64,000 nucleotides of DNA, taken from assembly GCA_963575645.1 (NCBI GenBank), contig OY754469.1, positions 19,672,001 through 19,736,000 on the forward strand, given 5' to 3'. The stretch is from Xanthostigma xanthostigma. Lineage: Eukaryota > Arthropoda > Insecta > Raphidioptera > Raphidiidae. The position numbers were made by a program, and so were the translations under genes. The notes below the pieces were generated by a model. The model had not been told where the DNA came from, searched no databases, and was given only the letters and a program-made list of their open reading frames with translations. Positions 1 through 64,000 of this stretch are shown here, piece after piece; position 1 is the first letter of the stretch; each line of letters begins with the position of its first letter.

Positions 1-168
1 TTTACATCTCGTCAAAACGACATGTTTCGGAAAATTTATAGGGAAAACGCCCCAAAATCAAAATAAGTCATAGAGGAAATAGGTGTCAGACTAGGCCTAA
101 TGAAGTCATATACAAAGTTTGGGGAGAGTATTTGTCAATAAAATTTTTGCCGACGGGCACTCTGACTA
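1..168. repeat. Truncated arm of a fold-back transposon, cut by the window edge
   Basis: This stretch is nearly the same as the right arm of the fold-back element at 22390-22948 and ends in the same terminal sequence GGGCACTCTGACTA. Only one arm is visible; the rest lies outside the window or is lost. Confidence 0.75.
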
Positions 169-591
169 ATATAAGTATATAGAAATTTTTAGTTCTTTTC
201 TTTAGTTGATGTTATAGTCTATTTCTAATTTGTTTGTTTTCAAATTTGTGCCTTTTACAATCAGAAAAAGTTGCTCTAAACAATATCGACACTCCAAAAT
301 CATTTTTCAAACACTTTTGACTGTATAAATTTTACAAACAAACAAACATTCCGTGAAAACAGAAAATTCAAGCGAAAAACCTGATTTGTAGATCAGTTTT
401 ACAAAAAAGTCAAGTTTATATCTTCATGAGTGATTTAAAAATTATTCCACGTAAAAATTATTTCATACAGAAGTTTCACCATCAACTGATAAGAAATATT
501 CATTTCTTGCCTGTTTTAGGTTAAATTACACTAGAAAACTGCAAATAGAAAATAAAATTCATGTATAGTATGTGTTGCATTAAACTAAATA
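169..591. other. Unannotated AT-rich spacer
   Basis: I see no coding potential, RNA gene or recognisable repeat here. Confidence 0.5.
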
Positions 592-1086
592 CAGTGTAAA
601 CTCTTTATAACGTCCTTCGTTATAACGAAAAACTCCCTATAACGTCGAAATTTTTACGATTTGGTTGGTTTACCTTAAAACCTATACATTAATACCCTCT
701 TTACAACGCAACAGCCATTCTCTATTACGAAGAAATATGTTCATATTTAGGCGTCAGCAAATGTTTACTGCAGACATAAAGAGGACCATTCTGAACCATC
801 ACCATCTATTCAACAAGCACTTGATGACGCCAAACTTATCGAAAAATTCCTATTATTTAATGAAGATTATTCCACCACATTGAAAAATTGGTTATTTTTC
901 TTTCTTCCCTCCATATAAAGAAAAAAATGTTCGGTCCCTTAAAATTCGTTATAAAGAGATTATACAGTACATTGAAGATTATTGTTAATTTGGTTGTTTT
1001 TCTTTCTTCACTCCATATAACGGTAACTCTCTATAACGATAAAAAATGCTCGGTCCCTTGAGTTTCGTTATAAAGAGTTTACACTG
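592..1086. mobile_element. Pogo-like (Tc1/mariner superfamily) deletion derivative
   Basis: The ends are inverted repeats beginning CAGTGTAAACTCTTTATAACG at the left and its complement at the right, and they are flanked by TA on both sides (590-591 and 1087-1088). Inside is a relic of coding sequence (793-891). CAG-starting ends plus a TA duplication are typical of pogo/Tigger elements. At 495 bp it cannot encode a whole transposase. Confidence 0.8.
793..891 (+). pseudogene. Relic of a pogo-type transposase C-terminus
   Basis: An open frame of 33 codons reads with a helical segment SIQQALDDAKLIEKFLLFNE. It resembles the C-terminal tail that follows the DDE domain in pogo/CENP-B-like transposases. 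There is no catalytic region. The assignment rests on this short similarity plus its place inside an element with pogo-like ends. Confidence 0.45.
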
Positions 1087-1088
1087 TA

Positions 1089-2665
1089 AAATAAATCACG
1101 TTCGTACACTTTAAAGAAGTATTCATTGTTTACGTTCATACACTGTAAAAAATTATCGAAGTAAATGCGGTGTGAATTACGATCGAATTTCAACCACAGA
1201 CTGGGTCGCTAGTATTAATTATTATATCTATATCACAGTACATAAATATGGGCACAACAAAATAAAATCGAAAGCTATCTAGCCCATAAATTTTACTATC
1301 TATATAAGAAGAAATAAGGCATCCGGAGGCACCGGTATATACGATCAGTCACTGTCTTGTTGAAATATAAAAGCACTACGCGAAATGTCAAAGAACCAAG
1401 AAATCAAGTAGACCGCGGAATTGCTAACGGGAGACAGGTTTCTCAAGGTCGTTCAAGAGAAAAAGTTGACAGTTTAAATATAGACATACTATTACATGCA
1501 TTATATTTATACATAACATAGACCTATTATAGGCACAAAAAACTACCTTAGAAATTGTATAATAATTAAACTATATTTATGTACTTTTATAAATAATCAC
1601 TACCTGGTTATTGTCGTTACTTCGCTCACGTGAAAAGCGATTTTACTCCCGGATTCACTCGTGCCAATGTCAATTTTAACCCAAGCGTAATCAACCCAAA
1701 GTGCCCCATACTTTAAATTTGGCTTTCAATTGGCATTATACTAAGCTTTATCAAACGTACTATTATCATAAAAGACCATGCACACTTGTCAAGCATGAAC
1801 TTGCACGACCAGCACATCATGGAGCAAATAAACCTGTTCTCATGTTATCTAACGGAGTAGCGCACATTAGACCGGCACCTACACCAGGAGCCAGCAACGA
1901 TCGTCAGTAAGTCGCCTGTAATTTCTGTCTAACCGTACTGGACCGATCTAGTGTGCGATAGTAATGTGCTGTTTTCATTAATTAATTTGCATTAATAAAA
2001 CTGCTAAATGTCTACGGCACATTTCCAAAACTGCACTAAAATTCGCTGGTCTAGTGACAGACATCGTGCAGATTGCATGTATGTGCTTTGCTGGTCGTAC
2101 AGGTTTAGTGTGCTGTGTCAAGTCGTTTTCATTTGGAAACGCGTTCTCTTGCCTAGGTAACGTAAAATACCCAATAAACTTACGAGAAAACGAAATTACA
2201 GGCAGGAGGTGTTCGTAACAATTTCATATAGGTAATTGATGTACGTATTATCGTTGACAAATAATTATTAATATACTGCTGTTTGGGGTCTAACAAAGAA
2301 AATTTTATTGCGGTTCGTATAAGTGCTGGGTTTCTGATATGACTTTCAACACTAAAAGTACCTATAGCACTTAATTAGCACGGAAACTACAGTAAATTTT
2401 CAATGCTATCCATTATATATATTATATCTTGCTATATATTAAATGTAATTTATATTAATGGAAATAGTTTCTCGATTAATTAACTACAAAATCACACCCG
2501 ATTTTACCATCGTGACGTCACGACGGGAACACTCCGTTCACACTACACCGAAACCCATCGTTTTTCCATATCATTTTTTTTAAATTAAACTTTTTTTGCC
2601 ACGGTAGAGTAAAATTCGTTCTTGACATTGAAAATATAACGAGCGCGTCGTAATTTAGGTATACC
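1089..2665. other. Spacer without recognisable genes
   Basis: No conserved ORF, tRNA or structured repeat was found. A short ORF at 1701-1910 has no recognisable domain and no supporting splice structure. Confidence 0.4.
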
Positions 2666-2673
2666 GTGTATAC

Positions 2674-3245
2674 CAGGGGTGCCCAACCAGTCGATCGCGG
2701 CGTAATTTTAAGTAGATCTTTATACTTTATCTATTCTAATTTCTAACATCCAAAAATTCACTTTTCAAACTAAATCAAAGTACAGTGAAATTTTTATTCA
2801 AATTGGATTCCAAAGGCACGAGTCATTTACTACGGTTACAATGATACCCCGTGAAAATTTAGTGCATTGGCGGAATCAGCATTGATATGAATATTATAAA
2901 ATCAGACATCGAAATTCTTTAAGTGATGAACATCTTGACCAATGTTTACGATTACTTAGCTCTTTTATCGTATACTCCCGCCTTTGAAAATATTGCCAAA
3001 TCTGGACAGTGTCAGCGATCTCATTAAAATTACTTCACTATATATTCCTAATTTTGTTTCTTTATTTTTTTATATGACTATACTCGATATTGTATAATTT
3101 TTGTTCCCACTTAAATGTTTAATAAACTTTCTATATTTGCAACGTTATAAAAGCGATCTTTATTTTTTTTCCCGCATATTAGTAGATCGCGATGACACTA
3201 TTTAAAAAAAGTAGATCACACCTACTAATAGGTTGGGCAGCCCTG
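2674..3245. mobile_element. hAT-type MITE with exact 8-bp target duplication
   Basis: The element begins CAGGGGTGCCCAACC and ends GGTTGGGCAGCCCTG, a near-perfect inverted repeat. It is bracketed by GTGTATAC at 2666-2673 and again at 3246-3253. An 8-bp duplication and CAGGG ends are hallmarks of hAT transposons. It has no transposase ORF, so it is non-autonomous (572 bp). Confidence 0.93.
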
Positions 3246-3281
3246 GTGTATACTGTTAAAACAGGCTGTAAAACATTAAGC

Positions 3282-3352
3282 TAAGGTTGTGCGAGGTAGA
3301 ACACTTGCCCCGTAATCTAAAGGTCCTAGGTTCGATCCCGGCGATCGATGCC
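3282..3352 (+). repeat. tRNA-derived SINE-like unit
   Basis: It contains a perfect RNA polymerase III B box (GGTTCGATCCC) and a weak A-box-like stretch GCGAGGTAGAACACTTG about 40 bases upstream, as in a tRNA head. The cloverleaf does not close and no acceptor stem is visible, so it is not a working tRNA. A sister copy lies at 8085-8160. Confidence 0.6.
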
Positions 3353-4022
3353 ATTATTTTTTTATGACGTGAAACTTCTTAAGGCGCGGTAGAGCAAATT
3401 GGCCTGAATGAGACGAAAAGGGAAACGCTTTCCCTTCTCCGACTTCAACCGGCAGTTGAGAGAAAAGAATCGTTTCATATATACTCTCTCTATGTAAAGG
3501 CGTCATGCGCACTCTAAATGCATGCGCAGTGCGTACTGTGTGTATACGTAGCATTTTTTCTGGCCACGTTAACAAATTCCGCATAATTATTTCCTAATCC
3601 TGAGATAATAAAAACGTCGACAAATGCTAGAATCTAATGAGAATTTTCACGTCTAACGCGCGAGACTCTCACACATAAGAACTTTCTTTTAGAATGATAC
3701 CAGTTTTACTTCTGTAGTGTATAGTGCAAAATACACAGACTTTTTTTGTGGGAGAATAATTTATAATAACCAAAACATAAATATGTATGCACATGCAGTT
3801 AAGTAAAATAAAATAAGATTAGAATTTTTATTTGTTTTAAAATAATTCAAACAGGTACTCAGACGGAATGTTTTGTGAATTTAAACAGTTGGACAATTTA
3901 TGAAACCGAATTATTTGAATAAACATAAACGTAAAACCAAAGAAAATCGTAAAACGCTTATTACAATTTCAACATAGGTACGTTCCAGTTACCATTTAAA
4001 AATTATAATTAAACTTTTAAAC
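3353..4022. other. Spacer with part of a dispersed repeat
   Basis: A motif ATACCAGTTTTACTTC followed by GTAGTGT occurs at about 3698 and again at about 8334. Both lie downstream of a SINE-like head, so this stretch may be a SINE body with insertions. Nothing else is recognisable. Confidence 0.4.
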
Positions 4023-4826
4023 TACCCAGATAGACAAGTATGAGACTCATGGGTATGATGAAAATGAATTATCCAAATTTTACAGAATATTGAACGTATT
4101 TTATTTGACGAAATTAGTATATGAGAGATTTAGATCAAATTGACATCATCAGAAACGTGTAATGTAAGCACCGAAAATGTAGAAAAGTATTGAATGAATA
4201 GTGTATCAACAATGTGACAATTTTTTGGATCATTTAATTAAGACAACATTCATAATTGAATTTGAAGCATTTATGATACATCTGATGATGGAAAAATGCA
4301 GCTAATTGTGAATGCATCCGATGCATAGTTTTTGTAAACATAATGTGACATTCGCATGAACTAAGTTGATTAGATCAACATTGTTGGTTTTGATTGCAGC
4401 AACTTTGATACATCTCATGACGACAATATGTAACTAATATTAGATACATAAAATATATTATATTTTGCATCCAATGTGTGACATTCCGTGTTTTCATTTA
4501 ATGTAAACAATGGGACAATGGTGTCGACTCCATTCATGATTATAAATTCAATACAAAAATATACCACTACTATTTTCTCTTACTCTTATATCTTATTTTG
4601 ACCAATTAAAATGCATCCCCTACCAAGAAATAAAATTTTTCTAAGAATTTCGACCAAGAAAATATATTTGAGCGTCAGTTTGCTGTAAGCTTTAACGAGT
4701 TTTGCTGTCCAGAGCTCTATCGTGGTGCGAGTTATATTATATAATAATTATAATTATGTATGTAAGAACGTTCGTGTGATTACACCAGATGACCAGTGAA
4801 TTTAAGCGAAACATTATAAATTAAAA

Positions 4827-5161
4827 ATGCGGACCAAATTGTCTAAAAAAAGGAAATTTTTGGGGACAAAAATGATGAAAGTGTTCATGAGTAAGTATGG
4901 CTTCTTATTTGTCGAAGAAAGATATGTTTAATAAGATTTAACAAGTTATTATAGTATTCCACTAGATTTCTTATATTTTATCTTTATTACAGGCGCAGCA
5001 AAAAGAACAACTTTACATTAGCTGAATTCGCGACTGATTTCACGGAAGTATTACACACGTTTAAGCAAATGTCCAAGAATGCAAAAAAGAAGAGAACGTT
5101 GATTAATCAAAGACAAGAAGAAACTTCGTATTTGTTGTCAGATGATGAGGAACATAATTAA
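4827..5161 (+). pseudogene. Frameshifted copy of the element's two-exon small ORF
   Basis: Exon A (4827-4890) starts ATGCGG and ends at a consensus donor GTAAGT. Exon B (4993-5161) follows a TTTATTACAG acceptor and ends in TAA. Compared with the intact copy at 33076-33413, exon A lacks one base near its 3' end, so the joined frame is broken. Exon B has substitutions but no insertions or deletions. Confidence 0.6.
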
Positions 5162-5347
5162 ATATAAGTTTTTCAAGCAACGATATGTTAAATACGCAAT
5201 ACACTTTAATCATTATATTTTTTCTGTAATTGTCTCACTTTGTATTTAATTAAAAAAATAAAATCAAACGTCAGCTGAATAAAACTTTTGTATATTTTAT
5301 TATTTATCTGTGTGTATTCATCTATGATTATCATATTGTGATCATTT

Positions 5348-5495
5348 CATGACAACATAAGAAAATTTCAAAATTCCTAAAAATATACTCATTTCCATGA
5401 AAAATTTATTTGAATTATATACATATAATACAAATAAATTTTTCATGGAAATGAGTATATTTTTAGGAATTTTGAAATTTTCTTATGTTGTCATG
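5348..5495. repeat. Perfect palindrome, 65-bp arms
   Basis: The arms 5348-5412 and 5431-5495 are exact reverse complements around an 18-bp loop. Copy 2 of the element keeps only the right arm, so the left arm looks like a later fold-back duplication of the right one. Confidence 0.85.
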
Positions 5496-5505
5496 GTATG
5501 CTCAC

Positions 5506-5790
5506 AATATGAAGCAAATATGAGTCAACGATATTCATCACAGAAATAAGCAAATTTGAAGTAATATTTAATCTTTTTAACACCATCATAGAATGTTCGT
5601 AATATGAAGCAAATATGAGTCAACGATATTCATCATTAAAATAAGCAAATTTGAAGTAATTTTCAATCTTTCTAACACCGTCATAGAATGTACATAATAT
5701 GAAGCAAATATGAGTCAACGATATTCATCATAGGAATAAGTATATTTTGTAGGAATGTTGAATCTTTCAAATATTATCATGATCTACTGT
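5506..5790. repeat. Three 95-bp tandem units inside CCCAGATAG copy 1
   Basis: The anchor AATATGAAGCAAATATGAGT starts at 5506, 5601 and 5696, exactly 95 bp apart. The same three units with the same spacing recur in copy 2. Repeated subterminal motifs are often transposase-binding sites, but that is an inference here. Confidence 0.85.
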
Positions 5791-6097
5791 TAATATGAAG
5801 ACAACTTTTAGTTGAAGATTATTAGTATCCATTTGATTCAATATTTCTACAATATATACTCAACGAATTCTGTCATGATTTTCATTCACTATGAGCTCAC
5901 ACAGGCACTCATAATAGGTCCATGGTGAGTTCATTTCATGTATCAAAAATGATCTAAATTTGCAGTAAATTTGCTGTAAACCTGTCTATCTGGGTATACA
6001 ATTGTCTCGCTGATGAAAAATATAATAGGTACATATTCTTTTCAATAATAAATTGTTTTCAAAGTTGCGATCACATGGTCCTGTATACAGTCGCTTC

Positions 6098-6764
6098 CAG
6101 AGCCGGATTAAGAAGCGAAGGGGCCCGTAGGCGGGACCCTGGGGTTGGGCCTATCGCCTATGTAAAGGGACGAAAATCAATTGAAATAAGAATTGCATTT
6201 GAAAATGAACTTTTGAAATAATATGAAAAATTATTAATTTATTTATACTATGCCAAAAAAGAAATATATAAATACAATGATATTAACGTTTATAACTTTA
6301 ATATATACATTTTATATATTATAACCTACTGAGGGATTATAAATAAGAGGACAATTATATTTGTACATACATAGAATTAGGAACAAATTTTTCTACTTTT
6401 TCTTTCTGCAAATGTTTCAATTACATCATCGAAGCTAAGTTCTTTTAGTAAATCGACACGCTGTACCTTCACATTTTCTCAAATTAGCGTACCATAAATG
6501 AGAAAATTACAAAATTAAAATATTCTATCACCTTCTGGAGATCTTACAAGAAATTATGACGAAGAATTTTGAACAAAAAATTAACAATTTTCTAGCTTTC
6601 ATGTTTGTATGATATGAATTTTTTTTCTAATCCAAAAAAAATTCATTTTAATTTTTTTTTTATTCATTTTCATGTTTTTCTCAATTTTTTACTTTGGTGG
6701 GGCCCTAAGATTTGGGGGGCCTATAGGCGCCGCCTTTAACGCCTACACAGTAAATCCGGCTCTG
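6098..6764. mobile_element. hAT-type MITE with exact 8-bp target duplication
   Basis: The left end is CAGAGCCGGATTAAG and the right end GTAAATCCGGCTCTG, forming inverted termini. GTCGCTTC flanks it exactly at 6090-6097 and 6765-6772. Near the ends are GGGGCCC-rich stretches often seen in animal hAT relics. No transposase is left (667 bp). Confidence 0.93.
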
Positions 6765-6868
6765 GTCGCTTCTATTATTTTTTTAAAATCGTCTATATTA
6801 AAACTATTCTGATTTGATCGGAGGATGTTTTAAAACCTAAGTAGGTACTTACCGATTTCAAACAAATA

Positions 6869-7607
6869 CAGTCGAACCTGGATACGGGGCCATTCAAGTA
6901 TTGCGTATAAGCAATAAGAAACAGATTTTTAAAAAAATATATACCTACCAATGTTTACATAAACATAATATATGGGAGAGAGATAAGAGCTTTGCTTACT
7001 TTTACTGACAAGGGGGAGGGTGGTCAAAAATTAGTAAAATTTTGCTTACGTAATACTTTAATGGCCCCTAAGCAAGAGTTCAAGGACTGCGATCTCTTTT
7101 TCGCTTATGGAGGTTTTTCCCGAGTTTCTAGTTTATAGAGGTACAGGATTGGCCTTTTTAACTTATAGAGGTCTATAAAAATTCAGCAAATATGTAGTGG
7201 TAAACATGTATGTATTATTTGACATAGATGCTTAAAAAAGAAAACAAAAAAAAACAATGATACAAAAACAATATTAGTTAGTTCAGCTATTTATAAATCA
7301 TTCTTAAATTTCGTGGAACTATTAATACGTTCGACTATCGCTTATAGAGAGAGAAATATTATGAATTATAGACGCTCAACAGCTGAGGTCATCAGCGTCT
7401 ATATCGCTTATAGAGGTGCAGGCAAGTAGTAGTGTCAGTTATACTAGAGGTCCGTAAGTGAAGAACGTCTTTCTCATATAGAGGTTTCTGTTTCTCACTA
7501 TTATAGAGGTTTTTGACTTTAGAGGGTTACAAAGACGGTACCTGGCAAATAGTCTCACTTAGAGAGTTTTCTCGCTTACCCAGTTCTCACTCAGTCAGGC
7601 TTCACTG
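6869..7607. mobile_element. Pogo-like element with repeated TATAGAGGT motif
   Basis: The ends CAGTCGAACCTGGATAC and (reverse complement) CAGTGAAGCCTGACTGA are inverted repeats next to TA at 6867-6868 and 7608-7609. The interior repeats a motif close to TTATAGAGGT many times, probably decayed copies of the terminal sequence. There is no coding capacity. Confidence 0.7.
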
Positions 7608-7609
7608 TA

Positions 7610-8084
7610 TATGCTGTACAGACATGTAATTAATAATAAATAATACCGTTGGTTTAATTATTATTATTGATTCAGAAAGATGTTATCCTTGGCATTCTCA
7701 TGTAACAAATATTTTATAAGTATCTACACATTATAGAAAATGTCTTTTTTTTATATATTTTCAGATCTTCATTGTACCCAGAGGGTATACCTTTCTAATT
7801 TATTGTTTTCTATATCCAGTGACAAAAACATCACCCACCTTGACATTAAGTAATTACTGTTACTTAATTATCGTTAGTCAATAGAAAAATCTAATATACC
7901 AAATAATAAATACGAATCTTCACATGCAAAGAATAAGTTTCTATGACGGTTACTGAACCGATTTAGGTGACACTTTTGAAGTAAAACTTCTTTCAGCCGT
8001 AGTGTGACCGGGCTGCCCGCCGCTGCTACTGTCCGCCGCTGATTAGCAGCGGCTAACAAGCAGCCTAGTGTGACCCGCGCATTA
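7610..8084. other. Spacer without recognisable features
   Basis: No coding or repeat signal that I can name. A GC-rich patch at about 8010-8075 leads into the SINE-like head. Confidence 0.35.
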
Positions 8085-8160
8085 GGTGATGGCGAGGTAG
8101 AACGCTTGTCTCTTAACCTAAAAGTCGTAGGTTCGATCCCGGCGGTCGGTTCTATTATTA
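8085..8160 (+). repeat. tRNA-Lys-like SINE head with ATT tail
   Basis: It has an A-box-like TGGCGAGGTAGAACGC, an anticodon-loop region CTCTTAACCT resembling tRNA-Lys(CTT), and a perfect B box GGTTCGATCCC, followed by (ATT)n. It is homologous to 3282-3352. The lack of a closing acceptor stem argues against a functional tRNA. Confidence 0.6.
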
Positions 8161-8182
8161 TTATTATTTTGGTTTTACAATA

Positions 8183-8328
8183 GCTCTGTTCCAAGCTTTC
8201 TGAGACCGGTAATAGAACCGCCACCGTCTTGCGCAGTAGCTAAAACAAAACTGTTTGTATCGGTTTTTGAATTACTGCGCAAGATTGTGACGGTTCTGTT
8301 ACCATTCTCACAGAGCTTGGAACAGAGC
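8183..8328. mobile_element. 150-bp palindromic MITE (TA-flanked)
   Basis: The termini GCTCTGTTCCAAGCT and AGCTTGGAACAGAGC are inverted, with TA just outside (8181-8182 and 8329-8330). The two halves pair almost throughout, including the GCGCAGTA core. A relative of the same total length sits in eIF1A intron 2 at 44021-44170. Confidence 0.75.
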
Positions 8329-8330
8329 TA

Positions 8331-8889
8331 ATTATACCAGTTTTACTTCCGTAGTGTGTATTTGAAAATACCTCTTTTCATTAAAGATTTTAAGCTTTGA
8401 CCTATCGAGGTGTTTGTAATTTTGTGTTCTTGCGGATTTTTCGGAATTATAATTAATATTCATCTTTGTAGCAGCATCACTCGAGAGTCGAGAACGACTA
8501 AACCAATTTTGATGAAATATGGTTCTCAAATTTACGGTACAGGGCATCGAGCTGCAGATATGGAGTGTTAATATCATACAAACTGGCAGAAAAGTGAAAG
8601 CGATAAACGTGGTATAATTATGCCCCTTTCTGACCCGTCTTGATGTATGTTGTTGAACAAAGATGCAACTATAGCAATCTGCTTCTGTCATTTAGCTCGC
8701 GCAGCTCAGACTAGGACTTCATATTATCTACATTTCAATGGTACAGGTTACTTGATATTTGGATACGCTCGGATTAAGGCCCGGTGCACACATCCGTTTT
8801 TTAACGGTAATGATGTAGATACACATATCGTTAAAATAACGTAACGCATTAACAATTCTGTATAATTGTCCGCCATTTTTTGAATTCAC
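8331..8889. other. Spacer, partial SINE body
   Basis: It starts with the ATACCAGTTTTACTTC motif shared with about 3698. Overlapping short ORFs on both strands show no domain. Confidence 0.35.
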
Positions 8890-9190
8890 CGGTCAACGGT
8901 TCTATCATTAGTTCAAATCATATACTTTTACTCTATACCGAGCATAGGAATAAAATCGCAATCGAATATATTTCTGTCTTTTTAAGTCGTAAGAACTCGT
9001 TGGCTCTGATTGGCTTAACGCCATAGAAAAAGACAATGTTTTTGAAACAAAGATACTATTGAGTGCTCTGTTTTGACATGTCTTTAATGTCTATAATCGG
9101 AGAAATCAGGGAATTACATCGAAGAAAGAGACGCAGATATATTTTCAATACGCTTTGTTGCCTTCACTCACCGCACATTGTAGATAGACA
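8890..9190 (+). repeat. Dispersed repeat, inverted relative at 61110-61460
   Basis: The segments GGAATAAAATCGCAAT, CCATAGAAAAAGAC and AGGGAATTACATCGAAGAAA recur in the same order on the opposite strand near 61110-61460. The two copies are diverged and no transposon ends could be fixed. Confidence 0.6.
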
Positions 9191-9481
9191 ATCTATACTA
9201 ACCATATTAAGCTGAAGAGTTTGTGTATAATATATTTTACATACAATATGGTATGGTTGTCCGGTGTCTGTATATACGTATAGTACTAACGGATTATAAA
9301 ATCCATATACTGTGAGAGATGTTTTTTTAATGAATTATACAGACGTTATCTCAATTAATTCAAATAAATAAAATCGTAACTTAGTCTGTAATTGAATAGT
9401 TTTAAAGATTCCTAGAGCGAATTTTCAGTTTTCATCTCTTTTTTCTGTTTATATTTTTTTGTACCTATATCTTCTATCTAT

Positions 9482-9825
9482 ACTATACTAATATATAAAA
9501 CTGAAGAGTTTGTTTGTTTGTTTGGTTGAACGTGCTAATCTTAGGAACTACTGGTTCGAATTGAAAAAAAAAATTTGTTGGATAGTCCATTTATCGAGGA
9601 AGTCTATAGACTATATAATATCATACCACGACCAATAGGAGCGGAACATCAATGAAAAATGTAACTCAAAATTTGTCCGTCTGACAAAAACTTTTGAACG
9701 GTAATTCCGATCATCATGAAATTTGGACACAACATTCATCTCGGTAAACTGAACGTGTGTACTCATGTCCCTCCCCCCATTAGTTTTTTTGCACCCGAGT
9801 GAAACTGGCGGGACCACTAGTGATT
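9482..9825. mobile_element. Helitron-like short repeat (lepidopteran style)
   Basis: The left side reads TACTAATATATAAAACTGAA followed by TTTG repeats and the right side ends ACCACTAGTG. From memory these match short non-autonomous Helitron-like units common in moths and butterflies, including the internal CATTTATCGAGGAAG and ACGACCAATAGGAGCGGA stretches. There is no inverted repeat or target duplication, as expected for Helitrons. Confidence 0.6.
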
Positions 9826-10252
9826 CATATAGTTAATTATTAGATATATGGTTAAAAAAAACTCATAAATACTCATGTATTTTCAACATCATCTATTTTC
9901 AACTGAATTTACTCACGTATTTTCAAGTTTTCAGCCCCTAATTCTCACCCAAAGTGTCTCCGCCTACACTACTCAGCCAATTGTAAAATACGTTTGGCAA
10001 CGCTTAACCTAAAATTAATAATGTTTTTAAACGCTTTATATTAGTTTGGGTTGTAAATATGTGTGTATGTATGTCCGTAACGGAATCTTTGAGCATAATT
10101 TTCACCAATTTCCCGAAGTCTGATTAATTTGAAACTTTGCATACGTATCAAGGACCGATGACAATGCAATAATTTGATAACAGTTTCCCATTATCCTTAT
10201 TAGGACCCCCAGGATTAATAAATTCTTTTATAGATCCTCAAACTAAAAAGTG
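9826..10252. repeat. Head module of a hairpin-bearing repeat family
   Basis: At about 10080-10220 the sequence around GAAACTTTGCATACGTAT and CCGATGACAATGCAAT matches modules at about 14030-14120 and 21770-21860. In all three places a long hairpin follows downstream. The rest of this stretch is featureless. Confidence 0.5.
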
Positions 10253-10481
10253 AAAAATAAAATATAGTTTAAAAAAAACTAAAAAACACGCTTTATATCG
10301 GACTAAAAAGTAAAAAATAATTGTTTTAAAATAAGCTTAAAAAGCGTGGGGCGCTTTGTTCCACATTTTCGTACATCGAGCGCCCAACGCTTTTTAAGCT
10401 TATTTTAAAACAATTATTTTTTACTTTTTAGTCCGATATAAAGCGTGTTTTTTAGTTTTTTTTAAACTATATTTTATTTTT
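10253..10481. repeat. Long near-perfect hairpin, 103-bp arms
   Basis: The arms 10253-10355 and 10379-10481 are reverse complements with very few mismatches around a 23-base loop. If transcribed, it would fold into a long double-stranded RNA. No clear target duplication is visible. Confidence 0.85.
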
Positions 10482-10851
10482 ATTGATCTATGACTGCCTC
10501 GTAGTGAGGATGAAAGAAAAGTTGAAAATACACGAGTCGGTAAGTTCCGACAGGTTGAAAATACTTGAGTTCTACTGTAATAATAGAATACCAATATCTA
10601 ATCAGAATAAATGACCGATGACAGTAAATAATAAGATTATTATCACAGGTATTGTAAAAATTCGATGATTAAACTAATTACTAAATCATACAGGAAAAAT
10701 ATTTTCTTAGAACCGATCAATTGCATATAGTAAAAAAATGTTTTTAAAGATAAGCTGATGTTGAAATGTAGGTACTAAGAAGGAAAAACAATTTTTTAAA
10801 ATAGGATCATAATTTATTATCATAGAGTTTAAAAGCTGTTTTACCGATATA
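10482..10851. other. Spacer with a fragment of the hairpin family
   Basis: The region 10725-10800 resembles the start of the hairpins at 14195 and 22013 (AGTAAAAAAA, then TTTTTAAAGATAAGC). Nothing else is recognisable. Confidence 0.4.
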
Positions 10852-11197
10852 GTGTAAACTCTATATATCGACACTCAAGGGACTGTGCACTTTGTGGCGT
10901 TATTGAGAGTTGTCGTTAAACGGAGAGAAGAATTAATAATCCATTTTTTTCGTCAATACACAAAGATTTTTTTTCGCCATGTTCACAATTTGCAAATTTG
11001 TGAGCAACTAAGAATATGATAACTTATCGATAAACATATATGAAAGATAATCCCAACAAACAAAAGAACGAATTTCTTAGCGCATGATGCCGACAACAAA
11101 ACAACAAAAAAACAAACAAGTACTGTTTATTGCTTAATATGACGTATTGTTGTCGTTATTTAGAGTGGGTGTGTCGTTATTTAGAGTGTACTTTGTA
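10852..11197. mobile_element. Degenerate pogo-like element
   Basis: The left end TATAGTGTAAACTCTATA resembles the end of the 592-1086 element. The right side carries CGTTATTTAGAGTGTAC in inverted orientation. The ends have decayed, so the boundaries are approximate. Confidence 0.45.
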
Positions 11198-11275
11198 TGA
11201 GCAACAAGGTAGACCAACTAGAGTTAAGTATAATTTTGACGTTTTTACAATGTTTTGTACAATGTATTTCATTTT

Positions 11276-11525
11276 GTTGTTTTTGACGTGATAACGTCTT
11301 ATAAACTGATGAAACACCAGCTGCACGCACGAAAAAGTGTAACGTTCCGCCTGACCCTGTGCGTGCAAGTGAGAACGCAGTATAAGCGATAGAGAAGCAC
11401 GATCGGCCCAAGTTTGACAGCTACTAAAATTTAGGTTATGTATTATTAAATATGATATTCGAACGGAATACGTTATCACGTAAAACTATCGTCCGTAAAC
11501 CGACTTTACAGACAACCAATTTTTT
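11276..11525. repeat. CGTGATAACG repeat, copy 1
   Basis: It starts near TTGACGTGATAACGTCTTAT and ends near CGTTATCACGTAAAACTATC, so the two sides carry an inverted CGTGATAACG. A longer copy lies in SIRT1 intron 4 (41393-41983) with the same two ends and the same GTAACGTTCCGCCTGACCCT core. Confidence 0.65.
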
Positions 11526-11756
11526 TGCTGTATAATGTCAATAATTAATTTTCTTCTAACATATTTCCAGAAAGTCTCCAAAAATTGTTGTCCCCCATCA
11601 TATTTCGAAAATATGACTAAGAAAAATTTGAAAAAATCAAGAATATTGAAATAATCGGCATTCATTAACATAAGATAGGTAGTTTTTGGTTCATAAAACA
11701 AGTTTGAAAAATATTAATAGAACGGAACGTTTCATGAAAGTTTCACTTCAATTTGA

Positions 11757-12430
11757 AGGCTTTTTAGGGTACATCAAAAGGACAAAAGGAACCCTTATAA
11801 GTTCATTGTACGTCTGTATGTCTGTCAAGACCCTTATTCTCAGGAACGCGTGAAGGTATTAAGTTGAAATTAATATCAAATACTCAGGTTTGCAATCCCT
11901 TGGAGCTGTGAAAAAATCAAACTTGCAAGTCAACGCAACCAAAAGATACGGCCGTTTATGTCGCATATTTTGACACTTGCAAAGGAAATAAGGAATCAAA
12001 ATCTATAGGAAGCTTCCTGTTGACCTAGAATCATGAAATTTGCCAAGAAGCAATGTCTTATAGCACAAGTAAAAGGAAAAATCCGAAAATCGTAAATTTG
12101 TAGTTACATCACAAAAAAAAATATTTTTTTTATACTGACTCACTTATCAAAACCTTTAATGTTTCCCGTTAACCTAGAATAATAATAATAATAACAATAA
12201 TCTTTATTAGTACAGATTAGTGCACTAAAAGGCGAGATTCAGCCACAGGCTGCTTTTCAACCCCTTTATGCTGAATACATAATCAAAATCTTGTTTGGTG
12301 CGAAAAAAAGTTACATAGCACAAGGAAAGCAAAAAATACGAAAACAATAAATTCCTGATTCTGTATAGAATTATTACAGGACAAATTTAATTTTTAGGAA
12401 ATAACGGTACGAAACCCTCAGGGCGCGAGT
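11757..12430. repeat. Dispersed repeat with an internal duplication
   Basis: Two diverged segments, near 12019 and 12169, share GTT(G/A)ACCTAGAAT and later ATAGCACAAG. The second is split by a retrotransposon 3' end (12176-12290). The stretch GAAACCCTCAGGGCGCGAG near 12412 is reminiscent of a repeat common in lepidopteran genomes; I recall this but cannot check it. Confidence 0.5.
12176..12290 (-). mobile_element. 3' end of a non-LTR retrotransposon
   Basis: On the minus strand the sequence runs through TGTGGCTGAATCTCGCC into an (ATT)n tail just after ACTAATAAAG. Insertion into CCTAGAAT of the surrounding repeat is clear from the uninterrupted sister segment near 12025. Only about 115 bp remain. 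Confidence 0.55.
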
Positions 12431-12794
12431 TCACCTCTTATCCGTCTTTTTTTATTTTACTTTGCCTTACGTTTACGTAGACACTTAGAAAAACTGTTTC
12501 CAGAGCTCTGAGATATACGGTATATTATCACTTGATTACACAAAATGTGTCTCAATTCCTAGGATCGTATCAACGCAAACAATATAATTGTGTAAGAATA
12601 TTATGAGAGTTTAAAAATGCAAAATTTATGACGTACTTAGAATTAATCCCTTGTTTAATTAACTCTTTATGCGTTTATTTACAACTTAGAATAATATAAT
12701 TTTGCACATATCCACTTATCTTTTCAAACTAATATTGTATAATTTTACACGGTATATTTAAAGCACAAAACCACACAAAGAAATATTATATGGA

Positions 12795-13365
12795 TAACAA
12801 CGTTTACCACTTCAACACCATAAGTGCGCAATGGTACTAATTTAGATCAAAATTAACTTTTCAAAATTTTACAATATTTTTCGTTTAGAGGTCCCCCGAA
12901 TCCAAAAAAAAATATTTTTGGAAAAAGTGTGCTTATCTCTGAACACGACACAGGTGAAACGAATGAGCAGATTGAAACTAAATTTTATGGGGATGTTTGA
13001 CATGCAAATATGAAGAGCCCTATTGTTTTTGGGGACAATCGGCGCATGCGCAGAAGAGATATGTGTTATAATGTTCTTTTTTCTGTTATACGATATACTT
13101 CTCATAACGGTTTATTATTCAATTTATTTTTGCAAGAAAGTTTTGTAAAAAGGATTTTTTTCTAAGTTTCATAGTTTCGGCAATGTTTTGAAAATAGAAA
13201 ATGTAGGCCGTCCTTTTGTTCTCAATATAATATGTCAAAAAGAAATTAGTTGGGTAGTTTTGGTTAATTTGTACATGTGAAACCATATTGTTTAACCATG
13301 CAACCGAACAGTAAATATAATAATAACATTTATTACTAGTTGTTATCCGCGCCACCTCACGCCTT
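12795..13365 (+). repeat. Dispersed repeat family R1, copy 1
   Basis: It shares GGTACTAATTTAGATCAAAA, ATGCAAATATGAAGAGCCCT and TTGTTATCCGCGCC with 18585-19055. A partial inverted copy sits in SIRT1 intron 4 (41063-41392). No transposase or clear termini are seen; the right end is near CTAGTTGTTATCC. Confidence 0.65.
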
Positions 13366-14004
13366 AACAGTGCACGCGTTTCTGTGGCTCAATTTGGTTT
13401 GCGTGTGTTGCTTTAACGTCCAACAGATGGCGTTCCGTTGAGGTAAAATATTTATGCAATCCGCACTAGTGCTGTAATGAAAAACGAAAGTACGCGATCT
13501 AACAAATTCAACAGTAATTTTTATAAACTATCAGCTACCATTAGAAATATACGTAACAATAGTAGGCGCGAATAGTAGTAATTTTCATAAACAACAAAAT
13601 ATAGAAGTCGTTTTTGTTATCACTCGTGTGACTGTTAAAATTCGCTGTCTCTCGTTTTCATGTTTTCACAAATTGTCATTATTCGCGCGTAATATACGTA
13701 ATTACGACACTATAGATATAACAATTTACTATTATAGGTATATCTTTGTAATCTCGACGTAAATGCAGCAAGTACTTGTGAACTATCTTTACGTACTTTA
13801 GAGCATTTAAGTAGGTACATAGTATTAAATATTTTTGTACCTACGTCATTTTGTATTTCAAATAATATTTTTGGCTCCTAATCAGTACCCAATTACGTCA
13901 CACGTGTGATTCATATTAGTGATCCAATTGACCACTTTTCACTACAGTGGAGAGACAACAATGCTGTTCACTTTTTACAAGCCTTTATTTAGTTTCATTT
14001 ATCC
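13366..14004. other. Spacer without recognisable features
   Basis: No gene or repeat structure was recognised. Confidence 0.35.
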
Positions 14005-14484
14005 CGGTGTCTGTCTAAAATCAAATTTTGCAAGTTAAATTTCACCCACTTCCCGGTTTTCGATTGAGTTGAAATTTTGCATACGTATGTAGTTCCGATA
14101 ACAATACAATATTATAATAATTAACTGACCGGTCCGGCTCTCGTCCGAATGCAAATCGCACTTTTAATAAAGCGCAATAAAAACTTAAAAATAAATTAAT
14201 AGTAAAAAAACATTTTTAAAAACAAGTTTTCATTTAAACGCACCGAAAAGAAGTGAATTAACTTTAAATTAAATCAAACCCAATCATTCATTACATTACT
14301 CAATTTATATGATATAAAAGCTTGTCGCGAGATCTTCCTGATCTGTAAACAAACAAGAATACAATATGTAACTTGATCTTAACATACGTAATTTTAAAAA
14401 AAGTATGTATTTCATAAAATAAATTTATACAGGAAAATCTCGCGACAAGCTTTTATATCATATAAATTGAGTAATGTAATGAAT

Positions 14485-15636
14485 AATAATAATAATAATA
14501 ATAATATTAATATTTCACCTAGCTATACTAAGTATAGATGTGAATAGTCAAAAATCAAATTAAAATCTAAGAATTTAAATATTCATTTATACTATAAAAA
14601 CAATTTGTAGTGAGGTACTTTTTGAGCTCAGTTTCAAATTGTCTACTGTTAGAAATTTGGCTTATATGGCTTGGTAAATTATTAAAAAGAATAGATCCCG
14701 CATAGATTGGAGATTTTTCATAAGATGTTGTATGGTGCTTAGCTATATATATTTGTGATGACTGCCTGGAATTATAGGGATTAATATCAGAAACTGTCTT
14801 ATAGCGGGATATATTCCTTTTAACATTTACCAATATCTTATATATATATATAGATATGAGTGTTAATATTTTGTAGCTTTTAAATTTTTCTCTACAAGTA
14901 CCTCTGAACGGTATATTAAAGATTAAACGTACAATTCGTTTTTGTAGTATAAATGCTCTATTTATGTCAACTGATTGACCCCAAATTATTATGTTATACT
15001 GTAAATAAGGATACACTAGTGCATAATACATATTGACCAATTGATCAGTATTTAAATATGACTTAACACTTTTTATAGCGAAATATGCCGATCTGAGTTT
15101 GTTACAAACATGTTCTACGTGAAGTCTCCAAGACAGTTTCTCGTCAACATATAATCCCAGAAATTTGCATTCAGATGTAACTAAAACTTCATAGTTATTT
15201 ATTTTAAATTTTAAATTTGGTTGTACTTTTCTTTTGTGGAAAAATAAACAGTTCGTTTTTTGCACATTGAATACTAATTTATTTTTAAAGCACCAGCAAG
15301 AGAACTCCTTAAGAGCAGTATTAACTTGACTTTCTAATTGCTCCACATTATCGGCTGATATCGCTATAGAAACGTCATCGGCAAACAATGCTATTTGGCC
15401 AACATTGATAAATTGGGGTAAATCATTAATAAAAATTAAAAAAAGTAATGGGCCCATCACAGAACCTTGAGGTACACCAATAGAACTATCAAAGACATTT
15501 GAGTAGGTGCCACTAACGTTAACGATCATTTTGCGATTATCTAAAAAAGACCTTATCCAGTCATTTATTTTACCTCGTAAACCTAGACTACTTAATTTAG
15601 TTAAAAGAAACTTATGATCCATACAATCAAAAGCAC
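14485..15636 (-). mobile_element. 5'-truncated non-LTR retrotransposon (LINE) fragment
   Basis: The insertion has an (ATT)n tail at its 3' end (14485-14510, minus-strand orientation) and encodes the C-terminal part of a reverse transcriptase. Its 5' edge falls exactly at the point where the host hairpin arm is interrupted. The style of the RT suggests a Jockey/CR1-like clade, which I cannot settle. Confidence 0.85.
14567..15634 (-). pseudogene. Reverse transcriptase C-terminal fragment of a LINE
   Basis: The frame opens with CAFDCMDHKFLL, which is RT motif A with its catalytic Asp. It continues with motif B (GVPQGSVMGPLLFL), the catalytic FADD of motif C (ALFADDVSIAI), and the downstream LGLYVDEKLSW region. 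It stays open for about 355 codons to the stop at 14567. The endonuclease and the N-terminal RT half are missing, so it cannot be an active element. The long intact frame suggests a fairly recent insertion. Confidence 0.85.
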
Positions 15637-15721
15637 ATTGGGTTTGATTTAATTTAAAGTTTATTTTCTTCTTTTCACTGTAGGTATTTAAATAAAGGCT
15701 TGTTTTTTTTAAATGTTTTTT

Positions 15722-17215
15722 ACTATGATTTTTTTGTAAATATGTATATGCGTAAATTCAGGGGCGGATTTCCCTATAGGCCAAGTAGGCCCGGGCCTAG
15801 GGTGGCAAAATATTTAGAGGGCAGCAAAACTTAGTGAGACTTTTTTTCTAGTACTTTTTAATATCCAATGACACCCAGCTACAACAAACGAAAAAAGACT
15901 TTTTTGTTGTGAAAATGAAAGGATCTTTTTTTTGCTCTCCTATTTGTGCCGACACACGATAAAATTTGTCAAGAAGTTAGGTTGTTAAAAAAAGCTCATT
16001 CGTTTTTTTTTTCTCTTCAATTGTGCACACGACAAATTTTTTTAAGCTAGGCTGAAAAAAAGGTCATTTGCAGGGAGTAGGGAGGGTGGCAATCTTCCGT
16101 AGGCCTAAAGCAGCCAAGGTAAATGATGAGTTGATCGAAAATTCTCCACCAAAATAGGTATACTTTGCTCATTATTGCTGGTATCCTGTATAAGCGATAT
16201 TATAAATTAGAGCAGTGTTTCCCAAGCGATTCAGATGGGTGCTATAGTTTCCTCAGAAGCAATGGGGGCGGGGGGCGTTGAACAAAAATCAGGGAGTAAT
16301 GAAATCATGGAAAAAAGAAGAGAATTTTTATTAATCGTTGAGACATGGATTCATTTGTTATAAAAAACATATAAATAGTTAAATAAATAATGCTGGTAAC
16401 ACAAAAATAGAGCCGAAAATATAAAATAACAAGAACTCATCAGGCTCATCCTTCTCAGTTATCATTATGACTTCATTTTTAATGTCTAAATAATTTTATA
16501 ATTTAAGCGTCAAATCGTCTTAATTATAAAAATATTTTTCTTTACTGTTGTGTAGCTAAAATCATAGATACATACAAGAAAGAAAAATTGTCACTGTATC
16601 TTTCTGTTTGTTGACAAGAAGGTAGATTTCCAGGAAAAGTCGGATAAATTTCTATCTAAAAAAGTGGCGGTAGACCAAATAAGTTGGAGGATTTCTGAAT
16701 TAGACTTTTATTGTTTTGGCATTACCGACTGACGGCCTTACAAAAAGCAGATTGTTAAATTGAGATAATCTAAATCCCTCAAATTTATATCTAAATTAAA
16801 GGTTCCACGTGTTTTATTTTTATTTATTTAGTACCGACAATTATTATTATATATTTCACGTGCTAATAAATTGCGGTACCTAATTTACAACAGGTTTAAT
16901 GGATTAACGATTTATTTCTGTATGTGTGATAATAAATGAATAATTATATATCACAATCAAAATTTTAAATTCTTCAACAGTCCACCGCAAATCATCTTTT
17001 CTGAAAGGCATCCTCGAAAACGCTTCGTCACCGGCTTATTTCTCAATATTTTTCTACAAAAAAATTACAAAATGTTGTTCGAATGATGCTTTGTTACATG
17101 TGAAACATTAAAATATATCCACTTAAACGATATCTCTAGAAAAAATTCGAAAACAAGTGTTTTTTTCACCCGTTAAACCCTAACACCCCCCCGATAAACG
17201 TTATGGCAAAAAGGT
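15722..17215. other. Spacer with hAT-like left ends
   Basis: CAGGGGCGGATTTCCC at about 15761 and CAGTGTTTCCCAAGCG at about 16205 look like hAT left termini. No matching right ends or 8-bp duplications were found. The rest shows nothing recognisable. Confidence 0.35.
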
Positions 17216-17219
17216 GCAA

Positions 17220-17320
17220 CGAAAACAGTATCTGACGGCCACATGAAATCATACTCTATAACCGTATAGCAAGCACAGCTCGCGCTGCGATCGATTCAGT
17301 TGTCCCATCGAGCTCGAGTA
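17220..17320. repeat. Short dispersed repeat shared with eIF1A intron 3
   Basis: ATCTGACGGCCACATGAAAT, ACTCTATAACC and ATTCAGTTGTCCC occur here and again at 45410-45520 in the same order and orientation. Confidence 0.65.
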
Positions 17321-17799
17321 CTCTCAAGCTATACGCGTCATTGTCGACTGCACGTCATCAACACCGAAAAATGAGTGCAGTAACTTAGTGAACTTATTTG
17401 CACCAAAATAACAAACAATAAGATGTTAATTTTAATTGCGACTATAAGTCTATAAGTCAATTTCACATTTAAAAATTATAAGATAAGCTAATCACGATCA
17501 CGGGACATAATGCAATTAATTAATAAGTCTTTTTATTTCATACAGCACGCCGATAGTTTCATTTAAGTGGAAGGTGATTTATACATATTTAGGAAATTTT
17601 AAAAGCACCACTTTAACTGATAAGTTAAGTGTAAAAGTACTCTCCAAAATTGATAAGTAAAGACAAACTTGTTTTAAATATCTCAAATTTTAAATAAATA
17701 CAAATAGATAATTGAAGACACCTATAATTCAATATCATGTATCTATATAATAAATACAGGGATCAGATTTTAGTAATGGAAGAAAGATATTTATTGTTT

Positions 17800-18115
17800 T
17801 TTAATAAGTTTACACAAGATGGAAAAGTCGCGTCAATTCGGATTTTATCTTATAGAGGCGGAGTCTATTTCAAAATATCCAATAAGGCTATCCTATGCGA
17901 AACGTTTGCATTTGCCATTAACAGTATACGAGGTTTCAACGTGTATTTCCGAGGAAGTTTGTCGTTGGGATGTTACCAATCCTTCACAACGTAATTATAT
18001 TGAAGGAAACAATCTCGAGTGCTGGTCACAACGTATAATATGTGGCAGAATCATTGATGCAAATTGTAGTGATAAGGTTAATTGTGTTTCTTTCTGCATG
18101 CAAATGTCAAAATGA
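17800..18115 (+). other. Unrecognised ORF fragment with a decayed second copy
   Basis: A 98-codon frame (17819-18115) contains LPLTVYEVSTCISEEVCRWD and later DANCSDKVN. I do not recognise the protein. A decayed relative lies in SIRT1 intron 7 (about 39300-39545), so this is probably transposon- or virus-derived rather than a host gene. No start context or splice partners support expression. Confidence 0.35.
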
Positions 18116-18139
18116 CAAGGATAATCTCAAATACACTTA

Positions 18140-18467
18140 TAATACGCGCCACGGATCTAAAAGGTTCGGATGTTAGTCACAAACATCGTCGCAAAGGCCC
18201 ATTTTACAGTTGTTGAGATGAGACTCACCAACTCCCAACTGCCTGCACGGAACGTGCGCTCGTCGGTGATTGGCCGTGATCGCTCGTTGCATTTGTTACT
18301 TGTCGCTTTCCTGTTTTAAAGTACAGTCGAGTACGTTATTGTCAAGTTGTTATTGTTATTTTAGTTTTGTTGAATTGCGAGTTTGTAGTTTATCAACAGA
18401 CTGTATACAAGCGCAAGCCCGCATTCGCATCTAACGTCCGAGCCTTTTAGATTCGTGGCGCGTATTA
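18140..18467. mobile_element. TA-flanked MITE with ~37-bp inverted ends
   Basis: The left end TAATACGCGCCACGGATCTA pairs with the right end TAGATTCGTGGCGCGTATTA, and the match extends through AAAAGG and CGGA(T/C)GTTAG. TA flanks both sides (18138-18139 and 18468-18469). The interior is more GC-rich than its surroundings and non-coding. Confidence 0.8.
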
Positions 18468-18584
18468 TACCACGTAAATCATAGTCATTCGCTTAAAAAT
18501 GTCGTGAACAAATTCGATGGCTGGGAAGAAGATTCCGAACATTTGACACTTTTTTCAAATAATAATGTACCTATATCTACTTTT

Positions 18585-19055
18585 TCAAAACTGCCGAAAC
18601 AATGTTTCTATTCCAACCCACAAGTGGGGAATGGTACTAGTTTAGATCAAAAATCACTTTTCAAAATTTTACTATATCTTTTCGTTTTGACATCCCCCGA
18701 AACATATTTTTGGAAAAACTCTGTGCGTCTGTTAGTTTGTTTGACGATACAGGTCAAACGGATGAGCGGATTGAAACCAAATTTTGGGAGGATGTTTGAT
18801 ATGCAAATATGAAGAGCCCTATTGTTTTTGGGGAAAATCGGCGCATGCCCAGAAGAGATATATGCTATAACGGTGTTTTTTATAATACAATTGTATATTT
18901 TTCATAACGGCTTATTATTCTATTTGTTTTTTCAATAAAGTTTCGTTGAAATTTTTTTCTAAGCTTTATACCTAGTTTCGGAAATATTTTGAAACATAGC
19001 AACGAATAGCAAATATCATACTGAATACTAGCCGTTATCCGCGCCCCCTCATGCG
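18585..19055 (+). repeat. Dispersed repeat family R1, copy 2
   Basis: It is collinear with 12795-13365, including ATGCAAATATGAAGAGCCCT and CCGTTATCCGCGCC at the right end. The 102-codon ORF overlapping it is not conserved in copy 1, so I do not call it coding. Confidence 0.65.
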
Positions 19056-21735
19056 ATATCAAAAATTTTATTTTCTTATATTATATCAAATGTCAACATT
19101 TTGAAGTTGGAATGGGCCAATTAGCTGGAATTTTTCACATTGACTTTGTGTTTGTAATATCGAGGGAAAGAATGGAAGCTTATATCAACATTTACACTAG
19201 TTACACTTGATCTACAAACATAATTACGTACTTTCCAACATATATCATGCTTCTTCTTCGTTTTTTTTTAATGACGTGTATAAGTTTCATAATTTAAACA
19301 ATAAATAATTACAAAAATACGTAGCTCGCAATGTTTACCAATATAAGACGCTTCGGGTAGAAAAGTTCACTGAAATGCTGAGTAGATGGCGCCTGGTCGA
19401 AGTAAAATCTTAATTGTACCGACTATTGGTAAGTACCGATTGATCATTTATAGTACTTATAAAAAAAATTAAGCTTGGGGCACTCACTTTGTCTACATAT
19501 TTCATTTAATTCATTTACTCCACGAGATATACGTATTTTTTACTTCTTAGTGCATAGATATAGCGCTCGACTTAAATAAGGCTACTGTCAAAATTAGCAC
19601 TCAGACAACGATTTTGAAGTTACTGTGACGCCACATTTCACAATGCAAGTAATTTCAAAATATGGAATTTGCCGGTAAAAAACAATTCGAAAAATGTTTT
19701 TTCTTCCAATACTTCAGATTTAAATAAAACACCCACCTGTAATTAGATATATATTTTATCTCTAAAAGTATGTATATTTTACGTAAGAAGCAATAAAAAA
19801 AAACAGCCTGTATATATACGCAATTATAATTTAATTTTAAATGATAAAATTATAATATTAGGTAATGACTAAATGACACCCAAGAATAAATTTACAATTA
19901 TTTTTATTGTGATAAGAATTGCATTACATTCATTATGACTTATTTTAAATTAAAACATTGATTAATAAGTATCATATTTTATTATCAATGTATTTAACGA
20001 GAGAGTAAACTTCAAATTAAGATACAATGTTATTAATAAATTAAAAAACTAATGATATTCTTATCGATAAAATATGACAATTTTTAATTGAATTAAATTG
20101 CAGTGTTAAATTTCCAGTTTATTTAATAATAAATATTTGTTCAGTTGAGTAATGTAATTGTATTAAAAAGAACAATAATATTCGTATTTCAGCAGTAAAA
20201 TTAAGATTTTGTCGCTTTATAACTCAAATTTCATCTACTTCTTCAGTAAAAATTCACCTCAATCTACTTAAAAAAAATAGGCAAAACTTATTTATTTTCG
20301 ATCAAAAATCAATACGTGAATAATCTGTAGATCGCGATTATTGATCGTTGATACCTTTGATACACAAAAAAGGGTACGAAACATAATGACGAAGTAAGAG
20401 AACGTGTCACAATAATATTCTAGAGCATGTGATGGCGCATTTAAAATTATTAATCAGACAATAATTAAGCATTGGCGAATATTGGCTATAAAATCATTAA
20501 CTTAAAAACTCATAGATAAGTAATAGACAAAATTCAAAAAGTGAGTTTTTTTTAAACCATCAACTGCTAGGGTCTTTATCACTCTAGAGTCTAGATAAAC
20601 AGCAAAATGCGAAGGGAACCAATCAATCATTTAAGACAGTCTAATCACACTGATCAAGATCACCTCTCAGATTATTGATAAACAAATAATCAATAATGCA
20701 GCTAAAATGCACAATAACTGTTTTGTTTTGTTTCCAACAGACAAGGAAATCGTTAAATAATCACGTAAAACAGCAAACCAGTGGATAATGTGATTGAAAA
20801 CCCCGTAGGCAATACTACTTTTACTTTAACGAAATAAACAATGCAACAATTATCTACAGTGCTGTAATAATCATAATAATAACAAAAATGCAACTCTAAA
20901 TAATATTACAGTCAAATAAGGCGTTGCTGGGATTAAATGTGCCCAGAGCAAATAAAGAATTGGAGTCCGTTGCTGCATACTGAAATGTATTCTTCAAAAA
21001 TTTTACCTCAAGCTGGCTACTCGTTATAATATCGCAATATCGGTTTCCCTCTCCTCGTGCCTCGATTTGGCGCCACGCCACTGATTGGTGTTATGACAAC
21101 AAAAATTAATCAAAAAACATGTAATTTATCAACCTGACCGTCCCTTAAATTATTTATTTTCCATATGACCCCAAAAGCTAGGTTTGAACCTTTGTTTTAT
21201 ATTAAAAAAGATTCCACGAATTAACAAAAATTTCATGCTGCCTGAAAGTTTTATACCTTGATCGAAACGTCAAATGGATTATGATTTTTTTTTTTAAATA
21301 TATTGTCTGAATAATTGGTCGAAAGTTTAATTTATTGAAGAGTATAATCAGACGTTAATCAAAGATTTAGATATTAATAATATTTCAGGAAACTCATTTT
21401 TAGAGAATCTATTATGAGTGTTTTGTGATCCATGCATGCAATTTTTACATCAAACTGGAGAATCATCGGCAGATGTCTATGACAGACGTTTCAAAGATTG
21501 CAATCAACATTTAATCTTTTTGCATCAATGGACAAACAAAGCGTGGGTTTATCTTATCTTAACCAGTTCATTAACACAACTTTTTTAATTTAACGTGAAA
21601 TATATAACCTCATGATCTATTATAACATTAATGGCGATATGCATATTTTTATCAACAGCTGTTCACTCTTATAATAACGATAAAGTTACATAAAAATTTT
21701 TGTTTTTTTCTATTATAAGCTTTTGTCTAACTTGC
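19056..21735. other. AT-rich spacer
   Basis: No gene is visible. A short segment near 21325-21385 (TTATTGAAGAGT, then TCAGACGTTAATCAAAGATT) recurs in SIRT1 intron 5 near 40305-40340. Confidence 0.4.
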
Positions 21736-21739
21736 TGTT

Positions 21740-22250
21740 CCTGTCTGTCTGTTGCAAATCTTGCAAGTCGACTTTGACGCACTTCTGGTTAGACGATTGG
21801 ATTCACATTTTGCATATAAATAGTTCCGAAAACATTACACTTTAACGATTTCATTAGAATAAATTAATGTTTTTTTTAGAATACTGAACCGACGCGAAAA
21901 TGGTATACAGTAATATTGAGCGATAGTGACTAGTCTAACTCTAGATAGGTCAGTTGTATTTGTTTTTCATATATTCTTTAATTTATTAATTTGAAAGACT
22001 AAAAAGAACAAAATAAAATATTAGTAAAAATACCTTTTTAAAAATAAGCTTTTATTGAAATGTACCAAAAAAGGGAAAAATATTTTTAATAATCATAAAA
22101 TCATGGGTTGTAAACTCTACGATAGTACATTTGTCACGACCCACACTTTTGTTATTATGGGCCTAAATTATTAAAAATTATTTTTTTCTTTTCAATTTTT
22201 CAATAAAAGCTTATCTTAAAAACGTCTTTTTTACTAATATTTTACTTATC
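21740..22250. repeat. Hairpin-family repeat, third copy
   Basis: A head module like those at 10080 and 14030 (CACATTTTGCATATAAATAG and GTTCCGAAAACATTACA) precedes a hairpin whose arms are about 22013-22094 and 22166-22247. The arm sequence GTAAAAATACCTTTTTAAAA resembles that at 14195. Confidence 0.6.
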
Positions 22251-22389
22251 TTAAAATTCATCTATCAAAATATCGAATAATTCTCTGATCAATCATCACA
22301 TAAGTAATTTAAATTTGAATTGTGAATAATATGTATACAATTAATAATTACATTTTCTTGTCTTTTTGGGTGAAGGAAAGCTGGCGATA

Positions 22390-22948
22390 TAGCCAGAGTG
22401 CCCGTCGGCAAAAATTTTATTGATACATACTCTTCCCAAACTTTGTCTATGGCTTCATTAGGCCTAGTCTGACACCTATTTTCTCTATGACTTTTCTTGA
22501 TTTTGGGGCGTTTTCCCTCTAAACTTTCCGAAAGATGTCATTTTGACGACATGTAAAAATTTATAGATACTATTTGTTTTTTTAATTGGATAGCTTAAAA
22601 ACTGCAACCAAAACGCTAATGTTCTCTAACAAATAATATGAGCCATTTAAAATGTCTGACACCTCGAATATGTCGACCATTTTCGAGGTGTTCATGTTAT
22701 TTGTCAAAGAACATCATTTTAGCGTTTTGTTTGAAGTTTTTAAGCTATCCAATTAAAAAAACAAATAGTATCTATAAATTTTTATATGTCGTCAAAACGA
22801 CATCTTTCGGAAAGTTTAGAGGGAAAACGCCCCAAAATCAAGAAAAGTCATAGAGAAAATAGGTGTCAGACTAGGCCTAATGAAGCCATATACAAAGTTT
22901 GGGGAGAGTATGTATCAATAAAATTTTTGCAGACGGGCACTCTGACTA
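22390..22948. mobile_element. Fold-back transposon with ~270-bp arms
   Basis: The whole element is two long arms in inverted orientation, starting TAGCCAGAGTGCCCGTC and ending in its near-complement. They run through CGTTTTCCCTCTAAACTTTC and AATTGGATAGCTTAAAAACT to a short centre. A single-arm relative sits at 1-168. The short ORF 22638-22853 lies inside the arm and is not a gene. Confidence 0.85.
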
Positions 22949-24880
22949 ATAGAACCACTCTGTGATAAAGTTTATAATTAAACACTTTGAATGAAATTAA
23001 AGTCGATTTTTGAAAAATTCTGTTAAGTATTTATTCATTTTGAAACTGAAATGACGATATCTAATTTTGAACAATATACTTAAAGACCTTAAAGTTATAC
23101 TAACTTTTCTGACATATTTTGTTTAAAAGTAATTACTATTTACTAATAGTAATATTCATATACTAAGCATGTACCGGACGGATTAGCGACGGCAAAGGAT
23201 AGTAAATGCCGGACTATAAAAGAGGTTATAGGCGTCTTATAAGACACTGGATTAAAAGGCCCGATTATTGTCAGCGGTGGACTACTGACGGTCAGAGTAG
23301 TTTGATTCTACTATAATATAACATTTTAAAAAAAAATTTCAGTTCATTGAAAATTAAGACAAATAAAGATTCCAATCAGCCATTATAAATATATTAAATA
23401 AGAACTTATCATAAGTGAAAGTTGCGCAATTTTTTATGAATTTTTACCGTTAAAAATTGGAATAGTTATTTTCAAAAATTCTGACCGTTAATGAATTCGT
23501 CTTGAAACAATAGAAACCTATACATATCCCATAAAGTAATAATTAGTATGTCTAAATCAAAGATGCATTCTGTATAATCGGCCCGTAATACTTTATCACC
23601 TAATGCATTTGCCACCTCTGCTTTTATAAATAATAGACTTTCACTCGCGACGTGTGGTATTTTATGTACACAGGTAGTATGTACAAGAAAAAAAGAAATG
23701 TCAAAACATGTTTATAATTAAAAAAATATATGTATAAGTAGTTATTCTAGAAGATTGAGGTGTATTGAACAGTATTTGGGGCATGAATGCATATCGTTAT
23801 GTAAAAAAAGACCTTACGCAAATGGTATAATGTTTACAGTTACGTATTACTTATAATATGACATAATTAACAGATCTATTTCAAAACATACAGAGCCGCG
23901 ACTAAAGTTGTAATATGAGACAGGAGTCGTACCTACTTATACTTCGAAAAATAATGACGCAATTTTATATTTTATTATGACAATTATTAAAATAACGCGA
24001 CTGTAATTCAGTTAACGATTCTTTAGAACTATGTGGTACTCTATTTAAAAATATTAGCTTTAAAATATTCGAATTTACTATATCAAAAAAAAAAAATGTT
24101 GCACGAAACTCTGTCCTTAATATTTAAAGGAAGATTGCAAAAACATCTTGAATCTTTTAAAAAAATTAAAAAAAATACGTAATTATTCTCTATCATAAAA
24201 TAAATTGTTTACCTTTAATTAAAATCATAGGAAATTGTCAAAAAAAATTAATTCGGTGTTCCAGGTTCATATTTCAAAAATGCATAATTATATTTTGTAA
24301 TGTTTTCAATAACTTACCACACATGTTTATTTAATTTAAAACCCACAATACAACGATTTAAATCAATACGAAGCACACCTCTTACTGTTATTTTAAAACC
24401 CAAAAACTGCACTTCTTATACTAACCACACCACTCACTAACCACATAGGCAAAATGACAGCTCTGAAGTCCGAGAGAAAAAGAAGGCATTTATTGCCATC
24501 TGTTGGACATTTTTTAAAATACATTTTGATATTGATTAGCCAACATTTTCATTTTGTATTTATTAATAATTTGCATCATTGAAGAATATACCTAGGTACT
24601 TACTTATATTCTGAATGAAAAACTCATGATAATCCGTGAAAAATAAACGAGATATTAATCTTTTTCATTTTTGCACGGTGTCGAATGTCAATTAAGATAT
24701 CTAAGAGAGATCTATATTTTTTTCGATGACAAAATTTTAATTTACATTTACTAATCATATTATCGATACGCCATAAACATCTAATATTAGAAAGTATAAT
24801 ATATTTAAACCAAATTTGTAGATATCAAATCGATAGACCAAGTTTTATTCTGAGAACCAATAAAAGCATTGATTGACTAA
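22949..24880. other. AT-rich spacer
   Basis: No coding or structured repeat was recognised. Confidence 0.4.
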
Positions 24881-24882
24881 AG

Positions 24883-25189
24883 CAGCGTTCCCTTAGCTGT
24901 GATCCCTATTTACATCTGAGGGATCCTCTGCGGCGCAAGTGGGGCAGACCTATGGAGTTGGGCCTGCGACGGTAGAACTCTATGAAGTACGAACGCTGTC
25001 CGGCAAACAGTGATATATCTTTATACTACACCCTTCAGAAGTGAAACTTACGCAAAATCTAAATGCTCTAAATTGGCATTTACACAAAAAAAAATAGCTT
25101 AAGTTACTCTTGTTTTATATTATTGGGGGTTTGCGACGATTTTGTTAATATCTAAGTGATCCACAGGCGAAAAAGTTTGATAAACGCTG
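24883..25189. mobile_element. Small hAT-like MITE with imperfect target duplication
   Basis: The ends CAGCGTTCCCTTAGCTG and (complement) CAGCGTTTATCAAACTT are hAT-like. The flanking octamers GACTAAAG and TACTAAAT agree at 6 of 8 positions, as in an old insertion. Confidence 0.6.
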
Positions 25190-25197
25190 TACTAAAT

Positions 25198-28100
25198 TAT
25201 TAATCCATATTTTATTTATTTTTAAAAATATCGGCTTGGTACATAATGCACCCAGATAACCCTGAAAGCTGGTAACTACAAAATGGCTTTTCGAAAAAGA
25301 TTACGTATCACTGAGTTTGAAAGAAAAATGGGCATTATTTGAGAGAACGATATTTTATTGCTTTTAAAGATAATTATGTACATATTACATTTTTCAGTAT
25401 GTATACAGAAAATGAAAAGATAATTAATAATATTAAATTAAAATTACAGTAACAAAAATATAACTGAATCTTTATCACACTATTCATAATACAAAAAGTT
25501 TCCATTAATAATAATAATAATAAATATTACTTCACGTATATTAAAAATGAACACTATTTATTACACGACAACATAAAAAATAATTATTTCGTATAGAGTG
25601 AAATTAAAAAAAGAAACAGTTTTTAAGTATTTCAAATTAGTTTTGTTTGTGCCGTCTAACACAAAAATTTGAATGGATTCTATCCGAAATAATTATTTAA
25701 AATGAAATCACTACAATGAAGGTTGTTTAGCTCCTTTCTAATTTTATAGAAAAATTCTCTGCTTTAGTACAACTTTTTTCTATATCATAACGTACAACAG
25801 AAGACTAAATTTAGTCACTAAAAATAAAACATGCATTTTTCCAATCGATTAAGAAAAAGAGTTGCGTAGTAGCAATTGTTTTCTGTCGTTTACAATTCTT
25901 TGACAAAAATTGTTTATGCATTTCTGTTGACAATTCTCGTATGCGACACTATAAGAAAATAGCACGTTTTTATACGCAATTCACCCATAAAATCAGATAG
26001 GTCTCCAACGCCCCCCTTTACTTTCAATTTAATATTAATATAAAAACAAAAGACATCTATCTAATTTACTAAAAACAAAAGACAGTTGACGCAAACACCA
26101 TTAATGTAATAATGTTAAATCAGTATTTTGTTTTATTTGTACCAATGTACATAGCACATTATTAAAAATATTAAAATTTATACCATATAATATTCAATCA
26201 ATCATTATTCACAAGGAAACATTGCAGACTGTGAATTATAGACGATCGACAATAGAGATAATTGGTGGGAAATATTGTAACTGTTTTGTAATTTTACTTT
26301 TTTTTATATTCAACATTAATAGACGTGCACAATACGAAAAACACTAAAACTCTGAAAAGTTTTCCAAGCCCCATATTATATTAATTTCCTTGTAAATAAT
26401 TTCAACTGATGTTCAATATTTCAAATATAATAAATATTAGAATTTAAATTTATCATAAACACTGTGCATTAAATTAATTAAGTTTAATTAATTAAAAAGA
26501 ATACAATCCACCTATTATAAAACACACTACAGTCATTTGATGTAAAAAAGACATTCTTAAATTTTTTCAATAAAAAAACCTTTTTTTTTCAAATTGGATG
26601 AAGTGGCTTCAAAACTAGTTTTATTTACCTATTAGATTTTTTAGTTATTATGAAACTAATTTACAAATATTTTAAGAAATAGGTATAGCAATGATTGATA
26701 ATAATTATCAACTGATAGTCGCTTATGTGGGTGCTCTGGAAAATTTTAAAGAAACATATCCACACCCAAAGTTTAACTGTTATAGAGATAAAACAAAAGA
26801 AGTTTTAAAAACAACCCAATACTCGCAGCCAGCCAGAAAACAAAAGTATGTAACCTGTCATGCAAGATATAAAAGTCTACTTTGAAGCCAGTAACCTTCA
26901 AAAAATAAAAGTAAAACTGCCCTTGTGAAAGTTGTTAATCATTTAAATCATGTTAAACATTTTTTTCTTTTAATTTTGAAATAGTTCTTGCAAGTATGGA
27001 AGCTATTAGCATCGTAATAAAAATCAGATTAAATGCTAAAAACGAAGAAGTGTGAATTTTAAAAAACAAACAGAAGTAAAAATATTTTTAAGGTCTTCGT
27101 CAAACATGTATAAATTTCATATCCTTTAAAATTGAAGTTAACATACAAAATCATTTAAAATATAAATTCAGCATTATAATTTTTCCTAAATTATTATTTT
27201 GATGCAAAGATATTATAAAAAATTTCAAATATAAAATACCGAGTTATCAAACTGGATCTAAATTTTGGGGATAATTTTTGTACACTTCTCTAATATTATC
27301 ACAAAAATTTGAACAAAATGAACTTCAAAAATGGACAATGCTAACATAATTTTTTTAAATCAAAATTGATGTTCTGAGGATTTTATAGTTTTACATTAGA
27401 GGTTTCCAATTTGCAAATTCTCCATTCATTTGAAAATTTGCAAATTGGGAAAGTGACACAGTCTAATGAATCATTTTCCCGTGAAATGTAAATTCGCTTA
27501 TCGGTTGCATCAATGGAAAATAATTCATTCGAATAAAAACAAAGTAATCGTTTTATTTAATGCATTAAAAAAAATTAGGAAAAGAATAATTCGCAATTAA
27601 AGGCAAAGTCACAGACATCTGGTGTTTGAATCGGAAACCATCTCATGTGGGGTCTGCAAAGAAAGAGTCAAAAAATGACTGCTTCTGTAATGCCATTCTC
27701 TGCTGCATCAATATCCGCAAAATCGTGAAGTATGCAAAATTGGGATTGATGTTTGCAAAAATACAAAATCCATAACAAAAAATCATGTGTAGTTGATATA
27801 ATATGTGAAAGAATCAATTAGACCCCATGTAGACGTTCGAAGAGTCGACATCTACATTTCCTTTTCATTGCGAATTACAATTAACGGTGCTGCACTCCGT
27901 TCTGCCCTTCATCAGAATGATCTAAAAGTGTTCGAAAACTGAGTACAGAACGATACAAAATCACAGTACATTTTTACAATCGATGTAATGGACACTGTAT
28001 TTGTCACATTTATAAACTAGAAAATATTATCGGTATTCTGGTGTCGGGTTTAAACTTTAAATGCAATAAATGAATTATAAAATGAGAAACACATTTAAAG

Positions 28101-28470
28101 ACAAAAATGAACACTAATTTTTCTACTATTATATAAGATTTTTTAAACATAAAATATTTAAATTGTACATTATAATCAAAAACTTCTAGCATCTATATAG
28201 TTAACTATCGCACTACTGTATTGTTAGATTCTAAAAGGTAATTTTGGAAAACGACTGCATATCTGTATCTTTTGTTTTTGATTATAAATACACGTTTTAT
28301 GTTTAATAAAGACCGCACAACCATATTTTTTTACTTATAATTAATTTAATGTTACTTTTTACATTAAATACAACAAATTTCGAGTCACAAAAGCAGTGAA
28401 ATTTATAAATGCATGAAACAAGTGAAGTATGTACTTGGTCAAATGCAAGCAGAGCAGTTATTCAGCAGCC
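25198..28470. other. Long AT-rich spacer
   Basis: Mostly low-complexity A/T sequence. A small inverted repeat around TTTGCAAATT lies near 27410-27445. The ORF at 26691-26885 has no recognisable domain. Confidence 0.4.
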
Positions 28471-28473
28471 ATA

Positions 28474-29022
28474 GGGCGTTTTCACACTTACCGACACGAC
28501 ACCGGCACGGCAACGACAACGATGCCGGTGGACGTGTAATCTCATGTAAATAAAGGGAATGGTTTCACACTCGCCGATATGTCGGCATCGTGTCGGTGCA
28601 GACAACGACATGTCGGCGGGCAGCAGTCAATCCACTCGTGTCGTCGACGATTTATTTAAAATTCTTATTTGATTTGTGAGTGGTGTTAAATTTTTTTTGT
28701 TGAAACTAACAAAAATGGCCCGTAAATACGATATAGTAACATTGATTGAACTTGTGGAACCTAAGCCCTGTATTTGGGATAAAACTAATGAAAAAAACAA
28801 AATAGGTACCCTCTAAATATCTCATTTTTAAAATTGGATGCATCCATAACTATCTTTGTGTTTTTCGTTTTTTGCACCTCAAATATAACAAATATAGCAA
28901 ACGCAATTTGTTAACTCCCGCCATGACGCTTTTTGTTCAGACGTCAACACGGTAACTTGTGTCGTGTCGTCTAATGTGAATATGCTACCTAATTTGTCAT
29001 GCCGGTAAATGTGAAAACGCCC
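28474..29022 (+). mobile_element. PIF/Harbinger-like deletion derivative
   Basis: The termini GGGCGTTTTCACACTTACCG and CGGTAAATGTGAAAACGCCC are inverted repeats, flanked by ATA on both sides (28471-28473 and 29023-29025). GGGC-type ends with a 3-bp duplication fit PIF/Harbinger. Repeated ACGAC/TGTCGG words lie inside the left end. It carries one exon of a MADF-type protein (28715-28816) and no nuclease. Confidence 0.75.
28715..28816 (+). pseudogene. MADF-domain N-terminal exon remnant of a Harbinger element
   Basis: The 33-codon frame reads MARKYDIVTLIELVEPKPCI followed by WD. This matches the start of a MADF/Myb-SANT-like DNA-binding domain, which typically opens with an I-x-L-V-x-x-x-P-x-(L/I)-W-D pattern. 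A donor-like GGTACC follows the AAAATA codons. The rest of the domain is deleted. Confidence 0.6.
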
Positions 29023-29025
29023 ATA

Positions 29026-32000
29026 CAGTGCAAACAAATGCGTGCTATTGAATTTGTAAATTCATTTTACATATTTTTACAAATTTTAGTGATGGGATAT
29101 TTCCAGTGAAAATAATCAAACTGTTCGATTATTAAAATATCTCAACATATCTCAAGAGGTTATTCAAAATAATTCGAATGATTTTTATATCTATGAATTA
29201 CGACATTGTAAATTTCCAGTAATAAATTATTACACTATGCTCTTTGTTTACTCTTTTAAACACTGCATATAAGTGTCTCTCACAGATTCTCATCAGCTGA
29301 GATACTCAACGCATTTCGCAGTATTGAATATGATTACTTACGTCTTTCATCTGTCTCTTGTTCTATGAAGCACTGCATGCAAGTGACTCAAGCTCACGAA
29401 TCAAATGAGTCTAAGCTGAGAACAAATGAAAACAAAATCATTCGAATTATAATATTACTTCGAATGAACAATTTCGACTAACTGTCTCAGAACTGGTGTA
29501 TGATCCAATAAACTACATAAGTTGATCTATAAAACCAAAGTTCTCTTTGTTTGCACTGCCAACTGTATGGTTTATTGTGGCGATTTTTTTTTTTTTGTTA
29601 TGTGTAACAGCATGGTAAATTTCCATTTATCAAAAAAAGACCACAGAACACAAACATTCTTATGTTTCATAATAATCAACATTCAGTTCAAACAAAAATA
29701 ATATTTCTATCCTTGTCTAGCATTTGAATCATTCATACCTTATTTATTAAAGAATAAACTGCTTTGTAACAACTATAGATAGATATTAAAGAAAAAGAGA
29801 ACATTTTTTTCGATGGGATTAAAACTTTATATATTGTAATTGTTCAATATAAAATGCTTTGTTGTTTTGGATTACTCATTGTTAACTTTACATTTTATTA
29901 TCTTTGTTATAAAAAAAACGTAATGGAATCGCTTCTTCATATTTAATATTTGTTGAATGGTCCTAAACTATTTGAACAATCTATTGTTTTCACGCTCCTT
30001 TCGTTTCCGATTTGTAAAGCAGCAGCTGATACATTAATGAATATTTGAAGGAGTTGAATCGAATGTTTGCATGAAAATTACAAAATACAACACTGCGATC
30101 ATTTTAGTAACTGAGAAATTTGATATCTGTGCTTCACGGTTTCCTATCTTAATTAATGGATATCTATTTTACCAACCAAATGATATGTTCTATTTTACGC
30201 TAAAAGTATTTTCTAATGAGTATTTGACAAGTAATAAAGTATGCAATCGCAGGCCGCAGCAGCATCACGACATTTGCACTTTTTTACTCCCATCCAACGC
30301 GCCAGTAGACGTTTCACATAAAAAATAAGCGCCGTCTTATATAAAATCAAATTATTATGAAAAAATTGATAAAAAAGAAGCGACTCCATTTATATAGGAT
30401 TTGAAAAACTGAAGCTTATAGAGATGTTATCCAAAATTTTGATTCCTAAGCTATTTTGAATAATGATGACAAATCAACAATGAGGATTTAAATACATAAA
30501 AGTTTAAATTAAATAACTGTCCCAACCATTTTAAAAGCACTGTATTTTGAGACGAACTATTGTTTCTAAAAACAATGCTCATTTTAGTTATTCAATTTGA
30601 AATACTATAATAGTAACTGAATTCAAACCAGTGAAATGGGTTATCGATCGACAACCCAGATTAAAATATGTACTACTCGACTAATATACCCCGGCCTCTG
30701 TTATTGAATGCAAACTAAACAGGTACACAGACATCTACTAGAGCTAATTTTTCTTTGAGCTGTTTACATCGGTACGGCCTCGGGAAAAGTGATATTGTTT
30801 TGTTTTGGAAATTTTCCAAAATCTTGTTCAATGAGACATTAAGGTTTTATAACCGTGAGTAGGCGTAATAAAATGTCCACCTGAATGGCCTGTGAAATGT
30901 AGATTTAAAATGTCTGATCTTCTTACTCCGAACATATTAAATTCTACTTAGAGCAGTTTGTTTTCGTCTCTTTTTTCTTTATTATCCTTTTGCATATATC
31001 AGAGGCAAAGTTACGTTAGTCGAATTGTAGCACTGAAATAAAACAGAAACGTAACACAATTCTCCACCATTATAAAAACCAGACCGTAACAAAAGTATTA
31101 GTTTAAAGACAATTCAAACCAAACCACACAGAAAAATTAAACTTACACCACCAAAAAGTTTTTAAAATAACGGTAAAGAACATTTCATGAAATGATCGCT
31201 TTCTAAAGAAACATAAACAATTGATTTCAGACATCTCTGACACCTTTTAGTGCTTTGGTTTCGTTAACGAAAATGTTCTAGAAGAAATAATTTTCTTCAT
31301 TACGAAAAATATTAGCTTTACTTGCTCTTGATAATATTTGGTTTTCGAAGACGTCAGAAGATTGTTGATTACAGAGTAAGTAATGAGAAATGATAGCACA
31401 TCAGACAATCGAGTAAAATAAAACACCCCAATTTAGTGGTACAGTGTTCTTTTTAAAATTCTAAAGTCAAATCAGAATTTTGAAATCATGTCAGGCAACA
31501 TCTTGCCAACTACACGCACATTTAAGCAGTGGCGTCAACTACGAATTTCGCTGATAATGGAGGTTCCTGACATTTTGCCAGTCTAGCATCCTTAATAATT
31601 ACGTCACTATAATTAAGCTGGCGTGTCAAAACAGGACGTCATCTCAAACTATTGGTTCGAGTTAATCCAAATGATTTCCAAAATTCCGAAAACTATTTTT
31701 CGCTAATATAGTAGTAACTAATAATTTAAAAAAAACTGGTAGTTTCTTATTTTGAATTGAATTTTTTAAACAATTATTGGTCACATTTTTATAAAATTTC
31801 GTACAACAGCTTAAAAAATTCAAAACAAATTCATAAAACATACATTCATTCTTAAATGTTCAATAACATGCGCAACAGCAACAGAAGACCAAAACTGTCA
31901 ATGTTGCAAAAAACTGTATCTTCAATGTGCTTTTAACTCTTTTAGCATCCACATTCTGATACCGCTGTTGTTAACATTGTTACCAGTACCGCTACGAAAT

Positions 32001-32128
32001 TCAAAGTATGCGACCTTTCAGAATATGGACAAGACGATTTCTAACGATATTTGTAATTTTACAGTTCCAAGTTCATAAGAACGTATCAAAAGATTAGCAT
32101 ACGTTCAATCGAACGTAAAATTTATATT
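29026..32128. other. AT-rich spacer
   Basis: No gene recognised. The 85-codon ORF at 30071-30328 shows no domain and no codon-level support. Confidence 0.4.
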
Positions 32129-33075
32129 TACAGTAGAGACGCGATAATCCGGACTAATTAAAACACAGCTGATCCGGATTATCAAAATGTCCGGATTACT
32201 GGATGTAATTTTAATTATCAAGAAAACAAACTAAAAAGCGTGCTCAAAGGATTTATTCATACGTAAAAAATAAAACTTTTAATTTCCCAGATAGACAAGT
32301 ATGAGACTCATGGGTATGATGAAAATGAATTATCCAAATTTTACAGAATATTGAACGTATTTTATTTGACGAAATTAGTATATGAGAGATTTAGATCAAA
32401 TTGACATCATCAGAAAAGTGTAATGTAAGCACCGAAAATGTAGAAAAGTATTGAATGAATAGTGTATCAACAATGTGACAATTTTTTGGGTCATTTAATT
32501 GAGACAACATTCATAATTGAATTTAAAGCATTTATGATACATCTGATGATGGAAAAATGCAGGTAATTGTGAATGCATTAGATGCATAGTTTTTGTAAAC
32601 ATAATGAGACATTCGCATGAACTAAGTTGATTAGATCAACATTGTTGGTTTTGTTTGCAGCAACTTTGATACATCTCATGACGACAATATGTAACTAATA
32701 TTAGATACATAAAATATATTATATTTTGCATCCAATGTGTGACATTCCGTGTATTCATTTAATGTAAACAATGGTGTCGACTCCATTCATGATTATAAAT
32801 TCAATACAAAAATATACCACTACTATTTTCTCTTACTCTTATCTTATTTTGACCAATTAAAATGCATCCCCTACCAAGAAATAAAATTTTTCTAAGAATT
32901 TCGACCAAGAAAATATATTTGAGTGTCAGTTTGCTGTAAGCTTTAACGAGTTTTGCTGTCCAGAGCTCTATCGTGGTGCAAGTTATTATATAATAATTAT
33001 AATTATGTATGTAAGAACGTTCGTGTGATTACACCAGATGACCAGTGAATTTAAGCGAGACATTATAAATTAAAA

Positions 33076-33413
33076 ATGCAGACCAAATTGTCTAAAAAAA
33101 GGAAATTTTTGGGGACAAAAATGATGAAAGTTATTCATGAGTAAGTATGGCTTCTTATTTGTCGAAGAAAGATATATGTTTAATAAGATTTAACAAGTTA
33201 TTATGGTATTCCACTAGATTTCTTATATTTTATCTTTATTACAGGCGCAGCAAAAAGAACAAATTTACATTAGCTGAATTCGCGACTGATTTCACGGAAG
33301 TATTACACACGTTTAAGCAAATGTCCAAGAATGCAAAAAAGAAGAAAACTTTGATTAATCAAAGACAAAAAGAAACTTCGTATTTGTTGTCAGATGATGA
33401 GGAACATAATTAA
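33076..33413 (+). CDS. Predicted two-exon 77-aa protein of the CCCAGATAG element
   Basis: Exon A is 33076-33140, ending at donor GTAAGT, and exon B is 33245-33413 after a TTTATTACAG acceptor. The join completes a GAG codon and gives 77 residues plus a stop. The N-terminus is very basic (KLSKKRKFLG), suggesting nuclear localisation. The middle reads FTLAEFATDFTEVLHTFKQM, probably helical, followed by a lysine run and an acidic tail SDDEE. I do not recognise the family. It is too short for a transposase; it may be a DNA-binding accessory protein or the remnant of a larger ORF. Exon B has no indels relative to copy 1. Confidence 0.45.
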
Positions 33414-33694
33414 ATATAAGTTTTTCAAGCAACGATATGTTAAATACGCAATACACTTTATAATCATTATATTTTTACTGTAATTGTCTCACTTTGTATT
33501 TAATTAAAAAAATAAAATCAAACGTCAGCTGAATAAAACTTTTGTATATTTTATTATTTATCTGTGTGTATTCATCTATGATTATCATATTGTGATCATT
33601 TCATGAAGCAAACATAATTCAAATAAATTTTTCATGGAAATGAGTATATTTTTAGGAATTTTGAAATTTTCTTATGTTGTCATGGTATGCTCAC

Positions 33695-33980
33695 AATATG
33701 AAGCAAATATGAGTCAACGATATTCATCAAAGAAATAAGCAAATTTGAAGTAATATTTAATCTTTTTAACACCATCATAGAATGTTCGTAATATGAAGCA
33801 AATATGAGTCAACGATATTCATCATTAAAATAAGCAAATTTGAAGTAATTGTCAATCTTTCTAACACCGTCATAGAATGTACATAATATGAAGCAAATAT
33901 GAGTCAACGATATTCATCATAGGAATAAGTATATTTTGTAGGAATGTTGAATCTTTCAAATATTATCATGATCTACTGTT
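33695..33980. repeat. Three 95-bp tandem units inside CCCAGATAG copy 2
   Basis: The anchor AATATGAAGCAAATATGAGT starts at 33695, 33790 and 33885, the same period as in copy 1. Confidence 0.85.
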
Positions 33981-34541
33981 AATATGAAGACAATTTTTAG
34001 TTGAAGATTATTAGTATCCATTTGATTCAATATTTCTACAATATATACTCAACGAATTCTGTCATGATTTTTATTCACTATGAGCTCACTCAGGCACTCA
34101 TAATAGGTCCATGGTGAGTTCATTTCATGTATCAAAAATTATCTAAATTTGCAGTAAATTTGCTGTAAACCTGTCTATCTGGGTTGTCAAGAATTTCGTT
34201 TTTTACTTGCAGTGATAAAGTAACGTGTGATCGTTTACGCGGCGCCATGGTGCGTTCTCTATGTAATTCTATCTGAGTTTGACAACGACTACATACATAC
34301 TAAACCCACCTAACTTCTTTCACTTCTCTGACAACAAATATGTATGTAACTGTTTGTAACACACCGCCAGCCAATAGTGTTGACGCAAATAGTGCCGGTA
34401 CAGCTACTCAATAACTATCATGATCCGGATTACTGAAACTGGAAAAATCCGGACTACAATGTACATAATACTATCAAACAACTGTCCGAATTACCAAGGA
34501 ATCCGGATTATGAAGGTTCGGATTAACGCGTCTCTACTGTA

Positions 34542-36221
34542 TTAAAAAACAGACTCATGACTTCCGTTATTATTCGTTTTATACTGTTTTTTAATAAATG
34601 TCTATCGTAACACATATTTGTGGAAGATACCTGATATTCAGTAGAAAGATCGTCACGGTTATTTGCTACGGAATGTTTTTGATGCTCGCAGTTTTCAGTC
34701 ATTAACATAGCAGAAAATTTTTAATAAATGTACTTTCAAAGCAAAAAGTCACCGTCATTTGAATATGAATCGTCTAGTTTCGCGCTGGGTGAGTCACCAT
34801 TACGCCAAAGTGCTCCGACAATAAACAAGAATTCTTTTTTTTATAAATTGTAGGAAATGTTACCCGATACATACGCTAGAAATCGCCTACAGCATAAAAT
34901 GTGTCAACTTGTAACTTCGGATTCAAGACGTCAATGAATCGAAAAAACTAACCCTTCATATTCTGGTATTACTAGTAAGTGTAAATCAAAGTCGATAAAT
35001 TCTAAACAAAAAAAATCCCACAGCACAAAGTTGGATCGTTTTAGTGTAGTTTTAAATTTAATCGAAGTGAAAATATTAGTTTCAACGATGTGTCTCAAAA
35101 AAAATGTTATCAAAAAAATTCACTACAAACTATATATTTACTATTCAATTTGATTGAAATTTAATACAAAATTTGTATTATCGTATTAACATAAAAACAA
35201 GACAAAACGCTTTAAAAGTCGCAAAATTTTTACATGTGTCGGAATAAATATAAATACACACAAATAATAATAATAATAATGATCATCTCACTAAAATAAT
35301 ATTACATTGTATACAGTTAAACACAGATTCTAACATTGCACATTAACCCATTCGATTTATTTTGTGAGGTGTGGTTGTCATGTCAGAATGATCGGGATCA
35401 TTTCAGCATATTATGTGCAGGCTCTAGACATATCAAAATTACAGATTTTAAGTTGATTTTCTACTCATTGGATATAAAAAATTTACTTTGTTAATTTATA
35501 TCCTGTTAGTTTAAACTTTTGACAAAAACAACACATAATGAGGTTTTTGGATCTAATTTTCTACTCCTGTTTTAGTGTTCAGTGCAAAACGAAACACATA
35601 TTTTCATCTTAATCAGTTTATCTTTTCTAGTTATCATTGCTATACCGCAGACCCTGGACACTATGCCCAATGAGCAAATCAGTCACGAGTGTAAGACAAT
35701 CAACCACAACTTACAACGATACAGTTCTATTTCAATGCACATGGTTGAACATAACATTTCGTTGAAGATGTCTTTCAAATTCATTTGTTTCTCAAGTTGT
35801 AGGCAGCTCTATCAGCTTTTGGAGAACTAAGGGATCATTAAATATGATATGCGAATGGGTTAAAAGACAAAGGGTCAATTTTTCCATTTTCAAAAACTTC
35901 CAATTCTCTTTTCGTGTCCACGTCCTTTTTAAAAACACATTTCCATTTGTATGAATCTATTTTTTGTCAGCAAATTTATACGAATTATCAGTATTGAAAA
36001 ACGATATTTTCAAAAACAAATTCATATGTAACAACATCATTTCATAACTCAGAAACTGCTTTGTTGATGTTTCTTACGAAAATGTTATTTTTTTCTCATT
36101 AAAAAAATGAAACATTTTCAATTAAGAAACAAGCGCGCACAGTTTCCTTTGAAGAATAACATAATATATTACAAACAATTTGAAAATATTTCAAGTACCG
36201 TTAACACCGAGTATTATATCT
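34542..36221. other. Spacer downstream of SIRT1
   Basis: This would include the SIRT1 3' UTR on the minus strand, but no unambiguous polyadenylation signal was fixed. An (AAT)n microsatellite lies near 35264-35280. No ORF here has support. Confidence 0.4.
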
Positions 36222-39200
36222 TTACCTGAAACATCTTAAATATTTCCTCTTCAGTTTCACTTCAGCCCCAGGAAATATGTACACGTTAGGTTTCTTATAG
36301 TAATAGGAATTTATCGGCAGACAATCTGACAGACTGATCTTATACCGGGCGTAATCTTCATCTATTCCAGAATCGTAAGTTGATTCGGTTGATGTGTGTC
36401 TTTCCGGAGGTCTGTGGTCTGCTTCTTCTGTTTCGAGTTCTGTGTCTGGCTGTTCTGTGTTTTGTACGGAATCAGTGTTATCATCTGCAAACAAATCAAT
36501 CAATTAATCAGATTGTTCTATCACTATCTTTACAAATCTGACAACCCATCTTTTCAAAAGATATACATACACTTAAAAATGAAGATGTATCTATACAGTA
36601 GAGACGCGATAATCCGGACTAATTAAAACACAGCTGATCCGGATTATCAAAATGTCCGGATTACTGGATGTAATTTTAATTATCAAGAAAACAAACTAAA
36701 ATGCTCATATTTTGCGGCTAACTGTTTATTTGAGGCTCCCTTTTTTAATTTGTCAAGAATTTAGTTTTTTACTTGCAGTGATAAAGTAACGTGTGATCGT
36801 TTACGCGGCGCCATAGTGCGTTCTCTATGTATTTCTATCTGAGTTTGACAACGACTACATACATACTAAAACCACCTAACTTCTCTCACTTCTCCGGCAA
36901 CAAATATGTATGTAATTGTTTGTAACACACCGCCGGCCAATAGTGTTGACGCAAATAGAGCCAGTACAGCTACTCAATAACTAAGAATCCTGATCCGGAT
37001 TACTGAAGCTGGAAAAATCCGGACTACAATGTACATAATACTATCAAACGACTGTCCGAATTACCAAAGAATCCGGATTATGAAGGTTCGGATTAACGCG
37101 TCTCTACTGTACTAATATTATAGATAGGTAAAGTTTGTAAGTTTGGATGTGGGAGGTAATCTCCAAAAGTACTCATCCAATTTTAAAAATGTTTTCACTA
37201 ATATTTAGAATGGACTTTCAGGATGGACACAGGCTATATATTATCGCTTTAAAATAAAAGCGCTTTTCGCGAAGAAAAATTTTGCAACGGAAGTCGACGA
37301 AAAAACTGTGGCAATCTACAAATTCGAGCGAAGCCAAAACTGACCGCTACCACTAAATATTATAAAACAAAGTCTGTCTGAACGCGATTAACTCAAAAAC
37401 TACCGAACGGATTTTCATACGGTTTTCAGCAATGGACGAAGTGATTCAAGAGAAAGGTTTATGTGTATAATTCATTAATGTTTTGTGTAACTTGGTTTAA
37501 ATATATGACGATGGTTGTTGAAGATGTCGGAAAAAATCAAGCTGACTGGGAGTTTTCATCGAAAACGCTGCCTAATCCCTTTGAGATATAACAAAACAAT
37601 GTACGGTGGAATTGTTTATCTTTTATAGGTCCACAGAAAAGTCTAGGATGGCATGTGTCTATTTTTTAAGGATAGCTTACTGTACCCATTTTAATGTTAA
37701 GCGCTTTTCGTGGATATCAATTTTGCAACGTAAGTGGACAAAAAAAAAAACGGTGGCAATCTACAAATTCGAGCAAAGCCGGACCGGGCTGCTAGTGTAA
37801 AATAAAATAAAGTAAGTTTAAGAAATGCTCATGCGATACTATGAGAAAAAAAGAGATAGAAAAATTTAATTTCACTTAAAAAATTAAAGCATTTACACTT
37901 CAATTTAAAATTAATTTCACATACCTATTTGACGTTCCTGTTCTCCGAAATTCTCAAACAATAAACTGCAGTCATCGTCTTGTGATGATAAATCGCTTGA
38001 CTGATTTGAAGATTCGTCATCGCAATTTAAGTCATCTGACGAAACTGTACTCGAACTGCTGTCGCTATCATAAGACGATTCCTTTGACTGTCCCATACTC
38101 TCGTCTGAACTGTTATCGTCCTCATCGTCGTCGTCATAAAACGACGATTCCTTAGTCGGAGAAGTACAAGATTCGTTATTTGTCGACTCAAAATCGTTAT
38201 GTAGTGTTTGAATTTTAGACGAAGATTCACAATGGTCCGCATCCATTGAAAGGGACAAATTGTTTTGTTCTGTTGGCAACAAATCCATTTGTGCCCCTTC
38301 TCTTTCTGTTGATATTTCGTTAACTGGCACCAAAGTACACGACTTTTTATTGCTACCGTCAGTTTTCGTTTCGTCGTCTTCAGATAACATTACGGACGCT
38401 GGTCGTTTCAGCGATTTTTTCTCTTCAATTTGAGCCATGTTTTTCTCTGTAGGTGGATCATAAACACTTTCTGATTCCATTTCTACATCTACGTCATTTA
38501 AAACATTGGAATTATTTTCAAATTTGGAATTCTGTTCAACAATATTTGAATTGTTTACATCATGTTTTGATGTAACTTCCTTTGTTTCACAATTCTCAAA
38601 CGTAGACGTGCTCGTCATCGGTATTTGATTTAAATGTTCCATGTTCCAGTTGTTTGAGCACGAATCCTCTGCAAACTGCGGTGTGTACGATGGATCAGGT
38701 ATTGATTTTAATTTTTCGATTTTTGAATAGTCTGAACGTGTATTCATTTCATTTTCCCGTCCATTTTCATAATTGCAGCAGTTTTCGCTGAAGAACGAAA
38801 CGTTTTCACGCTCTGAACTTTCATGCAATTCGGATTCAATATCTGAATTGGTAGGTTGTTGATCATTTTGTGGATTAAATATGACATTCTGAAGTTTTTC
38901 AGGTACTATCAATTTATCTGCTTTCTTTAAGGATTCTTTCCAACAAACATCTCCCCACGATTCTCCAAGCCTAGAGTTTAAGAAACGAAATGTTGTCAAT
39001 AAATCGAATTGAAAAACAACAAGTAGAAAGAAGAAATTCTACTTCACATAAGACTGTTGAGAGGCCATTCTTCTACCCGAATAATTTTCTGAACAACTTA
39101 GCGTTTTGTGGAAATTGTTCAAACCGTTCAATGCTAGCCACTATAAACTGCAATATGACTAATTAATAAAATAGGGTTGACCAACATATCAACATGTGAA

Positions 39201-42200
39201 AATTTGAAATAGTGCAAGTCATTTATCATCCATAAACAAATAGTGTAAATCAACTTTTCCTTTCTTATTTGGATTCTAACTGGAGACAGAGCCCATAAAT
39301 ATTCAATTCGGCCGTTCTAGGCAAACCATTTCTATTGATAGAATATGAGGTATCAATGTTTTATTTGAAATGTGTATATCAGAGAGAGAAATATGACATT
39401 GGGGTGATACTAATAATTCAAAATATGATTATATTGAAGGCAAAAAAATTACAAGTACTGTTCATATCGTAAAATCATTAATGCAAGTTGTAGTGATAAG
39501 GTTAACTTTGTCGCTTTCTGAATATAAATTCTAAATTTCCAAAGCGTGTAGCAGTGTTAAAAGTTTTAAGTTACAATGTGTTCCGACAATTATTATATAA
39601 TAGTTGTCAAATTCTATTCAAAAAAATATGAAAATCTTTTAACAAAATCTAGATTCAATAAGACACAAGTAAATGCAATATATGTATACCAGTTGTGCGA
39701 TTTTTATAACATTATTAAAATAAAGTCCACTTACATGTGACAAATTTGGTTGATGATTACATCAGAGTCCCCGAGTAACTCCACGTCAAACGACGTGCAA
39801 TGTGGAAGCCTTTCTCTATTTATGAGTACTTGTGGAACATGTGAAGGTAGAGATCCTGGTATTTCTGCTACCGGGCGAACCTAAAAACAGTCGTTTATTA
39901 ATTACAATTCATTTTGTCTACTTACAAAAATATTTTTTTTTAACATACCTTCAATGAAGATCCAATTACAAGTAAAAGATCACAAGCTGTCCGATCCACT
40001 CTGATCCATTTATGGAATCTTTTTGGTAGGCCTTCACCAAAAAATACAATGTTTGGTTTCATTACGCCATTTGCAACTAATTCTGTAATAAGAGATTTCT
40101 TTGTTAATATTAAATATTTGTTTAAAAAAAGTTAAAAACAATTAATAACAAAATATTTTCTATCTCGAGTGTCTAAATTAGGCATAACGTCAATAAAATT
40201 TCAAATAAACAATGAACCACAAATAGTATTTATAAATAAAATTATCGACCAATTTTTCAGACAAATAAATTAACAAAAATATATTAAATTCAATACATAA
40301 TTTATTGAAGAGTTCTAATCAGACGTTAATCAAAGATTTGAATAGTATTTATATTCGTTGCGTTTTCTTCGCATTAAGTTTTCAATATTTCAATCAGTCA
40401 TGAACAATAATCATACCTCTAAAATCAATATCATCCATAGCGCTGACACTCTTGACTCCCGGATTGCAGACTTCGCACACTGGTATTCTTTGTGCAAATA
40501 TATCATCGCGTATATAATCTGCTTTAACAGTCCTCTCACATCTTGTACAAGCCGCATCGGCAAAAGAGCCATGACACTCTACGACGCGGGATATTCCCGC
40601 CGATCTTTCCAATGTATCGATGTTCTGAGTGTAGTTCCGTAACAGACGTCCATGATTCTCCAAAGCGCGAATAAACCGGTGACACGGTGATGGCGTAAAA
40701 CGGCCCGGATAGATCTCACGAGCGAATTTGAAAAAAGGACGCGGATCAAGCCTGTAAAATGATAAATATTCTAGTTCAAGCGATACCACAAAAGAAGAAT
40801 ATCTATCAAAAAGCATTTGGAAAAAACTAAATATAAAAATCGTTTCAGTAAAAAAAAATTCCAGCCAATTGGGCATAGGGGACCATTCCAACTTCAAAAT
40901 GTCATTTGATATAGTATAACAAAAGAAAAAAACAATTTCCTATATCGCGTGAAGTGACGTGGGTAAAGGCTAGTGTTCAATATAATATTTGCTATTCGTT
41001 GCCATGGTTAACTATATAATATGTTCCAAATCATGTAAAAATTAGTCAAAGCATGCTTAGCTAGTTTATTTCTGACAGATCTGCAAAACGAAAGAACAGC
41101 TGATTTTTTTATTTTCAAAATATTTCCGAAACAAAACTTTAGAAAAAAATTTTTTTAGCAAAACTCGTGAAAAAATAAATAGAATAACAAGCCATTATGA
41201 AAAGTATATATTATTATATAAAAAAAAAAAAAAAAAAAAACACCGTTATAGCATATATATCTTCTGCGCATGCGCCGATTTTCTCCAAAAACAATAGGGC
41301 TCTTCATATTTGCATAACAAACATCCTCCCAAAATTTTGTTTCAAAACGTTCATCTGGTTAACCTGTATCGAGCTCACAGACAAAATATTAGTTTTTTGA
41401 CGTGATAACGTCTTATAAATTGATGAATCACCAATCTTATAAATTGATAAAACACCGGCTGCATGTACGAAAAAGTGTAACGTTCCTAACGGTCGTAACG
41501 TTCCGCCTGACCCTGTGCGCGCTTTTCTCGAAAACGGCCCTAACGATTTGGATGAAATTTACTGAAAAGGGATTTTGGGGGGCAAAAAATCGTTTTAGCT
41601 AGGTCTCATCTCTCGAAAAAATCGTTTTCTTACAAATTTTATCATTATAAAAATCAATTTTTTGACGTATGAAAATACTTAAATATTGTAAGTAGGTTTT
41701 GGAATTTTATATAAACAGTGAAACAATTGTTTTATAAATATTATGACAGCTAATCTTTGAGACTTAAAATAAATACGAAAGAAAGAAAGTTAAAAAAAAA
41801 CAATTATATTATATGGTGAGTAATTTAAATAAATAAAATTAACCTAAATTTGAAGCGAAAGATGCAATATCATAGATTCGAATTATTATAATCATTATAT
41901 AAATTTAGGTTATGTATTACGGAATACGTTATCACGTAAAACTATCGTCCGTAAACCGACTTTACAGACAACCAATTTTTTTTTCTAAATTTTGTTATGG
42001 AAGATACCCAGGCTCTACTTTTATATTAAACCCTGAATGTTAACTATAATTAAAAAATAATAATAATAAAAATAAAGACAATACCAACCTAAAGTATGAA
42101 CTATCGAACATTGCATGCGGGTCAGGTAAGTCTGGAAAATCAACAGCTAATCGAGCGTATATTCCATCTCTAGATCGGAAGTCAGGAATGCCACAAGACA

Positions 42201-43053
42201 CTGACACACCAGCTCCTGTCAGCACCAAAACGTTTCTTGAATCTGTTCAAAGAATTAATAAATTAGAACAATAACAAATTTCCCTGCCTTGATTTTAACA
42301 ACTCTAAAAAATTGTAAATCAATACATACTTCTTATAAGTCGGACAACATCCGCTAGCTTCGAAACATGTTGCAACCTCTGCCTTGGTGGTGGTGCAAAT
42401 AACTGCGCTGCTAATGCTCGCCATAGTGCTACATCTGATAAGCCTCGCATCTGTAACTAAAATGTACAAATACGATTAATGTCATTGACGTCAGTCCATA
42501 TCAAATTAATTATCAGATACTTACTGCGTTTATCCTGTCAACAATTTGTACATCAATGTTTGGTGCCGATTCTTTGAGGGGATTTGGTGACGCAGGATAT
42601 GATTCCTGTGTCGATTCTTGTGATTCTGTGTCATAATGAGGAACTTCATTGAACCCTGAGTCTGTTGAAACACCTAAAACAAAAAATAAAATAAATAAAA
42701 TTTAAAAATCCAAATTTGACAGCCAAATTTAGTAACTTTTGTTCAAATTTTAATGTTTTTTTTTTTAACCAACTTCATGTAAAAGTTAATCTACACAAGC
42801 GCCATTTACAGAAAATGGCGTGTCATTTTATTAAAAGTGCAAGCCGCCATATTGCTGTTAATTTTCCTAAAATTAAATTGACCATATTTTGTAAAAATTT
42901 ACCTTCACAGGCGTCGAACTGGCTTTCAGAAGACGTAGAATATTGCCCAAAACTCGTATCTGGACAAATATTACTGTCTTCTGGGTCACTTGAATCGTAT
43001 TTTGGTCTTTTAGAAGACGACTCAAATTCCGACAGATCAGTCCGAGAGGCCAT
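36222..43053 (-). CDS. Sirt1: NAD-dependent protein deacetylase sirtuin-1 (complete, 9 coding exons)
   Basis: Class I sirtuin: it removes acetyl groups from lysines of histones and transcription factors in the nucleus, consuming NAD+. Coding exons, in order: 43053-42903, 42673-42525, 42450-42330, 42242-42089, 40751-40417, 40082-39949, 39880-39735, 38970-37925, 36484-36222. All joins are in frame, giving 832 aa. The catalytic core begins at [18 protein letters not shown] (from about 150). TQNIDTLE (about 233) and ECHGSF follow, with the catalytic His near 252. Zinc cysteines lie near 260, 263, 284 and 287 (CTRC and CEVC). [13 protein letters not shown] and LINRERLPH close the NAD site. Residues 398-745 are a long acidic, serine-rich, low-complexity tail. 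The last exon carries [11 protein letters not shown] (about 811-821), equivalent to the C-terminal regulatory segment that completes the SIRT1 core in vertebrates. The start was chosen for its AAAATGG context and position just before the acidic N-terminus. An upstream in-frame ATG at 43227 is possible. Confidence 0.95.
36596..37109. mobile_element. Pogo-like MITE in SIRT1 intron 8
   Basis: It has the same ends as 32131-34539 (CAGTAGAGACGCGATAATCC) and is flanked by TA (36594-36595 and 37110-37111). It is uninterrupted, so it serves as the empty-site reference for the CCCAGATAG insertion. It differs from its sister in the middle. No transposase. Confidence 0.88.
37111..37796. mobile_element. 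Helitron-like repeat in SIRT1 intron 8
   Basis: It begins ACTAATATTATAGATAGG and ends CCGGACCGGGCTGCTAGT, without inverted repeats. Two internal segments repeat (AAAGCGCTTTTCGCG and AAGCGCTTTTCGTGG, each followed by TTTTGCAACG and CAATCTACAAATTCGAGC), so it may be a tandem pair. It abuts the pogo-like element directly. Confidence 0.55.
39300..39545 (+). repeat. Decayed relative of the 17800-18115 ORF in SIRT1 intron 7
   Basis: It shares ATTATATTGAAGG and TTGTAGTGATAAGGTTAA with 17990-18080, and weaker similarity around ATGAGGTATCAA. The frame is broken by stops. It lies opposite to the SIRT1 transcript. Confidence 0.45.
41063..41392 (-). repeat. Dispersed repeat family R1, inverted partial copy
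   Basis: The reverse complement matches 12880-13360 and 18655-19050 (AGGGCTCTTCATATTTGCAT here). A run of about 20 A residues at 41221-41240 interrupts it. It lies in SIRT1 intron 4. Confidence 0.65.
41393..41983. repeat. CGTGATAACG repeat, copy 2, in SIRT1 intron 4
   Basis: It has the same ends as 11276-11525 (TTGACGTGATAACGTCTTAT and CGTTATCACGTAAAACTATC) but about 340 bp more between them. Part of the left side is duplicated (CTTATAAATTGATGAA, CTTATAAATTGATAAA). Confidence 0.65.
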
Positions 43054-43301
43054 TTTTAACACAAATGGATGTTTCTTCCACTGGCCGCTGAAGAGAATGC
43101 AGGCGCTATATGCCATATTAGTCATTACCCATAATGCATTTTCTTTATTCGTCTCTGTTCGTCTCCCATAGACGTATCTATTCCCTTTTTCCATGGCCAT
43201 TGGCCCATTGCTGTTAACTGATCGCATGTACGACAGTGAATAATTAATATTTTGAGTGAAAATTAATCATTTCAAGACGGATTGGAAAATAAGTAATCAA
43301 C
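43054..43301. promoter_or_regulatory. Shared 5' region between divergent SIRT1 and eIF1A
   Basis: Only 248 bp separate the two start codons, so both 5' UTRs and core promoters must fit here unless upstream introns exist. An inverted CCAAT box (CCATTGG) lies at about 43197-43203. No TATA box is obvious for either gene. A shared bidirectional promoter is an inference from spacing. Confidence 0.6.
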
Positions 43302-46300
43302 ATGCCCAAGAATAAAGGTACAGCAATATTTTAAATATGTTTTTCAAACAATAAACGTGTTATGAACCATATTTATGTATTTTTATTGACACAGTGGAAA
43401 CAGTTCCATTTGTCAAATCATTCTGAAATTATTAAATAAATTTTGAGTAGGAATAATAAACGTGCTAAATAGGTAATATTTAATATTGACCAGGGGATAG
43501 TACATTGAAATGTTCATTTTGTTTAGTGTACATATTTCTTATTTTCAACTTTTTAAATATATTTACTGTGCATATTGTGCCTATATTATAGGTATACGAG
43601 ACTAAAGATTATTTCCATTTTTTTTAAGGAAAGGGAGGTAAGAATCGTAGGCGAGGAAAGAATGAAAACGAAACCGAAAAACGTGAATTGGTATTCAAAG
43701 AAGATGGTCAAGAATATGCACAAGTAACCAAAATGTTGGGGAACGGCCGATTGGAAGCTATGTGCTTTGATGGAATAAAACGTTTATGTCACATTCGTGG
43801 TAAACTACGTAAAAAGGTAGATGTTTGACAGCAATTGGTTCATAACTATATCAAAACGTGTATCGTGAATAAACGAAACAATAAAAAAATCTGGCAAGGT
43901 GTAGCCACAACTGCGGATGAAATTTTTACATATACTATGTATAAATATTTCGCGTAATTATTTTTTCACAAAAACATGCTGAAAAGCATGTTTTTATTTA
44001 ATAAACTGGTTTGCGAATTCAAGGTCTGTACCAAGCAGTTGGAGAACGGTAACTGTACCGTCACCATCTTGCGCAGTAGCTAAAACGAAACTATCGATTT
44101 TTGTGCTACTGCGCAAGATAGTCGTGCGCCGTAGCAGTTCTGTTAACGGTCTCAGCTTGGAACAGACCTTAAGAACTGTGATTTAAGTGATACTAATTAG
44201 ATCTCCCATGTAACTAGAGATTGAAGAATAATTTCCAATATTTAAAATTTTTTATAATCCATAATAATTAATGTACTTGAAAAATAGTTAAGAAAACTGA
44301 TTTCACTTACAGGTATGGATAAATACTGGCGATATAATCCTGATTGGTCTCAGAGATTATCAAGACGCTAAAGCTGATGTAATCCTTAAATATACTCCAG
44401 ATGAAGCGCGAAATCTGAAAACGTACGGTGAATTCCCAGAAACAGTACGCATCAACGATACAGTTACCTTTGTCGAGGAAGGTTTGGAGGATGATATCGA
44501 ATTCGGAGATGACATCAGTTCTGCAGACGAAGCAGATCCTGTCGATGGCGTAAGTAACTCGCTTAAAGATCACTTTTGATTATTATCTATTCGCTGGGTG
44601 CGTAATTGCAGCACCGCCTATTGCCCGCAATTTTTCATGCACTTATAACATTGTGTCAAATGAGCATTTTTCAAACAACTGCAATAATAATTAAACGAAA
44701 CCTTTATTGAAATTTGTATGTCCAATCAAGGAAATATAGTGCTTATGTTGCACTGAAAAAAATATCTTCCATGAAGACGACTAGCGCCGTTAGCGGGCAA
44801 TAGAGTGGGATTGAACTGCCTTGTTATTGCTTTAAACCGCGAGCTTCTTAATAAACGATATTGTAGGGAGTAGTGATGTGCCGGATATCCGTATCCGTAT
44901 CTGCGGATATCCGAGGGAAAAGAAAGATCCGTATCCGTTAGTTTTTGGCGGATCTTTTACCTTGTTAATTTTCAATTCATAGATGAAATTTTATATATAT
45001 AGGTGATTAGGTAATAATGAAAAACTGTTAAATTCCATTCAGATTATTTTTTATTTTTTAAAATCGTATTTGGCACCTTTATATTGCAAACATTTATCGT
45101 AGTGAGTACCATACCAATAGTACATAACTCAAAGGTACTAAAAAACTATCTTTATAATGAGATATTGCACATCGATCTTTGGAAAGAGACAATCTGTTAT
45201 GAGAGTTAACTCTTAAAGTGGTCAATAACTTTTTCCCATAACAGATAATCTCTTTCCAAAGGTCGATGTGCAATATTTCCCGTTGCGTACTCTAAGAAAG
45301 TTAAGATCCGTATCCGCAGATCTTGAAACCAAATATCCATATTCAGATCGTATCCGCGGATATACATTTTTAACGATCCGGCACATCACTAGTAGGGAGC
45401 GCGACAAAAATGACATCTGACGGCCACATGAAATCATACTCTATAACCATTGCGTGATTTATTGCTCATTTAGTTCACAACTCACACTGCGATCAATTCA
45501 GTTGTCCCCACTTTACACTCGACCAATAGATTAATATAGCGTGTATGTTAGAAAGGCATATAAAAAATTATTTTTAAACACGTAAAAGTCAAAAACGTCT
45601 TGAGTAAGCAGTAAAATGTTATAATTTTCTATTAACCTTCACTCGTGTTGGTTAATTTAAATAAACGACTAGCCCGTAATTAGTGTCTGTCCGACCGAAG
45701 GTCGATTTTTGGCCGAAGCCGATTTTCGGTTATCACCACAACCTTCAGCTGAAGCTGAAGGTTTAAAAACCCTAAAAAATTCAGTTTATCTAACCAATAC
45801 TTACTTGTTTTCTTTTTTTTCTGTTTTTCACTGACACTAGTTTAACCTTCTTGACTTTTCAATCGACAATCACATAAAAATTATTACAATAAATAGAGAT
45901 ACAACAAATGTCTTATGTCAAATACATTATACTGTATACAAAACACTCAGCAAAGTTGATGTTTAAATGCGCGTACGAACTTGTTTTGCACAAGTACAAC
46001 GCAATGTGTCCACCCGCGCGTCGCCACATCCTTCGTGCTCTCGCTGCTTCGTAACAGTTCGTTCAATTTCGACGCTTGTTAAAAACCTTCGACTTCGGCC
46101 CAATTTGGCCGAAGCTGAAGGTGGCTTTTTTGACCGAAGGTGGCCGAAGCTTGGTCGGACACTACCCGTAATATAACAAAACCTAGAAAAAAGCTATGCA
46201 AGTTTGAATGAAAGATACAAATGGAGCTTAATAAAAAAATTGTTGACCTATATTCAAACATCAAATTCGTTATAAGATTTGTTCATGTGGTTTAGATGGT

Positions 46301-46547
46301 GTGTTTTTCTCGACTGACTCCACAAACTTGTTTAATAAATTTTCATATGAATTGAAAAATTGGGTTTGTGAAAAAATCAGTTCACAAGTTAATATTTCCT
46401 TCTTCATGTAATTTTCTAGAGATATTAAAGTAAAATTTCCTAAATAATATTATGTTTAATGCTAATACTAAAATTATTTTAGACTTTCATTAAAAAAATG
46501 CTATGTACATAAAATGTAATTTGTTTCTTTAAAATTTTCAGATCTGA
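43302..46547 (+). CDS. eIF1A: Translation initiation factor eIF1A (complete, 4 coding exons)
   Basis: eIF1A binds the 40S ribosome A site and promotes scanning and start-codon choice. Coding exons: 43302-43317, 43629-43816, 44313-44549 and 46542-46547, all in frame, giving 148 aa (human: 144). The N-terminus is the basic [20 protein letters not shown] tail. The OB fold follows, with [37 protein letters not shown] and [20 protein letters not shown], then [17 protein letters not shown]. The C-terminal tail is acidic ([11 protein letters not shown]). The last exon supplies only the final Ile and the stop; the human protein also ends in Ile (DIDDI), a segment known to contact eIF5B. Intron 3 (44550-46541) holds two hAT-type MITEs. 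Confidence 0.97.
44021..44170. mobile_element. 150-bp palindromic MITE in eIF1A intron 2
   Basis: The termini AAGGTCTGTACCAAGC and GCTTGGAACAGACCTT are inverted and the halves pair through ATCTTGCGCAGTAGC. It is a relative of 8183-8328. The target duplication is unclear. Confidence 0.65.
44871..45391. mobile_element. hAT-type MITE in eIF1A intron 3 (TATCCG words)
   Basis: It starts TAGTGATGTGCCGGAT and ends ATCCGGCACATCACTA. GTAGGGAG flanks it exactly at 44863-44870 and 45392-45399. The words TATCCG/CGGATA recur many times near both ends. An inner inverted repeat (TGGAAAGAGACAATCTGTTA) lies near 45178-45260. It has no transposase. Confidence 0.94.
45410..45520. repeat. Short dispersed repeat shared with 17220-17320
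   Basis: It contains ATCTGACGGCCACATGAAAT and ATTCAGTTGTCCC in the same order as the other copy, with a different spacer. Confidence 0.65.
45681..46164. mobile_element. hAT-type MITE in eIF1A intron 3 (CCGAAG words)
   Basis: It starts TAGTGTCTGTCCGACC and ends GGTCGGACACTA. CCCGTAAT flanks it exactly at 45673-45680 and 46165-46172. The ends are dense in CCGAAG/CTTCGG words. Confidence 0.93.
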
Positions 46548-46813
46548 TTGCAGTGGAACAGGTGCCGTTACAAGAAAACCGCAGCCAAAATTTATTGTAA
46601 TTCAAATATTTTTCCCCATCAATATACCAGAAGCCCTCTTAGTCTCAAATCCATTATTTTCAGTCTCAAATTTTCAAATCAGTTTCTTTTTCTATAATAG
46701 TTAATGTATTTGATATATTTTTTTAATTTCTTCAGTTTCTAGAAAAAAATAATCTGAAAATTTTCAAGTATTTCAAAGGACATATAATTACAATGTAAAA
46801 TATTTTTTATTAA

Positions 46814-46974
46814 AATAAACATTTCCTGATTATATTTCTTTTTGTATTATACATAATAGGAATGACTTAAATCAAATTTTATTTTAATTATTAAGATGTA
46901 ATTTAGTGTTATTTCATTTTTTTTTAAACTAATTATGTTGTTGCTATTAAAACATAAATGTTAGACAAAATAAA
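46814..46974 (+). terminator. Candidate eIF1A polyadenylation signals
   Basis: AATAAA occurs at 46814-46819 and 46969-46974, about 270 and 420 bp after the stop codon. Either could set the transcript end. Confidence 0.4.
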
Positions 46975-47543
46975 TTATATAATACTTGAAATTTGTTTTT
47001 TTTTAATACGATTAAAGAACCCTGTACGCGATGCTTGATTTCGAGCCTGCTTGAATCTCTATGGCAGCTTTGCATGCTATGCTGAAGAATCATGACGTCA
47101 CTGATGGCTCCGCTGCTCGTTAGCCTGCTGTATTTTCGAGGTAGACCCGGTGCTATTTTTCATACAAAGCAGCCTAATCGTTCAAAGAAGTATTTGTACG
47201 GCATAAAGAAGTTTGTTGTGAAAAGTGATGAGACCAAAAGTTATCAATTTATGAAATGTATTTGAGGACAAGTAAATATTTTAATTGACGCGTACAAAAA
47301 TGAACCATGTTCATATGCTGTCAGTTGCTCTTATTATCATAAACATCTAAGAAGTGAGGTTTTCAAGAGTGGAGGTGATGATGTATGGCGTAAAAACGTC
47401 GATGTTGATGATAAAGACTGCGGCAAAATTTAATTCTTTAAAGACTACTTCCTACTCCGCAATTTTCGCTTTGTTTTGTCTGTTTTTTTAGTATTTCAGT
47501 CATGAAAACTGTCGCAATACGTCTACGACAAATTACTTCTTGT
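46975..47543. other. Spacer after eIF1A
   Basis: No gene recognised. A moderately GC-rich stretch near 47040-47150 has no identifiable structure. Confidence 0.35.
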
Positions 47544-47551
47544 ATAATCAT

Positions 47552-47896
47552 TAGAGCTGTAACAAACCGTATGTATTCGTTACTGAGTAACGGGTACATC
47601 GTCTGACTCGAAGTAACGAATCGTTACTTACAAATTCATTTCGTTACTCGCATCCATGTCAGTTCGACTCGTTTGATGCGGTTATAGGTTATACGAACGA
47701 AGTCGTACCGTATCACGTATGCGACGCCCCTCGATGCGAAGCTACGTGCTTATGTTCTTTGATGCTTATTGCTTGATGCTGTTAAGTACACGATTGTATG
47801 TCGTATGAAAAGTAACGATACAAAAGTAACGGGTACTGGTTCTTTAAGTAACGAATACATACGGGTACGCAATTTCTCGTTACTTTTACAGCTCTA
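47552..47896. mobile_element. hAT-type MITE (GTAACG words)
   Basis: It starts TAGAGCTGTAAC and ends TTTACAGCTCTA. ATAATCAT flanks it exactly at 47544-47551 and 47897-47904. GTTACT/AGTAAC and CGGGTAC words recur near both ends. It is 345 bp and non-coding. Confidence 0.93.
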
Positions 47897-47904
47897 ATAA
47901 TCAT

Positions 47905-49123
47905 AACCCCTATGCTTTAACTAACTGTCAAGCTAGCAAAGCAACAAACAAATGAATAGACTTCGTGTGAGGTCAAACCAGCAGCGCTCCCTGCCGACCT
48001 TCAATGCACGGCAGCCTGCCAACAAACCTAGCGAGCGAATGAACACGAAATTAAGCATCATGCACGGGGCGCTTAACATGTCTATTGACTGCCATTATCT
48101 TTATAATATACAGTTCACAAACTGCTTCACAATAAATTGGAACTAAATATTACGTGCGATTTCAGCCGTATTATTCGAATAAAATAGTAGATTGTGAATC
48201 TAGAGCGTAAAGAAGACTATTTTGACACGTGTGGCGTTTGTTATTCAAGCGCAGCGCCGAATGTAAATGAGCGGACACGACGTGCCGCACCTAGTCTAAA
48301 CCAAACGGCATGTGCGAAGTAAATAAACCCACCATTTTAAAATCAGTCACACGAATCAACATCACATTCCGTCCTTTATACACACTGTTTTTTGATCTAC
48401 ACCCTATAAAATAGCGGCTTTCGTCTATTTTAAAAATTTTCAGCACTTCTTTTTCACAATTATCATCGTCGGCCTGAAATCAGTCATTTTACAAGCGATT
48501 TTCATGCATGAAAAAACTATTTTATAGGAGGTAAGATAAAAAGTATCTTACCAGAATATTCGTAGTCGGGAGAGATCACAAAACACACAGTCTGTTTTGT
48601 GGAAGAGATAGCTACGAATAAACTTGTAGACGGCAGACAGTTAATTGTATTTTTTTCTAGCTCACTATACGATTTCACAGTGTAGCATTTTATATCAAAA
48701 TTACATATAAAAGCATTTGTATCGAGCGTTTGTGATTTACGATCAATTCATAAAATCTTTTATTACGTAACGAACATATTACTGTACATAATTATTAAAT
48801 ATTACTGTACATTTTCTGAGACTACTTCTGAAATGAATTATTTTTTAATGTTAAAAAATTTAATTTATCGATAATTAAATCATGATGTATACAATATACA
48901 AAAATTTCGACGTGCACTAACCACAATATTATTAAAACTATATTTGCAATAATTTATTACCACAGATCAGTTTGTCTGTTTATAATTCATAAAATAATTA
49001 TATAAATTAAACTTAATAAGATAATAATAAAATTGACCAAGTCCATTAGTTTGTAAAATTGGTTGCATTATTTTTTACCTAAACAAATATCTGCAATCAT
49101 TTCTAGCTAACATTATTTAAATA
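47905..49123. other. Spacer without recognisable genes
   Basis: No coding or repeat feature was identified with confidence. Confidence 0.35.
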
Positions 49124-49125
49124 TA

Positions 49126-49867
49126 GTAGCTGCTCGGTTATGTGAACACTTCCATCCATTATAGTGGACAGTGGAAATTTAACATTAGAGGCAGATAATA
49201 GAAATTCCCCGTAGAAAATATTCCTGTCATTTGAATGTATCGTGTTAACATTGGTGCTTATATTGTTCTATTGTTCATTTGTTATGAAAGAAATATATGA
49301 AACGAAAAGTGAATGACCAAGTTGTCAAAAATGCACTTTTAATTAAAAAAAAAAAGTGATATCAGAATATGGAAAATGGAGTGAGTGGTATACATCTTGC
49401 AAAAAAATCTACTGTTTGCACTGCTATTATTAAAAGAAAGACGTTGAAGTCAGGGAAAAAATTTTATGAATGGTTTTGTAAACAAAGATCAAGGAATCTT
49501 CCAGTGACTAGTGAACTTATAAAGCTTAAATTCAAGAGAAGATATTTTGAAATGGGATGAAGATTATTTAGGCAAGCAAAATGATAATGATGATAATTCA
49601 ATTAATTGAAGATTCGATTATCAGGAGCTGTAGATGCATTTAATTAGACCATTGATTAGAGTGAAACGAAAATTTTTAATACTGAACGATGACTTAAAAT
49701 GCAGGAACACGGGCTTTGCAGGAAAGTTTAGCTGCAAAAAATAATTAAAAAATTTCCTAAATTGTAGTTGTTTGTTTTCGTAAGTAAAAATATACTTTCA
49801 ATTTTATAATCAAATTGATTTTACGAACACATCTGGTATTTATTAGTTCACGTAACCGAACGTCTAC
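49126..49867 (+). mobile_element. Pogo/Tigger-like element with transposase relic
   Basis: The inverted ends GTAGCTGCTCGGTTATGTGA and (complement) GTAGACGTTCGGTTACGTGA sit next to TA on both sides. The interior holds a decayed N-terminal transposase segment (49369-49560). The exact end could shift by 3 bp because TA occurs twice at each edge. Confidence 0.75.
49369..49560 (+). pseudogene. Relic of a Tigger/CENP-B-like transposase DNA-binding domain
   Basis: The frame reads LAKKSTVCTAIIKRK and then KKFYEWFCKQRSRNLPVTSE. This resembles the end of the first helix-turn-helix and the CENP-B-type second domain (a W-F-x-Q-x-R motif). It then stops, with no DDE catalytic region. Upstream sequence is frame-shifted. 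Confidence 0.65.
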
Positions 49868-50707
49868 TAAATATTTACATAATTTTTCTTTAAAACTTAA
49901 TTTTCTTAAGGAAGTACCCTCGATAAATGAATTAACAAACAGAAAATTACGAAAATTTGCAAATATGTCAAAACCTTTTCAAAAATGACACAGTTAAATT
50001 TTTGTGATTTTTGGTTGACTTTGAAAAAAGATATTGATAATTTTATTTCGCTGCACTTAACATGGAGTCTTATGGAAATCTGTGATTTTGACGCACTCCA
50101 TCATTTATTACATTGGAATTGACAAACAGATTTTGATAAAATTTTCAGGAAATATAAACGAATATTCTATGAACATTTTTCTTTTTCCAAAACGTATAAA
50201 GCTTGCTTATGTTAATAGAAATAACTAAAACAAAGCCGAGCTTTTTAGCAATTCATAAACATCGCAACACCGCAATATTATAGTTTGTGGCGCGTCATTC
50301 AAAGGTAAGTTACGAAACTGCAGCAGTTTTGATATCGTAAAAACATACGTAAATTGAGTAAATGCTAAAAGCATAGTATTCCAAAAAAATGATAGTATAT
50401 TATTATTTCCGAAATGACAGGAATAAAGAAAAGCATTTTCATAAATTAATGCGAATTTGACACCGCGTGCTGACTTATGCTGCGTACATAAGCACTTGTA
50501 ACTATGACAAGGCATGCGGTGTTGCCAAATTATATACTACGTTACTCAAGTAGAAGACTGAAATTCTTTGACTTACTGCGTACCGAGGGTACTTCCTTAA
50601 GTTAAAATTTAAAATCAATATTATTAAATATTTTTGGCCAAAATTTAACTGTCAACCCATTCAAAGTAACATTAAAATCACATAAAAATTAAAACATTTA
50701 AAATGTT
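49868..50707. other. MED25 3' flank
   Basis: It probably includes the MED25 3' UTR on the minus strand. No single polyadenylation signal could be chosen. The ORF at 50225-50515 has no domain. Confidence 0.4.
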
Positions 50708-53700
50708 TTACATGAAATCAAATGAAACGTCATCGAACTGTTTGTTTTGATTAGCATTCATTTGTTGATTAATTTGTGGACCTCGTGGACCTGTATTTCC
50801 CATTGACTGTAGGCCCATCAATTGTTGACGATACTGCGGCTGCTGCTGTAAACATTAAATAATATAGTAAAAATATTACACAATATGTAAATAATCATAA
50901 ATTAGAAAATATTTAATTTCAAATCTAGATTAGTGCACTATTGGCTTTAACAGTGAATAATTCGTGTATCCTACTAGGTACAAAAAAAGTTTAAATAGTT
51001 TTTTGTTCCACTCGAGATTTACTATTGAAAACTGTGGAGGAACTTTTTTTTGTATTTCAAACTCAACTGGAAGTGTACATGCATTTTTTTACAGAATTTT
51101 GTGTATATGTTATTCGTCCATTGCCCGAAATTTTTACCCAAAACGCGTTGCGGCGTTGCGTATAAGGAAATATACCCGCAAAGCGTTTTCTTTCAGTTCT
51201 TGCGGGAAATGGGTAAAAATAAACGCCCACAATGCGTTATGGGTAAATTCCCATACCCACTACATGAATTAAAAGTTTTTGAAGCGTCGCATCGGTTTGT
51301 AGGCATTCCAATTACCCACAATGCGTTGTGGGCGTTTAATTTTACCCATGCCCCGCAAAAACTAATAGAAAACGCTGTGTGAGTATATTTCCGTACCAGC
51401 AACGCGTTGTGGGCAAAAGTTTCGAGCAGTGGCCGATTTCTGCTAAACGCGTAAGGTGCACATAGGGAAATAATTTAACATTGGGAAAAAACAGTTAGCC
51501 TTGACTGCATTAATTGTTATTTCTATTGCGTTCCTATGGTAATCTTGAGGATTTCTATTTTATTTTGATTTATTTTTCAATTTATGAAGAGTACTTTTTT
51601 ACGAAAATAGAACAAAAAAGTAACTAAAACAATATACAATAGATTTCGTGTGAAATTAACTTAGATATAACTTCTTGTATGAACAAAAGTCAGCTCTGCC
51701 GTACAAAGCAATAATAGAGCACATACCGCTAGTTTAGCCAGTATGTGCAAAATGTGATGAGAAGTAATTATCGAGAATTTGGCCCAACATATGACCCCAG
51801 TGCGGCGCGGCGGGTTGCGGGGTCAACAATTGCAGTGTTTTTAATTTGTAATCATTTGATGTGGGGTTCCATAAAATAAAAGGAATTTGTTGAGAATTCC
51901 GTTACCTTGAAAGTTAAGCAGCAGCTGCTATAAACTTAAAAGAAAATAAAGTACCTGTTGTAATAAGTGCCTAAGACCAGGATTGTTGGACATGACATTT
52001 GGCCGCATCATTCGTTGCTGTCCTGGAGCAACAACGCCACCAACTGGACCTGCCTGTGATACCTGCGGCGCCATTGGACCTCTTTGCTGTTGCTGTTGTT
52101 GCATTTGTTGAATTTGTGCTCTTAATTGTTTTTGTTGTTCTTGCTGCAACAATTAAATATTTACAATTAGACTGCTGATAACAATTTTCCACCGGGTTCT
52201 TTTGTCAAGACACTGCAAATGTTTTGAGATCTCAAGCTAACGTGAACATTTTTCACTATAACATGCTGAATAACATAACTTCGTAATAAACTTATTATTA
52301 CCAACATTCCCATTCCGTTCCCTGACGTCAAAAATCTCATCAAGAATAAAATCCGCGAAAGTTGGCAATCCGAATGGACGACAATCTCCAACAACAAGCT
52401 TCGAGTCATCAAACCTACAGTATTGAAATGGATCAACCTGCCCATAAATCGCAAAGAAAATACTGTGCTGACCCGACTGAGAATTGGCCACACCTTATTA
52501 ACGCATAGCCACCTGTTCAGAAGAACCGACCCGGACATCTGCCCCACATGCAATACAACACTAACCGTTCATCATATCCTCACCGAATGTCAAGCATATG
52601 CCTACAATAGAATACAACTCCCCGCTCAACTTCAAGACATCCTCAGTGACAACAGAGAAAATATTGAAAAATTATTCCAGTTCTTAAAAAATACCGACCT
52701 CTTTAACAAAATCTAAGCAACAGTTAAACCTCGTTACTTTCAGCAACCTACTTCATACTTAGAGCTAATGGCCTTGCTGCCGAAGCCTCATAATATATAA
52801 AAAAAAAACTTATTATTGTCATGCTAACGTGAAACTAAAAACCCCTACAAACTACGCAATCTGCTCGTTGGTCAACGCACATAAACCGGGTGCTACTTCT
52901 CACATGATCCAACTTGGCAGTATGCTATGATAACTCGCTCTGTTGGGTAAGAAGATAAGTTATCATGGCTCGTTCAATTTCGAGACGCCAAAAATTAGAA
53001 AGTTAATTATTTTTGTTACAAAACGTTACGCCGATGCAAAGAAGAAAATGTTGTGTTAAAAAGTGGTTACTATAAAGAAAAAAAGTTTAGCCATACAAAT
53101 ATTAAGTACTCATTAGTTGTAGTTTTTAAGGCAAATGAAAGACAAATTACGACAAATAGATCAACTGCTCTACAGATGATCCAACTTGCAGTGATGAGTT
53201 GGAAGATTGTGTGATTACCCAAGTCAAACAGTCGACATAAAAATAATTATAATGAAACTGCAGAATTAGCCAACAAACGATTCAATTTACAGGGTCCCTG
53301 CAATTTAGGTCGTGTTAAGCACAACTCAAAAATTTAAAACAAGAAACCACCAACTCACCTCCATTTGTTTATATTGCATTTCTTGTTGCTGCGCCATATT
53401 GAGTGCTTCCTGGATATGCTGCGTCTTCATATGATTCATTATCTCCAACTGACTCTTGTATTGTGCCTCTTGTTGCTGAGCTGCTTCTAACGTCTGTTGC
53501 AAATGTAATATCTTTTCTAAATTCTGCTGTCTGGCCACCTCGATATGATCAATCGGAGGTCTCTGTTGTTGCGGTGCTCCCAACATGCCAGGTCCTTGTC
53601 CAGTGTTTTGCTGACCCACAACCTGATTTCTGATAGGTCCGGCTATGCCCGGTTGTGGTTGATTGGTTACATTACCGATACCCTGTGTAAAATCAAACAA

Positions 53701-56700
53701 AAAAGTAAGTCGGTACTAAACTCTGGTCAGCCTGGTAGTCGATGACTTTTATTAAAAAAAAAACAAGCTTTAAAAAATATACGCAACATAAATTAGTCTG
53801 GGGTAGCTGATAAAGTATTAAAATTAGAAGTCAAGGAATGGCTTTTTCTGCGCAAAAAGATAGCAGATATCCATTCCAGCGCCTGGATTCAGCAATCATG
53901 AATATGACGTTTGCATATTCGGTTTTCTTGTACAGACGAAAACCTCTTGAAATATGATTTTATTGTGTTTTAATAAACATTAATATTTTCTTAACAACCT
54001 GTAGATTCATTCTGGGACCTGGTGCATTCGTCTGTGATCCGATAAGTCCCTGTTGAGGTCCCTGCTGTTGTCCTGGTACAGAAGGGCCAGCCATACCGGT
54101 GTTTGCTTGAGCCATTAGCATCCCCGGTTGTTGAGGTGTGCCAATAGATTGTGAAGTTGCTGGACTTCCTGCGGCCGCTGTCATTCCTGCAGGAGTATTC
54201 TGCTGTGCATTCATTCCACCCGGATTTATTTGATTAGAACCTGGTGCAACCTGTTAACGGAAAAAAGTTATAAAAAAATAACATCTGAAAATCTACTTCA
54301 AAGTAAACCAAGAATGTATTTGATTTTCTTTCTAAATATTGCATTTTATATACCTAGTTGTAGATATTAAAAAAAAATAATAATAAAACAACAATAAATT
54401 TAACAAACAGATAAAGTCAAATCCAAAAAACAAAATAAAACAGAAAAAAACATTTTTTTAAATTAAATTAACTTACTCCAATTTCAAATGTCGATTACCA
54501 ATTATAAATTTAAATTATATTTCCTCTTACATTGAAAAATTTGCCAACACAAAAAACCAAAAAACGAGATTTTAAAAAAATTCAAAATAAAATTAATATA
54601 AATTATACTTATCAAATAAACAAAAATAAATTCTATCACTTCAGTTTTAAATTTACACACCAATATTTTACTATCACAAAAGTCATCAAAAACATTTAAA
54701 AAAAAAATTGAAACCATATCAATTAAAAACAGTTTTTTTTAAATTATACAAGATGCACTATCAGTTGGTGACTAGCTTCGTCTGTTAGTAGCTAACGAAA
54801 TAATAGTTTCTACCTTGTTAAAAGTTCTAGGTTGAATAAGATCTGGAAAAATTACAGACTGTAAATTAAACAAATTATTTTAATTTTCCAGTAGGTACAA
54901 CCACATACTATTTATTATTATACGATTGTACATGGAACTGGTAAATGACGTTTGCAGCTATCTTGCAATTGAAATATAAAAAATCAAATTCAGTCAACTA
55001 TCAATAAACAATCAATAAACATTACATCTTTCATTAAGGTTTGCTCCTGATTAGAGATGCCACGAATATTCGGCTACTTTTTTTAATATTCGGTTGTTGG
55101 CCGAATACTACCTACTATTCGGCCAAATACCGAATATCAAATCGTGAAAAAAAAAAACACACATGCTACTCATTTTGTAAAGCTTTTGGTTTACACTCAG
55201 TGATTTTTTTAGTAATAAGGACTATTTGTAACACAATTTGACGTAACAATGAACAAATAATGCGTTTCGTGACACGATCTACTCGCAAATGAAACAAATA
55301 CGCCCGTGGCGTCGCTACCGTACGCGCTGTAATGAAACAGGTTGTAACTTGTGACCCGCGAAATGTAGGAACACATATTTGGCCGAACATTCGACCATCG
55401 AAAATTCGGCGCTTCGGCCGAGAACGTGGCCGATTATTCGGTATTAGGCAAAATTACTATTCGTAGCATCACTATTATTGATATTTCAAAAAATGTATTC
55501 TGTCAATTTAGTTAACGATTAACGATCACAAGGCACGATGGCGTCCTAAGTTCATTTATCAGGGACAACAAAAATAATTGGATAGCAGAAAATTGTGAAT
55601 TATTCTTAACAGTTCGAATAAAAAGTATTAAAAGTATCCAAACAAAATAGCACGCTAATGAAATTAACTTACTTGTCCTTGCCGCATCATTTGACTTGAT
55701 TTCTGCTGTTGAATAACCTTCCTCAGTCGATCAACAAATGCTGCTTGATCGTTTGGAATAAAGCCTAGATATGCTCTTTTCTCTGCCGTGTATAAAAGAA
55801 TCAAAACTTTGATATCGCAGGCATTGGGAACTGAAACGCTAGTAAAATGTACACATCCGGCCTGAAAATATCAAACACATATTTTCAAAATTTACTCACC
55901 AGGCCACCGCATAAAAAAAAAAAGAAAACTTACAAATCCGGAACTCATAACTTTTGTGAGAGACTCTAATGCTTCACAATTTTGTGGATGAAATAAAACC
56001 GATTTCGAATTCTTCAAATAAGTGCCACCAATATTTCCAATGAGTTGTTTGGGCATCAGCTGCATTATTAATTTTTGTGGCCACGAATCGGCTTTCAATT
56101 CGGGTTCACCGTCTTTAGAATTAGCCGAAACTTGACATGGAACGTGTCTGTTGATTTTCTGTTGATCGTTTGGACTTTTTGCTTTCTCCGACCATTCCAA
56201 TATACCTGTGTCAAAAGTCACCGCTCAGTATAAAGATGTAGATTATAGACGCTCAACATCTAAGGTTATCAGCGTCTACTCAGTAGAAAGAGTATTTTAG
56301 CAGCTCGCATCAGTAAAGAAAGCAATGAGTTAAATTAGCCAACAAAAGACATTCATTTAAAATTATGAAAAAATGTGCACCTAACCGTCTTATGAATCTA
56401 TCCAGCTGTTGTCCTCTTATGTGCAGATGGCACCCATACAAATCGTATTTGGCTAATATTGCTCTTATGAATATAATGTATTGTTTTTGGAAATCAGTAA
56501 ATAAATGAATAATTTGAAAGTAGTAGAGTTATCTGATTTAGCGACATCTGTGATTTAGAAATATAACGTCTTCCTTATTTCAAAAAAAAAGAACAAACAA
56601 ACAAACAAACAATAGAAACAAATATACCATAGCTAGCGAACACAGTGGAGTTCAAGTGAACTACACATTTCTATCTAAAATTTATAAACTATTTTTATAA

Positions 56701-59700
56701 ACCATTGGCCACCAAACAAAATTCTATAATCACAAAGGTGATTTGGCACTATAATAAATAAATTAATAAATTATGTGAATACAATAATTTATCAAAAAAG
56801 AAATCAGAAATTAGCGGTTTGTATTCACAAAAAACACGAAGTTGATTTATTATTGCAATTTTAAGATGGGAATTTTTTGGCATGTCAGAAAACGCTGTTC
56901 GCTATGATGGTTTGAACTGTGACGTCAGACTTGTAGTAAACGCACATATACCTATTTAAACACCTGGCGCGCACACATGTGAGTAAACACTAAACGAGCC
57001 TCGTGTAAACAATAGCGAGTCTTATTTCTACTTGTTAGTTACTACAAGAATGACGTCACAGTAGGCAAACATTGCAGCTCGTGTTTTCACGCTAACTTAT
57101 ATACATTTAAAATTTTGAGTGCTGTTTTAACCCATAAAACGATTACATTTAAGCGAAGTAAAAAATTCCTATGGACTAATACTATGATATAAACATTTTG
57201 TGACAATTTGAAAATACGAATCAAATAGCCTATTCTAACCTTGCCAAATAATATGCTTCTCGCGCATTTGTCCAACTTGACCGGGTGTATTTCCTTGTGA
57301 TGGACCAGGGCCAGTTGCAACATTGGGTGTTTGTTGTGGAGCATTGGTAGCATTTTGTTGTTGAACAGGCGACTGGACGGGCATGCTCTGTGGAAGCGAT
57401 GTTTGAATGCCACCGCTCGGTTGATTTATCAATGACATTCGTAGGGGATTTTGTTGTTGGTTTAACTGGGGATTACTTGTAGCTGGAACTATTACATTTG
57501 AAAAATATAATTAAGTCACTCTTAAACAAAAAAAAAAAAAAAAACAACAACAACAACTAAAAATCAATTCCAAGAACAAAATATCTAAGTTGTTCTTACC
57601 TTCCATTCTTTGACCAAATTGATTAACAGCTCCTGGGCCAGCCATAGCCGATGGCGGTTGCGTCAACTGTGCAATAAGAGCACTGCTTTGAGCTCCAGCT
57701 GGCTGGTATTGTGTTGGTGGTCTTTGTTGTTGTATCATTGTCCATCTGGGCGGCGGCCGCGTGTTCATAGCTACGCTAGCTGGAGTTTGGTGATATCCTG
57801 GGGGACCAACCAATGGCTGGCTGGGAAACTGTGGATTACCCATCGGTCCTGTTCGACCCATTTGTACACCCATCGTCGGCTGATTAGGTATTGTCATACC
57901 TCCTTTTTAAAAATTATACATACTGTAAACTATAGATTCTAGATAGTTTGAAAATCATGAAAAGTAAGTAAGGTTTTAGTGAAATCTTATAGCAAAAAAC
58001 ATTAATATCCATTTCAAGACTTTTTTAGAGTTAATGATCATAATTACTGTATAATTTTATAATTATTTCAATACTCAATATTATGCATTTTTACGTACAT
58101 CATTATACTAATATAATCCACATCTTCAAAAACAATTTATTATTAATTGATAGATTTTGTAGTTCTGTAACTGTTGAAGGCTTTTGCTAAAATAAGTATG
58201 CATTACATTTGATTCAAAGATATGGCAAAATGTATTATCATTACCGTCTGTGTGGAGATAAAAATAAAAATATATAGTTTATTCTAATTTTTCACATAAT
58301 TCAGATGATGAAGATATTTGACTAAAGACAGTTGAAAAATCACGTCGCAAGCCACATACCTGTAATGCACTGACTAGGTCTGAACACAGGACCCTGTGGC
58401 ACTGGGTTCATTAATGCTTGAACAGTTTGTGGAGCCACAGACGCCATTGAACTATCCGTATTGGACATCGGACTGGGCAAAGACGTTGGCATACTTGTCG
58501 GAACATGCTGAGTTTGAGTACTTGGTGGACCGGTTGGTGGATTTATATCATGCTCTTTCAAGCTGAAATAAAAATTTTAAAAACATATAAAATGTAAACA
58601 AATGCAAACGAAATACAAAAAATGAAATAAGAAGTAATTATCTGAAAATCTTATTATAATTATTAAACCACCATAACCACTTTAAGATGAAAAGAAATAT
58701 ATACATCAAACATTAATATTATACTTTGTATTAAAACTGACCTGAAGCCTTTCAAAAGCACAAGATGTCTCGGATCCTTGGCATAGTTCTTAGTTTGGAA
58801 CGAACTTAAGCTACCACCAGCTTTATCAAATATTTTGAACAATTCAGGAATCTTACGAGGTGAAATAATTGAAAGATTTATACCTCGCTGTAAAAAAAAG
58901 CAGATATGTTTAAATTTATAAAACAAACGAGCTGCAATAGTGTTTTAAAATTAAAAAAAAAAATATCAGTAAAAATCTATCATCAAAATTTAGCAAGGTT
59001 TCACCAGTATGGTACCTCAAACCAAATTCAAATATCCATTCAAAAACATCACTTAAGATAGTTATGTGAAATTACTATCGGCAAAATTTATTAAAATTTG
59101 CCTTTATAATGTGGAATAATTTCAAATATTCATAGGGTATTGTTCGTAATACCATTGATTAACCAATGGTAATACTAAATATACAGCTAGATCTAGCTAC
59201 AGTTTGCTATTATTATTGTTAAGGCACACCCGTTGTCACATTGCTGTATAAGAAAAATGTATTTTCAAATAATGTCACTGTCGGGACTCTAATCCGATAG
59301 TATAAGATTTGGAGTCCCGATGGTGACATTATTTGAAAATACATTTTTCTTATACAGCATTAACTATGGGTATGGCTAAAACAATAAAAATAACAAACTT
59401 TAGCTAGAACTAACTGTAAAATTAAAATTTGTACTCGATAAAATGAACAGTGATAAACTAACCTCTTGAAAAATTCCAGAAAGCTGTTCAACAGTTTTAC
59501 CAGAATATATGTGTGATTCCATGACAGGTAAAAGATATGGTGGTGAATTACAAACAAGTATACAATGCCTCTGTGATGGAGCACCAGGCTCATGTTTTTG
59601 TCCCATTTCCTCTAAACATTGTAATGACGTAGCTAGACCTTCCGCTATATTAGCATGTGATTCACCTTTTCCACCGACTAACCTGATTAATAGACAAGTC

Positions 59701-60549
59701 AAATTTCGTGAGCACATAAAGTTTTGCATTAAGAAATTAAAATTTTTGCTAAACCTTTCTGAAGAAGCAGTACCCAAATATGAATGTTATTGGCTTCTTA
59801 TAGCATCACTGAGTATATTTTAGTCCAAATACCTATTAATTCTTAATATTCAATATTATTGATATTATGTTAAAGATATGATCAAGTATTTGTTCCATTA
59901 TTTCATCCCAGAAAACACAACTTGCGCCGACGCGATCATATAAGCTGTTATCGCGATTGTATTTCTAGCATAAGATAATTTACTGATTCGGCAGTTGACC
60001 CAACATCTGTTCCGTTTATTATGGTCCCAGTATATTCAAATATACTATTATTAAAAAGAGAACATAAATACTTACTCGAGTCTATCGATAACACTCAACA
60101 AACGTGATGCACTTGAATATGGTCCGTATGTAACACTACTGGGGCACGGTAAGCAATCTGCAGCATAATATAGCACAATACCATAAAGGCAACTTGTGTT
60201 TTCAGAGCCATAATCACGTTCGTCCACCGGTCCTTGGCTGAAATATCTATACAAATAACAAAGCAATAATTTATAAATTATATTTTACAAAAAAAAACAA
60301 ACGCCAATATATTTACAGTGCGTAATTTATTGTTTAGTAATTCTATGCACTACTTTAGACAATCTGTGGATTACAGACCGTATCTTTAAAGTACTAACGA
60401 TTTTCTACTAGAAAAATCTTATCTACTTACTCCAAAGAAGGCAAAATATAATTTGATTTGATGTCTTGAAAATAAGCTCCATTTATGGCCGTTCCCTCTA
60501 TTACAAATAAAACATCGGTTTGAATTATATGATCTGCACTTAAGACCAT
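50708..60549 (-). CDS. MED25: Mediator complex subunit 25 (complete, 13 coding exons)
   Basis: MED25 links transcriptional activators to the Mediator complex and RNA polymerase II. Coding exons: 60549-60431, 60246-60076, 59682-59463, 58887-58742, 58562-58360, 57902-57600, 57488-57240, 56205-55934, 55861-55673, 54250-53999, 53682-53359, 52143-51955, 50845-50708. All joins are in frame, giving 924 aa. Residues 1 to about 220 are the von Willebrand A-like domain that anchors to Mediator ([63 protein letters not shown]). Residues about 465-624 are the activator-interacting (ACID/PTOV1-like) domain ([49 protein letters not shown]). Proline/glutamine-rich linkers flank it. The C-terminus is glutamine-rich, with an LRHLL nuclear-receptor-type box at about 873-877 and an acidic end FDDVSFDFM. 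Confidence 0.96.
51115..51425. repeat. Inverted-repeat MITE in MED25 intron 12
   Basis: The left arm (about 51140-51240) pairs with the right arm (about 51315-51415) through GGAAATATAC, AGCGTTTTCT and GTTTTACCC-like blocks. Words such as AACGCGTTG and ACAATGCGTT recur. The overlapping ORFs on both strands are by-products of the symmetry. Confidence 0.65.
52195..52810 (+). mobile_element. LINE fragment in MED25 intron 11
   Basis: It is a 5'-truncated non-LTR retrotransposon, antisense to MED25. It contains the C-terminal coding end (52285-52716), a short 3' UTR with CCGAAGCCTCATAA and a poly-A tail near 52800. The 5' edge is approximate. Confidence 0.75.
52285..52716 (+). pseudogene. LINE ORF2 C-terminus (after RNase H)
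   Basis: The frame contains [20 protein letters not shown], then [17 protein letters not shown], a zinc-knuckle-like Cys/His pattern typical of the ORF2 C-terminus in I/Jockey-type arthropod LINEs carrying RNase H. It stays open from about 52285 to the stop at 52716. No RT or endonuclease region remains. Confidence 0.7.
55052..55474. mobile_element. hAT-type MITE in MED25 intron 9 (ATTCGG words)
   Basis: The ends TAGAGATGCCACGAATA and (complement) TAGTGATGCTACGAATA are inverted with two mismatches. The flanking octamers CTCCTGAT and TTATTGAT agree at 5 of 8 positions, an old or imperfect duplication. GAATATTCGGC-type words recur at both ends. Confidence 0.75.
56880..57100. repeat. Inverted-repeat MITE in MED25 intron 7
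   Basis: TGTGACGTCAGACTTGTAGTAA pairs with TTACTACAAGAATGACGTCACA, cut here to its matching ~20-base cores. The outer AAAACGCTGTTCG region pairs loosely with CAGCTCGTGTTTT. The end points are approximate. Confidence 0.55.
59222..59380. repeat. Hairpin MITE in MED25 intron 3
   Basis: The arms 59242-59289 and 59312-59359 are 48 bp each and almost perfectly complementary (TGCTGTATAAGAAAAATGTA at the outer side). Weaker pairing extends outwards to near TA dinucleotides. Confidence 0.75.
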
Positions 60550-60579
60550 TCTGTGAATTAGTTAATACACGCTATAAAT

Positions 60580-60846
60580 AATAGTATTTGGCATTCATGT
60601 AGTTCACAGCAGAGTTTACAGGTCTCACAAAAAATCAAGTTGTAGATTTGACACACAAATCATCTGAGTTCTGTACTGTGGTTTGATATACCTACAATGT
60701 GACTATTTTCAATTATGATTGTTATGACGTTTCCGCTGTACGTTTTTCACTCTGGTCATATCGACAGTACGTCAAACAAAAGACTGTCAAACACACAACG
60801 TACAAATCTACAACTTACCAAACTACATACATGAATGCCTAGTATT
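60580..60846. promoter_or_regulatory. Hairpin MITE in the MED25 5' region
   Basis: AATAGTATTTGGCATTCATG pairs with CATGAATGCCTAGTATT at the far side, and AGTTGTAGATTTG pairs with CAAATCTACAACTT further in. Its near edge is only 31 bp upstream of the MED25 start codon, so it overlaps the likely 5' UTR or promoter. Confidence 0.6.
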
Positions 60847-61109
60847 AATTAGTCCTTTTTTAAGTTCTGTCATGCGTGCGTATATTTCACGATTTTTTAT
60901 AGGTTATGACAAACTACGGACCAGAGTATCTATACTCTATAGTATAAGCAGTATAAAGTAACTCTCCATAAGTATAAGGTACAGATACACAGATCGAACA
61001 GGTTACAGGACTGCAGTGCAGGACCGTATTTGATATCATCCAAGGAGGATAAACGACAGCTGTTGTTTGATATGATTCCATATCTCTGATTCAATATATT
61101 AATTTATGA
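60847..61109. other. Spacer upstream of MED25
   Basis: No motif or gene recognised. Confidence 0.3.
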
Positions 61110-61460
61110 ATCATTGTCTATCTACTCAATGTGCGCTGAGCGAAGGCAACACAACGTATCGAAATTATATCTGAGTCTCTTTCTTCGATGTAATTCCCTG
61201 ATTTCTCCGATGATGTACTTGCATTCAATCTGAATAAAGAAAATCTACTAAAATCTGTTTCAAAAACTTTGTCTTTTTCTATGTCGTTAACATAGGCGTA
61301 CCCAGCTTTTGGCCCAGGAGGGAGCAAATTAGAAATTTGCCCTCCTGGATACGCGTGCTTAGGGCGAAAAAAAGACAGAAGTATATGTTTGCACCCTAAT
61401 GGTATTGCGATTTTATTCTTATGTATAGAATCAAAGTATATTATGTCTGATCCATAGAAT
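61110..61460 (-). repeat. Inverted copy of the 8890-9190 repeat
   Basis: The reverse complement matches 8890-9190 through AGGGAATTACATCGAAGAAA, CATAGAAAAAGAC and GAATAAAATCGCAAT. About 70 bp, a small hairpin around GGAGGGAGCAAATT (61285-61355), is extra here. Confidence 0.6.
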
Positions 61461-61630
61461 ATGGAAGTTTGCTAATTTTTTAATACTTTCACTTATAAGT
61501 AGTTCCCATATTTCAATTTGGAAGTGCGAATTTATAGGAACAAGCATATATTTTATCTATGTATATAATATCTTTGATATGGGCCATAGATATAAATATT
61601 ATATATCTATGATATGGGCAGACTCAGAGT

Positions 61631-62164
61631 CAGGGCCGGATCTACATATTGTGCGCCTATGGCCCCCCCGAAATTGCCGCCCTCCCCGCAATTAACAGCA
61701 CTCTATACCACAACCTCTGCCCCAACTAATACTTTCCTTAGTTTACATTGGATTTGCAATATTTACCGTCGAACGGAGCCGAGGAAGCACGAAGCGCGGG
61801 CGGCGCGCGCCCTCTTCCTTGCACAGTCACCTGACACAGCTACTGAAGCAGCGGCCGCGTCTCTCTCTCCCTCTCTCACACTTACAAACACGTCGACGCG
61901 GAGTCGCTCTGCTGCAGTTCAGTGTACAGGCGTACATTTAGTTTGAGTCAAACGAATAACTTGGCATTAGCTTATTCATGACTGTATCACACGCCCATAC
62001 GCATCTTTTGTAAAATGGAATCGAATGTTAGTTTTGTTCCAAATAAAAAATAGTACTGTAATATTATTTCCCTGCAAATTCGTTTTTTTTTTGCCATTTT
62101 GCCGCCCCTAAAATTTTGCCGCTATGAGCCCGGACCCACATGGCTCCATGCTAAATCCGGCATG
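61631..62164. mobile_element. hAT-type MITE with exact 8-bp target duplication
   Basis: It starts CAGGGCCGGATCTAC and ends GCTAAATCCGGCATG, inverted with small gaps. CTCAGAGT flanks it exactly at 61623-61630 and 62165-62172. It includes a GC-rich stretch (61690-61930) unlike its surroundings; the ORF there is not a gene. Confidence 0.9.
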
Positions 62165-62390
62165 CTCAGAGTCAGTATTTTCCTTAGACTATCCATGGTA
62201 TTTTCTCTGGACGATGAAGCGTCTCTAACAGGGATGGATTAACTAAGAAACTAGACCTCAGCGGTTATTTATAGATTTTTTCCCCTAATGATATTTGAAA
62301 CAATGTACTGCTCAGATGCAGGCAACAAACGATTATGTTTTTTTTTTAGTGGATGATCTTTGCCCCCTCTAGGCCTGGTTCTAAACTTAT

Positions 62391-62545
62391 GGCGTTTTGG
62401 CATTGAGATTTGCATCGGGGCAGGGCAGGCCGAAGAGGTAACTATTGGTTAAATAATTATATGTAAACAATAAACAAATTTCTCTAACCAATAGTTACCC
62501 ATTTGGCCTGCCCTTCCCCGAGGCAGTTCTCGATGCAAAAAACGT
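62391..62545. repeat. Hairpin MITE
   Basis: GGTAACTATTGGTTAA pairs with TAACCAATAGTTACC, and the arms continue outwards through GCAGGGCAGGCC/GGCCTGCCC to GCATCG/CGATGC. The boundaries are approximate. Confidence 0.7.
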
Positions 62546-63853
62546 CATTAGATCGGCTGAATATCTCTGGAATATTGATACAAACTACTAGTACTACAAT
62601 TCTGTACTTAAAATGTACATTTTTTTCTCTTCTCAAAATTTAAGCGGTTTAATGAGAATCAACATATTTTGAAAATTCTAGAAAATTTAATAATTAAAAA
62701 TAATAATAATAAGAAGACAATTAATGCACCAATATTTTCACTTTATTGTAATTTCTTCAAATATTATTTTCTATAAGCGACCATTTTATTTATTATGTCT
62801 TAATAATTATTATATAACTTTATTTGCAATTATAATTTAAAATTATCCAAAAAATTATAAATATATTAAATTTATTCTTTTTTTTTTTAATATAATATAT
62901 TATTACTTTCTAATATTTGAAACATGTGATAATATTTCTTTATATTATTTTGTATTTCATTTATTTTTAAAGACGGAAGAAAATTTTCTACTTTCACATT
63001 TTTACCTCCAAATGTAAAATATGAAATAGGTACTGCAATTTAACCAATTGCAGTGCTTATCTTAATAAATAATATTTTAAATCGCTGCTGTTTTCAATTT
63101 CATCAGTTTTATATCGCACAAGCCACAAAGCAAGAAATAAGCAATAGGCACGCATCCAATTAAAAAACTTGTCTATAGGCACTAATAAATGCGAGGCGAA
63201 CTTAAAAAAATACAAGTGCGATTTGAAATTTAAGAAATACAAAGTAATAATCGAACAAATTGAATTGTAAAACAAACAAATAATAACTATACTAAAAAAT
63301 TATCTGTATAGGATAAAATATAAAGCCTAAATATTACAAACTATAGTTATTAAATATATATTCACAAAAAACGATATTTAATATTACAACGAGATAAAAC
63401 CTCGTACGAATATATTTGTCATTGTAAACAGATAAAAGATTTTTTTTTTTATTTTACGAACATTTCATTAAAAAGTCAAAAATTAAATAAATACTATTTT
63501 GCCAAAAGGAAGTCACAAAAAATACTGGAATGACCGTTATTAAAACTGTTTTCCTTGGAATGCTGGAAAAACTGTCAATAAAAAAAAAAACAAACAAATT
63601 ATATAGAAGCTACCGTACCCCCAAACTTGAATACAAAATAATAGCGTAAGTATATAATATTATGTATATTATATAGTGTCAAATTCAATGCTACAATACA
63701 TTTGTCAGAAACTATTTTTATGTTTTAAATAAATATTAACAGGCTACCATTAATGTAGTCTTTACGCAAACATATTGTGTTATTGATAAAACAAAATTAA
63801 TAAACGCAACACTGAATTTAACAGAAATGTTCTTTTTGTACAATGATGAAGAT
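62546..63853. other. Spacer or 3' UTR of the right-edge gene
   Basis: Very AT-rich. Part is likely the 3' UTR of the gene ending at 63854, but no end could be fixed. Confidence 0.4.
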
Positions 63854-63983
63854 TTACTGCGCATTCCTTTCATCTGTTAAGAATTGGTCCAAGACATGTT
63901 GCATTGAATCCCGTAGTTCATTTACATCTCGTCCAGTCGGAGATGTTACAGTTTGTGTAACTGTTCTCATAGTTCGTGTAACT
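63854..63983 (-). CDS. Last coding exon of an unidentified gene (partial)
   Basis: After a good acceptor (AAATTTCAG), the frame reads TRTMRTVTQTVTSPTGRDVN and ends VLDQFLTDERNAQ followed by TAA. It supplies 42 residues. The threonine-rich, basic segment followed by an amphipathic helix (ELRDSMQHVLDQFL) does not point to a family I know. The rest of the gene lies beyond base 64,000. Exon status rests on the acceptor, the open frame and the stop. Confidence 0.55.
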
Positions 63984-64000
63984 CTGAAATTTGCAATAAT

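Follow-up and report, generated by a model that had tools for sequence, protein, structure and literature searches.

The window, i.e., the whole 64-kb stretch of Xanthostigma xanthostigma DNA that was analyzed, contains two copies of an element, both on the plus strand and thus in direct orientation with a spacing of 28 kb: copy 1 at 4025-5994 (1970 bp) and copy 2 at 32286-34183 (1898 bp). Their alignment spans 1975 columns, of which 1860 match, 33 are mismatched and 82 contain gaps, that is, 98.3% identity when only ungapped columns are counted, in agreement with a preliminary description that had recorded two near-identical copies of about 1.9 kb at these positions. By count from the alignment, 65 of the 82 gap columns fall at one place, near 5358-5424, where a palindrome of copy 1 (5331-5512, unstranded, with 90-bp arms that are 96% complementary) is absent from copy 2. 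Both copies carry a plus-strand tandem array of 2.8 copies of a 95-bp unit, located near the right end of copy 1 at 5506-5768, with degenerate partial units extending over 5460-5800, and at 33695-33957 in copy 2. The preliminary description mentions neither this array nor the host element around copy 2, with its empty site, nor the predicted spliced 77-aa reading frame, which in copy 2 is open. A degenerate period of about 132 bp is recognizable at the left end of copy 2, and its best self-match was equaled in 0 of 300 dinucleotide shuffles. Repeats near the ends are a feature of plant CACTA transposons; in the present element, subterminal words of 7-9 bp were not enriched, either in the left 466 bp or in the left and right unique parts, with at least 138 of 200 shuffles scoring as high in all six tests. 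With the array removed, the rest of the element showed a mild enrichment of A/T-rich words, including AAATATA with nine occurrences (9 of 200 shuffles as high) and AAAATATA with seven (3 of 200), which was judged to reflect A/T-rich stretches.

No third copy was found by blastn within the 64-kb window, the sole other match outside the two copies at E <= 0.01 being a 30-bp stretch at 16307-16336 (86.7% identity, E = 0.006) that was taken as chance. An Rfam search over 3900-6100, covering copy 1 only, yielded nothing at gathering scores. Elsewhere in the window, there are 25 ORFs of at least 100 aa; among the 10 that were scanned, three matched Pfam families (reverse transcriptase, SIR2 and Med25). 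The latter two are minus-strand ORFs at 40394-40939 and 59400-59786, matching the SIR2 family and the VWA domain of Mediator subunit 25, respectively, and represent host genes around the transposons. Other repeats include a palindrome of about 560 bp at 22390-22948 (90.8% self-complementary) that looks like a foldback element and has an arm that recurs at 1-172, at the start of the window; a self-complementary repeat at 51114-51436 (74%) where several units resembling CCCANAANGCGTTG lie on both strands; and a dispersed repeat with copies at 12796-13197, 18598-18999 and 41105-41384 (78-92% identical). An open frame at 18435-18812, overlapping one of the dispersed-repeat copies, matched no Pfam family at E <= 0.01.

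Coding content and searches for relatives

A 77-aa ORF was predicted on the plus strand of copy 2, with exon 1 at 33076-33140 (donor GA/GTAAGT) and exon 2 at 33245-33413 (acceptor TTACAG); the predicted two-exon frame is open and its splice sites are consensus-like. The counterpart of exon 1 in copy 1 (4827-4890, plus strand) is one base shorter, and its frame closes after 30 residues. Given that a count by eye between the two copies gives one silent and four amino-acid-changing substitutions, in addition to the frameshift in copy 1, there is no sign of selection keeping this ORF. It matched no family above the Pfam curated cut-offs. The matches it gave all fell below them, namely Syntaxin_2 (E = 0.00071, 20 bits compared to the 26.5 needed), which appeared again in six-frame Pfam scans of the copies (E = 0.011 and 0.09), and CodY (E = 0.0082, 16.1 bits compared to 29.5); a search against the PDB returned one sequence at E = 0.14. 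In our judgement, these are coiled-coil or compositional matches.

The same six-frame Pfam scans detected no transposase domain, including Transposase_21 (PF02992), in either copy. The preliminary description had noted no recognizable transposase, and this holds; the missing Transposase_21 is as expected of a non-autonomous element.

Searches of viral contigs with the 20-bp left end, the 21-bp right end or the 25-bp repeat core produced no match, and 24 stretches in these contigs that fit the peptide pattern of the 77-aa protein included none that was confirmed. Plasmids and phages, queried with copy 1, gave no match either; viral, phage and plasmid collections would not be expected to hold a relative. 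In prokaryote genomes, the 19-bp right-end pattern had two exact matches, one in an Aeromonas record and one in a Clostridiales record, which were taken as chance because a 19-bp pattern should turn up about twice in 257 billion bases. In a literature search with a 9-mer, none of the matches listed concerned the family of the element, judging by title, and combining the 9-mer with "transposon" and "inverted" yielded nothing related.

Inverted ends, target duplications and the empty site

The terminal inverted repeats of copy 1, CCCAGATAGACAAGT at 4025-4039 (left, plus strand) and CCCAGATAGACAGGT at 5980-5994 (right, minus strand), agree at 14 of 15 positions and then diverge, with 15 of 20, 18 of 30 and 20 of 40 positions in common over longer stretches. 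All four ends of the two copies begin with CCCAGATAGACA, in a CCC..GGG pattern, and the end sequences CCCAGATAG and CTATCTGGG are confined to these ends, with exactly two occurrences apiece in the 64 kb. CCCAG or its complement is present at 40 places in the window (19 + 21), the four ends of the element included, or about 3e-4 per position across the two strands, so that a CCCAG end is not trivially obtained by chance. The only CCCAG-ended pairs with matching 2-bp flanks in the window are the two known copies; looser CCC..GGG pairs with matching 2-bp flanks do exist, for example, at 9776-15452 and 51137-51243.

TA borders copy 1 at either end (target site duplications, TSDs, at 4023-4024 and 5995-5996) and TT borders copy 2 (32284-32285 and 34184-34185; all four unstranded). 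Two randomly chosen places in the window share the same 2 bp with a frequency of 0.081 and, accordingly, chance agreement at both copies would have a probability of about 0.0065. These observations corroborate the short inverted ends and the differing 2-bp duplications, TA at one copy and TT at the other, that had been described from the sequence previously.

Copy 2 interrupts a smaller transposon with CAGTAGAGACGCG ends, TA flanks and TCCGGATTATC-like subterminal motifs, two copies of which are found in the window (32131-34539 and 36596-37109). On the plus strand, the left part of this host transposon occupies 32131-32285 and the right part, beyond copy 2, 34186-34539, and the uninterrupted paralogue at 36596-37109, also on the plus strand, provides an empty site for copy 2. 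The paralogue reads TTTTAATTTGTCAAG, and the copy 2 site reads TTTTAATTT, the element and then TTGTCAAG; deleting the element together with one TT restores the uninterrupted sequence, which implies that the duplication is exactly 2 bp long and has the sequence TT, with the main caveat that about 40 nt (32237-32275), located directly 5' of the last 9 bases before the junction, are unmatched between the copies of the host transposon. These copies are otherwise about 95% identical (96.7% over 120 bp further out on the left and 94.5% over 366 bp on the right). On the plus strand of the window, the 9-mer TTTTAATTT is present 10 times, counting these two sites, and on the minus strand 14 times, so that it is unlikely to lie flush by chance alone; the junction may also have undergone a filler or gap-repair event. 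The earlier contention that a TA target is not obligatory is thus backed by an empty site as well as by the TT flanks.

Each copy has the 10-mer AAACTTTTAA just beyond its left end (4011-4020 and 32273-32282), in a register shifted by one base between the two. These are its only plus-strand occurrences in the window, with two more on the minus strand. With two sites observed, the 10-mer may reflect a target preference; at copy 2, its AAA part belongs to the unmatched block of about 40 nt described above.

Classification of the element and alternative readings

We consider it likely that the element belongs to the animal TRC branch of the CACTA/EnSpm superfamily as a non-autonomous DNA transposon, probably one shortened by internal deletion. 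This assignment draws on the 2-bp footprint and on a likeness of the ends over 3-5 bp that was noticed after the fact. The element probably constitutes a new non-autonomous family of this branch. The preliminary description left the element unclassified, a label that has to be revised given that CCC or CCCAG ends combined with 2-bp duplications are the pattern published for animal TRC elements (in the relevant passages of PMC1636069 and PMC4298943). Termini beginning with CCC, specifically CCCAG in the Aedes and Hydra members, are matched at all four ends of the present element, and a 2-bp TSD is found at both insertions (n = 2), with TT backed by the empty site.

The closest parallels are with SmTRC1 of Schistosoma, which, in the account given in PMC1636069, has CCC as its terminus, with 2-bp repeats at 7 of 14 copies and three empty sites, located in repeats. 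The full SmTRC1 element contains a tandem-repeat region, has 54-bp ends and encodes Transposase_21, and a truncated 2274-bp copy, described there as lacking the tandem repeat, codes for only 98 of 560 residues (PMC1636069). The same source gives the end of an Aedes relative as CCCAGTCAAC and that of a Tribolium relative as CCCTAGTAGCACC..., each with a 2-bp direct repeat. The present element shares with SmTRC1 and other animal TRC elements the CCC terminus (CCCAG in Aedes) and 2-bp footprints with empty sites in repeats, the likeness of the footprints being one of length. With SmTRC1, it also shares tandem repeats (in the full form of SmTRC1), and the truncated SmTRC1 copy of about 2.3 kb likewise has a cut-down ORF. 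However, the ends of the present element are about 15 bp rather than 54 bp and it has no detectable transposase, and, unlike the short SmTRC1 copy, it keeps the array, which counts against TRC membership. The Hydra element Spongebob/EnSpm-4N1_HM, with the end CCCAGCCAACATTGAC and a 2-bp TSD, is placed by its authors among TRC elements, and short forms of Spongebob occur in insects (as stated in part of PMC4298943); the CCCAG start and the 2-bp TSD are common to Spongebob and the present element, with no clear agreement beyond five bases when the ends alone are compared. Further animal CACTA families have been reported (in passages of PMC4298943 and PMC2884549), and PMC13155389, in the portion concerned, merely cites the SmTRC1 work. 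Within the CACTA-Mirage-Chapaev-Transib clade, termini are CA..TG in most cases, according to the pertinent section of PMC12730594; the present element ends in CCC..GGG and, in departing from CA..TG, resembles the published TRC ends. Other points that count against the TRC assignment are the lack of a transposase remnant, the end match of 3-5 bp, the absence of CA..TG termini, the negative subterminal-motif test and the presence of two copies only.

The alternative that survives best, although we regard it as unlikely, is a non-autonomous mariner-like (Tc1/mariner) element, with copy 2 representing a rare integration at TT instead of TA. TA, the target common to Tc1/mariner elements (as given in part of PMC7325037, a review of pogo), flanks copy 1, and the size of the element is within the 1.3-2.4 kb quoted for mariner in PMC1636069. 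Compared with the first 18 bp of the Mos1 3' ITR (Table 2 of PMC3419177), bases 2-19 of the left end are identical at 14 of 18 positions, a score reached only by the two left ends among 127,944 window positions on both strands, but the register of this match is one base off the TSD, and Mos1 was chosen after the fact and is the sole mariner compared. Over the full 28-bp ITR, the left end agrees at 15 positions, a score that 361 window positions equal or exceed, and agreement within the inner 10 bp is at chance; the right end, with 10 of 18 and 13 of 28, is not above chance. With every window position as the null, comparison with the Mos1 3' ITR gives a hint of mariner from 18 bp of a single end and no more than chance agreement over 28 bp, and the mariner reading was not adopted. 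Moreover, no remnant of a mariner transposase was detected in either copy (Pfam, six frames), and the TT target of copy 2 is supported by the empty site. A TA target is accordingly found at copy 1 but not at copy 2, and matching ITRs are not found at both ends (Mos1 alone compared). The TT footprint, together with the chance-level matches over 28 bp and at the right end, makes mariner the weaker rival. The variable 2-bp duplication had been held to argue against the strict TA target of Tc1/mariner; this argument gains from the empty site without becoming absolute, and the mariner reading is not impossible, because integration of Sleeping Beauty at sites other than TA has been reported (PMC5801840), at lower frequency (PMC7987939).

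It appears improbable that the element represents a superfamily yet to be described, characterized by CCC ends and a variable 2-bp footprint. The 77-aa ORF without a family above the curated cut-off, the lack of a transposase in the element and a TRC filing that rests on 3-5 bp plus footprint length would be compatible with such a superfamily, but ends and footprints of this kind have already been seen in TRC/CACTA elements, so that there is no need to postulate a new kind. Also a long shot is mobilization by an undescribed lineage of transposase whose variable 2-bp cut falls on AT-rich sites and which recognizes the CCCAGATAGACA ends.

The footprint of piggyBac elements has the sequence TTAA, and TTAA flanks are seen at neither copy. 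A piggyBac-like element, or a member of the PHIS group (ISL2EU, PHISTA or relatives), is very improbable, even though PHIS members leave no footprint or one of 1-4 bp and piggyBac/IS1380 termini are CC..GG (from part of PMC10045372), and PHISTA makes TA footprints (from part of PMC12730594). The piggyBac footprint is 4 bp long (PMC10045372, same part) compared to 2 bp here, and ISL2EU makes AT footprints and has ends that usually start with GG (as described in a portion of PMC4482050), whereas the present element has TA and TT footprints and CCC ends. A duplicated host gene segment or an assembly artefact, with no transposon involved, deserves hardly any credence: the element does carry an ORF with an intron-like structure, but the similarity ends at matching inverted ends and 2-bp repeats at both loci, and copy 2 interrupts a repeat for which an uninterrupted paralogue exists.

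Proposed mechanism and significance

Under the TRC/CACTA assignment, an autonomous relative located at another site of the genome would supply a Transposase_21-type enzyme that acts in trans as the helper, recognizes the CCCAG ends and excises the element by a cut-and-paste route. Insertion would then occur at AT-rich sites with a 2-bp stagger, and repair of the stagger would create duplications that are 2 bp long and vary in sequence. The predicted 77-aa ORF may be a remnant of an element gene. We infer this route, along with the superfamily, the helper and the origin of the ORF, from the copies, their ends and their footprints.

Animal TRC-type CACTA elements are treated in few open papers. 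The two 98%-alike copies, the empty site and the possible target preference would provide a handle for finding an autonomous relative, and a non-TA 2-bp footprint need not imply an unknown transposon.
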